This document shows positions 1 through 64,000 of a DNA stretch of 64,000 bases, piece by piece (position 1 is the first letter of the stretch; every line of letters starts with the position of its first letter). The notes beneath the pieces were generated by a model. It worked only from the letters and a program-made list of their open reading frames with translations, ran no database searches and was not told where the DNA came from. Both the position numbers and the translations under genes were made by a program. This DNA is from Pomacea canaliculata. Taxonomy: Eukaryota > Mollusca > Gastropoda > Architaenioglossa > Ampullariidae. Where the stretch lies: contig NC_037596.1 of NCBI RefSeq assembly GCF_003073045.1, positions 7,521,416-7,585,415 of the forward strand, read 5' to 3'.

Positions 1-3000
1 CCGTATAACCGCGTCATCCGTCAACACGGTTTGGCCGTAACTGTCTCGACTGTTGATGTCAACGCCTCGTTCAAGCAACGCATCCAGCAGAGAGACCCAG
101 ATCACGTGATCTTTCTTTTTATATCTCATCACCATATCATGTATCAAAGTCCCCTCCGCGATCAAGTCGTTCATTTCCGTTTCAGAAGTACATTCAACTA
201 TGACTTTGGCCACGCGCCATTTACGAGACCATAAACAGTTTTGTAAAGCATACATCACGGTTGAGTGACTTGCTATGTCGTGAACTAAAGTACGATTTGA
301 GCTTTGTTCTATCAGACATCTTATGAAAACTGTCAGATTATCATTCAAAGCACACTTTTTTGGTAAACTATCCACATTTCTAAGAATCAGATGTTTTTCA
401 TTTTCGGTCCAGTCTTGTTGTGCTCCTAATTGTATCAGATACCAGAAAATAGTCCACGTATTTCTGTCCAGCGCCATCTGTACAGCAGTTCTACTGTTCT
501 GACCGCCGGTCATGTTGATATCTGCACCATTATCACAGCATAATTGTAATAAACTGGATGGCTTAACTCTCACTTCAGTCCAGTAAACATCTAACATGGC
601 TAGTCGGTGAAGTACTGTCCACCCTTCATTGTCGGCCATATTGACATCCGCTCCACGCTCCACAAAGCGCTGTACCAACTCCCACTGATCATATTTTGCC
701 AGGATGTTTAGCGGAGTGTCACCATCTCTGTCACGTGTGTTTATGTTCAGGTTACCGCTAGGCATGAGACGCAATACCATCTCATCATCCTTATTCATTA
801 TGGCCCAGTCTGCAAAGCCATGAAAAACAGATTCTCCCAGTAGAGGCTCAGGATCAGTGTATGCTCCATCTTCAAGTAGCTTTTCAACTGATCCCCACAG
901 TCTTCCCGCGACCGCAATCTGCAGTAACGATCTGCCCTCTAAATGTACGTGTGCAAATTTATCAATTGTTTTCATTGAAAATAGCTGAAGCAAAAGTTCC
1001 TTTTGAATCGCACACTCATCTTGAAAGTAAATGTCTTGAATAAAACACTTTGCTATTGAGGAATGTGTTTCCATACGAGAAAGGCGCCAGGCGATGACCT
1101 CACATCTGGGAGACAAGCTCTGAGCGACTCTCGACAACAAGGTGAAGCCCTCGCTGTCAGTCTCGTTGACGTTGTCGTGAAACTCCAAGAGCCGCTCCAC
1201 CATGTCCATGTTCCCGTGCTTAGCAGCAACTTGTATCGGCGTGTTGCCTTCTGGGTCTCGCGCACTGACATCAAGATTCTGTAAGATCAGGTTTTTAAGA
1301 AGTTGGCAAAGCAAACCTTCGCTCCCCCGTCCATCGTTACTCCATTTTGCTTTCGCCAGAAGATGCAGAAGTGTTACGCCGTTGCAGCCCTTTACACAAG
1401 GATTTGCGTCTTTCAATAACAGCTTTTGGAAGATGTCCCAGTTGTTGTTTTCCGCCGACAACAAAAGAGCTGTGTTACCATAGGGATCACGAGCGTCGAT
1501 AAAAACTCTTCCGTCGATGAAATCAAGGATGTCTAGATGACTGTAACGCATTTGCAAGAAGCTGCAGGTTTCCATCTCATCTTTAGGGCAAGGCTGCATC
1601 TGGGCAAGTCTGTGCAATACTATGTATCCCTCTGAATCTCGTTCACCGAGCGACGCACCTCTGGTTAACAACCCTACTGCCAAGTGCCACTGTTTATAGG
1701 TGACAGCCAGATGCAGAAAAGTGTTGCCATGGAGATCTTTTTGATTAGTCAACACATTTTGGGTAAAAATAAATAGTAAGACGGCGAGACTTTCTTCGGT
1801 TAAGATGTTCTTTGGCGATTTAGAATACAGGTGTAGATAATGAATAAGTCGATGTAAGACAGACATCCCTTCGTTGTCAAGGGAATCTGTTCTCGCTCCA
1901 GACTGTGCTAAGTGTACGGCACCCAGCCAGTTACCACTCTTAGCCGCCAACTGAAGTGCTGTATCCCCACCTGGACATCTCTTGTCTATATCTGCTCCTT
2001 TAATGAGAAGACCTCGAATGACAGCCACTGACGATGACGAACAGCACTGGGACACTTTGTGAAGAAGTGTGAAACCGTTACAGTCTGTGCTGTTGACATC
2101 ATCAAAGCTGTTGAACAGTACATCTACAACATCGATATTTCCAGAAGCAGCAGCCCGATGGATGAAAAGTACAGTTTGATATTTGTCAAGAGCTGCAGAC
2201 GTCCCCACAATAGACCTGACATAAGAGCACCGCCATCCTTCCTTGAATGTTCTCCCTTTGCTGACGGTCATTCTGTGGAGGACGCTGAAACCCTCGCTGT
2301 CCAGCTCGTCCACATTTCCCCCCTGGTGACTCAGAATGTGGTCAACAAACGTCCACTTCTCGTGTCGGGCAGCAAGGTGAAGAACCGAATCGTTAGATGA
2401 AGTCTGCACGCTGCTTAAAGAACCTTTTTCATAAAGAAGACGAAAAAGCAGAAGACCGTTCGAGGTCTCAGTTCTGCTCTGAATGAGTCGTTGAACTACA
2501 TGCAAACCCTTGCTGTCCATCGCATTCAAGTTTGCTCCCCTTTGAATCAAGTAGCTGACCATGATCCAGTTTTCCCGTTTGGCCGCCAGATGGAGCGCCG
2601 AACAGCATATCTCAATGTCAGCTCCTTTTTCGATGAGAAGATCGACGACAGATAATAACTCTGTTTGGTCGTTCTCGATTGATTCATTGGTTACATTTTG
2701 CTCGCCTTTCCGAGTACAAGTAGTCGTCATGGCAACGATGTGTAAAACATTGAAGCCGTCTTTGTTATAAAGATTTATGTTGGCCCCGAGATGCACAAGG
2801 TGTCTGACGAGTGTCCAGTTCTGCTGACTCGCAGCCATGTGCAACACTGTGTAACCCGCTCGACACAAAGTATCTAGGTATGAATATCTCAAGCACATCA
2901 GTGAAAACAATAAACATATGTTTTCTGTGTTTTCTCCTTTAGTTAGGGCCAGTCTGTGGAAAACGTTGTAGCCTTCACTATCTACATGTCCAGGTTCTGC

Positions 3001-4209
3001 TCCACAATCTATCAGCAATTCAAACAGAATCCAGTGTCTGGACTGCACAGTTAGGTGAAGCACTGAATTCCCGTACACATCTCGGCTGTTCACCTCAGCC
3101 CCTCTACTCAAACAGAGAGTTACAAGGTTTCTACACGCCAAGGCATCTGTAAAAGTTTGTTTGGTAGCAAGTATATGTAGCACTGATCTTTGATACAAGT
3201 CAACAATATCAGCGCGGGCTCCATGTTCCAGAAGTAGTTTCATAAACTCCCAGTTGTCGGTTTTTGCAGCCACAATCATCGCCGTGTTCCCTAAGTCATC
3301 CTGATCGTCTAAATTCTGACAAGAACTAATCAGCTTTGCTAGTAACTGACGCTTGGACTCAGCACATTGACTGCGATATTCTTTCAAAATCTTGGTCTTA
3401 GCCTGCTCACGTTTATCCTGGTCTTTGCTGTCTGGCAGGTGTAAAGGCGGATCTGATTTTGTGATCTTTTGATGTTTTGCAGTCAGGTGCAAGATTGTGT
3501 CTCCCTTTTTGGTCTTGATGTGGACGTCGGCGCCATTTTCCAGAAGAACCGGAAGAAGAGAGTCGAACCTGCTGTCAGGACACATGACGAGTCTGTGCAG
3601 GACTGACAGACCTTCCCTGTCGAGGAGGTTGAGGTCCGGTTTGGTGACGAGAAGGTCACAGACACGTGACCACATGCTGAGTTCCGCCGCCATCTGTACC
3701 AAGGTGTTTTGAACACCATTGTCTTTGCTGTCGATAATCTTCTGATTTGCATGTTTCCACAGTGCAGTAAAAACGTCCATATGTAGGAAAGGTTTTGCCT
3801 GAAGCATCTGACTTGAAGCCATCATGCGTACTACTGAGAGCAGGCTTTTCTCATCTTCAAGCAAAGTATCAGTCGTCAAAAGAAAATCAATCAGGAATTC
3901 CCAGTTGTCACAGTGAGCCGCTTTAATCAAAACGTCTTGGGCGATGCTTTTCATCGTCTGAACACTTGCTTCCCTTGAAAATATTTCCTTGAGAATGTCT
4001 CTGACAAGATGATGATCAACAGTCGCAGACTCCAGTTTCTGTAAGAGAAAAGACTGTCTGATGTCGCTGGGTGAGATATCAGCATCGGAGATGACATCTC
4101 TGACCAGATGCCAGTTACCGGCCTCAGAAGCTGAGTTTAGCAACACCGCGCCTTCTGGAAGACTGGAGTCCTGTGGATCATCATGATGAACCTGTGTTAC
4201 GTTGTCCAT
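1..4209 (-). CDS. A1: giant ankyrin-repeat protein, SOCS-box family, 3' end beyond window
   Basis: The reading frame runs on the minus strand from an ATG at 4207-4209 and stays open to the left edge (1403 codons). The N-terminus matches A2 and A3. Repeats of the type GNTALHLAAK..NW..V..LL..GA run throughout, many with an Asn-Trp pair where ordinary ankyrin repeats have Gly-His. Position 1 corresponds to A2 position about 21873, so the SOCS box and acidic tail expected from A2 lie outside the window. Relative to A2, an in-frame 12-base gap near 2607 removes four residues. The upstream splice acceptor (TAG at about 4263) puts the start just inside a spliced exon, as in A2 and A3. This is the only family A copy seen here without a frameshift, so it is the best candidate for a working gene. 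Its predicted role is as a substrate receptor of a Cullin5 ubiquitin ligase, by homology to A2. Confidence 0.85.
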   Translation of the reverse strand, partial: MDNVTQVHHDDPQDSSLPEGAVLLNSASEAGNWHLVRDVISDADISPSDIRQSFLLQKLESATVDHHLVRDILKEIFSREASVQTMKSIAQDVLIKAAHCDNWEFLIDFLLTTDTLLEDEKSLLSVVRMMASSQMLQAKPFLHMDVFTALWKHANQKIIDSKDNGVQNTLVQMAAELSMWSRVCDLLVTKPDLNLLDREGLSVLHRLVMCPDSRFDSLLPVLLENGADVHIKTKKGDTILHLTAKHQKITKSDPPLHLPDSKDQDKREQAKTKILKEYRSQCAESKRQLLAKLISSCQNLDDQDDLGNTAMIVAAKTDNWEFMKLLLEHGARADIVDLYQRSVLHILATKQTFTDALACRNLVTLCLSRGAEVNSRDVYGNSVLHLTVQSRHWILFELLIDCGAEPGHVDSEGYNVFHRLALTKGENTENICLLFSLMCLRYSYLDTLCRAGYTVLHMAASQQNWTLVRHLVHLGANINLYNKDGFNVLHIVAMTTTCTRKGEQNVTNESIENDQTELLSVVDLLIEKGADIEICCSALHLAAKRENWIMVSYLIQRGANLNAMDSKGLHVVQRLIQSRTETSNGLLLFRLLYEKGSLSSVQTSSNDSVLHLAARHEKWTFVDHILSHQGGNVDELDSEGFSVLHRMTVSKGRTFKEGWRCSYVRSIVGTSAALDKYQTVLFIHRAAASGNIDVVDVLFNSFDDVNSTDCNGFTLLHKVSQCCSSSSVAVIRGLLIKGADIDKRCPGGDTALQLAAKSGNWLGAVHLAQSGARTDSLDNEGMSVLHRLIHYLHLYSKSPKNILTEESLAVLLFIFTQNVLTNQKDLHGNTFLHLAVTYKQWHLAVGLLTRGASLGERDSEGYIVLHRLAQMQPCPKDEMETCSFLQMRYSHLDILDFIDGRVFIDARDPYGNTALLLSAENNNWDIFQKLLLKDANPCVKGCNGVTLLHLLAKAKWSNDGRGSEGLLCQLLKNLILQNLDVSARDPEGNTPIQVAAKHGNMDMVERLLEFHDNVNETDSEGFTLLSRVAQSLSPRCEVIAWRLSRMETHSSIAKCFIQDIYFQDECAIQKELLLQLFSMKTIDKFAHVHLEGRSLLQIAVAGRLWGSVEKLLEDGAYTDPEPLLGESVFHGFADWAIMNKDDEMVLRLMPSGNLNINTRDRDGDTPLNILAKYDQWELVQRFVERGADVNMADNEGWTVLHRLAMLDVYWTEVRVKPSSLLQLCCDNGADINMTGGQNSRTAVQMALDRNTWTIFWYLIQLGAQQDWTENEKHLILRNVDSLPKKCALNDNLTVFIRCLIEQSSNRTLVHDIASHSTVMYALQNCLWSRKWRVAKVIVECTSETEMNDLIAEGTLIHDMVMRYKKKDHVIWVSLLDALLERGVDINSRDSYGQTVLTDDAVIR

Positions 4210-5949
4210 CACGTGATCTCTTCATCCACAAATTTCGTCTCGATCTGTCGTCTTGAGGAGGCCTACAATGAAATAAGTAATAATAATAAGTATTTGTAAT
4301 ACGAGATACAGTAAGAAGAGAGGTGCAGTAGTCTACAGTTGACAAAACAAGTTTCATGTGACTATTTTAAACTCTAAAAAAAATGTAATATGTTAATATT
4401 TTTTTCATTTTAAGTAATGGGTATTTTGACTTTAAGGATAGAGTTAGTAACATACAGTAGGAATGGAGAGAAGAATGGAGCAACGGAGTATAAGACAGAG
4501 ACAGAGTTAGCAGCAAAGAGTGCAAGAGAACGAAACAAAAATATTAAGTGGTAGAGAGAGAGACTTGGCAACACAGAGTGGGAGAGATACAGGTGTCAGG
4601 AATATAAAAGACAATCCTCATACACTATAATGACTTATCAACATGTGTATTGGTCCCGCCAAGCGATTACACCTGTTCACTCAAGCTAGTCAGGTGGGAA
4701 TTACCAGATGAGTAGAAATCCTCACGAGTTTCGATTGTTGTCGCCAATTGAAATGTCACGAACTTTACATGAAACATTCACTCTTTGGTGTTCTCGGAAT
4801 ACCACGGAGATAAGTATTACTACTACTATTACCACATAGGTTTTATTACTAACCTTTCATCACCCTGGATGATACATAGCTGGCGAGTGTGTTAAAAATG
4901 ATGGCGGCATGATGGAGTGTGCTTGGCGGCTGAGTCACAGTCGAAAAACTTCCGCGTTTGAAGTAAGAAAAACAAGTAAATGATTAGCATCTTACCAATA
5001 AAATCACAAACTTGAGGTTTCTGCAAAAAATAGATATAGAATGTGTTTGTAAGTCGTCTGCTTTCTCAGGCTTCTTACCTCAATAATCAGAGCAGGTGAA
5101 CTGTGTAAACTAGACAGGTGACAAGAAGTTCTAAGCCCTTCTTTTTAAACGGAGATTCCCATTCTGGTCATAATATTGTCTTGTTGAACCTGTTACTCAT
5201 CAAGAGGTCAGTTTGAAAATCCGTTGATATGAATGTATGTGTAAAGCACACATTACATGTGCATTTCAAATGTTTCCTTACGGTATAAGCCACAGGGTTC
5301 AGATCCCGTTTGGCGAAATGAAGTATTTGGAGACATAACTCTCTTGTTTGTCATGTCTAAATTCTCTTCCTTTAAATGTATGCAGACTGCACTCTCCATG
5401 CATGTATGATTTTCATGAGCGTCTGACCTTTATTCACAGTTTCTTTTACTGAAAAAATGTTTTGTTATCTTCTGTGATGTATAAACAAAATAACATCAAG
5501 ATATCTGAGCTTTTACAATTTGCTGCTTGAACCTTAGAACTCCATGCTTTAGTTTTTAATGATTGAGCGCTTGCTTCATCTGAAAATAGTTTTCAAGATA
5601 TTTTTGACAAGCTATGACTAATCAGTTTCTGATAAATTCAACCCAAAATCGAAAATATTTATTCAAATTAATTGAAGGCAGTAGGTTATGTTTGGAAGAT
5701 GACCCTTATTACGGAGCATGTTTATTTATTTATTTTGCGATTTTGGTAAGTAATACATTGTTCATTATATAGTCGTAATACATATCGACTTCTATAAGGA
5801 TATATTTGCATAAATCCTAATAAAATATGCATATATATATATTGTATTTATATGATAGACAATACAACATGTCGATCATCTAAAGAATGATCCCTTGGCT
5901 ACAATCACAACAACCATTTTCTCAGCCCTATGTTTAGTCATTATACGAG
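4210..5949. other. 5' flank of A1 (intergenic, promoter side)
   Basis: No gene was seen. From the A1 side outward it holds the last bases of the leader exon (to about 4262), an AT-rich intron stretch, a shortened GA-rich minisatellite (about 4440-4600), and a block conserved upstream of all A genes (about 4620-5000). That block has an AP-1-like TGACTCA (near 4933) and a GATGGCGGC YY1-like site (near 4900). A short segment near 5290-5320 resembles a tRNA/SINE B box (GGTTCAGATCCC). The whole stretch is repeated inverted at 15190-17600 and directly at 62340-64000. Regulatory roles are inferred from motif resemblance only. Confidence 0.5.
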
Positions 5950-6256
5950 TGGAGCAGGTCAGTGAGGCCGCTACATCAAAGTAAGAGTCGCCGCTCTCCC
6001 ACACTAATCAGTCGACACCTTCACACCTTCAGGTTACATTTACATCCAACAAAAAACTCAGAGGTTGGAGAACTATCTTACCTAGTGATAACGACGGCGA
6101 CATATCTCATTCTGGAGCGTCACGGTAACAGCGATCACGTGACATGACGTGTGTATCTTCAAGAAATCATCGGTTTAGTCAGTTGCTGCTGTCAGTTGCT
6201 GCTGTTCACTTTACAAGAAACTGCGCTCTACCTCTACGACATTACTACCTGCAAAG
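5950..6256 (+). promoter_or_regulatory. Promoter/leader module of ICK-1
   Basis: This block recurs at all ICK loci in the window (inverted at 14880-15190 and 9540-9640, shortened at 43019-43106 and 48945-49080). A composite CACGTG E-box plus TGACGT half-CRE lies at 6133-6154. The segment before AAG|GTAGGT at 6256/6257 looks like an untranslated first exon with a good splice donor. The matching acceptor is TTTTTTCCTTCAG directly before the ATG at 6534. The transcription start was not determined. Confidence 0.5.
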
Positions 6257-6533
6257 GTAGGTGCTGTCTATCTTTTAAAATTACAGGTCTGTATACGTGT
6301 ATGTATGTATGAAGGGATCTATATATACACAGGTGTGTGCAGTTGTTGTAATTGTTGAGTAGGTGAATGAATGCGATCACTATGGTGATAATATAAACGT
6401 CGATGACGATGATGTTTGTGACTATCGTGCTGTTTCTGTGGACAGTCGTCTCCACCTGTAGCTCTGGTGACGTGTACTGTGTCAACTCTAGTTGTCCGGT
6501 GATTGTTTATTTCCAACCGCTTTTTTCCTTCAG

Positions 6534-7232
<699 letters not shown>

Positions 7233-8186
7233 AGAACAAGCCTACCATTGTCATGGTCCTCAAGTGTTTCAAAGCATCTGTTATTACTTCTGTTGCTTCA
7301 AAAGAAACAATAAGGCAGCCTAAAGGGAGTCCACCTGCACACTGTGAGTGAGAAGCAGGAAAACTCTGAAGTCATCCTGTCCACCCCACCTACCCGAGGC
7401 ATCCATAGAAACGAGTTCAACGCTCGCACGGTGCAGTGTGTGCACTCTCATCATGAGGGGAGTGTAGACAGCTGTGGCTATCTTACTTGATGTTGGGGAG
7501 AACGAAATTAAATAGTCAAGACTGTCTTAAATTCTCTGTTCTGAACAAATTAAAGTTAAATATCCAAATGTCTCAGTACTTACATCGACCAAATGCACAT
7601 GTGATATTTGTTCATCAACAAAAGACATACTACAAGAGCTAAAGAATGCTACAAGAATAAAATAAAAACACAGATAAAATATTACAAAATCTGACATACT
7701 TCATGATTGCTCTGTCCAAACTAAGGATTCTATCCTGACATTCAACACATTCCCCTTATAACAGAAGAAAACTATCTTAATGTTCAAATCAAAGACATTT
7801 TAGCTACTATTTACTTCTCACTTTGTCATCAAATCAATATTGCAGTTTCTGATGAAATTCTATGATATAATGAACCAGAAAACTCTGATTGTAAGGTATA
7901 ACACTATCAACTATACTGTGCTCTAACACTCAAGGAACATTTATTTTTGTGTACTTATTTTTAATTGTAAAGTAAAGGTAGAAGAATACACAAGTAAAGA
8001 AACACTGAGGACTTAATGATCAAATCAAATCAGACTTTATTGTCTGTCGAGGAGACCCAAGACAGAAATTTTTCTTTTGCTCACACGGGCAGGCATACAT
8101 ACTCATACAGACATCTAACACACACAGTTAGGAGTAAAGATATTTTGTTGTTTGTTAGAAACATTCAACATGGTGATGGCTGATAA
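7233..8186. other. Intergenic; 3' flank of ICK-1 and an interspersed repeat
   Basis: No gene was seen. Positions 7233-7275 continue a segment that also follows the other ICK exon fragments (8737-8770, and inverted at 13725-13775). From about 7500 to 8000 the DNA is AT-rich and featureless. Positions 8022-8120 (ATCAAATCAGACTTTATTGTC and following) have the look of a dispersed invertebrate short repeat; the family was not identified. Confidence 0.4.
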
Positions 8187-8288
8187 TGGATGCAGCACCC
8201 TCTTCTGTGCCAACCGTATTCTTGCTGCCCAGGTTTGCGGTGTGTTTATATACCGGGGTCGCTCTTCCTTCAGTGTAAAAGGAAATAA
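8187..8288 (+). pseudogene. ICK exon-2 fossil (subtype of ICK-1)
   Basis: A 33-codon open stretch ending at TAA reproduces the ICK-1 spacing exactly, x6-C-x4-CC-x4-C-x10-C, but the first cysteine codon is TGG (Trp) and no AG acceptor precedes it. The stop comes earlier than in ICK-1. Yet the DNA after it (AGCAGAAGCATGTCGTTAGT and on) matches the ICK-1 tail coding DNA, which supports common origin. No signal exon lies upstream. It is a decayed duplicate. Confidence 0.65.
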
Positions 8289-8317
8289 AGCAGAAGCATG
8301 TCGTTAGTGACCTCAGC

Positions 8318-8736
8318 ATAAAGAATAATGATGATGATGTCGATTTGTAATGCGCAGGTATCCATTCAGAAGAATTCTCATTGCGAAGAAAAAACAAAGA
8401 AGAAAAAGATAAAGTGAACAAACACCAGAAAAGTAAAAAAAAAGACAGAAGTGTTGCTGGGTTGTTTTAGTCTGTCTTAAATAAACAGATGGGTCTTCAG
8501 TCTTTTTCAAAACGTTGTTGGTGTGGTGATGGTGGAGAGTGACGATGGCAGAGCTTTCCACAGCTCAGGTGCCGCGTGTTTGAAGGCCCTGGCTCCAGTG
8601 CGCTTCTTGTTGGTGTCTTCCACTGCAGGGAGACAGAAGGTGACTGGGAGCCTGGGCGCAGGCCACGTGACGGTTGGTACGGAGAAACTATCTCTTGCAA
8701 ATGGTCAGGAGCAGTTTGAAACATGCAGGACGAATA
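8318..8736. mobile_element. Interspersed repeat insertion (SINE/MITE-like), unclassified
   Basis: In ICK-1 the segment AGCATAAAGAACAAGCCTACC is continuous. Here about 410 bp separates CATAAAGAATAA from GACGAATAAGCCTACC, with a possible GAATAA duplication at both ends. The body (GGGTCTTCAGTCTTTTTCAAA.. and CTTTCCACAGCTCAGGTGCCG..) resembles common dispersed repeats of invertebrate genomes. No coding sequence. Confidence 0.5.
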
Positions 8737-9239
8737 AGCCTACCATTGTCATGATCCTCAAGTGTTCCCTAGTTACTGGGGAAGTAACACACACACACAC
8801 ACAAACACACACACATGATAACACACACAATCTTGAGGGAAATTCACTTGAAAGAGTTCCCCAAGACCTGTGTTAACTGTCGCTAGTGTGTATCAATGTC
8901 AGTCAACAAAATACACTGTATACCTGATCATAGTGACAACCATGTTGGGTGGACAGGAAGGGGAGGGAACAACAGCAGTTTCACGATGGACCTTTCCCTT
9001 CAAATGTTCCACAAGGCGAGACTTGCCGCACTCACGGGCATCCTGACTGCTTCCTAGCTCCATCTACACATTGTTTGATGTTTCCATCAGCTTCCTTCGT
9101 GCTAGCGAGAGTTATTACAGAACATTCTCGACATCTTTGAAGAGAATCGTCCTGTATATATATATACACAGACATAGCATACAAGTATGCAATATCCAGA
9201 CACCAATATGCTCCTAATCGGTTCCTTCGAGCTACTCAC
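8737..9239. repeat. Inner arm of palindrome I with unoccupied MITE and LTR target sites
   Basis: The reverse complement of 8737-9150 matches 12060-12114 plus 13202-13800. It contains the single-copy octamer ATCTACAC (9062-9069), where the other arm has the MITE between two GTGTAGAT copies. It also contains the single-copy pentamer (GAGTT in GCGAGAGTTATTACAG, near 9108), where the other arm has the solo LTR. No gene. Confidence 0.8.
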
Positions 9240-9642
9240 TCCCTCACCCACATCTTTTTTTTCTTCATCTGAAGGAAAAAAAGTGAGTGGAAATAAGGAA
9301 ACAATCGCATGACGACTAAATTGATGAAGTACATGTCATCTAAGGTACACAGTAACACGACTGTCCGCAGAAATATTACCATCGCCATTATCGTCGTCGA
9401 TGTTATGACGATCTTGATCACATTCATTCATCTTCTGAGCACTTGCAATATCACTACATTCACATATGTAAATCCGTACATGCGTATATTCATACAGACA
9501 CATGTACTCTTAGGAGACAGACACAGTACCTACCTTTCCGAATGGTAATGTCGCACAGGTAGATCGCAGTTTCCCGTAAGGTGAACAGCAACTGACTAAC
9601 CTGATGATTTCTTCAAGAGACACACGTCATGACACGTGATCG
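9240..9642 (-). pseudogene. Inverted ICK 5' module without signal exon
   Basis: This is the minus-strand copy of the ICK promoter, leader exon and first intron, closest to 14612-15000. It keeps the acceptor-plus-ATG (CTTCAG|ATG; ATG at 9266-9268), but the reading frame then becomes a short Lys-rich run with a nearby stop, so the signal-peptide exon is lost. At 9643-9645 it is joined abruptly to ankyrin coding sequence. It also carries a copy of the CACGTG/ACGTCAT composite block (9620-9640). Confidence 0.6.
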
Positions 9643-9645
9643 CTG

Positions 9646-10044
9646 GTGGAGCGGCTCTTGGAGTTTCTAGACAACGTCAACGAGACTGACAGCGAGGGCT
9701 TCACCTTGTTGTCGAGAGTCGCTCAGACCTCGTCTCCCAAATATGAGGACTTCGCCAGGCGACTGTTGGAGAAAGGAGCTGATGTAAATATGACGTGTCC
9801 AAACGGCAAGACACCGTTAGAACTGTCAGTGATATTCGGCAACTGGAATATAACATTTTTATTGTCTTCTGATAAAACAGATTTCTTAATAGCAAATTGT
9901 CTTGCTGAAGAGTGTCCACCAGAAAAGGAACTTTTGCTTCAGCTAGTTTCAGCAAAAACAGTTGATAAATTGTCACACATACTTTTAGACAGCAGATCTC
10001 TGATACAGCTTGCAGTCATGATGGGACGGTTTAGTATTTCTTAA
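9646..10044 (+). pseudogene. Ankyrin-gene fragment (A/B hybrid type)
   Basis: An open stretch of 132 codons, without its own start region, is homologous to the middle of the giant ankyrin genes. It begins in the block shared by A and B (20680-20780; 28730-28840) and then keeps an LLEKGADVN ankyrin repeat present in B genes but missing from A1, A2 and A3. It ends in a segment (ELLLQL..TVDKL.H..L..RSLIQLAV) that is family A-specific. It stops at 10044 where homology ends. Truncated on both sides, it is best read as a gene fragment of an older family A member. Confidence 0.7.
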
Positions 10045-12109
10045 TGTATGTCTGTAAAATAGACTGAGGATATTCCGAAACTAACTTATTCCGTTAAAGG
10101 AAAGACACGTGTGACTGTAGTCCTGACAGCACAGTACACGCTGCTGTCAATATTATCACCATAATACCGAAATTCTGTCTATATGTTTTTAAACGCCTCA
10201 AGTTTGTGAACACGTTTATAGTGGAAAGATGCTGATAGTTCACTTCTTTTTCTTACTTGAAACGCGGCAGTTCTTTGAATGTGAGTGAATCAGCCGCCAA
10301 GCAGTGAGACGCCATGATGGCGGTTTTAACACACTCGCCAACTATGAATCATGGAGGGGGATGAAAGGTTAATAATAAAACCTTGGTAGTAATAATAGTA
10401 GTGATACCTATCTCCGTAGTATTCACATAACGTGGAAGAGTTTAATATAAAGTTCGTGACTTGACAAATGTCGACAACAATTAAATAGAAACTCGTCAGG
10501 ATTTCTGCTCATCTGGTAATTCCCATCCGACAGCTTGACTGACCAGGTGTAATCACTTGGGGGAGAAATACACCTGTTGATTAGTCATTACCATGTATAA
10601 GGATTGTCTTTTACATTCCTGACATGTTTGTTCCTAGTACACTCCATGCTTGATGTTTGCAAAGATACACTGCCAGGCTTTCTCTTTCTCTACTGCTGAC
10701 AGAGCCAGACAAGTTTGTCCAACAACTTGAAGGTGACACGGTAAACAGCGAGAACAGAGATATTTGTAAACAAATAGCGTTTTTTGTATGTAATCGTCAC
10801 AAGCAGCAACTTTCTCTTTCTCTCTTTTTCTTTTCCTCTTTCCACAGCACACAGACGGCTGTGTGGGAATTGCATTTAGCTTTTTGACAGACTAGCCTCT
10901 GGCCGTAGATTCTATAGTTCATTTCTCTTTGTCCATTTGTAAATAAAGGTAAAAATTATGATTGTATAATGATTCTAGCTGTAAATTTGAAAAAAAACAT
11001 TGCAAAAGCTAATAACACGTTTTCTCTCATTTTTCCTTTATGGTAACAATTTCGCGGAGGCAAATGCCATTTCAAGGGTTTCAGATAGACGGGGACTGTT
11101 TAATGTAAATATTTAATATCGTTGGCAACCGTTTGCTCCTCTTACGTCACAATACACTATGTTGCAGTGATATCGCTTGCATTGTATAATACAGTCGCAG
11201 TATGTTATTTCACCAACCCAGCCTCTCTAAACACTTTGTGTGAGATTTGTCGGAGATGATGAGAATGTGAGATTAATAACCCTTTCTATGTCGCTCCTTT
11301 TTGGCCAACATTAGGATTGAATAGTGGCGAGTAATCAGAAGAAAGGAAAAAACGAAAAACAAATGGAAGACGAGTTTTTGAAGACACCTGAGATACAATT
11401 GATGAAAATTTTAATTTATAGCCATTTTGAGATTATAGCCTATTGTGAACTTTCAACCTGGGTTCTGTTCACTCACCGAGTGGTTTTTCACAGAACAATG
11501 TAGAAATATGTATATTTTGTCACTAAAGACAGCTGCTTATTTCATATTTACTTTTACCAGCACAGAATTAGCGAGAATACCGAATGTTTTTGACATAGCA
11601 ATGCACTCCGCCATTGGAGAAACTGGATCACATCGCATATCATTGGAGAGAGCTTTCAATCGCCTTTGAAATAAAGGCTAGGTCAAGGCCTAGAAACATA
11701 TTTCATGTGTAATTTTTCTGGAATCCTTGTGTTGCTTACAGTGCAGAATGAACAGAAGAAAAATAAAATAATGTACAAATTTAGATTGATGTTTGAAGTA
11801 AGCTATTGACTCTTCTTCCTGTTTTAACCCATGCCCACCTTATTGTCTCAAACACCACGCTCTGTCCGTGTATTATTGTTATTATTGCTATGATGATTAT
11901 TATTATTCTGTCTATATTTTTCCTCAAGTGCTTTCAGCTAATCTTTGATCGCGGGTGCTCTATACATTTACTTGATGATAAAGAAGGCAATGCTTTTGTA
12001 ACTATTTTTTTTCAAGTCCTTCAGATTGAGTGTCTACTCATCGAGTGTCTACTGTATCTATATATACATCGGACGATTCTCTTCAAAGATGTCCAGAATG
12101 TTCTGTAAT
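10045..12109. other. Centre of palindrome I: promoter-block copy and unique spacer
   Basis: Positions 10170-10620 are a direct-orientation copy of the A-gene promoter block (compare 16120-16560), with the AP-1-like site changed to TGAATCA and the GATGGCGG site kept. From about 10640 to 12050 the sequence is AT-rich and has no counterpart elsewhere in the window. Short open frames there show no recognisable domain. The last 60 bases return to inverted-arm sequence. Confidence 0.5.
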
Positions 12110-12114
12110 AACTC

Positions 12115-13201
12115 TGTTAAGTACCTGTGATTAGGAATAGGTAGGCAGGGATTATCGCCCTTACCCGTGTGTGAGTGTGGTTGCTTTGTCGTGGTTTGGC
12201 GTCATAACCCGACGTCATAATATGACGCAATTTAGATTCTACGTGGAGAAAAAAAGAAATTGAAAAGGAGCAGACGACAGAGAGAGAGAAGACAGGCGGT
12301 GAACTCAGTGAGAGAGGTACTGGATGCAAGTTTGGCTACAGGGACCGGTAAAAATTGAAGTAAGCTGCTTGCCTAGCCAAGGAACTTCTGAGGGACCCCC
12401 TAAGGTGAATGACGTGTGCAAGTGAAGTCCCTAACGACGGCAAGGCCTTCACAAAGGTGTTGTCCATGGCCAAGGGGGGAAAGAGCGAGTCCTCCAGTTA
12501 CTTCGTGTGTCGGGCGTCCAGAGCGGAGATCAATCCGTCGACGTCGTGAAGTGTTGTTCCGCGACCCTGGCATTGGGAATAGCAGTTTGGAGTGTGTACG
12601 TGGCAGCTACGGAGATCCTGGTGGAATGTGCATCTTAGTGTGTTTCGGAAGTGTGTAAGTGAACCTGTACGTTCCTCGTGGATTAGTGAGAGCGTTCTTG
12701 ACGCAGAGATTATGTCTTTCTTCGAGCGTCTCAGTGACACTGGTGGACAGTAACAGTAAGTGTTTTCAAACTTTCTACAAATTATCAGGCAGGCCATTTG
12801 TATTCTGGACCGAGTTCCAGAGCAGCGCTCCGTTTCTTGGTGCAAGACTGGTTGAGTTAGAAAAGTACTGTGGGAAGGTATTGATGAGTGACAGGGGAAT
12901 GCTGAATATCCTGTTTATTTGAGTTAGTTTTGAGAAAAGTTTGTGTAACTTCATTCTAGGTGTTAATCTTTATTTTGCTTTTTTGTGTGTATACGACCTG
13001 TTCTCATCTATCCACCAGGAGAGAGGATAAGTAAGAGCGAGAAGAAAAGGAAAGAAATCTTAAGGCAAAGATGACAGCACGCTATTTTCAGTAAAGATTA
13101 GACGAGAAGCCCATGGACAGATCGTTGTGCTTTATGTTGTTCGAATGCGCGTGAGCACCGCGTGTGAGGCGGTGACGTCAGTGTGTCACGTGGTCATGAC
13201 A
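12115..13201. mobile_element. Solo LTR of a retrotransposon (1087 bp)
   Basis: The element starts TGTTAAGTAC and ends GGTCATGACA (TG..CA ends, TGT/ACA inverted tips). It is flanked by the 5-bp direct repeat AACTC (12110-12114 and 13202-13206). The opposite palindrome arm (near 9108) has the uninterrupted site with one copy of AACTC, so the boundaries are exact. No protease, reverse transcriptase or integrase frame lies inside, and there is no second LTR in the window, hence a solo LTR. Family (Gypsy, BEL or other) not assigned. Another non-coding element with 5-bp duplications is the alternative. Confidence 0.75.
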
Positions 13202-13253
13202 AACTCCCGCTAGCACAAAGCAAACTGAGCGAAACATCGGGCAATGTGTAGAT

Positions 13254-13452
13254 CAGACCGGGGCAAAGGCCGGCCCACGGGCCGGATGCGGCCCGCCTCC
13301 TGTCTCTGATCGGCCCGCCCGCTGGCCCGTCCCCATTATATATACTTTACATACAGTATTGGGTAAAACTGAGTTAACTATATTAGTCCGGCCCTCTAAA
13401 ACCATCCCAATTTCTCATGCGGCCCCTTGGGAAAATTAATTGCCCACCTCTG
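13254..13452. mobile_element. hAT-type MITE (199 bp) with 8-bp target-site duplication
   Basis: The ends CAGACCGGGGCAAAGG and, reverse-complemented, CAGAGGTGGGCAATTA form short imperfect inverted repeats of the CAG..GGGCAA kind known for hAT elements. The element is rich in GGCCGG/GCGGCCC near both ends. A perfect 8-bp duplication GTGTAGAT flanks it (13246-13253, 13453-13460), and the empty octamer is present in the other arm at 9062-9069. It has no coding capacity and would be mobilised by an hAT transposase elsewhere. Confidence 0.88.
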
Positions 13453-13460
13453 GTGTAGAT

Positions 13461-14082
13461 GGAGCTTGGAAGCAGTCAGGATGCCCGTGAGTGCGGGCAA
13501 GTCTCGCCTTGTGGAAGATTTGAAGGGAAAGGTCCATTGTGAAACTGCTGCTGTTCCCTCCCCTTCCTGTCCACCCAACATGCTTGTCAATATGATAATG
13601 TATGCAATGTATTTTGTTGATTGACATTGATACATGCTAGCGACAGTTACAACAGGTCTTGGGGAACTCTTTCAAGTGAATTTCCCTCAAGATTGTCTGT
13701 GTGTGTGTGTGAGTTACTTCCCCAGTAACTAGGAAACACTTGAGGACCATGACAATGGTAGGCTTGTTCTCTATGCTGAGGTCACTAACGACATGCTTCT
13801 GCTTAAAGTAAATGAATAAGAAAAAAATGTATAGATTATTCGTCAATGGTGATGTCAAAGAATTAGAGATTTTTACATTTTAGCTATTGATGATTTTTAA
13901 AATAATGAACAAATACCAAAAGAAATTATAAGGACGATTAGAAAGACAATCAATCTCTCACTCAGTACAGACAGAAAGACGCCGAACATCGTCAACAGTT
14001 TTAATTCCCAATCTCCTTACTTTAATGGTGTTCGTCTTTTCACATAACCTTTTCCAAAATATTAAAGTGCATCACCGCTTGC
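13461..14082. repeat. Inner arm of palindrome I and ICK exon-2 tail remnant
   Basis: Positions 13461-13720 are the inverted counterpart of 8790-9060. On the minus strand 13750-13806 matches the tail of the ICK-1 exon 2 and its 3' flank (AAGCAGAAGCATGTCGTTAG), but the cysteine part is gone. Positions 13810-14082 are AT-rich and form the 3' side of ICK-2. No intact gene. Confidence 0.6.
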
Positions 14083-14611
14083 TCAAGCAGATAGTTCAGG
14101 ATTCAAACAGTATTGAAAAGGTGTATACCAATCTCGACGCTTTGGAAGACACAGCAAACCATGGCAGCATTGAGAGTCCATGAAACACTTCTCTTTATGA
14201 GCAATGCACTGATATACGTATAGACCAAACACACACACACGAACGTAAATACAGAGCGATAAAAACACACGTACAAACACACAGATAAACTACACGTTAA
14301 TACTAGTAACAGTAACAGTAAGTATTCATATTCACATCGCATCATTTTGCTTGCACAATTAACCCTTTACCTTCCACACAGAATGTGACATTGGGGGCGA
14401 CATTAACACCAGACTCCCTGGACTCCACCCCTCACCTATCCTGACATCAATATACTCATTGAACTTGATCTGTATCCTCCCGTCCACTTACCTGTGTCGG
14501 CGTGATTTCCAAGGCCTGAGCGTCCTGAGCGACGTCAATGTCATCAGCGGGTACAGCGACTACAGCGACAACAAGCAGCAGCATCACCAGCAGCTGCAGC
14601 AACAGCCTCAT
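14083..14611 (-). CDS. ICK-2: secreted six-cysteine cystine-knot peptide precursor (2 coding exons)
   Basis: The minus-strand gene has exon 1 at 14611-14492 (40 codons; signal peptide plus acidic pro-segment), bounded by a CTTCAG acceptor just before ATG and CAG|GTAAG. Exon 2 is 14208-14083, after TATATCAG, ending in TGA. Phase is 0 at the junction, and the predicted precursor has 81 residues. Cysteines follow C-x6-C-x5-CC-x4-C-x13-C (framework VI/VII), with a 7-residue tail. The intron is 283 nt. Exon 1 is nearly identical to that of ICK-1 (Ala for Asp early in the pro-segment). Exon 2 instead resembles the ICK-3 exon, including 3' flank (GAGCAAGCGGTG). The gene lies head-to-head with A2, 3.0 kb away. 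A secreted knottin of toxin or defence type is likely; the target is unknown. Confidence 0.78.
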
Positions 14612-15190
14612 CTGAAGGAAAGAAGCGGTTGGAAATAAACAATCAGCGGACAACTAGAGTTGACACAGTACACGTCACCTAAGCTACAGGTGGAGACGAC
14701 TGTCCACAGAAACAGCACGATCGCCACAAACATCATCGTCATCGCCGTTAATATTATCACCATAGTGATCGCATTCATTCACCTACTAAACTATTACAAC
14801 AACTGCACACACCTGTGTATATATATAGATACCTTCATACATACATACACATATACAGGCCTGTAATTTCACAAGATAGACACAGCACCTACCTTTGCAG
14901 GTGGTAATGTCGGAGAGGTAGAGTGCAGTTTCTTGTAAAGTGAACAGCAGCAACTGACTAAACCGATAATTTCTTGAAGAGACACACGTCATGTCACGTG
15001 ATCGCTGTCACCGTGACGCTCAAGTATGAGATATGTCGCCGTCGTTATCACTAGGTAAGATAGTTCTCCAAACGCTGAGTTTTTTGTTGGATGTAAATGT
15101 AACCTGAAGGTGTGAAGGTGTCGACTGATTAGTGTGGGAGAGCGGCGACTCTTACTTTGATGTAGCGGCCTCACTGACCTGCTCCACTCG
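14612..15190 (-). promoter_or_regulatory. Promoter, leader exon and first intron of ICK-2
   Basis: Inverted copy of 5950-6533. It holds the leader-exon donor (CTTTGCAGGTGGTAAT region near 14895), the composite CACGTG/ACGTCAT block at 14982-15003 and the outer block to 15190. Conservation in both arms and in partial copies elsewhere suggests function or recent copying; these two cannot be separated by eye. Confidence 0.5.
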
Positions 15191-17655
15191 TATAATGACT
15201 AAACATAAGGCTGAGAAAATGGTTGTTGTGATTGTAGCCAAGGGATCTTTCTTTAGGTGATCGACGTGTTGTATTGTCTATCATATAAATACAATATATA
15301 TATATATGCATATTTTATTAGATTTATGTAAATATATCTTATAGAAGTCGATATGTATTACGACTATATAATGAACAATGTATCACTTACCAAAATCGCA
15401 AAATAAATAAATAAACATGCCCCGTAATAAGGGTCATCTTCCAAACATAACATACTGCCTTCAATTAATTTGAATAAATATTTTCGATTTTGGGTTGAAT
15501 TAATTAGAAACTGGTTAGTCATAGCTTGTCAAAAATATCTTGAAAACTATTTTCAGATGAAGCAAGCGCTCAATCAGTAAAAACTAAAGCATGAAGTTCT
15601 AAGGTTGAAGCAGCAAATTGTAAAAGCTGAGATATCTTGATGTTATTTTGTTGACACCTTACAGAGGATAACAAAACATTTTCTCAAAAATAGAAACTGT
15701 GAAGAAAGGTCAGACGCTCATGAAAATCATACATACATGGAGAGTGCAGTCTGTATACATTTAAAGGAAGAGAATGTAGACATGACAAACAAGAGAGTTA
15801 TGTCTCCAAATACTTCATTTCGCCAAACGGGATCTGAACCCTGTGGCTTATACCGTAAAGAAACATGTGCAATGCCCATGTAATGTTTGCTTTACACATA
15901 CATTCATATCAACGGATTTTCAAACTGACCTCTTGATTCAGGTTGAACAGGTTCAACAAGACAATATTATGACCAGAAAGGGAATCTCCGTTTAAAAAGA
16001 AAGGCTTAGAACTTCTTGTCACCTGTCTAGTTTACACACTTCACCTGCTCTGAATATCGAGGTAAGCCTGACAAAGCCCACGTCTTACAAACACATTCTA
16101 TATCTATTTTTTTAGACGCTTGAAGTTTGTGAACACTTTTTTATTGGTAAGATGCTAATCATTTACTTGTTTTTCTTACTTCAAACGCGGAAGTTTTTCG
16201 ATTGTGAGTGACTCAGCCGCCAAGCACACTCCATGATGCCGCCATCATTTTTAACACACTCGCCAACTATGTATCATCGAGGGCGATGAAAGGTTAGTAA
16301 TAAAACCTATGTGGTAATAATAGTAGTAATACTTATCTCCGCGGCCTTCCGAGAACACCGAAGAGTGAATGTTTCATGTAAAGTTCGTGACATTTCAAAT
16401 GGCGACAATTGAAACTCGTGAGGATTTCTACTCATCTGGTAATTCCCACCTGACTAGCTTGAGTGAACAGGTGTAATCGCTTGGCGGGACCAATACACCT
16501 GTTGATAAGTCATTATAGTGTATGAGGATTGTCTTTTACAGTCCTGACACCTCTTTGTTTCATGACTCCACGCTTATTTGCAAAGATAAACCGCCAAGAA
16601 CTCTCTCTCTCTAAATGTTGCTGTCTCTCTCACTACATGTTGCTAGCTCTGTCTCTCTCTCCCACTCTGTTACTAACTCTATCTCTTCCCATTCTATGTT
16701 ACTAACTCTCTGTCTTGCTCTTTCTACCACTTAATGTTGCTAACTCTGTATCTGTCTTACACTCCGTTGCTCCATTCTTCTCTCCATTCCTATCGTATGT
16801 TACTAACTCTGTCTCTGTCTTACACTCCGTTGCTAACACTCTCTCCATTCGTACTGTGTGTTACTAACTCTGTCTTGCTCTCTCCCCCTCTATGTTACTT
16901 TCTCTCTCTCATTCCATGTTTTAAACTCTCTCTCTCCGTCTCTCCCACTCTCTGTTGCCGACTCTCTGTCTCTATAGTAACACAGGTGACAAACACTGTG
17001 ACACTATCAACTAACACACTGGTGTAACATGTCACAATTGTGGAATGGTTAGTGACAAGAGCTGCCTGTAAAACAATACCTCCTCATCCTTTCAAAAGAA
17101 CAAACGAAAGCAATCACTCTACTGCATTCAAAAGCTTTAATTTTTCAGTTTTCTTTTATGATGTTAATTTTTACATCAGGCAACGATTGTAGACATTATA
17201 ACCCACATGGTATATAACTTGCAAGAGATGTAGAATGTTGACTATCTCACATCAGACGATGTGACATAAGATTCTCTAAAGAGTTTACCTGAGTAGAAAG
17301 AACAAAGCAGGTTATTTTTCCGAGAAAAAGTGATTTTAATGCCCTATAGTTAACGTACGAAAGTTTTCCTGATCATTTACCTAATTTTATTTATCAGTTT
17401 TCTTCGTACTTTATATTCGTATTCTATCCTTAAAGTCAAAATACCTATTACTTGAAATGAAAAAAATATTAACATATTACAATTTTTTTAGAGTTAAAAA
17501 TAGTCACATGAAACTTGTTCTGTCTACTGTAGACTACTGCACCTCTCTTCTTACTGTATCTCGTATTACAAATACTCATTATTATTACTTATTTCATTGC
17601 AGGCCTCCTCCAGACGACAGATCGAGACGAAATTTGTGGATGAAGAGATCACGTG
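15191..17655. other. 5' flank of A2: promoter block, minisatellite, leader exon
   Basis: The flank is the inverted counterpart of the A1 flank. It carries the B-box-like segment near 15830-15845, the promoter block 16120-16560 with AGTGACTCAGC (AP-1-like, near 16206) and CATGATGCCGCCATCATT (near 16231), then a C/T-rich minisatellite (16590-16990). After that come AT-rich intron sequence, an acceptor CATTGCAG and an untranslated piece 17603-17655. The stop TGA of the leader frame overlaps the start codon as TGATG. Confidence 0.5.
16590..16990. repeat. CT-rich minisatellite (GTTACTAACTCTGTCTCT-type units)
   Basis: Imperfect units of roughly 30-50 bp contain a TGTTACTAACTCT or TGTTGCTAACTCT core followed by CTCT runs. 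The same array is present inverted at 62750-63140 and shortened at 4440-4600, so it predates the duplications. Open frames here are Leu/Ser-rich artefacts. Confidence 0.8.
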
Positions 17656-20600
17656 ATGGACAACTTAACACAGGCTCAGCATGATGATCCACAGGACTCC
17701 AGTCTTCCAGAAGGCGCGGTGTTGCTGAACTCAGCTTCTGAGGCCGGTAACTGGGATCTGGTCAGAGATGTCATCTCCGATGCTGACGTCTCACCCAGCG
17801 ACATCAGACAGTCTTTTCTCTTACAGAAACTGGAGTCTGCGACTGTTGATCATCATCTTGTCAGAGACATTCTCAAGGAAATATTTTCAAGCGAAGCAAG
17901 TGTTCAGACGATGAAAAGCATCGCCCAAGATGTTTTCATAAAAGCGGCTCACTGTGACAACTGGGAATTCCTGATTGATTTTCTCCTGACGACTGAATCC
18001 TTGTTTGATGACGAGACCACCCTGCTGTCAGTAATTCGACTGATGGCTTCAAGTCAGATGCTTCAGGCAAACCCTTTCCTACATATGGACGTTTTTACTG
18101 CACTGTGGAAACATGCAAATCAGAAGATTATCGACAGCAAAGACAAGAGTGTTCAAAACACCTTGGTACAGATGGCGGCGAAACTCAACATGTGGTCACG
18201 TGTCTGTGACCTTCTCGTCACCAAACCGGACCTCAACCTCCTCGACAGGGAAGGTCTGTCAGTCCTACACAGACTGGTCATGTGTCCTGACAGCAGGCTC
18301 GACTCTCTTATTCCGGTTCTTCTGGAAAATGGCGCCGACGTCCACATCAAGACCAAAAAAGAGACACAATCTTGCACCTGACTGCAAAACATCAAAAGAT
18401 CACAAAATCAGATCCGCCTTTACACCTGCCTGACAGCAAAGACCAGGATAAACGAGAGCAGGCTAAGACAAAGATTTTGGAAGAATATCGCAGTCAATGT
18501 GCTGAGTCCAAGCGTCAGTTACTAGCAAAGCTGATTAGTTCTTGTCAGAATTTAGACGATCAAGATGACTTAGGGAACACGGCGATGATTGTGGCTGCAA
18601 AAACCGACAACTGGGAGTTTATGAAACTACTTCTGGAACATGGAGCCCGTGCTGATATTGTTGACTTGTATCAAAGATCAGTGCTGCATATACTTGCTAC
18701 CAAACAATCATTTACAGATGCCTTGGCGTGTAGAAACCTTGTAACTCTCTGTTTGAGTAGATGGGCTGAGGTGAACAGCCGAGAGGTGTACGGGAATTCA
18801 GTGCTTCACCTAACTGTGCAGTCCAGACACTGGATTTTGTTTGAACTGCTGATAGATTGTGGAGCAGAGCCTGGACATGTAGATAGTGAAGGCTACAACG
18901 TTTTCCACAGACTGGCCCTAACTGAAGGAGAAAACACAGAAAACATATGTTTTTTGTTTTCACTGTTGTGCTTGAGATATTCCTACCTAGATACTTTGTG
19001 TCGAGCGGGTTACACAGTGTTGCACATGGCTGCGAGTCAGCAGAACTGGACACTCGTCAGACACCTTGTGCATCTCGGGGCCAACATAAATCTTTATAAT
19101 AAAGATGGCTTCACTGTTTTACACATCGTTGCCATGACGACTACTTGTACTCGGAAAGGCGAGCAAAATGTAACCAATGAATCAATCGAGAACGACCAAA
19201 CAGAGTTATTATCTGTCGTCGATCTTCTCATCGAAAAAGGAGCTGACATTGAGATATGCTGTTCGAAAGGGGACACGGCGCTCCATCTGGTGGCCAAACG
19301 GGAAAACTGGATCATGGTCAGCTACTTGATTCAAAGGGGAGCAAACTTGAATGCGATGGACAGCAAGGGTTTGCATGTAGTTCAACGACTCATTCAGAGC
19401 AGAACTGAGACCTCGAACGGTCTTCTGCTTTTTCGTCTTCTTTATGAAAAAGGTTCTTTAAGCAGCGTGCAGACTTCATCTAACGATTCGGTTCTTCACC
19501 TTGCTGCCCGACACGAGAAGTGGACGTTTGTTGACCACATTCTGAGTCACCAGGGGGGAAATGTGGACGAGCTGGACAGCGAGGGTTTCAGCGTCCTCCA
19601 CAGAATGACCGTCAGCAAAGGGAGAACATTCAAGGAAGGATGGCGGTGCTCTTATGTCAGGTCTATTGTGGGGACGTCTGCAGCTCTTGACAAATATCAA
19701 ACTGTACTTTTCATCCATCGGGCTGCTGCTGCTGGAAATATCGATGCTGTAGATGTATTGCTCAACAGCTTTGATGATGTCAACAGCACAGACTGTAACG
19801 GTTTCACACTTCTACACAAAGTGTCCCAGTGCTGTTCGTCATCGTCAGTGGCTGTCATTCGAGGTCTTCTCATTAAAGGAGCAGATATAGACAAGAGATG
19901 TCCAGGTGGGGATACAGCACTTCAGTTGGCGGCTAAGAGTGGTAACTGGCTGAATGTCATACACTTAGCACAGTCTGGAGCGAGAATATATTCCCTTGAC
20001 CACCAAGGAATGTCTGTCTTACATCGACTTATTCAGTATCTACACCTGTATTTGAAATCGCCCGAGAACATTTTAACCGAAGAAAGTCTCGACGTCTTAC
20101 TATTTATTTTTACCCAAAATGTGTTGACTAATCAAAAAGATCTCCATGGCAACACTTTTCTGCATCTGGCTGTCACCCATAAACAGTGGCACTTGGCAGT
20201 AGGGTTGTTAACCAGAGGTGCGTCGCTCGGTGAACGAGATTCAGAGGGATACACAACATTGCACATACTTGCCCAGATGCAGCCTTGCCCTAAAGATGAG
20301 ATGGAAACCTGCAGCCTCTTGAAAATGCGTTACAGTCATCTAGACATCCTTGATTTCATCGACGGAAGAGTTTTTATCGACGCTCGTGATCCCTATGGTA
20401 ACACAGCTCTTTTGTTGTCGGCGGAAAACAACAACTGGGACATCTTCCAAAAGCTGTTATTGAAAGGCGCAAATCCTTGTGTAAAAAGCTGCAACGGCGT
20501 AACACTTCTGCATCTTCTGGCGAAAGCAGCATGGAGTAACGATGGACGGGGGAGTGAAGGTTTGCTTTGCCAACTTCTTAAAAACCTGATCTTACAGAAT

Positions 20601-22532
20601 CTTGATGTCAGTGCGCGAGACCCAGAAGGCAACACGCCGATACAAGTTGCTGCTAAGCACGGGAACATGGACATGGTGGACCGGCTCTTGGAGTTTCACG
20701 ACAACGTCCATGAGACTGACAGCGAGGGCTTCACCTTGTTGTCGAGAGTCGCTCAGAGCTTGTCTCCCAGATGTGAGGTCATCGCCTGGCGCCTTTCTCG
20801 TATGGAAACACATTCCTCAATAGCAAAGTGTTTTATTCAAGACATTTACTTTCAAGATGAGTGTGGGATTCAAAAGGAACTTTTGCTTCAGCTATTTTCA
20901 ATGAAAACAATTGATAAATTTGCACACGTACATTTAGAGGGCAGATCGTTACTGCAGCTTGCGGTCGCGGGAAGACTGTGGAGATCAGTTGAAAAGCTAC
21001 TTGAAGATGGAGCATACACTGACCCTGAGCCTCTTCTGGGAGAATCTGTTTTTCATGGTTTTGCAGACTGGGCCCTTATCGCGGGAAATGATGATATGGT
21101 AATGCACCTGATGCCTAGCGGAACCCTGAACATAAACACACGTGACATCAATGGTGACACTCCACTAAACATCCTGGCAAAACATCGTCTTTGGGATTGG
21201 ATACATCACTTTGTGGAGCTTGGAGCGGATGTCAACATGGCCGACAGCGAAGGGTGGACAGTACTTCACCAGCTATCCATGTTAAGTGAGTACCAGATGG
21301 AAGTGAGAGTTAAGAAATCCAGTTTATTAAAATTATGTTGTGATAATGGCGCAAATATCAACGTGACCGGCGGTCCGAACAACAGAACGGCTGTACAGAT
21401 GGCGCTGGACAGAAATGCGTGGACTATTTTCTGGTATCTGATACAATTAGGAGCACAACAAGACTGGACCGAAAATGAAAAACATTGGATTCTTAGAAAT
21501 GTGGATCGTTTACCAAAAAACTGTGCTCTGAATGATAATCTGACAGTTTTCATAAGGTGTCTGATAGAACAAAGCTCAAATCGTACTTTAGTTCACGACA
21601 TAGCAAGTCACTCAACCGTGATGTATGCTTTACAAACCTGTTTATGCTCTTCTAAATGGCGCGTGGCCAAAGTAATAGTTGAATGTACTTCTGAAACGGA
21701 AATGAACGACTTGATGGCTGAGAGGACTTTGATACATAAAATGGTGATGAGTTACAGAAAGAAAGATCACGTGATCTGGGTTTCTCTGCTGGATGCGTTG
21801 CTTGAACGAGGCGTTGACATCAACAGTCGAGACAGTGACGGAGAAACCGTGTTGACGTATGACGCGGTTCTACAGAGCCTTGTGGACCACAACACACCGG
21901 ACTCACTCTTCAGAGTTTTGCTCCAGCGAGGTATCAGCCCCTTACATGTAGACAGCAATGGATGCTCCTTGCTTGAATATGTAATCAATCATGTCCCATA
22001 TATGTTAACAGCAGTTATCTCCCTTTTGGAACTAGGACTGGTCTCCCGTCAGAATCACGATGAAGATGAAGATGACGATGAAGATTCAGCCTCACTGACA
22101 AGACTGGCAGTTGTAAACAAAAACATTCCTGTTTTGAAAATCCTGATTGAATGCGACGTCAGCTGTAACTCCGAGCTCCGAGCCCTCAACGCCGAGTATC
22201 AGATGAAAAAAGCCCGAGAGGCCGAGAGGAACGAACCCTCAGAAGGCCTCGAACAAATCTGCTTGATTCTGGAGCAGGCAGCCACTCAGCCCCGATCTCT
22301 GCAGTCTCTCTGTCGGGTCGCCGTGTGTCGCTGTATACCGTGGGGACTGAGCAGAGGAGACATGGTTCAGTCCCTCCCCATTCCGAAAGTGGTGCAAAAC
22401 TATCTGCTGTTTGCTGATGATATCTCTCATCCTGATGTACAGGCAGGACTTAACGAGGAGGCCACACAGATCCTTCACACTGTTGGTGACGATGATGATT
22501 ATGATCAGGACGATGACGACGACAATTTTTGA
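17656..22532 (+). pseudogene. A2: giant ankyrin-SOCS box protein, one frameshift
   Basis: The ATG is at 17656. Without the shift the product would be about 1625 residues. At 18355-18361 the run ACCAAAAAAGAG lacks one base relative to A1 and A3 (ACCAAAAAGGGAG), ending the first frame at 18381 after 233 good codons; the remaining 1380 or so codons are open to 22532. Some 17 ankyrin double-repeat modules fill the protein. The C-terminus has a SOCS box (about 22284-22425): a BC-box SLQSLCRVAV (22296-22325) and a Cul5-box LPIP (22374-22385), followed by YLLFADD and an acidic Asp-rich end. The family is the ASB-like receptors of ElonginB/C-Cullin5 ligases, though vertebrate ASBs are far shorter. 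The shift may be a real null allele, a homopolymer base-calling error or, less likely, recoding. Confidence 0.85.
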
Positions 22533-23744
22533 GGGACGTGCTCTACACATAAAGCTAACTCTGATGCAGTTTTTGTGTCTTCCGATCGTGTGCGACTTCT
22601 TCAGACAGGACCAGGCAGTTTGTATGTACTACAAATTTGAGAAACAAAACCTGTTTTCTACATCGTAGTACAGCGTATTGGGTCCGTTCAAACTGCTATT
22701 TGTTTCGTTTCTTTCATCATCCACCTTCGTGAACTACTTGCTATGAAGTTACTGTTGTAAACTCCAAAGTCAGTGTTTGATTCTAGGAAATCTTTAAAAA
22801 TTCTCAACTAAGCCGCTCTCGAGATGTCCATTGACAGAACACACCGATTACTTATCCTTTTCTTTAAAAAAAATTTATGTTGAACTCATGAAAATACAAA
22901 ATTAAAGCAGCATTACATCTGTATTAGAATAATTTGTTGTTCACACTGTCAACACCATCGCTAAATGATGTATGTAACATGAACACTATAGAGACTGCGT
23001 GGAATTTCTCTTTGACTTTTTTTTTTTTGCTTTATCTCTTTTGATAAATATGCAAATAAATATTAATATAATATTGATATTTCAATAGTTTGATAAATCG
23101 ATGTATATCAAAATAGATATATTGCTTCATATATTCTAATGATCTTAGAGAAACTATGCGCACATATTTTAGTGATTATGAAGGTACCCATAATGCTATA
23201 GTACTTTTTCACATACTTCCTTTTGCAATAACATGTTAGTCTCAGCTCTTGTTCTTGTTATTTGGTTCTTTTTTGTGTTTTCTGTATTTGATTTTATTCC
23301 TCGTTAGTATTCTTTCTTTAATTCTTTTATAGTTCATATGTTATTTGTTTGTTTTCCTGTCCCTCGTATGCTGTCATAAGTGATTACCTTATTGAGACAA
23401 TCTGATGAAAACGGCAGATGAATGCATCCACACAAACGATGAAAATCGTTAGGACGGCGAAGAGGAAGACGAGGACAAAGACATGTTTCCAGAACTCATC
23501 TCATCCCGGAAGTCATCGCTAATGGCGGTGTGACAGTCGTGGATGTGGGGTAGTCTCAACTCTTGCAAAAACCGTTATCTGCCACAGAGGTTGCTAACAG
23601 CTTCTATGTCACAACTATTCTCAATCGAAGAAAACACTCAAACAGCTGACACTTTATTCAAAGATGCGAGTGTTACGTTTTAGTACACGTTAGTAAACGA
23701 ACACAAAAATATAACTGCTAGTTCTTTCTCTCCACTTCAATGAT
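22533..23744. other. 3' flank of A2 (intergenic)
   Basis: No gene. A possible poly(A) signal ATTAAA at 22901-22906 is kept in the mirrored A3 flank. The rest is AT-rich and mirrored at 56128-57445. Confidence 0.5.
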
Positions 23745-23860
23745 AACATAATGACGTCAATACCTAATTTCGTAACATAATGACGTCAATACCTCATTTC
23801 GTAACATAATGACGTCAATACCTCATTTCGTAACATAATGACGTCAATACCTCATTTCGT
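23745..23860 (+). repeat. Tandem array, 4 x 29 bp, each with a full TGACGTCA CRE
   Basis: Four head-to-tail units begin AACATAATGACGTCAATACC and end TCATTTCGT, differing at one base in the first unit. Each contains the palindromic cAMP-response element TGACGTCA, the binding site of CREB/ATF factors. The array lies 1.9 kb upstream of the B1 start and is mirrored at the same distance upstream of B3. An enhancer role is inferred. Confidence 0.85.
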
Positions 23861-25726
23861 AACAGCGAGCACTCCACTCACTGAAGTCTGCCAATACATT
23901 GTACGGATAATAACACAATGAAACAGAGAAGACAGCCATACACGTTTACATTTTATTTGGGTAGTTTCTTCACGCCTGGCTGATTCTACCCGGCATAATG
24001 CTTCCCTAAAAACCTGTTGCACACAAAAGTCTTTTTAATTTCTGGTGTTTCTAGCGGGGGATCAGTTTGAACCTGAAATTTCAACTGTCGACGATTTTAT
24101 GTCCCACCTAAAGTTACACATGACTTCATCCGGGCACCTTTTTGTCAAGATTTTCTTTATGTTTATTGTATGGGTGACTGTCGGTTCATTCGTGAACATT
24201 CGTGTTCAGCGCATTGAGCTGGTATCCACACGAATAAATTATAATAATCATAATAAAGTTTATTTATACAGCGCTGTACCCCAGTATCAAAGGCAGGCTC
24301 AAGGTGCTTTACAAAAAGAAAACCTCGGTCTCAAAAGCAAATAGTGCAGTGCGATCCCTGATAGTATAGCTAAACAAGTTATCAATGCAATATACTGTAT
24401 CTACAGCCTTGGTGAACCAAGAACCTGTTAAATGGATTTTCAATGTTCGATATTTTCTTTTCTTCATTTTATTGACAATAAAGAATCTGAAAGCGACTGC
24501 TACGAGAGAGCATAGAATGATAGCTTTCATCGCGGTTGAATTGATGTCACAGAGATATGTATATACAGGTCAGGTCAGTAGATTGAAGCATTGCTCTTTG
24601 GTGTTTGTTTGTCTCTTGTTTTCACTACAGACCTTCGTATCCAACGTCAGTCACAAACATGGAGGTGGGCGGTGACACTTCGAGCTGCAAGTTCGCTCCC
24701 GTCGACACAAGGATTCAGAACCACGGACATGGTCATAGAACCCTGCATGTTGTACTTGCATGGTCTGTCCTACAGTGTGTACAAGTCGCTTTTTACATGT
24801 GTCTTTTCCTTCTCGATGGACAAGTGTTTTTACTTTATGTTACTGATGATTTCAAGATCTTCTAAAATTCAACTTTACAAAATAGTGTGTTGGTGTTGGA
24901 CGTACCTTGTCACGTGCAGGCTGGACGTGTCCTTCCAACTTTCGACGATCACCTCCGTGGCGACCTTTGAGTCTCCAAGGGGAAAGAGACAATCGAGAAA
25001 TCAGGTAAAACATCGACATTTGTTGTTTTTAAACCGTAAAAGTTAAGTAAGAGAGAAAAAGCACGGACTTGATTATCACACACTCGCACGCGCAGACAGA
25101 CACACAACCTCTATCACACATTCTCTACTTTCTCTCTCTCCCCGAGGCTGCACTACTCATGAACCTAGGGTCTTTCATTTTGAGAGAAAGGGTTGTCTTC
25201 AAAGAAAGAAAGGTTTGAGGGAGCAGAAGAGGTAGCTTTGATTCAGCATGAACTACAGCACGCATTCTATTTTAGGCATATGAGTCATCAAGATAACAGT
25301 GTTATTAAACTTGATGGGTTGTTCAGTCCCTGATGTGATTGAATAGTGCACTTTAGCATTTAATAGTATCATCTTACACTATCAATGACATAAGCATATA
25401 CTTGTCCACGTAAAGAGCAGGGTTATCACATTCCCCCACCTAAACCTGTGTAGTGGCGAGGTACGGCTTTATTTATCCAAGAGAGAAATTAGAAGCAGGT
25501 CAAAGAGTAATTTCAACAACAATAATACCAGAACAAGTTCACACCCGTGACGGTCATGCATACAGTCATGGTACAAGTCATATATGATGTACATTCATTC
25601 GCACGTGTAGCAAAAGGAATTTTAAGCATAAAGCAAACATTGAATATCTTCTCAATCAACACAAAAAGCGGCTCATACCCAACAGTCGTTGCGCTTGGAC
25701 CATTTACATCCATTATTTCTATCGCA
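23861..25726. other. 5' flank and leader region of B1
   Basis: Positions 24236-24345 resemble a dispersed repeat (TTTATACAGCGCTGTACC..GGTGCTTTACAAAA). Positions 24590-25003 are strongly conserved with 54845-55280 and include TTTTCACTACAG|ACC (acceptor-like, 24628) and a segment between GTCACGTGCAG (24918) and CAG|GTAAAAC (25003/25004) that looks like an internal exon. These could be leader exons of B1 or the remains of another gene; the translated frames match nothing I recognise. Positions 25080-25725 are AT-rich with no feature until the acceptor CTATCGCAG at 25726. Confidence 0.4.
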
Positions 25727-25775
25727 GGCCTCAAGGAACTGAGCGACCTCGACATTCTGGTGGACGGGACAGAGA

Positions 25776-28700
25776 ATGTCTCACGGACAGGAACATTCAA
25801 CATGGAGTTGTGACGACGTTCACCTGGACATCATGGCGAGAATTGCAGAGACCTCGGAGCAGCTAAGCTCTGCTGCTGAGGCTGGTAACTGGAATCTGGT
25901 CAGAGAACTCATTTCTAATGAGCACAATGTAGTACTCGCTATCCAGCAGTCTTGCCTGTTGCATAAATTTGCTTCCCTTACAAAAATTAGTTATCAGCTT
26001 GTGAAAGACATATTAAAACAGATATTTTCCAATATGGAAAGCAGTCAGAATCTCAAAGTCCAAGCAAAAAATGCTGCCGTTGAGGCGGCAAGGTGTGGCA
26101 ACTGGGACACCTTGATAGTATTTCTGTGGTCAGTAGAAGGTTTATTGGAAGATGACAGCAGCCTTCGGTCAGTAATACTGACAATAGCTGATAGTCAGAC
26201 TCTCAGGGAGAAACGTTACCTCCATATAGACGTTCTCAGTGCAGTCTGGAGAAATTCAAAGCAGACAATTCTGGACAGCACAGACAAGACAGTCCACAAC
26301 ACCTTGGTGCAGCTGGCGGCGAAAGTCAACATGTGGTCACGTGTCTGTGACCTTCTCGTCACCAAGCCTGACCTGAACCTCCTCGACAGGGATGGTCAGT
26401 CAGTCCTACACAGACTCGTCATGTGTCATGACAGCAGGTTCGACTCTCTTCTTTCCCGTCTTCTAGAAAATGGCGCCGATGTTAACCTTAAGACCGCCAA
26501 CGGAGACACAGCTCTGCACCTGGCAACCGAACATCAGAAGTTACGCAAAGTTCAATATATTCTACGCCTTGAACACAACAGTGATGAGCGTGAGTATTTG
26601 AAAGCTAGGAATAAATATCGAAATAAGAATGCGGAATCCAAGAACAAAGCATTAGAACTATTTTTTAAAGATTGCCGAAATGTGGACGATAAAAATCGTG
26701 ATGGAAACACAGCGGCCATTCTGGCTGCAAGAATCGAGAACTGGCATTTCCTCAAACTCTTGCTCAAACATGGCGCAAATGTTAATGTTCTTGACAGTCA
26801 TCAGCACTCAGTCCTGCACATTCTTGCTCTGAAACGACCTTCCTTCTACTGTGAGTCCCTTGCTACTGAGTGTATCAAGCATGGAGCCCAAGTGGACAGA
26901 GAAGATGAGAATGGCCGTTCGCCACTTCACCTGGCGGTTGACTCTCAGAACTGGACTTTATGTAAACTGCTGATAGAACACGGAGCAAATCACGACATTC
27001 GTGATCAGGACAACAGCAATGTTTTACACAGACTAACTTTAGCTGACAGCAAACATGTCGAAGAGGTTATGTCTCTTTTTTCTCTTCTTCAATCCCGAGG
27101 TGCAAATATAAATGCAACAGGACCCAGTGGCAACACCATCTTGCATTTAGCTGCAAAGCAGAGGAACTGGACGCTACTTCAACACTTACTGCACCTCGGA
27201 GCCGCCTGTATAAACTCTTATAATGAAAATGGTTTCACAGTTATACACATCCTTGCATCTGACCCTGTGTTAGAAACTGATCACACAAAGGTATTGTCTA
27301 TCATTGACCTTCTTCTCGACAAAGGAGCTGACCTGTCTCTTCCCTGCTCACAGGGTAACACGGCGCTCCACCTGGCGGCCATGCACAAAAACTGGGTCAT
27401 GGTCAAATACTTAGTTCAGCGAGGGTTATCCACTGATGATTTTTGGATCATTCAAAAGCTAATTCAGTGCAAAAATGATACTCATGAGACATCCCCACTC
27501 TTTAGTCTTCTTTATAAAAAGGAATTCTCAAACTTCAGAAATGCTTCTGGTGACTCCCTTTTGCAACTCGCAGCCAAGCATGAGAAGTGGGACATTGTAG
27601 AACACATCTTGAGGCACGAGGGAGGGAATGTTAATGAGTTAGACAGTGAGAGCTGCAGTATTCTTCACAGAATGGCGACAAGCCGAGGAGAAGCGTTTAA
27701 GAAAGGTCAGAATCATCGTAAGGTCCTGTTTATTTTGAATATGTCTTCAACTCTCGACAAACATGAAGTTTTCTTTCTTATCCATCGGGCAGCTGCAGCG
27801 GGCAATATAGATGTCGTGGACTTTCTGCTCAACAAGTTTGATGATGTCAACATGGTGGATTATCACGGGTTCACAGTTCTTCAGAGAGTAAGTCAGTCTT
27901 GTGTATCATCACCAGTGGCTGTAATAGAACGACTTGTCATAAAAGGGGCAGACGTCAATAAGGAGTGTCTGGATGGTAACTCTGCGCTACATCTCGCGGC
28001 TAAAAGCAACAACTGGCTGGCTGTCCAGGCCCTTTTAAGTTACGAAACTACAGCCAACATCTTCGACAACGAAGGTATGACAGTTCTTCACAGATTTCTG
28101 AGTCGGCCGGACTTGCCATGTGAATTGTGTTCTCAAAGTTCTCCAGATAATCTTCTGACCAAGATCTTAAAAAACAAGGCGTTGATTAACCAGAGAGATC
28201 GCAATGGCCATACTCCCCTCCATCTAGCTGTTAAGTTTGAACTTTGGGACAAGGTAGCTGCTTTGTTGGACAGTGGAGCTTGTGTTAACGATAAAGACCA
28301 ATCAGGATGCACTGCCCTGCACATGCTTTCACAGCGCCAAGATTCTCAAAATCTCGGTTGTGAAATGTGCAGAGGTTGGAAACTTCATTTAGACAGGTCT
28401 GAGCTTTTTATCGACAGTCAAATCTTTATTGATGCTCGTGACGAAAGCGGTAATACAGCGCTGATGTTATCAGCGAAACACAACAACTGGGACATCACAG
28501 AGCGACTTCTACAAACAGGTGCTGACCCCTGCATACTGGATAGTAACGGGTTGTCTGTCCTGCATGTTCTGGCTTCTGTAACTCCGATATACGGCAATAG
28601 TTTTTTAACTCAGGAAATGCAAACAAATATTCTGGAACTGTTAATCTCACGTGATGCTGACGTCAATGCCCATGACCCAGATGGCAACACGCCGATACAA

Positions 28701-30293
28701 GTGGCTGCGAAGCACGGGAACATGGACATGGTGGAGCGGCTCTTGGAGTTTAAAGACAATGTCAACGAGACTGACAGCGAGGGCTTCACCTTGTTGTCGA
28801 AAGTCGCTCAGACCTCGTCTCCCAGATGTCAGGACATCGCCACGCGACTGTTGGAGAAAGGTGCTGACGTCAACAGGACGTGTCCTGACATCCAGACTTC
28901 AGGCACGACGACACCACTGTTACTATCTGTCAACTCCAGTAACTGGCCAGTGACATTAAGTCTGTGTAATGCAGGTGCTGACATCGAGGCGTTCTGCAGT
29001 TTTGACCAAATTCTTCACCGACTTATGCATTCAATTACTCCTGATAATATCAGCTTTATCCTACTGCTGATAGGCCTTATACTGGAGGAAAATGAAGACG
29101 TTATCTTTCATCGAAGTTCGGAGGGCCATTCAGTGATGCAACTGGCTTTCAATAAAAAACTATGGGACATTCTTTGTGAGCTTCGTTGGTATGACATATA
29201 CCTGGAGCCAGAAGCGCTGGTGGGACGAGATGTGTTCGAGTACCTGGCAGACTGGGCAATCCGCTCCGATGATCCAGATTGGATTTTTTCCATAATACAG
29301 AATATTGAACGTACCTTTAACTTCATTAACCTACGTGATCGTAATGGGAATACTCCCCTTAACATCCTAGCAAAAGACTATAATTGGTATTATGTCAAAT
29401 TATTCGTCGACTGTGGAGCTGATGTCAACATGCCTGATATTGAGTCCTGGTTACCGTTGCATAGATTACACATGGCAAAGAGTGAAGAGAATGACATCTA
29501 CTTAGAAGTTTGGGATCTCCTACACGAGCTCACTAAACTAGACAGTGGGAACATTTCAATAGGAGGACGTACTCAGTCTTTGGAGAGACCCGTCAGAAGG
29601 ACATCGACGTCACGTGCCAACAACCTGTTTGTGTGTGTGTTCAATGCTCGCTCTGTTCGGAGAAAGTCCAGCTGTATAAGTAACTTTATCAAAGAGAAGC
29701 AGCTTGACATCATGTTCCTGAACGAGACATGGTTAAAGATCAGAGGGGATGAGTTAGTACACGATGATATGACCCCTGATGGCTACTGTATGGAATCCCG
29801 TCCCCGTCCAACCACAGGTGGGGGTGTAGCTGTCCTCTGGCGACGAAACATGTTATATCAGATCGCCGAATCCTTGCCCTTCTCCATCACCAGCTTTGAA
29901 GTGATCCAGTTCACGTTGACGGATCCTGAACTCGTACATTTTTTCTGCATCTACAGACCTCCACGAAGCCAGAAAAACAAGAACGTAGTTTTCTTTGAAG
30001 AATTTCCCAAACTGTTAGATTGGTGTAAAGAGATCCCTGGGAAGGTTGTCTTGCTTGGAGACTTCAATTTTCAATATGACACACGATCACATTCCATATC
30101 AATGTGTCGTCTCATTTCCAAGTATGGATTTGAACAGGCGGTCGAACACCCAACACACACGTCACATCATATCATCGACTGGGTGCTGCACCGACCTGAT
30201 GAGAATATAATTCAGTCCTGTTCCGTGACAGACCGTCTCAAGTCTGACCATTTTGCTGTTCTTTGCTTCCTGAACGTGCCATCCCCGAAATGA
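25776..30293 (+). CDS. B1: ankyrin array fused to a LINE-type EEP endonuclease domain
   Basis: The intact frame has 1505 residues. An in-frame TGA at 25740-25742 and the acceptor at 25726 make the ATG at 25776 the likely start. Residues 1 to about 1265 hold about 16 double-ankyrin modules with the Asn-Trp signature. A linker leads to residues about 1280-1505, an APE-like endonuclease/exonuclease/phosphatase domain of the type found in non-LTR retrotransposon ORF2. It has N1290 in FNARS, E1317 in NETW, Y1393 in YRPP, D1429/N1431 in GDFN, and D1491/H1492 in SDHFAV. The full acid/His catalytic set is thus present. The stop follows 12 residues after the His and no reverse transcriptase follows. 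The expected activity is metal-dependent nuclease or phosphatase; the cellular substrate is unknown. A possible AATAAA lies at 30462-30467. Confidence 0.9.
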   Translation: MSHGQEHSTWSCDDVHLDIMARIAETSEQLSSAAEAGNWNLVRELISNEHNVVLAIQQSCLLHKFASLTKISYQLVKDILKQIFSNMESSQNLKVQAKNAAVEAARCGNWDTLIVFLWSVEGLLEDDSSLRSVILTIADSQTLREKRYLHIDVLSAVWRNSKQTILDSTDKTVHNTLVQLAAKVNMWSRVCDLLVTKPDLNLLDRDGQSVLHRLVMCHDSRFDSLLSRLLENGADVNLKTANGDTALHLATEHQKLRKVQYILRLEHNSDEREYLKARNKYRNKNAESKNKALELFFKDCRNVDDKNRDGNTAAILAARIENWHFLKLLLKHGANVNVLDSHQHSVLHILALKRPSFYCESLATECIKHGAQVDREDENGRSPLHLAVDSQNWTLCKLLIEHGANHDIRDQDNSNVLHRLTLADSKHVEEVMSLFSLLQSRGANINATGPSGNTILHLAAKQRNWTLLQHLLHLGAACINSYNENGFTVIHILASDPVLETDHTKVLSIIDLLLDKGADLSLPCSQGNTALHLAAMHKNWVMVKYLVQRGLSTDDFWIIQKLIQCKNDTHETSPLFSLLYKKEFSNFRNASGDSLLQLAAKHEKWDIVEHILRHEGGNVNELDSESCSILHRMATSRGEAFKKGQNHRKVLFILNMSSTLDKHEVFFLIHRAAAAGNIDVVDFLLNKFDDVNMVDYHGFTVLQRVSQSCVSSPVAVIERLVIKGADVNKECLDGNSALHLAAKSNNWLAVQALLSYETTANIFDNEGMTVLHRFLSRPDLPCELCSQSSPDNLLTKILKNKALINQRDRNGHTPLHLAVKFELWDKVAALLDSGACVNDKDQSGCTALHMLSQRQDSQNLGCEMCRGWKLHLDRSELFIDSQIFIDARDESGNTALMLSAKHNNWDITERLLQTGADPCILDSNGLSVLHVLASVTPIYGNSFLTQEMQTNILELLISRDADVNAHDPDGNTPIQVAAKHGNMDMVERLLEFKDNVNETDSEGFTLLSKVAQTSSPRCQDIATRLLEKGADVNRTCPDIQTSGTTTPLLLSVNSSNWPVTLSLCNAGADIEAFCSFDQILHRLMHSITPDNISFILLLIGLILEENEDVIFHRSSEGHSVMQLAFNKKLWDILCELRWYDIYLEPEALVGRDVFEYLADWAIRSDDPDWIFSIIQNIERTFNFINLRDRNGNTPLNILAKDYNWYYVKLFVDCGADVNMPDIESWLPLHRLHMAKSEENDIYLEVWDLLHELTKLDSGNISIGGRTQSLERPVRRTSTSRANNLFVCVFNARSVRRKSSCISNFIKEKQLDIMFLNETWLKIRGDELVHDDMTPDGYCMESRPRPTTGGGVAVLWRRNMLYQIAESLPFSITSFEVIQFTLTDPELVHFFCIYRPPRSQKNKNVVFFEEFPKLLDWCKEIPGKVVLLGDFNFQYDTRSHSISMCRLISKYGFEQAVEHPTHTSHHIIDWVLHRPDENIIQSCSVTDRLKSDHFAVLCFLNVPSPK

Positions 30294-33200
30294 AAAAAAA
30301 GAAACAAACCAATGTATTTATTATATTGAAAGCACACAGTTTTTGCCATTTTATTAATCCGGATTGACATTCCTCGTTAACTCTCTCTTAAAACTTGGAA
30401 AAGTGCGATTAATCAGACCAGTATACAACGGTCCAGTAGACACTACAGTGGCGTCTGATGGAATAAAGAAATATGTTATCAACGATATTGGGAAGAAAGG
30501 TGTTGATGATAGTAGCAGGCGATGAAACTATTCTCGACTAACGCACAGTGGGTGAGTCAGTCACAGAAAGACCGTGTTGAACTCTTTCACGCATTAAGCA
30601 GACTTTCGCTTTAATAATTTTGCTTTTGTCTGCTACCCGCTATCTACAAGTGTTTCTTTGACAAGAGCAGGCAGCCGTTAAAACGACTGTCAGATTCAGA
30701 AATTCTTTTTCATTTAAATCGCTCTTTATTTATATCAATAAAGCTGAAATGGAGTAGCTCGTAGAAGAGTTTACAGGTAATAATAAGCTATACACCTATA
30801 ATAATAAGCTATACACTTACGCTCGACACTTTTTTTCTGATTTGCGCACGGCAGTGAAAGAACTGCTAAATGTTGATCGGGTGGGGTCCATGGGAAACCG
30901 ACCTAAACAAGACTCTCATGGGTAGACGTCCCTATGGGCTTGATTGTTCAAAGTATTGCATACCCTTGAGAAATATCTAGGTTTTCAAACTCCGTCAGTC
31001 GCCATGTACACTTGTTACGATGGTGTCATTCTCTTTCTGTAAATCTTAACTTGATTTGTCCTCACAACGACGAAGAATGTACTGGGTGCCCAGTTTTAAT
31101 TCCGCTCTGTCGCCATATTTAGCCGCCTGGAGACAAGTTAACAGTAAATAGATGTTCTTTTGATGTTAGTCAGTGTATGAAGGAAGTTCATAGACAGAGT
31201 GTGTTCGATTACAAAACCGATGCCATGATATTTGTTTCCGTTGTCTAACCTCTGATCTGTGTCACAAAGCTGCTGTGCTATTTTTTTTAAATGTTTTTTT
31301 TTTTGGCTAGGAAGGGGACAGGAAATTGGAAGGGGGAGGTTGGAAGTGTCAACAGCCTGAGGCGGGCCGCGCCATACAGGGATGGCCGGCTGATCTATGT
31401 TTAATTAAGTTGGTGTTGATAGGTTGTTTTGTTGGAAGAACAAAGGAAAGAGTGAAGTATTGTTTTGGATGTGTGTGGTGTGACTGAGTTTTTTTTTGTT
31501 GACGGGAGAGAACAGTCTCCTCTGTATTGTCAGTGCGTCCGGAGCGGACGGTTTTTCTATTGTAAACAAGTCTTGAACGACTTGTGGTGTAGTCCTGACT
31601 GGACTGAAAGAATCCTGACAAGATTTGTATCTTTAAATCCTTATTAACATTGAACCTGTTGAGGTGAGTGTCTATCTTTGTTGATTTTTCAGTGAGTGTG
31701 TATTTCTGATGATTTTTGGTGAGCCTGTGCCTACTGTTGAAGAATGGGGAGATTTCTGAGGAGTGTGATATATTTGCGTCTATTTTATGAATATGGTTTA
31801 AAATAGTTGAGAGATGACTTGCATTTGTTAAAGATTGATTTTGTTTTTTCTCTCCAGGTTTTCTTTTGGATTTCTTTTGTGTTTTGTGTTTTTCTCTTCT
31901 GTTGTTCCTATTCTTCGTATCTGCCTGGGGTTCCCGACCAGCGCTGACTTGAAAATAACTTCAAGAAGTGAAAACTTTGTGTTACTTTTCTTATGGATAT
32001 ATTTGTGAACGTTAGAAGTGAAAAAATTGTGCTGTTTCAAGTGGAGACTTTGTGAGGAACTGTACTGTCGGCAAGAAGATTGAATATTTTTGAGAAATTG
32101 GAAGAAACGTGGGTTCGAACTGTGGGTTGGGGAATTTGGACTTGTTTTGTGTTTCTTTTAAATTTCTAATTATATTATTTTTAAAATTTAAATTGTTGTC
32201 TGTGTTTTGATTTATTCATGTTCCTCGTCTGAAAGGTACTGTAGAGTACAGGTGGCAATCTGAATGTCGTGAATGTCCTCTACAAGTGAGACCATAGCTG
32301 ATGCCTTTCGACCAATGAGTCTCTTTGGTCACAAACAAGCATATATCTCAGATATTTATTGAAAAAAATGTTAAAAATAGGAGTCAATGACTGTTTGATG
32401 AACATCTTCATCACGTGTTGGCTCAGCCTCCATCCGATTCACACCAGCAATAATCCAAGGGTTATTCTCCACCCGACGAGATGAACGATATCAGTCGATC
32501 CACAGAGACAAAGTAAACACGTACCCTGTTGACACAAAGATGTACGCTTATTTAAAAGTCGAGATAAACAACACCACAAAACGTGACACTTCACTTAAAT
32601 ACAACTTCCAGTCCTAAAGAATGTACCAACAAAACCAGTGTCTGCTAAGTGTGCCCCCAGACCCGCACCTATTTCTCACCTTCCAGTCAGCCTTTACCTG
32701 TTCTTTTCAATGAGAATGTCGTATACCTGCTCTAGTCATACACTCAAAAGCAGTATGTAAAATAATCACACACCACAGACAACTGAATCAACTTGTTGAA
32801 GACTAGCCTGAAATACTCAGAGAGCTTTCTATGGAACAGCAAACAGAACCCATTCTGCGCCAGTTCAAAGCAGGACACCTACAACATCTATATAAAAACA
32901 TTCGATCTCTTAGAGAGGCTTCCCACCCAGTGTAAACACCCATCACTAACAACGAAGAATATAAGCAGGTCACAACAAATTCCTGTCAAATTAGACATTA
33001 ATCTCCATCGTTGTACATATTTTTCTTTTTGTTTATTTCAACACCTTTATTTCATAATATTTAATTTCTTTTTCTTCAATCTGACGCTCCCCACCCCGCT
33101 AGCTCAAGCTACCTCTCCCCCCCCCTAACCCCAGCCACGACCTGTTAATTAGCCAATCAATATCTGGGTCAGTCATGGAGCAGTGTGTACAGTCCCGTGG

Positions 33201-34680
33201 AATCGATTATGACCAGTGCACGATACGCACTATCAAGCACATTTGCACTCAACACATTGGATCACCCGCATGAGTAACAGTGCCACCCGACTCTCAGTGG
33301 ACAAACAGGACATACAGGTGTCGGCAATGTAAATTTATTTAAAAAGACCAATCAAAATAAAAGCAAATGAAAACTAAAAAAGCACTAAGACACAGACCTG
33401 ATATCACTCTGTTACCGAATGTGCTTAGTCGTCCCAATGTAAGCACAGTTAAAGAATAAAATAACTAAATCCCTGCAAGCAGAGAACCAGAGAACTCGGC
33501 GTCAAGGAGACGACCCGGGACGTTGCTGCAGTCAGAGAAAAAAGGCCTTGACCTCTCACCACAAACCGGATATAGCCTGGAATATGGCGTCTGCTGTAGG
33601 CTGGTGTTTTCATTACCTGTGCATTCCAGGCGCTGACAGAAAGATAGGTATAGAAAAATGTCTGACACACGACATTGTGTCCAAAAACTACTTTCGCCAA
33701 ACCGGATCTGAACCCTCTGGCTTTCACCGTAAAGAATCGTGTGGAATGTTCATGTAATGTTAACTTTACATCCACATTCATATCAAAGGATTTTTGAACT
33801 GTGAAAAATCGACCCGTCGATGGCTATAACAGGTACAACGAATCAATCAATGTGTTAAACAGAATGAGAATCTCCTCTATGGAACCAAAGGGTTAGAACA
33901 TCTGGATCACCTGATCAGCAGTACCTCTGCCCTGAAACACATTCTACACCCAGGGTCTCAGCCAAAAGTGTGTCAAAATGTTGACTTTGATGGCAAAGAT
34001 GCTAATGGTTCTCTTGTTTTTCTTGCTGGCTTCAAACGCACAAGTTGTTTTTCAATTGTGACACAGCAGCCAGTGTGATTCCATGATGGCGGTTTTCACA
34101 TTCTAGTCAACTGTATGGAAGGAAGTATGAAGCCTCAAGAGTGATGAAAGGTTAGTAATAATACCTGTCTATGTCGTATTTTTATTAAACACGGAAGTTT
34201 AATGTAAAGTTACATGCCCTTTCAAATTTGAAAAAGGAAATTGATAGAAACTCGTCAGAATTTCTACTCGTCTGGTAATTCTCAAGCGAACAGATACAAT
34301 CGCTTGGCGGGAAAAATGCATTTATTGTTTGATCATTAAAATGTATGGGGAACGTCTTTTACATTTCTGATACCTGTTTCTGACACATTTCACCGCCAAA
34401 TATTTAGAGTTTGCATATCCATAAAGAAACCCAACAAGGGCAATTTACATGAATAATCTATCTTTATAATTATAGGGACTGTAAAGGAAAAAACAATCAA
34501 ACAAACTGCTTAGAATATCATAAAGAGAGGCATCAGTTTAAATCTCGTTTATTTTACTGTCTGTTCATGTGGAAAAGTTATACAGGGACACACTGAACAT
34601 CTCAATTAACACAAAAAGCGGCTCGTACCCAACAGTCGTTGCACTTGGACGATTTACATCCATTATTTCTATCGCAGGCC
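30294..34680. other. Spacer between B1 and B2, mosaic of repeats
   Basis: No gene. Positions 30905-31140 recur after B2 (39215-39440). Positions 31060-32555 are absent from the B3 side; this part is GT-rich and non-coding and looks like an insertion, but no clear ends were found. Positions 32560-32905 match inverted 49620-49990. Positions 33340-33480 match 39785-39880. Positions 33690-34440 are a copy of the A-type upstream module (B-box-like GGATCTGAACCC and GATGGCGGTTTT), serving as the 5' flank of B2. The B2 acceptor CTATCGCAG ends at 34676. Confidence 0.5.
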
Positions 34681-34725
34681 TCAAGGAACTGAGCGACCTG
34701 GATATTCTGGTGGACAGGACAAAGA

Positions 34726-37700
34726 ATGACTCACATACAGGAACATTCAACATGGAGTTCTGACCACGTTCATCCGGACATCATGGCGAGAATTACAGAG
34801 ACCTCGGAGCTGCTAAACTCTGCTGCTGAGGATGGTAACTGGAATCTGGTCAGAGAACTCATTTCTAATGAGCACAATGTAGTACTCGCTATCCAGCAGT
34901 CTTGCTTGTTGCAGAAATTTGCTTCCCTTACAAAAATTAGTTATCAGCTTGTGAAAGACATATTAAAACAGATATTTTCCAATAAGGAAAGCAGTTCGAA
35001 GCTAAAAGTCCTCGCAAAAGATGCTGCCATTGAGGCGGCAAGGTGTGGCAACTGGGACACCTTGATAGTATTTCTGTCGTCAGTAGAAGGTTTATTGGAA
35101 GATGACAGCAGCCTTCGGTCAGTAATACTGACAATAGCTGATAGTCAGACTCTCAGGAAAAACGTTACCTCCATATAGACGTTCTCAGTGCAGTCTGGAG
35201 AAATTCAAAGCAGACGATTCTGGACAGCACAGACAAGAGAGTCCACAACATCTTGGTGCAGCTGGCGGCGAAAGTCAACATGTGGTCACGTGTCTGTGAC
35301 CTTCTCGTCACCAAGCCTGACCTCAACCTCCTCGACAGGGATGGTCTGTCAGTCCTACACAGACTCGTCATGTGTCCTGACAGCAGGTTCGACTCTCTTC
35401 TTTCCCGTCTTCTGAAAAATGGCGCCGATGTTAACCTTAAGACCTCGAAGGGGGACACAGTTCTGCACCTGGCCACCGAACATCAGAAGTTACAACAACG
35501 CCTTGCACGCAAAAGTGGTGGCCTGAGAGCTATGAAAAAATATCGAAAGAAAATTGCGGAATCCAAGAGCAAAGCATTAGAACTACTTATTAAATTTTGC
35601 CGAAAAGTGGACGATAAAAATCGTGAAGGGAACACAGCGGCCATTCTGGCTGCAAGAATCGAGAACTGGCATTTCCTCAAACTCTTGCTCAAACATGACT
35701 CAAATGTTAATGTTCTTGACAGTCATCAGCGCTCAGTCCTGCACCTTCTTGCTCTAAAACGACCTTCCTTCCTCTGTGAGACCATTGTTACTGAGTGTAT
35801 CGAAAATGGAGCCCAAGTGGACAGAGAAGATAAGAACGGCCGTTCGCCACTTCAACTGGCGGTTGACTCTCAGAACTGGACTTTATGTAAACTGCTGATA
35901 AAACATGGAGCAAATCACGACATTCGTGATCGGGACAACAGCAATGTTTTACACAGACTGGCTTTAGCTGACAGCGAACATGTCGAAGAGGTTATGCCTC
36001 TTGTTTCTCTTCTTCAATCCCGAGGTGCAAATATAAATGCGGCTGGACCCAGTGGCAACACCATCGTGCATTTAGCCGCGAGGCAGAAGAACTGGACGTT
36101 ACTTCAACACTTGCTGCACCTCGGAGCCTGTATAAACTCTCATAATCATGAAGGTTTCACAGTTATACACATCCTTGCATCTGACCACTTGTTAGAAACT
36201 GATCACACAAAGGTATTGTCTATCCTTGACCTTCTTCTCGACAAAGGAGCTGACCTGTCTCTTCCTAACTCACGGGGTGGCACGGCGATGCACCTGGCAG
36301 TCATTCACGAAAACTGGGTCATGGTCAAATACTTAGTTCAGCGAAGGTTAATCATTGATGATTTTTGGATCATTGAAAAGCTAATTCAGTGCAAAAATGA
36401 GACCCATGAGACATATCCGCTCTTTAGTCTTCTTTATAAAAAGGAATTCTCAAACTTCAGAAATGCTTCTGATGACTCCCTTTTGCAACTCGCAGCCAAG
36501 CATGAGAAGTGGGACATTGTAGAACACATCCTGAGCCAAGAGGGAGGGAATGTTAATGAGTTAGACAGTGAGAGGTGCAATGTTCTTCACAGAATGGCTA
36601 CAAGCCGAGGAGAAGCGTTTAAGAAAGGTCAGAATTATCGTAAGGTCCTGTCGGTTTTGAATATGTCTTCAACTCTCGACAAACATGAAGTTTTCTTTCT
36701 TATTTATTCGGCGGCTGCTGCGGGCAATATAGATGTCGTGGACATGCTGCTCGACAACTTAGATGATGCCAACATGGTGGATTATGATAGGTGCACAGTT
36801 CTTCAGAGAGTAAGTCAGTCTTGTCTATCATCACCAGTGGCTGTAATCAAACGACTTGTCAAAAAAGGGGCAGACGTCAATAAGAAGTGTCTGGATGGTA
36901 ACTCTGCTCTACATCTTGCGGCAAAAAGCAACAACTGGCTGGCTGTCCAGGCCCTTTTAAGTTACGAAACTACAGCCAACATTCCCGACAACGAAGGTAT
37001 GACAGTTCTTCACAGATTTCTGAGTCGGCCGGACTTGCCATGTGGATTGTGTTCTCAAAGTTCTCCAGATAATCTTCTGACCAAGATCTTAAAAAACGAT
37101 GCGTTGATTAACCAGAGAGATCGCAATGGCCATACTCCCCTCCATCTAGCTGTTAAGTTTGAACTTTGGGACAAGGTAGCTGCTTTGTTGGACAGTGGAG
37201 CTTGTGTTAACGATAAAGACCACTCAGGATGCACTGCTCTGCACATGCTTTCACAGCGCATAGATTCTCAAAATCTCGGTTATAAAATGTGCACAGGTTG
37301 TAAACTTCATTTAGACAGGTCTGAGCTTTTTATCGATAGTCAAATCTTTATTGATGCTCGTGACGACAGCGGTAATACAGCGCTGATGTTATCAGCGAAA
37401 CACAACAACTGGGACATCACAGAGCGACTTCTACAAACAGGTGCTGACCCCTGCATACTGCATGTATTGGCTTCTGTAACTCCGAAACATGCAAATAGTT
37501 TCTTAACTCAGAAAAGGCAAAAGAATATTCTGGAACTGTTAATCTCACGTCGTGCTGACGTCAATGCACGTGACCCAAAAGGCAACACGCCGATACAACT
37601 GGCTGCGAAGCACGGGAACATGGACATGGTGGAGCGGCTCTTGGAGTTTCGAGTCAACGTCAACGAGACTGACAGCGAGGGCTTCACCTTGTTGTCGAGA

Positions 37701-39191
37701 GTCGCTCAGAGCTTGTCTCCCAGATGTGAGGACATCGCCAGGCAACTGTTGGAGAAAGGTGCTGACGTCAACAGGACGTGTCCTGACATCCAGACTTCAG
37801 GCACGACGACACCACTGTTACTATCTGTCAACTCCAGTAACTGGCCAGTGACATTATGTCTGTGTAATGCAGGTGCCGACATCGAGGCGCTCTGCAGTTT
37901 TGATCAAATTCTTCACCGACTTATGCATTCAATTACTCCTGATAATATCAGCATTATCCTACTGCTCATGGGCCTTATATTGGAAGTAAATGAAGATGTT
38001 ATCTTTCATCGAAGTTCGGAGGGCCAGTCAGTGATGCAACTAGCTTTCAATAAAAAACTATGGGATATTCTTTGTGAGCTTCGTCGCTATGACCTACACC
38101 TGGAGCCAGAAGCGCTGGTGGGACGATATGTGTTCGAGTACCTGGCAGACTGGGCAATCCGCTCGGATGATCCAGACTGTATTTTCGACCTAATACAGAA
38201 TATTGAACGTACCTTTAACTTCATTAACCTACGTGATCGTAATGGGAATACTCCCCTAAACATCCTAGCAAAAAACTGTAATTGGTATTATGTCAAATTA
38301 TTCGTCGACTGTGGAGCTGATGTCAACATGCCTGATATTGAGTCCTGGTTACCGTTGCATAGATTACTCATGGCAAAGAGTGAAGAGAATGATAGCTACT
38401 TAGAAGTTTCGGATCTCCTACACGAGCTCACTAAACTAGACAGTGGGAACATTTCAATAGGAGGACGTACTCAGTCTTTGGAGAGACCCGTCAGGAGGAC
38501 ATCGACGTCACGTGCCAACAACCTGTTTGTGTGTGTGTTCAATGCTCGCTCTGTTCGGAATAAGTCTAGCCATATAAGTAACTTTATTAAAGAGAAGCAA
38601 CTTGACATCATGTTCCTGAACGAGACGTGGTTAAAGATCAGAGGGGATGAGTTAGTACACGATGATCTGACCCCTGAGGGCTACTGTATGAAATCCCGTC
38701 CCCGTCCAACCACAGGTGGGGGTGTAGCTGTCCTCTACCGACAACACATCTTATGTCAGATCACCGAATCCTTTCCCTTCTCCATCACCAGCTTTGAAGT
38801 GATCCTGTTCACGCTGACGGATCCTGAACTCGTACATTTTTTCTGCATCTACAGACCTCCACGAAGCCAGAAAAACAAGAACGTAGTTTTCCTTGCAGAA
38901 TTTCCCAAACTGTTAGACTGGTGTAAAGAGATCCGTGGGAAGGTTGTCTTGCTTGGAGACTTCAATTTTCAATATGACACACGATCACATTCCAGGTCAA
39001 TGCGCAGTCTCATTTCCAAGTATGGATTTGAACAGGCGGTCGAACACCCAACACACACGTCCCATCATATCATCGACTGGGTGCTGCACCGACCTGATGA
39101 GAATATAATTCAGTCCTGTTCCGTGACAGACCGTCTCAAGTCTGACCATTTTGCTGTTCTTTGCTTCCTGAACGTGCCATCCCCGAGATGA
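34726..39191 (+). pseudogene. B2: tandem copy of the ankyrin-EEP fusion gene, one frameshift
   Basis: The start at 34726 corresponds to that of B1. After about 143 codons the sequence CTCAGGAAAAACG lacks one base relative to B1 (CTCAGGGAGAAACG), giving a stop at 35176-35178. From about 35180 to 39191 the original frame is open again for over 1300 codons. The EEP domain (about 38516-39191) differs from that of B1 at roughly 20 residues, yet all catalytic motifs (FNARS, NETW, YRPP, GDFN, SDHFAV) are kept. A B1 ankyrin segment near 28540 (DSNGLS) is shortened here. The downstream frame is too well kept for an old pseudogene, so a recent mutation or a sequence error is likely. The unit spacing from B1 is about 8.95 kb. 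Confidence 0.85.
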
Positions 39192-42100
39192 AAAGAAAAG
39201 AAACAAATCAAAACAAGACTCTCATGGGTAGACCTCACTATGGGCTTGATTGTTCAAAGTATTGCATACCCTTGAGAAATATCTAGATTTTCAAACTCCG
39301 TCAGTCACCATGTATACTTGTTGCGATGGTGGCATTCTCTGTCTTAAAATATTAACTTGATTCGTCCGTCCTCACAACGACGAAGAATGTAATGGGTGCC
39401 GAGTTTCAAGTCCGCCCTGTCACCATATTTAGCCGCCTGGAATTTCTGAATCTGAGATCCCACCCATTACTAACAACGAAGAAAATAAGCAGATTTATTT
39501 TTCAAAAAATCCCTGTCAGATTAGTTTTTAAGCTCCATCTTTGAAAATATAATTTTTTGTTCAGTTGAATGCATTTATTTCATAATATTTAGTTTCTTTT
39601 CCTTCAGTCTGACTCAAACCCGACGCAGCTTCCCTAGACACTCTCCTCCCCGCTAACTCAAGCCTGCCTCTCCCCCCTCACTCCCAGCCATGACCTACTA
39701 ATTAGCCAATCAATGTTTGGGTCAAAGTCAGGGATCAATGCGAACCGTCGCGTGCCGCCGATTACACACACATACACGAAAAAGCACTCAGACACAGACC
39801 TGATCTCACAGTTACTGAATGTGCTTAGTTATCCCAAAGTAATCACAGTAAACGAAGAAAGCAACTGACTCCAAGTAAACTCAGCACCGAGCAGACGACA
39901 CAGTAGTCAGCGAAAAAAAAAAGGCCTTGACCTCTCCTCGCGAACGGAATAAAAATAGCCTGGAATATGACGTCAAGCGTCGTCTGCTGAGAGAAAGGAA
40001 CTTCAAACAGACAAACTGCTTAAAATCTGGTAAAGAGTAGCATCAGTTTGAATCTCGTCTATTTTAGTGTCTGTTCATGTGGAAAAGCTCAGTGTTTTGT
40101 AGGATGTTGTGTTTAATAAGAAAAATTACACGGGACTCTTTCATTTGCTTCAACGAAGTCTCGTTCTCGATCCCAGTGCGATCTGATGAAATGATTTGGT
40201 TGGACACTGCTCATAGCCATTGATTGTTATCACTAATAATCACTAATCCAACTAACTTGAGTAGTCAGCTTTTTTGTGGAGCAGTAAAAGAAGTATGTGA
40301 GGCGCTATATAATCCTCATTATTACATTATTACTAAGCAACATCTGTCGTTATGGAGCAGAATTTACCTTCTGTCAAATTCTAATTGAGGGATTTTATTT
40401 TCGTTTTAAAAAGAGTCACAAAGATTTCTTGCTGCATAGAAAACTGTGTGGCATTTAATGATGTTAATATAGAGGAGTTTTTGGAATTGAATGATTTCAA
40501 TATAGTTGTTGGCATTGCAGGTTCAGTTTATGTCTCTTGCACGTTGAGAAATATTTCATAGCCGGAGCGCTGTTAACGTTTGAATGACTGTACGGGTCTT
40601 TCATACAGATTTCACATTAAAGTATATCATAGCGACGCAAATAACATTAACAGTAAAAATATTCACAGACAGAAGAAAATAAACACAGAGGCTGCTGGAG
40701 TCGGAAAGTCCTACCCGTAAAAAGACTTACGAAGATCTTCTGTAAATTCTTCAGTTATTTGTTTGTACGTTAACTTTGGAAAGATTTACATACAGGTAAA
40801 AAACTAATGATGGAATAACTGTCTAATGATACCAGATAATGATAGGTTCAAGATAAGACTTGCTGAATTCAAAGTAATCCAACCTTTCCATTCTCAAGAT
40901 ACACACCCGCAAACATCAGCATGCACAGGTCAAGGCCACTCGCACAGACGTCAGAGTTGTACACAGCGAGTCAACAGGGGCTGGGAACCAATTAAATCTT
41001 TTTCCTTTATTTCTTATGGGAAAAACTGTTTCGGATAACGAACATTTCGGATAACGAACAACTTTCCAGAACGGATTATGTTCGTTAACCGAGGTTTCAT
41101 GTACTATGTTTTATGTGACATTGCCTTGTAATTGGTAGCATGATGCCAACGGAGCATGTTTTGAGTGTGCTCATACTAATCACATATGTCTTAAGAGTTT
41201 GAAAGAGTGAAATAAAAGATTATCACATATATTAGTACTATTTTTCATTTTTGCCATTAACATTAGCATGCATATGTACATCATTTGGTGTTTACATTCA
41301 TATTTCTAGCATTTCTGTACCACCACCTGTTATGTTTGCTGTACTTCGTGAGAATATTTTGAACATCAGTGACATCTTTTTGTTACTAAATGTATAATTT
41401 GTTTCGCGCATGTCATCGTAGCAATGTGGAGAGAATCACCATCAGCTAGAGCTACAGGACAGTCTTCCAGACATAAGAGTAAATAAGCTATCATAACTTC
41501 AGAACAGTCTGGCAAACATGACAGTGAAAGAACTCTCGTTGTTGAATGACAATGTGATGAGTATCGCAATGAACAGTGTGGTGTCTCATTGACAGCCAGA
41601 AACCTTCAGACTGTTTCAAGATGATAAAATTCGTCATTTATATATTTGTGTAAGTTGCAGGTAAAAGTTAAAGACAATCCACTACAACCTCTGTTGCTAT
41701 TGTCAGCTGCTCTTTTCGCATGGTAGGGTATGAAGAGGTTGAGAAAAAATTTGTGTACATTGCCAGGGATATGTTTGTTGACTTTATTTAAGCAAATTGT
41801 TTTACGTGAGAGTATTTTATGCTTTGTGTATGTATTGTTTATTAAAAAAAAAAAGGAATACCTGAAAAAAAGGTTCCCACGCTTAAAAACATTCGTCATT
41901 TAAAGGGGCGTGTATCTTAATCTTCGGCATGAAAACATTCTTGGCTGTTGGGTAAATAATTTAATATCGTTTCCAATTTTGTTTCTTTCTTGGTGCAAAA
42001 TATGAAGATTTTTAACAAACAATGTTACGTACTTTTTCCTCATATAACGTTTTTAATTGTGTCAAATGTAAGATGTTTGTTTCTTTGTTTGTTTGTTTGT

Positions 42101-43018
42101 TTGTTTGGTCAACAAATTTCCTGCTCGAAGATGACGACGGTTGATGTTATTCTTACTGTACATGATGCGTCGTCTGCTCTAAGAAGTTTACAGAGACTTT
42201 TTTTAATCCCTTGGGAGCCGTTTGTTGTCCGAACTCCCGTTCATCCTTCACCATCAAAGCTTGGGTGGTGTGGGTGCTGGCCGTTCCAGCCCCTGTAGAT
42301 ATTCCCGCAAAGCCGGGAGGCTTTCATGACCTCGCTCAGTCGTCTCCAAGTAGCAGGAGGTGGGAACCGCATCCCTGTGGTCGGAGCCGCTGTTTGATGA
42401 GCATTTGACCGTCAGACTCTTGCCTAAACTAGAATTTTTTTTATATGTGTACTTATGCATGGGGCGTGCCCCCTTTTTCTGATTCTAATTGTTTTTGCTT
42501 GATTTCTTCAAACGCGTTTTGTAGATCAGATCATAAATAATGACATTGTCAGACGTCTTAATTGAGGATGGAAAGCTTCATCGCTCAAGACGGATCCCTG
42601 TTCACTGCCCCAACAGCTCAGAAAAGTTAGTTTTCTGTTTACTCGACAGGATAAGTTTCTTTTTGCTGACATCTTCCTTGGGGCAGCTCTGGCCAAATTA
42701 TTTGATGCTTACTTCGGCAGATTTTCTATCCGGGTGCGAAATATTTGTCAGCAAAGGACTTTACAGAAAACAAAACTAACTGAATATTCCTTCTTTGAAG
42801 TCCTTTGAGGACAAATTTCACTTCCCCGTGTCTGTGCCTAGCAACATACGAGCTACTTCTACGACTATTATTTATTAAATGGCACTTCTTTTAGTTTTAC
42901 ATGATGCATTAGACGATTTCTCACAAAAAGAATGACTCCACCAGATGATGGGCCTTGGGTATACATATTTTTTGTTGGAGCAGTTAAAGAAGTGAGGCGC
43001 TGTATAAATCCTCATTAT
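39192..43018. other. 3' flank of B2 and left inner arm of palindrome II
   Basis: No gene recognised. Positions 39215-39440 repeat the B1 3' flank. Positions 39785-40330 are mirrored at 49070-49600 and end in a dispersed-repeat-like GGCGCTATATAATCC. Positions 40960-41104 are a transposon end (separate entry). Positions 41110-42050 are AT-rich, with a GTTT run near 42070-42105. Positions 42180-42420 are a GC-richer island with no recognised domain. Positions 42970-43018 are again repeat-like (GAGGCGCTGTATAAATCC). Confidence 0.45.
40965..41104 (-). mobile_element. Terminal fragment of a pogo/Tigger-like (Tc1-mariner) element
   Basis: Read on the minus strand, it begins TACATGAAACCTCGGTTAAC and continues with CGTTATCCGAAATGTTCG and a Lys/poly-A-like stretch (TTTTTCCCATAAG). 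This combination I recall from the ends of pogo-type elements. Only one end was found, next to a TA dinucleotide, with no transposase. Confidence 0.4.
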
Positions 43019-43318
43019 TACTATCTTACCTCCTGATAATGACGGCAGACTATCTCATGCCTGAGCGCCACGTTGACAGCGATCACGTGTCATGACGTGT
43101 GTCCAACGAATAATGCATTCAATGTCCTTGTGTGCGTGCGTGCGTGCGTGCGTGCGTGTGTGCGTGTGTGTGCGTATGTGTGTGATCAATGCACATCAAA
43201 GTGCCGAAATGATGAGGAAACTTGCTTTTATCATTATCATTGTTGCCGTGGTCTTCAATGTCTGCAAGATGAACGCGACCGGGGAAGATATCTACGTGGT
43301 AGATGTCACAAGCCGTAG
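43019..43318 (+). pseudogene. ICK-3: orphan cystine-knot exon behind a truncated promoter module
   Basis: Exon-like 43202-43318 follows CATCAAAG and ends in TAG. It encodes 38 residues with C-x6-C-x5-CC-x4-C-x14-C, closest to ICK-2, and the DNA after the stop (GGAGCAAGCGGTG) also matches. Upstream, 43019-43106 is the ICK promoter module including the CACGTG..TGACGTG block (43081-43102). It jumps directly to a GCGT/GT microsatellite (43131-43185): the leader, the signal-peptide exon and most of the intron are missing. An ATG-like frame through the microsatellite exists from 43073 but gives no signal peptide. Probably dead unless spliced to a distant signal exon. Confidence 0.65.
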
Positions 43319-44694
43319 TACATGCTGGAGCAAGCGGTGTTGCACTGTTGTTATTCGATTTACCTTTTAGTCGAATATGTTGAGTGACGAGACAGAAAAC
43401 AGATTGAAGTAATTAAAGGTGTTAACAACGCTTAAATTGTTCTTTTTATTTATTTAGTTTTATCAGAAGCTTGTTTAAACAATGACGTCAGCATGAAGAC
43501 CAGGTCTACCAATATCATGGGGCACCTTGCGTTACCTAGTTACTGGACAAGGCGCCGAAAGCCAACAATTGAAAGCACAATAAAATACAACGTTTTGTGT
43601 CTAAATACAAAGGTTGTTGTTTAATCGCAACAAGTGAGTCCTCGTGGGATTTCGAACCATGTGTGTTAATGACGTAAAATAAGGTATAATAGCGTATTAT
43701 GAGTCACAACAGAATTTGACGTCAGAGAGCGAGACATGTTTGATTGGCGCCGGAGCAAGCAGACGACAGGCACAATCATTTGCAGTAACAAAACAATATA
43801 TTTTGTTTTTTGCTGTCTGATGGAGGAGAGCGTTTAAAGAAGTAATAGAAGAGATCGTTTCTAAAAAGTCAGGTGAAAACCCGCTGAGAGACGAGTCTTT
43901 CCACAGTACTGCTCCTCTTGAAATTAGGTGAGATTCAGTGCAGTGCCCCAATTAAAAGGAACACAGGAAAACATTGGAGAGAAAAGTGCACTCGTTACAA
44001 TTTGTTAATCATTTCAAAAGCATATCAGTATCTCTAAAGCCAAAATTTGAAATTCAAAAATGAGACGGGGAGGCAGACTCACTAAACAGTTTCGTATGAA
44101 ACCAAAAGTTACACCTTTTATCAGTCTCGTCAGGACTTAAATAAGGTATTTCTCAAGTCAACAAGTCAGAACACGATCATGCAAAACCAAAAAAATCGCC
44201 TACTTCTTTGCGCCATCTTCAATCTTCAACATTTATCTAGTGGAGCCGCTCAAGACGCTGTTGCATCAAAGAAAAATAAGACGTGGCCGTTCAAAACCCC
44301 ACGCTCCTCCATTCACTCGTCATCTGCCACCCATTCGGTTCTCGCTTCAAGCAATTAAAATCAAAGACAGCAGGTTTGTGACACTCTTAATACCTGTAAG
44401 ATCTCTAGAATATCTGTATCAATGTGTATTATATTCTATACAAAGAAAAGAGCAAAATAAAAGTAAGCTACAAATACAACGAAGTATATGGTGTGCCTAT
44501 GATGAACATCGCCCAGTGTTGTTCTTGGCCAACAACACAAGGCTAAATGATAGAAAAATTATTTTAAGACAGGATTGATGCTGCTATGCATTTTTAGGAC
44601 ATCAACATAAATATGTTCTGGAGTTTTAAAATGATAAACGACTGGCGTGGTCTGTTTAGTGCAATAAAAGCTGTGAGAGTCGCTTAGTTTGTCC
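43319..44694. other. Left inner arm of palindrome II next to the transposon
   Basis: No gene. Positions 43500-43560 contain ATCATGGGGCACCTTGCG-type sequence of unknown origin. Positions 43640-43665 hold GGGATTTCGAACC, resembling a reversed tRNA/SINE B box. Positions 43680-43995 are mirrored at 48390-48670. Positions 44000-44694 are a spacer without counterpart, with only small open frames. Confidence 0.4.
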
Positions 44695-44698
44695 TTAA

Positions 44699-47600
44699 AG
44701 GGATACTAAAGGGTAGTGATAAGGCTGTGGCGACAGTCAAACGTTTCGAAAATAGATTTAGTTAGAATTACAGAGCACGAGAGCAATACAGGAAGAAATA
44801 AATGAGTCGTTTCTCACTTAAACCACTTATTAGCACTATTTCGGTTTTCCGATGTTATAAAAAATCGAAAAAATCCAGTGAAATCGACCCTTGTGGTCCT
44901 TCCGCCGAGTAGCCACGATATCGTCCCCCGAGATGAGTCAAGCAGCACGAGTCTTTTGTGACGTCACAAACGACAGGAAGTGTCTGTGGTCATTGCTAGA
45001 TAGTGATCGGTGGTGTCTCTTAGTTGGATTTGTTGTCTCCAAAGTCATTAACTATCGAGATGGCCATGAATAATGTTCAAGTTTTACCAATTGAACCACT
45101 TGCATCAGCTCCACAAAATCGACTGCACATCCTCGGAGGAACGAAGAAAATGTTGCAGCCGTCGAAGCACAAAGCAGTAGTAGACCAGAGATCTGGTAGG
45201 GACAGATCTCTGGTAGGACTATAGAAGTAAGTCATACTGTGTGCACGGGAACAGAAAGTGAACGCATGCTTACCTTCAAGCACTTTAAATAAACATAATG
45301 CATCTCAAACTCTTTACACTGGGCATTGGTTGTTGACGAATCACTTCGTAGTGTATTTAAAAAATAAAATTACATTTGGTATGCTATTATTTTCCTCACA
45401 CACACCCGGAAATTTCACATTGTATATGATAATTTGGGTTTTAAGTGACTTTTTCCTAAGGATAGTTTAAAAAATTAATAGTTTGAAATATCTGTATTTA
45501 AATATTTTAAACAGACTTTAAATATAATACTATTTGCAGCCTTTTTGGGGGGGATATAGTTGAATAATTACACTAATGACTTACTTATAACAACGATGGA
45601 TAGAATTCAAGCAGAGACGTTTGCTTTATATGTTTTATTATGCTGTGCTTTTAACTATATGTTTGTTGTTTAAATGTGTATTACATAGATTCATTTATCA
45701 CAGTTTCAGACTGGTCATTTGTGAGCATTGTGAGGATGGCCACAACAAATGTTGAAGCATAAAAAATGTAGAGTAAAAGCTTAAAAGTGAATTGTCAAGA
45801 AAATGTTCCCTATACATATGAAATTGTTACATTTATCAAATCCAGGTTATTGGACACACTTCATATCAGATGCATCATGTATCTGACATGAATTGTAAAA
45901 TAAAATTCCCTTTGTTAACATTAATTTATTTTATTTGTTCAAATCAGGTATGGGAATCACTTTATCTTATGTCCAAAACACATCTTGCATCATCTGGCAT
46001 TTTTATTTTACAAACATCATTTCTGAAATCCTTGGGTGCTGAATTTACCTTTCATTCTTTCTTTTCTTACAAACTAATCAATGCAAGGAAAACTGTGTGA
46101 GACTGATTTCTTTCTTTCACATAATATATCAGACATGTGGCTTAGATCTTTTTATTTCCTCAAGTTCCACTGCATGTGAATTTTTCATTTGATTGCTCTG
46201 TAAGCATTTCAAACAGCTTCAACAATGTATTTTGTCATAATTTTCTTAATTCTTGCACAGTTATGATTCCAATAAACCAAGTGGACATTTGAGACACATG
46301 TGTGTTTGTGTACCTTGTCAAAGGTTGAACATTTAGAAAGCTAAAAGAGTGTGGCTGTGAATGTCCAGGAGTAATGATGGCCACAGAGCTGTTCTTGGCA
46401 TATGGTTATAAATTTGACTCTCTATGTGATATGACACTCATCTATAGTTGTGATAGAAGGTTTGCTACACTGCCTGCAGACACTCCAGCATGCTCTCCAA
46501 CTTCTTTTCGTGATGATAAATTTTTCTTGTATTTCCAGGAAGGGATTGTTGCCCCAGTTCATCTTTCTGAGAATTCCTAGAGACAAATATCGAGACTAAA
46601 ATCATAGTTAAAACCATAAATCATTTTTATAGCTAAATATCAGCTTAAATTCTTGTGCTAGCATGTTTCCTGATATAAACTATCAAGTACTGATGTTTGT
46701 TAGTTACTCAATATAAATTTTGTTTACTGGTGCTCTTTTCGACTGCTGAATTATTCCACTCTGAGGTGTCATTTTCATTTTCTGACTCCATATTACAATA
46801 TCAGGATCACACCTAGCAGACATTTATAGACACAATTTCCTTCTTTTTCATTTCATTAATGAAAAAAATTTATCACAATAAAAATTTTATAAAAGCCATA
46901 TAAAATTATTTTTTTATCTAAGTGTTTAAAACTGCACATATTTTGGCCTTGAATATCCTTATAAAAGAAAAATATCTGGCACAGTTTTGTGGAATTCATG
47001 CCAATTTTAGATAAAAGAGATGTGTAATAGCAGAAATGAACTAAAAAGTGGCATTACCTTCAGTATTGGAGCTGAGATCTGGTCTGGACTCTTTATTTAA
47101 GCACAGTTGAACTGTTTGTTGTGACTGACTGTTTATAGTCTGAACATTAAAGTTTTATAAAGTAAATCATTCCACAAAACATTTAAAACAATAATAAAAC
47201 ATGTATGATTATACAGTGATCAAGCTATTATTTTTTTAATTCTTTACAGTATCCAACATATAAACACAATCATTAATATTACTCTAATTTTCAAATGTTT
47301 GAAATATCAAGTCTAACTCCGCAGTGTACTGCATACATAGATTTCACTACTATGCTTGATAAGCTCATTATGTAGGAAATACTTTCACATGAATTTTATT
47401 GTTTTTAGATTTCATAAACAAATAGCTGTCTTTTCAAAAAATATGAATTTAAAATATTTCATTTTATAAAAGCAAACAATGATTTTTTAAAAAAAAATAA
47501 TGTAACAAGTGACAGGATTTCAACAATCATTTTCAACAATTTCAGCAATTTTCAACAGGATTTCAACAATCAACAATCTTTTACACTTTCAGTTTGATGC

Positions 47601-48380
47601 TGACATTTTTCATTTATTATGCATGTACTATGAATTTTTACCTATTGAAACCCGCTTATTATAAGTACCACATAACACGTTATTGTTTTATAAGATATGT
47701 ACAGTCTTTGAATATATGTATATTGTAATGTTTTCTACCATAATGAAAAGTGCATTTTGTAAACACAGTAACAGTACATAGCACCGATACTGACCTGTTT
47801 ATGCTGTAGTCGTTTGGCAAGTGAAACTCGTCTGTCAGATAGATCCTTCATTCTTTTTCGAGAAAATTTCATTGTGTTGAAAATGGTCGGAATTGCATCT
47901 GGCAGAAGCTGTGCCTTGAAGGCCAAATCTAACTGTTCGGACAATTTCGGGTCCGGCAGTAAAGCACTGATCGTCAACAAAAATGCTTGCCACCAACACC
48001 TCCCACTCTCTGGGCTCCCAAACGTGTGGGGCATCGAGCCTTGTTATTGTATGACACACTCTTTTGTAAGGCTCGATCTGTCTTTTCGGAAAATGATGAA
48101 ATGTCGAATCTTTTCCCATTTTTTTTCGTGGCAATCGGTGCAGGCATGGTTCGGTCTCACATGTAAACATCCTACTGAAACGTCATAAGGTCACGTGACC
48201 GAGAACGAGAGTCGTCGAAGCAGACGAAAAGAGTCCGTGGTAATCTCTTCTTAAAACGCAAAAACATTCTACTACAAACCTCAACTTTTTTCACATGAAC
48301 AAGACATAAAATGACGAGATTCAAATTGATCCTACTATTTACGAGTTTCTAAGCAGTTTAATTTTCCCTTTAGTATCCCT
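44699..48380 (-). mobile_element. Kolobok-like DNA transposon, 3682 bp, TTAA target-site duplication
   Basis: Perfect 15-bp terminal inverted repeats AGGGATACTAAAGGG (44699-44713) and its complement (48366-48380) are flanked on both sides by TTAA (44695-44698; 48381-48384). TTAA duplication fits the Kolobok and piggyBac superfamilies. The 5'-AGG tip and a THAP-type zinc-finger sequence next to the right end favour Kolobok, whose transposases carry THAP domains. The middle (about 45.3-47.7 kb) is very AT-rich without a long frame, so the copy is non-autonomous or decayed. It sits in the spacer of palindrome II. Confidence 0.72.
47797..48170 (-). pseudogene. THAP zinc-finger domain remnant (transposase N-terminus)
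   Basis: From an ATG at 48170 the frame shows C-x4-C (CETEPC) and then STFHHFPK, the first half of a THAP domain. A second overlapping frame gives LLPDAIPTIF, the typical AVPTIF-like end of the domain, followed by basic residues and a possible donor CAG|GTCAGT near 47797. The two halves are in different frames, so at least one frameshift is needed, and the C-x2-H part is unclear. THAP domains bind DNA. The position just inside the right inverted repeat fits the N-terminus of a Kolobok transposase read on the minus strand. Confidence 0.6.
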
Positions 48381-48384
48381 TTAA

Positions 48385-50047
48385 GAAGTGCACTTTTCTC
48401 TCAAGATTTCTTTTCCTGTGTTCTTTTTTAATTGGTGCACTGCACTGAATCTCACCTAATTTCAAGAGGAGCAGTACTGTGGAAAGACTCGTCTCTCAGC
48501 GGGTTTTCACTGACTTTAAGAAACGATCTCTTCTTTACTTTCTTTAAACGCTCTCCTCCATCAGACAGCAAAAACAAAATATTATTTTTGTGTGACTGCA
48601 AATGATTGTCGGCCTGTCGTCTGCTGCTCCTGGCGCCAATCAAACATGTCTCGCTCTCTGACGTCAAATTCTGTTGACCTCATACATAGGTAGTCAGACC
48701 ATTATTTTGACGTCATTAACACACATGTGTTCGAGTACCGAGACTCACTCTTAGGCTCTTGCGAAGTTAGTCTCGGCGAACCAGACGACGACATGACTTT
48801 AATGAGACTTTTGATATCAACAATATAATTACCGTAAGTGCATTGATTTGTTGCGCTATTAAACAAACTTTTGCCTATTTAGAACACAAACGTATTTGCT
48901 TCACTAGTCTGAAATCTTCTTTATAAAATAATAAATAATATGAAGAGCAGCTGACTAAACCGATGATTTCTTCAAGAGACACACATCATGACACGTGATC
49001 GCTGTCAACGTGGCGCTCAGGCATGAGATAGTCTGCCGTCATTATCAGAAGGTAAGATAGTAATAATGAGGATTATATAGCGACTGACATACTTCTTTTA
49101 CTGCTCCACAAAAAAGCTGACTACTCAAGTTAGTTGGATTAGTGATATATTAGTGATAACAATCAATGGCTATGTGCAATGTCCAACCAAATCATTTCAT
49201 CAGATCGCACTGGGATCAAGAACGAGGCTTCGTTGAAGCAAACGAAAGAGTCCCGTGCAATTTCTTTTATTAAACACAACATCCTACAAAACATTGAGCT
49301 TTTCCACATGAACAGACACTAAAATAGACGAGATTCAAACTCATGCTACTCTTTACCAGATTTTAAGCAGTTTGTTTGTTTGGTTCAAGTTCCTTTCTCT
49401 CAGCAGACGACACTTGACGTCATATTCCAGGCTATTTTTATTCCGTTCGCGAGGAGAGGTCAAGGCCTTTTTTTTTCGCTGACTACAGCGTCGTCTGCTC
49501 GGTGCTGAGTTTACTTGGAGTCAGTTGCTTTCTTCGTTTACTGTGATTACTTTGGGATAACTAAGCACATTCAGTAACTGGGAGTGAGATCAGGTCTGTT
49601 TCTAAGAGTTCGGATGTTTTTATATAGATGTTGTAGGTGTCCTGCTTTGAACTGGTGTAGAATGGGTTCTGTTTGCTGGAGGAGGGAAGAAAGGATGTTC
49701 AATAGAAAGCTCTCTGAGTATTTCAGGCTCGTTTTGAACAAGTTGATTCAGTTCTCTGTGGTGTGTGATTATTTTACACACTGCTTTTGAGTGTATGACT
49801 AGAGCAGGTATACGACATTCTCTTTGAAAAGGAACAGGTAAAGGCTGACGGGGAGGTGAGAAATAGGTGCGGGTTTGGGGGCACACTTAGCAGATGTACA
49901 TTGGTTTTGTTGGTACATTCTTTAGGACTGGAAGTTGTATTTAAGTGAAGTGTCACGTTTTGTTGTGTTGTTTATCTCGAATCAAGTTAAGATTTTAAGA
50001 CAGAGAATGACACCATCGTAATCTGACAGTCGTTTTAACAGCTCTTG
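48385..50047. other. Right inner arm of palindrome II, 3' flank of B3
   Basis: No gene. Positions 48390-48670 mirror 43680-43995. Positions 48945-49080 are a minus-strand fragment of the ICK promoter module (CACGTGATCGCTG near 48992), ending in a dispersed-repeat-like GATTATATAGCG. Positions 49070-49600 mirror 39785-40330 and 49620-49990 mirror 32560-32905. Positions 49990-50047 match the B1 downstream sequence after 30608. Confidence 0.5.
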
Positions 50048-53000
50048 TCAAAGAAATACTTGTAGATAGCGGGTAGCAGACAAAAGCAAAATGATTAAAA
50101 CGATCTCTCTACACCATTCTAACAGTTTGGGAAATTCTTCAAAGAAAACTGTGTTCTTGTTTTTCTGGCTTCGGGGAGGTCTGTAGATGCAGAAAAAATG
50201 TACGAGTTCAGGATCCGTCAACGTGAACTGGATCACTTCAAAGCTGGTGATGGAGAAGGGCAAGGATTCGACGACCTGACATAAGATGTGTCGTCGCCAG
50301 AGGACAGCTACACCCCCACCTGTGGTTGGACGGGGACGGGATTTCATGTAGTAGCCCTCAGGGGTCAGATCATCGTGTACTAACTCATCCCCTCTGATCT
50401 TTAACCAAGTCTCGTTCAGGAACATGATGTCAAGCTGCTTCTCTTTGATAAAGTTACTTATACGGCTGGACTTTCTCCGAACAGAGCGAGCATTGAACAC
50501 ACACACAAACAGGTTGTTGGCACGTGACGTCGATGTCCTTCTGACGGGTCTCTCCAAAGACTGAGTACGTCCTCCTATTGAAATGTTCCCACTGTCTAGT
50601 TTAGTGAGCTCGTGTAGGAGATCCCAAACTTCTAAGTAGCTATCATTGTCTTCACTCTTTGCCATGAGTAATCTATGCAACGGTAACCAGGACTCAATAT
50701 CAGGCATGTTGACATCAGCTCCACAGTCGACGAATAATTTGACATAATACCAATTATAGTCTTTTGATAGGATGTTAAGGGAGTATTCCCATTACGATCA
50801 CGTAGGTTAATGAAGTTAAAGGTACGTTCAATATTCTGTATTATGGAAAATCCAATCTGGATCATCCGAGCGGATTGCCCCAGTCTGCCAGGTACTCGAA
50901 CACATCTCGTCCACCAGCGCTTCTGGCTCCAGGTGTATGTCAATTACAACGAAGCTCACAAGAATGTCCATAGTTTTTTTATTGAAAGCTAGTTGCATCA
51001 CTGACTGGCCCTCCGAACTTCGATGAAAGATAACGTCTTCATTTTCCTCCAGTATAAGGCCTATCAGCAGTAGGATAATGCTGATATTATCAGAAGTAAT
51101 AGACTGCATAAGTCGGTGAAGAATTTGGTCAAAACTGCAGAACGCCTCGATGTCAGCACCTGCATTACACAGACATAATGTCACTGGCCAGTTACTGGAG
51201 TTGACAGATAGTAACAGTGGTGTCGTCGTGCCTGAAGTCTGGATGTCAGGACACGTCATGTTGACGTCAGCACCTTTCTTCAACAGGTGCTTGGCGATGT
51301 GCTGACATCTGGGAGACGAGGTCTGAGCGACTTTCGACAACAAGGTGAAGCCCTCGCTGTCAGTCTCGTTGACATTGTCTTTAAACTCCAAGAGCCGCTC
51401 CACCATGTCCATGTTCCCGTGCTTCGCAGCCACTTGTATCGGCGTGTTGCGTTCTGGGTCATGTGCATTGACGTCAGCACCACGTGAGATTAACAGTTCC
51501 AGAAAATTCTTTCGCATTTCCTGAGTTAACAAACTGTTGCCATATTTCGGGGTTACAGAAACCAGAACATGCAGGACAGACAACCCGTTACTATCCAGTA
51601 TGCAGGGGTCAGCACCTGTTTGTAGAAGTCGCTCTGTGATGTCCCAGTTGTTGTGTTTCGCTGATAACATCAGCGCTGTATTACCGTTTTCGTCTCGATC
51701 ATCAATGACGATTTGACTGTCGATAAAAAGCTCAGACCTGTCTAAATGAAGTTTCCAACCTCTGCACATTTTACAACCGAGATTTTGAGAATCTTGGCGC
51801 TGTGAAAGCATGTGCAGGGCAGTGCATCTTGAGTTGTCTTTATCGCTAACACAAGCTCCACTGTTCAACAAAGCAGCTACCTTGTCCCAATGTTCAAACT
51901 TAACAGCTAGATGGAGGGGAGTATGGCCATTGCGATCTCTCTGGTTAATCAACGCATCGTTTTTTAAGATCTTGGTCAGAAGATTATCTGGAGAACTTTG
52001 AGAACACAATCCACATGGCACGTCCGGCCGACTCAGAAATCTGTGAAGAACTGTCATACCTTCGTTGTCGGGGATGTTGGCTGTAGTTTCGTAACTTAAA
52101 AGGGCCTGGACAGCCAGCCAGTTGTTGCTTTTTGCCGCGAGATGTAGAGCAGAGTTACCATCCAGACACTCCTTATTGACGTCTGCCCCTTTTTTGACAA
52201 GTCGTTCTATTACAGTCACTGGTGATGATAGACAAGACTGACTTACTCTCTGAAGAACTGTGAACCTATCGTAATCCACCATGTTGACATCATCAAAGTT
52301 GTTGAGCAGTATGTGCACGACATCTATATTCCCCGCAGCAGCTGCCCGATGGATATGACAGAAAACTTCATGTTTGTCGAGAGTTGAAGACATATTCAAA
52401 ACAGACAGGACCTTACGATGATTCTGACCTTTCTTAAAGGTTTCTCCTCGGCTGGTAGCCATTCTGTGAAGAACATTGCACCTCTCACTGTCTAACTCAT
52501 TAACATTCCCTCCCTCGTGCCTCAAGATGTGTTCTACAATGTTCCACTTCTCATGCTTGGCTGCGAGTTGCAAAAGGGAGTCACCAGAAGCATTTCGGAC
52601 GTTTGAGAATTCCTTTTTATAAAGAAGACTAAAGAGTGGGTATGTCTCATGGGTCTCATTTCCACACTGAACTAGCTTTTGAATGATCCAAAAATCATCA
52701 GTGGTTAACCCTTGCTGAACTAAATATTTGACCATGACCCAGTTTTCGTATCTGACCGCCAGGTGGAGCGCCGTGTTACCCTGTGAGCAGGGAAGACAGG
52801 TCAGCTCCTTTCTCGAGAAGAAGGTCAAGGATAGACAATACCTTTGTGTGATCAGTTTCTAACAAGTGGTCAGATGCAAGGATGTGTATAACTGTGAAAC
52901 CTTCATGATTATGAGAGTTTATACAGGCTCCGAGGTGCAGTAAGTATTGAAGTAGCTTCCAGTTCTTCTTCTTTGCGGCTAAATGCACGATGGTGTTGCC

Positions 53001-54089
53001 ACTGGGTCCTGTTACATTTATATTTGCATCTCGGGATTTAAGAAGAGAAAAAAGAGGCATAACCTCTTCTACATGTTTGCTGTCAGCTAAGGCAAGTCTG
53101 TGTAAAACATTACGGTTGTCCCGATCACTAATGTCGTGATTTGCTCCATGTTTGAGCAAGAGTTTGAGGAAATGCCAGTTCTCGATTCTTGCAGCAAGAA
53201 TGGCCGCTGTCTTCCCATCACGATTTTTATCGTCCACGTTTCGGCAATCTTTAAAAAGTAGTTCTAATGCTTTGTTTTTGGATTCCGCATTCTTATTTCG
53301 TAGAATATATTCAACTTTGCGTAACTTCTGATGTTCGGTGGCCAGGTGCAGAGCTGTGTCTCCGTTGGCGGTCTTAAGGTTAACATCGGCGCCATTTTCT
53401 AGAAGACAGGAAAGAAGAGAGTCGAACCTGCTGTCAGGACACATGACGAGTCTGTGTAGGACTGAGAGACCATCCCTGTCGAGGAGGTTGAGGTCCGGCT
53501 TGGTGACGAGAAGGTCACAGACACGTGACCACATGTTGACTTTCGCCGCCATCTGCACCAAGATGTTGTGGACTGTCTTGTCAGTGCTGTCCAGAATCCT
53601 CTGCTTTGAATTTCTCCAGACTGCACTGAGAACGTCTATATGGAGGTAACGTTTCTCCCTTAGAGTCTGACTATCGGCTATTGTCAGTATTACTGACCGA
53701 AGGCTGCTGTCATCTTCCAATAAACCTTCTACTGACCACAGAAATACTATCAAGGTGTCCCAGTTGCCACACCTTGCCGCCTCAACGGCAGCATTTGTTA
53801 CTTGGACTTTTAGCTTCTGACTGCTTTCCTTATTGGTTAATATCTGTTTTAATATGTCTTTCACAAGCTGATAACTAATTTTTGTAAGGGAAGCAAATTT
53901 CTGTAACAGGCAAGACTGCTGGATAGCGACTACTACACTGTGCTCATTAGAAATGAGTTCTCTGACCAGCTTCCAGTTACCAGCCTCAGCAGCAGAGTTT
54001 AGCAGCTCCGAGGTCTCTGCAATTCTCGCCATGATGTCCGGGGGAACGTGGTCAGAACTCCATGTTGAATGTTGCTGTCCGTGAGACAT
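50048..54089 (-). pseudogene. B3: broken ankyrin-EEP fusion gene
   Basis: Starts at the ATG 54087-54089 like B1. Relative to B1, an in-frame loss of two ankyrin repeats joins LLKHGAN to HDI near 53150. A 2-base loss near 52795 shifts the frame. Near 50895-50870 a lost G and an extra G nearly cancel, then a 2-base loss in the TTTTTT run (about 50850) and a lost C near 50778 follow. The EEP domain begins normally (FNARS, NETW, YRPP present), but at about 50106 a deletion joins it to sequence equivalent to B1 position 30608. GDFN and SDHFAV are therefore gone and about 16 unrelated residues precede the stop. The nuclease domain cannot be complete. It is the mirror partner of B1/B2. Confidence 0.85.
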
Positions 54090-56016
54090 TCTCTGTCCTG
54101 TCCACCAGAATGTCCAGGTCGCTCAGTTCCTTGAGGCCTGCGATAGAAATAATGGATGTACATTGTCCAAGCGCAACGACTGTTGGGTATGAGCCGCTTT
54201 TTGTGTTGATTGAGAAGATATTCAATGTTTGCTTTATGCTTAAAATTCCTTTTGCTACACGTGCGAATGAATGTACATCATATATGACTTGTACCATGAC
54301 TGTATGCATGACCGTCACGGGTGTGAACTTGTTCTTGTATTATTGTTGTTGAAATTACTCTTTGACCTGCTTCTAATTTCTCTCTTGGATAAATAAAGCC
54401 GTACCTCGCCACTACACAGGTTTAGGTGGGGGAATGTGATAACCCTGCTCTTTACGTGGACAAAGTATATGCTTATGTCATTGATAGTGTAAGATGATAC
54501 TATTAAATGCTAAAAGTGCACTATTCAATCACATCAGGGACTGAACAACCCATCAAGTTTAATAACACTGTTATCTTGATGACTCATATGCCTAAAATAG
54601 AATGCGTGCTGTAGTTCATGCTGAATCAAAGCTACCTCTTCTGCTCCCTCAAACCTTTCTTTCTTTGAAGACAACCCTTTCTCTCAAAATGAAAGACCCT
54701 AGGTTCATGAGTAGTGCAGGCTCGGGGAGAGAGAGAAAGTAGAGAATGTGTGATAGAGGTTGTCTGTCTGTGTGCGCGTGCGCGTGTGTGATAATCAAGT
54801 CAGTGCTTTTTCTCTCTTACTTAACTTTTACGGTTTAAAAACAACAAATGTCGATGTTTTACCAGATTTCTCGATTGTCTCTTTCCCCTTGGACACTCAA
54901 AGGTCTCCACGGAGGTGATCGTCGAAAGTTGGAAGGACACGTCCAGCCTGCACGTGACAAGGTACGTCCAACACCAACACACTATTTTGTAAAGTGGAAT
55001 TTTAGATGATCTTGAAATCATCAGTAACAGAAAATAAAAACACTTGTCCATCTAGAAGGAAAAGACACATGTAAAAAGTGACTTGTACACACTGTAGGAC
55101 AGACCATGCAAGTACAACATGCAGGGTTCTATGACCATGTCCGTGGTTCTGAATCCTTGTGTCGACGGGAGCGAACTTCCAGCTCGAAGTGTCACCGTCC
55201 ACCTCCATGTTTGTGACTGACGTTGACTACGAAGGTCTGTAGTGAAAACAAGAGACAAACAAACACCAAAGAGCAATGCTTCAATCTACTGACCTGACCT
55301 GTATATACATATCTCTGTGACATCAATTCAACCACGATGAAAGCTATCATTATATGCTCTCTCCTAGCAGTAGCTTTGAGATTCTTTATTGTCAATAAAT
55401 TGAAGAAAAGAAAATATCGAACATTGAAAATCCATTTAACAGGTTCTTGCTTCACCAAGGCTGTAGATACAGTATATTGCATTGATAACTTTTTTCAACA
55501 TGAGTAGCTATTCTATGATGAATCGCAATGCACTATTTGCTTTTGAGACCGAGGTTTTCTTTTTGTAAAGCACCTTGAGCCTGCCTTTGATACTGGGATA
55601 CAGCGCTGTATAAATAAACTTTATTATGATTATTATAATTTATTCGTGTGGATACCAGCTCAATGCGCTGAACACGAATGTTCACAAATGAACCGACAGT
55701 CAACCATACAATAAACATAAAGAAAATCTTGACAAAAAGGGTCCCGGATGAAGTCATGTGTAACTTTAGGTGGGACATAAAATCGTCGACAGTTGAAATT
55801 CTAGGTTCAAACTGATCCCCCACTAGAAATACCAGAAATTAAAGAGACTTTTGTGTGCAACAGGTTTTTAGGGAAGCATTATGCCGGGTAGAATCAGCCA
55901 GGCGTGAAGAAACTACATAAATAAAATGTAAATGTGTATGGCTGTCTTCTCTGTTTCATTGTGTTGTTATCCGTACAATGTATTGGCAGACTTCAGTGAG
56001 TGGAGTGCTCGCTGTT
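54090..56016. other. 5' flank of B3 (mirror of 23861-25775)
   Basis: Contains the leader splice acceptor (CTGCGATAGAA, around 54140), the conserved exon-like block 54845-55280 and the dispersed repeat 55550-55660, all inverted relative to the B1 flank. No independent gene recognised. Confidence 0.5.
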
Positions 56017-56127
56017 ACGAAATTAGGTATTGACGTCATTATGTTACGAAATGAGGTATTGACGTCATTATGTTACGAAATGAGGTATTGACGTCATTAT
56101 GTTACGAAATTAGGTATTCGCGTCAGA
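56017..56127 (-). repeat. Tandem CRE array, 3 intact units plus 1 degenerate (29 bp each)
   Basis: Inverted copy of 23745-23860. Three units keep TGACGTCA; the fourth (56104-56127) has CGCGTCAG instead. Confidence 0.85.
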
Positions 56128-57445
56128 CGCGTTGTGTCAAGTAGTTGGTGGTTAACATCTGGAAGTTTGGGTTGAAGAATAGAAACACATGGGAGTCAGC
56201 TTTATCTGTTGGTTGTAGATGGCGAGTCGGTGCAGCTTTGAAGTGGAGAGAGAGAGAGAACTAGCAGTTATATTTTTGTGTTCGTTTACTAACGTGTACT
56301 AAAACGTAACACTCGCATCTTTGAATAAAGTGTCAGCTGTTTGAGTGTTTCCTTCGATTGAGAATATTTGTTGTGACATAGAAGCTGTTAGCAACCTCTG
56401 TGGCAGACACCGGTTTTTGCAAGTTAAGACTACCCCACATCCACGACTGTCACACCGCCATTAGCGATGACTTCCGGGATGAGATGAGTTCTGGAAACAC
56501 GTCTTTGTCCTCGTCTTCCTCTTCGCCGTCCTATTGATTTTCATCGTTTGTGCGGATACATTCATCTGCCGTTTTCATCAGATTGTCTCAATAAGGTGAT
56601 CACTTATGACAGCATACGAGGGACAGGAAAACAAACAAATAAAATATGAACTATAAAAGAATTTTAAAAAAATACTAACGAGGTATAAAACACAAAAAAG
56701 AACTAAATAACAAGAACAAGAGCTGAGACTAACATTATATTGCAAAAGGAAGTATGTGAAAAAGTACTATAGCATTATGGGTACCTTCATAATCACTAAA
56801 ATATGTGCGCATAGGTTCTCTAAGATCATTAGAATATATGAAGCAATATATCTATTTTGATATACATCGATTTATCAAACTATTGAAATATCAATATTAT
56901 ATTAATATTTGTTTGCATATTTACCAAAAAAGAAAAAGCAAAACAAAAGTAAAAGAGAAATTGCACGCAGTCTCTATGGTGTGCATGTTACATACATCAT
57001 TTAGCGATGGTGTTGACAGTGTGAATAGCGAATTATTCTAATACAGATGTAATGCTGCTTTAATTACATTCGTGTATTTTCATGAGTTCAACATAATTTT
57101 TTTTAAAGAAAATGATAAGTAATTAGCGTGTTCTGTCAATGTACATATCGAGAGCCGCTTAGTTGAGAATTTTTAAAGATTTCATAGAGTCAAACACTGA
57201 CTTTGGAGTTTACAAATGTGACTTCATAACAAGTAGTTCACGAAGGTGGATGATGAAAGAAACCAAACAAATAGCAGTTTGAACGGACCCAATACGCTGT
57301 ACTACGATGTAGAAAACAGGTTTTGTTTCTCAAGTTTGTAGTACACACAAACTGCCTGGTCCTGTCTGAAGAAGTCGCACGCGATCGGAAGACACAAAAA
57401 CTGCATCAGATGTTAGTTTTATGTGCACGTCCCTCAGAAATTCAT
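56128..57445. other. 3' flank of A3 (mirror of 22533-23744)
   Basis: AT-rich sequence with no gene. It has extra sequence at 56128-56220 (GCGTTGTGTCAAGTAGTTGG..) not present beside A2. The ATTAAA signal is kept at about 57055. Confidence 0.45.
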
Positions 57446-60400
57446 TTAGTCGTCCTCCTCGTCGTCATCGTCCTCATCATAATCATCATCGTCATCATCA
57501 GTGTGCAAGATCTGTGTGGCCTCCTCGTTAAGTCCTGCCTGTACATCAGGATGAGAGATATCATCAGCAAACAGGAGATAGTTTTGCACCACTTTGGGAA
57601 TGAGGAGGGACTGAACCATGTCTCGTCTGCTCAGTCCGCACGGTATACAGCGACACACTGCGACCCGACAGAGAGACTGCAGAGATCGGGGCTGAGTGGC
57701 TGCCTGCTCCAGAATCAAGCAGATTTGTTTGAGGCGATCTGAGGGTTCGTTCCTCTCTGCGTCTTGGGCTTTTTTCAGCAGATACTCGGCGTTGAGGGCT
57801 CGGAGCTCGGAGTTACAGCTGACGTCACATTCAATCAGGATTTTCAGAGCAGGAATGTTTTTGGTTACAACTGCCAGTCTTGTCGGTGAGGCTGAATCTT
57901 CTTCGTCATCTTCATCTTCATCGTGATTCTGACGGGAGACCAGTCCTAGTTCCAAAAGGGAGATAACTGCTGTTAACATATATGGGACATGATTGATAAC
58001 ATACACAAGCAAGGAGCATCCATTGCTGTCTACATGTAAGGGGCTGATACCTCGCTGGAGCAAAACTCTGAAGAGTGAGTCCGGTGTGTTGTTGTCCACA
58101 AGGCTCTGTAGAACCGCGTCATCCGTCAACACGGTTTGGCCGTAACTGTCTCGACTGTTGATGTCAACGCCTCGTTCAAGCAACGCATCCAGCAGAGAAA
58201 CCCAGATCACGTGATCTTTCTTTCTATAACTCACCACCATTTCGTGTATCAAAGTCCCCTCAGCGATCAAGTCTTTCATTTCAGTTTCAGAAGTACATTC
58301 AAGTATTACTTTGGCCACGCGCCATTTACAAGACCATAAACAGTTTTGTAAAGCATACATCACGGTTGAGCGACTAGCTGTGTCGTGAACTAAAGTACGA
58401 TTTGAGCTTTGTTCTATCAGACACCTTATGAAAACTGTCAGATTATCATTCAGAGCACATCTTTTTGGTAAACGATTCACATTTCTAAGAATCCGATGTT
58501 TTTCATTTTCGGTCCAGTCTTGTTGTGCTCCTAAGTGTATCAGATACCAGAAAATAGTCCACGCATTTCTGTCCAGCGCCATCTGTACAGCAGTTGTACT
58601 GTTCGGACCGCCGGTCACGTTGATATTTGCACCATTATCACAACATAATTGTAATAAACTGGATGGCTTAACTCTCACTTCAGTCCAGTAAACATCTAAC
58701 ATGGCTAGTCGGTGAAGTACTGTCCACCCTTCATCTGTCGGCCATATTGACATCCGCTCCTCGCTCCACAAAGCGCTGTACCCACTCCCACTGATCATAT
58801 TTTGCCAGGATGTTTAGCGGAGTGTCACCATCTCTGTCACGTGTGTTTATGTTCAGGTTACCGCTAGGCATGAGACGCAATGCATCTCATCATCCTTATT
58901 CATTATGGCCCAGTCTGCAAAGCCATGAAAAACAGATTCTCCCAGGTAGAGGCTCAGGATCAGTGTATGCTCCATCTTCAAGTAGCTTTTCAACTGATCC
59001 CACAGTCTTCCGCGACCGCAAGCTGCAGTAACGATCTGCCCTCTAAATGTACGTGTGCATTTATCAATTGTTTTCATTGAAAAATAGCTGAAGCAAAAGT
59101 TCCTTTTGAATCGCACACTCATCTTGAAAGTAAATGTCTTGAATAAAACACTTTGCTATTGAGGAATGTGTTTAATACGAGAAAGGCGCCAGGCGATGAC
59201 CTCACATCTGGGAGACAAGCTCTGAGCGACTCTCGACAACAAGGTGAAGCCCTCGCTGTCAGTCTCGTTGACGTTGTCGTGAAACTCCAAGAGCCGCTCA
59301 CCATGTCCATGTTCCCGTGCTTTAGCAGCAACTTGTATCGGCGTGTTGCCTTCTGGGTCTCGCGCACTGACATCAAGATTCTGTAAGATCAGGTTTTTAA
59401 GAAGTTGGCAAAGCAAACCTTCGCTCCCACGTCCATCGTTACTCCATTTGTTGCTTTCGCCAGAAGATGCAGAAGTGTTACGCCGTTGCAGCCCTTTACA
59501 CACGGATTTGCGTCTTTCAATAACAGCTTTTGGAAGATGTCCAGTTGTTGTTTTCCGCCGACAACAAAAGAGCTGTGTTACCATAGGATCACGAGCGTCG
59601 ATAAAAACTCTTCCGTCGATGAAATCAAGGATGTCTAGATGACTGTAACGCATTTGCAAGAAGCTGCAGGTTTCCATCTCATCTTTAGGGCAAGGTGCAT
59701 CTGGGCAAGTCTGTGCAATACTGTGTATCCCTCTGAATCTCGTTCACCGAGCGACGCACCTCTGGTTAACAACCTACTGCCAAGTGCCACTGTTTATAGG
59801 TGACAGCCAGATGCAGAAAAGTGTTGCCATGGAGATCTTTTGATTAGTCAACACATTTTGGGTAAAAATAAATAGTAAGACGGCGAGACTTTCTTCGGTT
59901 AAGATGTTCTTTGGCGATTTTGAATACAGGTGCAGCTGATGAATAAGTCGATGTAAGACAGACATCCCTTCGTTGTCAAGGAAATCTGTTCTCGCTCCAG
60001 ACTGTGCTAAGTGTATGGCACCCAGCCAGTTACCACTCTTAGCCGCCAACTGAAGTGCTGTATCCCCACCTGGACATCTCTTGTCTATATCTGCTCCTTT
60101 CATGAGAAGACCTCGAATGACAGCCACTGACGATGACGAACAGCACTGGGACACTTTGTGTAGAAGTATGAAACCGTTACAGTCTGTGCTGTTGACATCA
60201 TCAAAGCTGTTGAGCAATACATCTACAACATCGATATTTCCAGCAGCAGCAGCCCGATGGATGAAAAGTACAGTTTGATATTTGTCAAGAGCTGCAGACG
60301 TCCCCACAATAGACCTGACATAAGAGCACCGCCATCCTCCTTGAATGTTCTCCCTTTGCTGACGTCATTCTGTGGAGGACGCTGAAACCCTCGCTGTCCA

Positions 60401-62288
60401 GCTCGTCCCATTTCCCCCCTGGTGACTCAGAATGTGGTCAACAAACGTCCACTTCTCGTGTCGGGCAGCAAGGTGAAGAACTGAATCGTTAGATGAAGTC
60501 TGCACGCTGCTTAAAGAACCTTTTTCATAAAGAAGACGAAAAAGCAGAAGACCGTTCGAGGTCTCAGTTCTGCTCTGAATGAGTCGTTGAACTACATGCA
60601 AACCCTTGCTGTCCATCGCATTGAAGTTTGCTCCCTTTGAATCAAGTAGCTGACCATGATCCAGTTTCCCGTTTGGCCGCCAGATGGAGCGCCGTGTCCC
60701 CTTTCGAACAGCATATCTCAATGTCAGCTCCTTTTTCGATGAGAAGATCGACGACAGATATAACACTGTTTGGTCGTTCTCGATTGATTCATTAGTTAAT
60801 TTTGCTCGCCTTTCCGAGTACAAGTAGTCGTCATGGCAACGATGTGTAAAATTGAAGCGTTTTTATAAAGATTTAATATTGGCCCGAGATGCACAAGGTG
60901 TCTGACGAGTGTCCAGTTGCTGACTCGCAGCCATGTGCAACACTGTGTAACGTCGACACAAAGTATTAGAGGAATATCTCAAGCACAACAGTGAAAACAT
61001 AAACATATGTTTCTGTGTTTCACTTCAGTTAGGGCCAGTCTGTGGAAAACGTTGTAGCTTCACTATCTACATGTCCAGGTTCTGCTCACAATCTATCAGC
61101 AGTTCAAACAAAATCCAGTGTCTGGACTGCACAGTTAGGTGAAGCACTGAATCCCGTACACATCTCGGCTGTTCACTTCAGCCCTCTACTCAAACACAGA
61201 GTTACAAGGTTCTACACGCCAAGGCATCTGTAAAGTTTGTTTGGTAGCAAGTATATGCAGCACTGATCTTTGATACAAGTCAACAATATCGCACGGGCTC
61301 ATGTTCCAGAAGTAGTTTCATAAACTCCAGCTGTCGGTTTTTGCAGCCACAATCATCGCCGTGTTCCCTAAGTCATGATCGTCTAAATTCTGACAAAGAA
61401 CTAATCAGCTTTGCTAGTAACTGACGCTTGGACTCAGCACATTGACTGCGATTTATTTCTTCCAAAAATCTTGGTCTTAGTCTGCTCTCGTTTATCCTGG
61501 TCTTTGCTGTCTGGCAGGTGTAAAGGCGGATCTGATTTTGTGATCTTTTGATGTTTTGCAGTCAGATGCAAGATTGTGTCTCCCTTTTTGGTCTTGATGT
61601 GGACGTCGGCGCCATTTTCCAGAAGAACCGGAAGAAGAGAGTCGAACCTGCTGTCAGGACACATGACGAGTCTGTGCAGGACTGACAGACCTTCCCTGTC
61701 GAGGAGGTTCAGGTCCGGTTTGGTGACGAGAAGGTCACAGACACGTGACCACATGCTGAGTTCCGCCGCCATCTGTACCAAGGTGTTTTGAACACTCTTG
61801 TCTTCGCTGTCGATAATCTTCTGATTTGCATGTCTCCACAGTGCAGTAAAAACGTCCATATGTAGGAAAGGGTTTGCCTGAAGCATCTGACTTGAAGACA
61901 TTAGACGTACTACTGACAGCAGGGTGGTCTCGTCATCAAACAAGGATTCAGTCGTCAGGAGAAAATCAATCAGGAATTCCCAGTTGTCACAGTGAGCCGC
62001 TTTAATCAAAACGTCTTGGGCGATGCTTTTCATCGTCTGAACACTTGCTTTGCTTGAAAATATTTTCTTGAGAATTTCTCTGACAAGATGATGATCAATA
62101 GTCGCAGACTCCAGTTTCTGTAAGAGAAAAGACTGTCTGATGTCGCTGGGTGAGACGTCAGCATCGGAGATGACATTTCTGACCAGATGCCAGTTACCGG
62201 CCTCAGAAGCTGAGTTCAGCAACACCGCGCCTTCTGGAAGACTGGAGTCCTGTGGATCATCATGCTTAACCTGTGTTAAGTTGTCCAT
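57446..62288 (-). pseudogene. A3: giant ankyrin-SOCS gene with many single-base indels
   Basis: The ATG is at 62286-62288 and the stop at 57446. Two ends are clean: about 285 codons from the start (to 61434), and the last 430 or so codons before the stop, which include the SOCS box (BC-box near 57665-57690) and a longer Asp/Glu tail. In between, from about 58736 to 61440, more than 25 single- or two-base gaps and a few extra bases break the frame relative to A1 and A2, mostly in runs of two to five equal bases. The Cul5-box reads LLIP instead of LPIP. Either this is a dead copy, or the middle is poorly corrected assembly sequence. It mirrors A2. Confidence 0.85.
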
Positions 62289-64000
62289 CACGTGATCTCT
62301 TCATCCACAAATTTCGTCTCGATCTGTCGTCTGGAGGAGGCCTGCAATGAAATAAGTAATAATAATGAGTATTTGTAATACGAGATACAGTAAGAGGAGA
62401 GTTGCAGTAGTCTGCTTTGTTCTTTCTGCTCAGGTAAACTCTTTACAGAGTCTGGTGTCACATCGTCTGATGTGAGATAGTCAACATTCGACATCTCTTG
62501 CAAGTTACTTACCACGTGGGTTATAATGTCTACAGTCGTTGCCTGATGTAAAAATTAACATCATAAAAGAAAACTGAAAAATTAAAGCTTTTGAATGCAG
62601 TAGAGTGATTACTTTCGTTTGTTCTTTTGAAAGGATGAGGAGGTATTGTTTTACAGGCAGCTCTCGTCACTTACCATTCCATCATTGTGACATGTTACAC
62701 CAGTTTGTTAGTTGATAGTGTCACAGTGTTTGTCACCTGTGTTACTCTAGAGACAGAGAGTCGGCAACATAGAGTGGGAGAGACGGAGAGAGAGAGTTTA
62801 AAACATGGAATGAGAGAGAGTAACATAGAGGGGGAGAGAGTGAGACAGAGTTAGTAACATACAGTAGAAATGGAGAGAAGAATGGAGCAACGGAGTGTAA
62901 GACAGATACAGAGTTAGCAGCAAAGAGTGCAAGAGAATGAAACAAAAATATTAAGTGGTAGAGAGAGAGACTTGACAACACAAAGGAGAGATACAGAGTT
63001 AGCAACATTAAGTGATAGAAGGATCAAGACAGAGAGTAACATAGAATAAGAAGAGACAGAGTTAGTAACAGAGTGGGAGAGAGAGACAAAGCTAGCAACA
63101 TGTAGTGAGAGAGACAGCAACATTGAGAGAGAGAGAGTGCTTGGCGGTTTATCTTTGCAAACACGCGTGGAGTCATGGAACAAACAGGTGTCAGGAATAT
63201 AAAAGACAATCCTCATACACTATAATGACTTATCAACAGGTGTATTGGTCCCGCCAAGCGATTACACCTGTTCACTCAAGCTAGTCAGGTGGGAATTACC
63301 AGATGAGTAGAAATCCTCACGAGTTTCCATTCATTGTTGTCGCCAATTGAAATGTCACGAACTTTACATGAAACATTCACTCTTCAGTGTTCTCGGAATA
63401 CCACGGAAATAAGTATTACTACTACTATTACCACATAGGTTTTATTACTAACCTTTCATCGCCCTCGATGATACATAGCTGGCGAGTGTGTGGAAAATGA
63501 TGGCGGCTCATGGAATGTGCTTGGCGGCTGAGTCACAATCGAAAAACTTCCGCGTTTGAAGTAAGAAAAACAAGTAAATGATTAGCATCTTACCAATAAA
63601 ATCACAAACTTGAGGTTTCTGCAAAAAATAGATATAGAATGTATTTGTAAGTCGTCTGCTTTCTCAGGCTTCTTACCTCAATAATCAGAGCAGGTGAACT
63701 GTGTAAACTAGACAGGTGACAAGAAGTTATAAGCAATTCTTTTTAAACGGAGATTCCCTTTCTGGTCATAATATTGTCTTGTTAAACCTGTTACTCATCA
63801 AGAGGTCAGTTTGAAAATCCGTTGACATGAATGTAGGTGTAAAGCAAACATTACATGTGCATTCCACATGTTTCCTTACGGCATAAGCCACAGGGTTCAG
63901 ATCCCGTTTGTCGAAATGAAGTATTTGCAGACACAACTCTCTTGTTTGTCATGTCTAAATTCTCTTCCTTTAAATGTATGCAGACTGCACTCTCCATGCA
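62289..64000. other. 5' flank of A3 to window end
   Basis: Leader piece to 62341 (acceptor TGCAATG.. read on minus), AT-rich intron, GA-rich minisatellite 62750-63140, promoter block 63180-63600 with GCTGAGTCAC (AP-1-like, near 63528) and GATGGCGGC (near 63501), and the B-box-like segment near 63895. It matches the A1 flank (4263-5400) directly and the A2 flank inverted. No gene. Confidence 0.5.

Follow-up and report, generated by a model that had tools for sequence, protein, structure and literature searches.

An ankyrin array and a LINE-type endonuclease domain in one open frame of Pomacea canaliculata

Five genes in the Pomacea canaliculata genome (B1 to B5) join an ankyrin array to a LINE-type EEP endonuclease domain, and we consider it fairly probable that they go back to one old capture, which was amplified with a neighbouring gene, was kept under selection and probably gives an active nuclease that the ankyrins direct to its target. 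B1, B2, and B3 lie in the window, that is, the 64,000-nucleotide stretch of contig NC_037596.1 analysed here, and B4 lies outside it. The B1 gene runs from 25776 to 30293 on the forward strand (genome copy G000:C7:7547191-7551705) as one uninterrupted frame whose translation has 1505 residues, and the coordinates and the single frame given in the earlier note were both exact.

The B genes and their reading frames

The ankyrin array of B1 takes up residues 1 to 1263 (25776-29564, forward strand) and is matched in Pfam by Ank_2 (E 9.1e-86), Ank, and Ank_4. An iterated repeat HMM found 15 repeat half-modules at E<0.01, which is close to the about 16 double-ankyrin modules of the earlier note. The array is about 50% identical to paralogs without an EEP domain, whose alignments with B1 stop at or before residue 1243. 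The LINE-type EEP region follows at residues 1264 to 1505 (29565-30290, forward strand), with the fold starting at about residue 1281, and LINE likeness ends at a TGA stop common to B1, B2, B4, and B5 and the A-rich stretch after it (30291-30316, forward strand). The 3' flank of B1 beyond this point (30317-30893, forward strand) has no match to reverse transcriptase (RT); it is kept in B1 and B5 and partly in B3 and is absent from B2 and B4.

The second copy, B2 (34726-39191, forward strand), has a one-base gap that shifts the frame near codon 144, and its EEP domain is complete at 38463-39188, ending at the TGA shared with B1. Its LINE likeness seems to extend up to about 80 bases beyond the stop, and because this likeness is weak, A-rich, and crosses the stop it was left uncounted. 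B3 (50048-54089, reverse strand) has several breaks; a deletion of some 570 bases removed codons 1421-1505, the final 85, so that its EEP remnant (50102-50572) stops at residue 1420. B5 is split across three frames. In this assembly B2, B3, and B5 are thus interrupted, which leaves B1 and B4 as the two copies open over all 1505 codons. Within the window the earlier count is correct: of three copies, two have the domain in full and end shortly after SDHFAV. Genome-wide the whole domain and the common stop are present in four of the five copies, and in four of five the domain has acquired neither stops nor indels since the duplications. The EEP domains of the B copies are 95-96% alike and the complete ones form one clade (support 100/100). 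Separate captures in each copy are ruled out by the common junction, by similar identity on both of its sides, and by this tree.

Protein searches in two length ranges found no Pomacea protein record containing the EEP domain, and the public gene models therefore seem to lack B1, whose protein is absent among the best 120 of 232 protein-search matches. The public model P0011, which belongs to an A-type gene (see below), leaves out some of the open frame and finishes in a different one. Such models would be expected if the fused frame went unused, either because the EEP part is spliced out or because the gene is silent. We think this very unlikely, because B1 and B4 are open over 1505 codons despite 225 nucleotide changes across the 1504 codons compared, and because four of the five gaps in the B1-B2 alignment are multiples of three.

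The endonuclease domain and its origin

The domain belongs with LINE/APE-type EEP domains by a whole-model match, by its catalytic set, and by its fold. Exo_endo_phos (PF03372) matches residues 1289-1492 of B1 at E 1e-14 over model positions 3-225 of 225, and it matches B4 at E 1.4e-16. The catalytic set, which we take from the LINE/APE literature to be N, E, Y, D-x-N, T, D, and D-H, was itself checked for conservation in the alignment. In B1 the residues N1290, E1317, Y1393, D1429, N1431, D1491, and H1492, which the earlier note had listed, are all in place, and so are T1460 and D1468. These nine catalytic or active-site positions are all kept in B1, B2, B4, and B5, and the B3 remnant keeps all three catalytic positions that fall within it. 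An AlphaFold model gives a complete and confident EEP fold, with the first 16 residues of the region (from 1264) at pLDDT under 50. The best structural matches (VIA) include TRAS1-EN (PDB 1wdu) and Crc; a sequence search of solved structures with the EEP gave no match at E 0.001.

At three positions that are invariant in the nine EEPs compared, the B copies differ: H1433Q, which is close to the active-site GDFNF motif, L1447I, and G1464, where the LINEs have G, the B copies H, and B5 D. These departures, H1433Q among them, would suit a fold that is kept as a binding or structural module (for nucleic-acid binding, as a decoy, or as a C-terminal cap) and not as an active nuclease. So would the presence among the best structural matches of Crc, an EEP fold that structure titles place in translation-repression complexes with Hfq, and so would the site test described below, which shows constraint at positions of the fold and does not single out catalysis. 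However, the nine catalytic and active-site residues are unchanged wherever the position is present and a binder would not need all nine; we regard such a module as unlikely.

The LINE ORF2 endonucleases (P0002; TRAS1-EN) are like the B domain in fold, catalytic residues, and sequence, whereas the B domain is attached to ankyrins, lacks RT, and is followed at once by the end of the frame. Over the 4.0-4.9 kb downstream of each of B1, B2, B4, and B5 the RT search gave a single match up to E 1, at E 0.35, while in the positive control RT was found within about 1.5 kb of flank for 23 of 25 LINE EEPs of the same genome (L031 and L034 being the exceptions). Plain read-through into a whole LINE is thus rejected, as had been argued earlier, and the B copies are not autonomous LINEs in the sense of having RT in the frame or downstream. 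The best LINE match to the B domain in its own genome, among those listed of 151 matches, is 40% identical and broken (150 of 289 candidates scored), and the best outside it is 50% identical. Nine external EEPs are termed LINE here, of which six have an RT domain in the record; the records P0127, P0128, and P0130 do not, so that their LINE origin is presumptive. A recent LINE insertion was also rejected since there is no close LINE among the matches listed and no convincing target-site duplication, the comparison of 29401-29660 with 30286-30900 (words of 8-14) having given one chance-like 8-base match.

The A paralogs in the window resemble ASB proteins, which have ankyrins and a C-terminal SOCS box. 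The SOCS box is an adaptor to the Cullin-5/Elongin ubiquitin ligase. In A2 (17653-22532, forward strand, with one frameshift near 18360) the box is at 22287-22409, near the end of the gene; A1 (1-4212, reverse strand) runs off the window and its box is just outside, at C7:7520879-7521001; and the broken A3 (57446-62300, reverse strand) has it at 57572-57694. A2 and A3 therefore count as ASB-type, whereas the B copies, which end in the EEP domain, do not: Pfam finds no SOCS box (PF07525) in B1 or B4, and none of the 95 SOCS box matches genome-wide falls inside any B interval. In L006 (1497 aa) neither a SOCS box nor an EEP domain was found. The A-B gene pair is now found four times, plus B2; B2, B5, A2, and A3 belong to a cluster at 7.46-7.67 Mb. 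Because the A paralogs next to the B genes have a terminal SOCS box, the captured EEP domain most likely took the place of the last part of an ankyrin-SOCS protein, and the event was then a swap of terminal effector domains and not a simple addition. The exact point at which A and B part was sought, and the two are too diverged for it to be placed.

Changes in the domain since the duplications

The earlier note looked for a dN/dS clearly lower than 1 in the EEP domain, and this was not obtained. The six full-length EEP pairs have dN/dS of 0.59-0.90 with intervals that all include 1, so that neutrality is not rejected. The B1-B2 value is 0.74 (0.36-1.92), from an analysis in which codons in poorly aligned stretches were dropped (1498 to 1489 and 1360 to 1313). 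For B1-B3 it is 1.39-1.60. By itself dN/dS does not settle whether the domain is under selection.

For the site test, positions 1 to 20 of the EEP region and those covered by few LINEs in the alignment were left out, which reduced the columns from 38 to 35 for amino-acid changes and from 12 to 9 for synonymous ones. Two of the 35 amino-acid changes among the B copies fall in the most conserved quarter of LINE EEP positions. In the control, a family of LINEs from this genome, 9 of 29 private changes do so; as some of its copies may be young or active (the compared part has no stops), it serves as a yardstick and does not represent strict neutrality. Removal of LINE rows over 85% alike reduced them from 25 to 5, and with these five non-redundant own-genome EEPs as yardstick the test was weaker (p 0.026, 6/29 in the conserved quarter). 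Lineage-specific tests have few sites: B1 with 6 (p 0.18), B2 with 7 (p 0.006), and B3 with 5 (p 0.027). The contrast of synonymous with nonsynonymous changes gave p 0.008 for three copies and, for five copies, 0.05-0.08 when the yardstick was combined or external and 0.175 when it came from the own genome. Taken as a pattern, the changes point to constraint on the domain.

Three observations favour an inert passenger, a chance C-terminal LINE fragment that is open only through recent duplication or gene conversion: the dN/dS intervals include 1, the B1-B3 divergence in the EEP (0.036) is near the intergenic one (0.032), and B2, B3, and B5 are broken. But conserved sites are avoided by the B changes and not by those of the same-genome LINE control, the EEP aligns among the copies without gaps, and the lack of a close genomic donor among the matches listed suggests that the frame of the domain was already being kept open before the copies arose. 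A passenger is therefore, in our estimate, distinctly unlikely. That the copies have retained the structural core and catalytic residues of the domain since duplication suggests that the snail uses it. Of the captured nuclease proposed earlier, a LINE-type domain without RT, of single origin and kept through several duplications, stands, and for selection the pattern of changes points to constraint.

Proposed explanation and related systems

We propose that the starting point was a family of very large ankyrin proteins in Pomacea, several of them with a SOCS box at the end. Judging from the sister genes, an ancestral member would most likely have lost its SOCS box and final ankyrins and received instead the EEP domain of a LINE akin to P0002/P0127, with the RT part absent and the frame stopping just after the domain. 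The A-B pair would then have multiplied, and in the copies the EEP changes are found mostly at positions variable among LINE EEPs. The fused protein would be made, its EEP domain would still nick nucleic acid with Mg2+ by an APE1-type mechanism, and the ankyrin array would supply the target, so that a former ligand-to-ubiquitin-ligase receptor would now carry a nuclease to its ligand. It is possible, though we hold this part only tentatively, that the effector swap, in a receptor family that changes rapidly, turned an ankyrin-SOCS receptor into a protein-guided nuclease, which might attack nucleic acid in the invader or transposon particles bound by its ankyrins.

Host genes that retain a LINE endonuclease seem to be few, the ruminant bcntp97 being the one that our literature searches turned up; no ankyrin-LINE-endonuclease fusion was among the titles listed in searches of an open-access library. 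The bcntp97 gene, the subject of work by Iwashita et al. in 2003 and 2006, is reportedly a duplicated host gene that recruited a LINE AP-endonuclease-like domain, and in this the B genes are like it. Their domain presumably comes from a LINE lineage other than the RTE of bcntp97. Measured against a domestication of the bcntp97 type, the B genes have the fusion, lack RT, and have constraint in the site test with dN/dS intervals that include 1. Unlike bcntp97, they have the domain in one open frame with an ankyrin array, most likely in place of a SOCS box, and are present in five copies. In bcntp97 the host protein is a Bucentaur protein and the endonuclease, from an RTE LINE, is described as an added coding exon, while L1TD1 is described as a LINE protein turned host gene (PMC4161310). 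L1TD1 was made from ORF1 whereas the B genes took up the endonuclease.

If our explanation is true, the B genes are an independent mollusc case of a LINE endonuclease kept by its host. The paralogs with a SOCS box and those with an EEP domain, side by side, would form a before-and-after pair, in several copies and with an active site that looks intact. This B/A pair makes it testable whether a repeat-array receptor can acquire a transposon nuclease as its effector.

B gene copies and the source of their endonuclease domain

The window occupies C7:7521416-7585415 in a genome of 440 Mb. A search of this genome with the whole of B1 (25776-30293, +), a single 1505-residue frame in which an ankyrin array runs into a LINE-type EEP (AP-endonuclease-like) domain, gave 50 matches, five B genes among them. 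Besides B1, these are B2 (34726-39191, +) and B3 (50048-54089, -) in the window and, outside it, B4 (C7:7608866-7613380, -), which is unbroken over 1505 codons, and B5 (C7:7512583-7517089, -), which is split over three frames; B2 carries a frameshift and B3 several breaks. When the EEP domain alone was the query, B1, B2, B4 and B5 were complete and 92-100% identical to B1, and all four end at a TGA in the identical position; the EEP of B3 is cut and covers aligned positions 1-165, 157 codons of these in register. No reverse transcriptase (RT) match was found within 4.0-4.9 kb downstream of the four complete copies; a similar search, run as a positive control, found RT in the ~1.5 kb flank of 23 of the 25 LINE EEPs retrieved from the snail genome. 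Because RT is missing, B is not a LINE. Searches over the length ranges 828-2634 and 220-700 turned up no public Pomacea protein that carries the EEP domain of B.

A 20-EEP tree unites the four complete B domains in a single clade (100/100), which adjoins P0002 and P0127, two public EEPs called LINE, with moderate support (82/78), and the next to join are the snail LINE copies L014 and L034 (91/89), the latter with one stop. The B genes are a fusion of single origin that lacks RT, has been amplified and retains its active-site residues. The donor search scored the 150 best of 289 candidates, and among these no close, donor-like LINE was seen in this genome, the best match being L014 (40% identical, three stops); therefore, the capture is old or the donor family has been lost here. 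The 25 fetched EEPs are 36-40% identical to the B domain, some of them in frames of 968-1133 residues. Some short genome pieces are more similar (as much as 52% over 44 residues). Each of the four examined matches P0002 with a better score than it does B1, and over the C-terminal half P0002 shares 51% identity with B1. The window also holds a relic of a LINE ORF2 3' end (8483-8718, -), which shares 46-50% identity with the P0002 C-terminus.

SOCS-box sister genes and block layout

The ankyrin paralogs A2 (17653-22532, +) and A3 (57446-62300, -) end in a SOCS box (PF07525; 5.9e-11 and 2.4e-8), and the paralog L007 has one too. Another paralog, L006, lacks it: its 1497-residue frame (1585-6078 of L006) has no Pfam match to a SOCS box or to an EEP. 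Of the 95 SOCS matches found genome-wide, 11 belong to the cluster that spans 7.46-7.67 Mb of C7, among them the SOCS boxes of A1 (1-4212, -), A2 and A3 as well as one beyond B4; no B interval contains any of the 95. An A copy followed by a B copy on the same strand occurs four times (A1-B5, A2-B1, A3-B3, and the copy at 7617852 with B4), B2 comes after B1, and the A2-B1 block is repeated inverted as B3-A3 (15900-31200 versus 48900-63834, about 89-95% identity). Downstream of the B arrays, no match to an A C-terminus was found within the window. Because the A sisters carry the SOCS box, the B intervals have none and the A-B order recurs, the B ancestor most likely lost its SOCS-box end and gained the EEP in its place. 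Without a SOCS box, B is not an ASB protein.

In ungapped segments the public model P0011 matches the A copies at 91-98% identity. Aligned with A2, A3 shows 49 gaps, 45 of them not multiples of three and 38 single-base, and is either a pseudogene or poorly polished assembly in repeated sequence; some of the breaks in the cluster may thus be assembly errors. A patch of 192 bases in A1 (1082-1273) is 90% identical to the B genes, against about 67-74% for neighbouring matches, and is probably a gene conversion between A and B. An isolated ankyrin-coding fragment outside the long frames (9644-9800) is 91% identical to B1 28729-28885. A long CA/GT microsatellite (6779-7371) has open frames on both strands that are probably not genes.

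Tests for selection on the EEP domain

The earlier note would have taken an EEP dN/dS well below 1 as support, and this was not borne out: the six full-length EEP pairs gave 0.59-0.90, with intervals that all include 1. By NG86, B1-B2 gave 0.74 (0.36-1.92) for the EEP and 0.71 (0.54-1.01) for the ankyrins, and B1-B4 gave 0.81 (0.36-2.21) and 0.64 (0.47-0.86), respectively; EEP pairs with the truncated B3 ranged over 0.39-1.39, and A1-A2 gave 0.52 (0.39-0.72). Overall dN/dS says little about selection on the EEP.

The position of the changes is more informative. Among the five B copies, 38 EEP codon columns vary in amino acid, and the 35 that were scored have a mean entropy among 14 LINE-type EEPs of 2.27, against 1.73 over all sites (permutation p 1e-4). 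Of 221 rotations, the actual placement of the B changes ranks first; in simulations of neutral change, run both with an excess of CpG changes and without it, p was at most 2.5e-4; and the most conserved quarter of sites holds 2 of the 35 changes. An initial version with three copies agreed and held up once clusters were taken out (p 0.001 and 0.004); with only five non-redundant EEPs from this genome as the yardstick the result was weaker (p 0.026). As a LINE control, private changes in a 14-copy family of the same genome showed no bias of this kind: their entropy was 1.61 versus 1.60 (28 columns, p 0.47), and the conserved quarter held 9 of 29 (Fisher versus B, p 0.017). Some of these control copies may be young or active, because the stretch that was compared is free of stops. 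The EEP copies also have no gaps relative to B1. Intergenic sequence has 13 gaps for 104 substitutions; at this rate the 33 differences between the B1 and B2 EEPs would be accompanied by about four gaps, and the Poisson chance of zero is about 2%. Contrary to this, three positions invariant in nine EEPs are altered in the B copies: H1433Q, L1447I and G1464H (D in B5). The breaks in B2, B3 and B5, and the absence of the EEP from public Pomacea proteins of the lengths covered, are further points against. On balance, the pattern of changes points to site-specific constraint on the EEP.

A known parallel and the proposed function

The closest known parallel is bcntp97 of ruminants, a duplicate of the Bucentaur gene that reportedly took up an RTE-1 endonuclease (PMC4161310). 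The snail B gene is alike in principle but differs in host protein, in copy number, apparently in LINE lineage, and in mode, the snail gene being one open frame with probable domain replacement.

Between B1 25776-29564 and B3 50102-54089 the ankyrin coding divergence (0.053) exceeds the intergenic divergence of the same duplication (0.032). A receptor that faces shifting demands could show such a pattern, but conversion by other paralogous genes could equally have raised the divergence, and the ankyrin dN/dS estimates lie below 1 (0.61-0.71). Metal-ion-dependent cutting of nucleic acid is established for the APE1 and LINE endonuclease families. We propose that, with the SOCS-box end replaced, a B protein would be made whose EEP would cleave nucleic acid with a metal ion in the same fashion, and whose ankyrins may choose the target.
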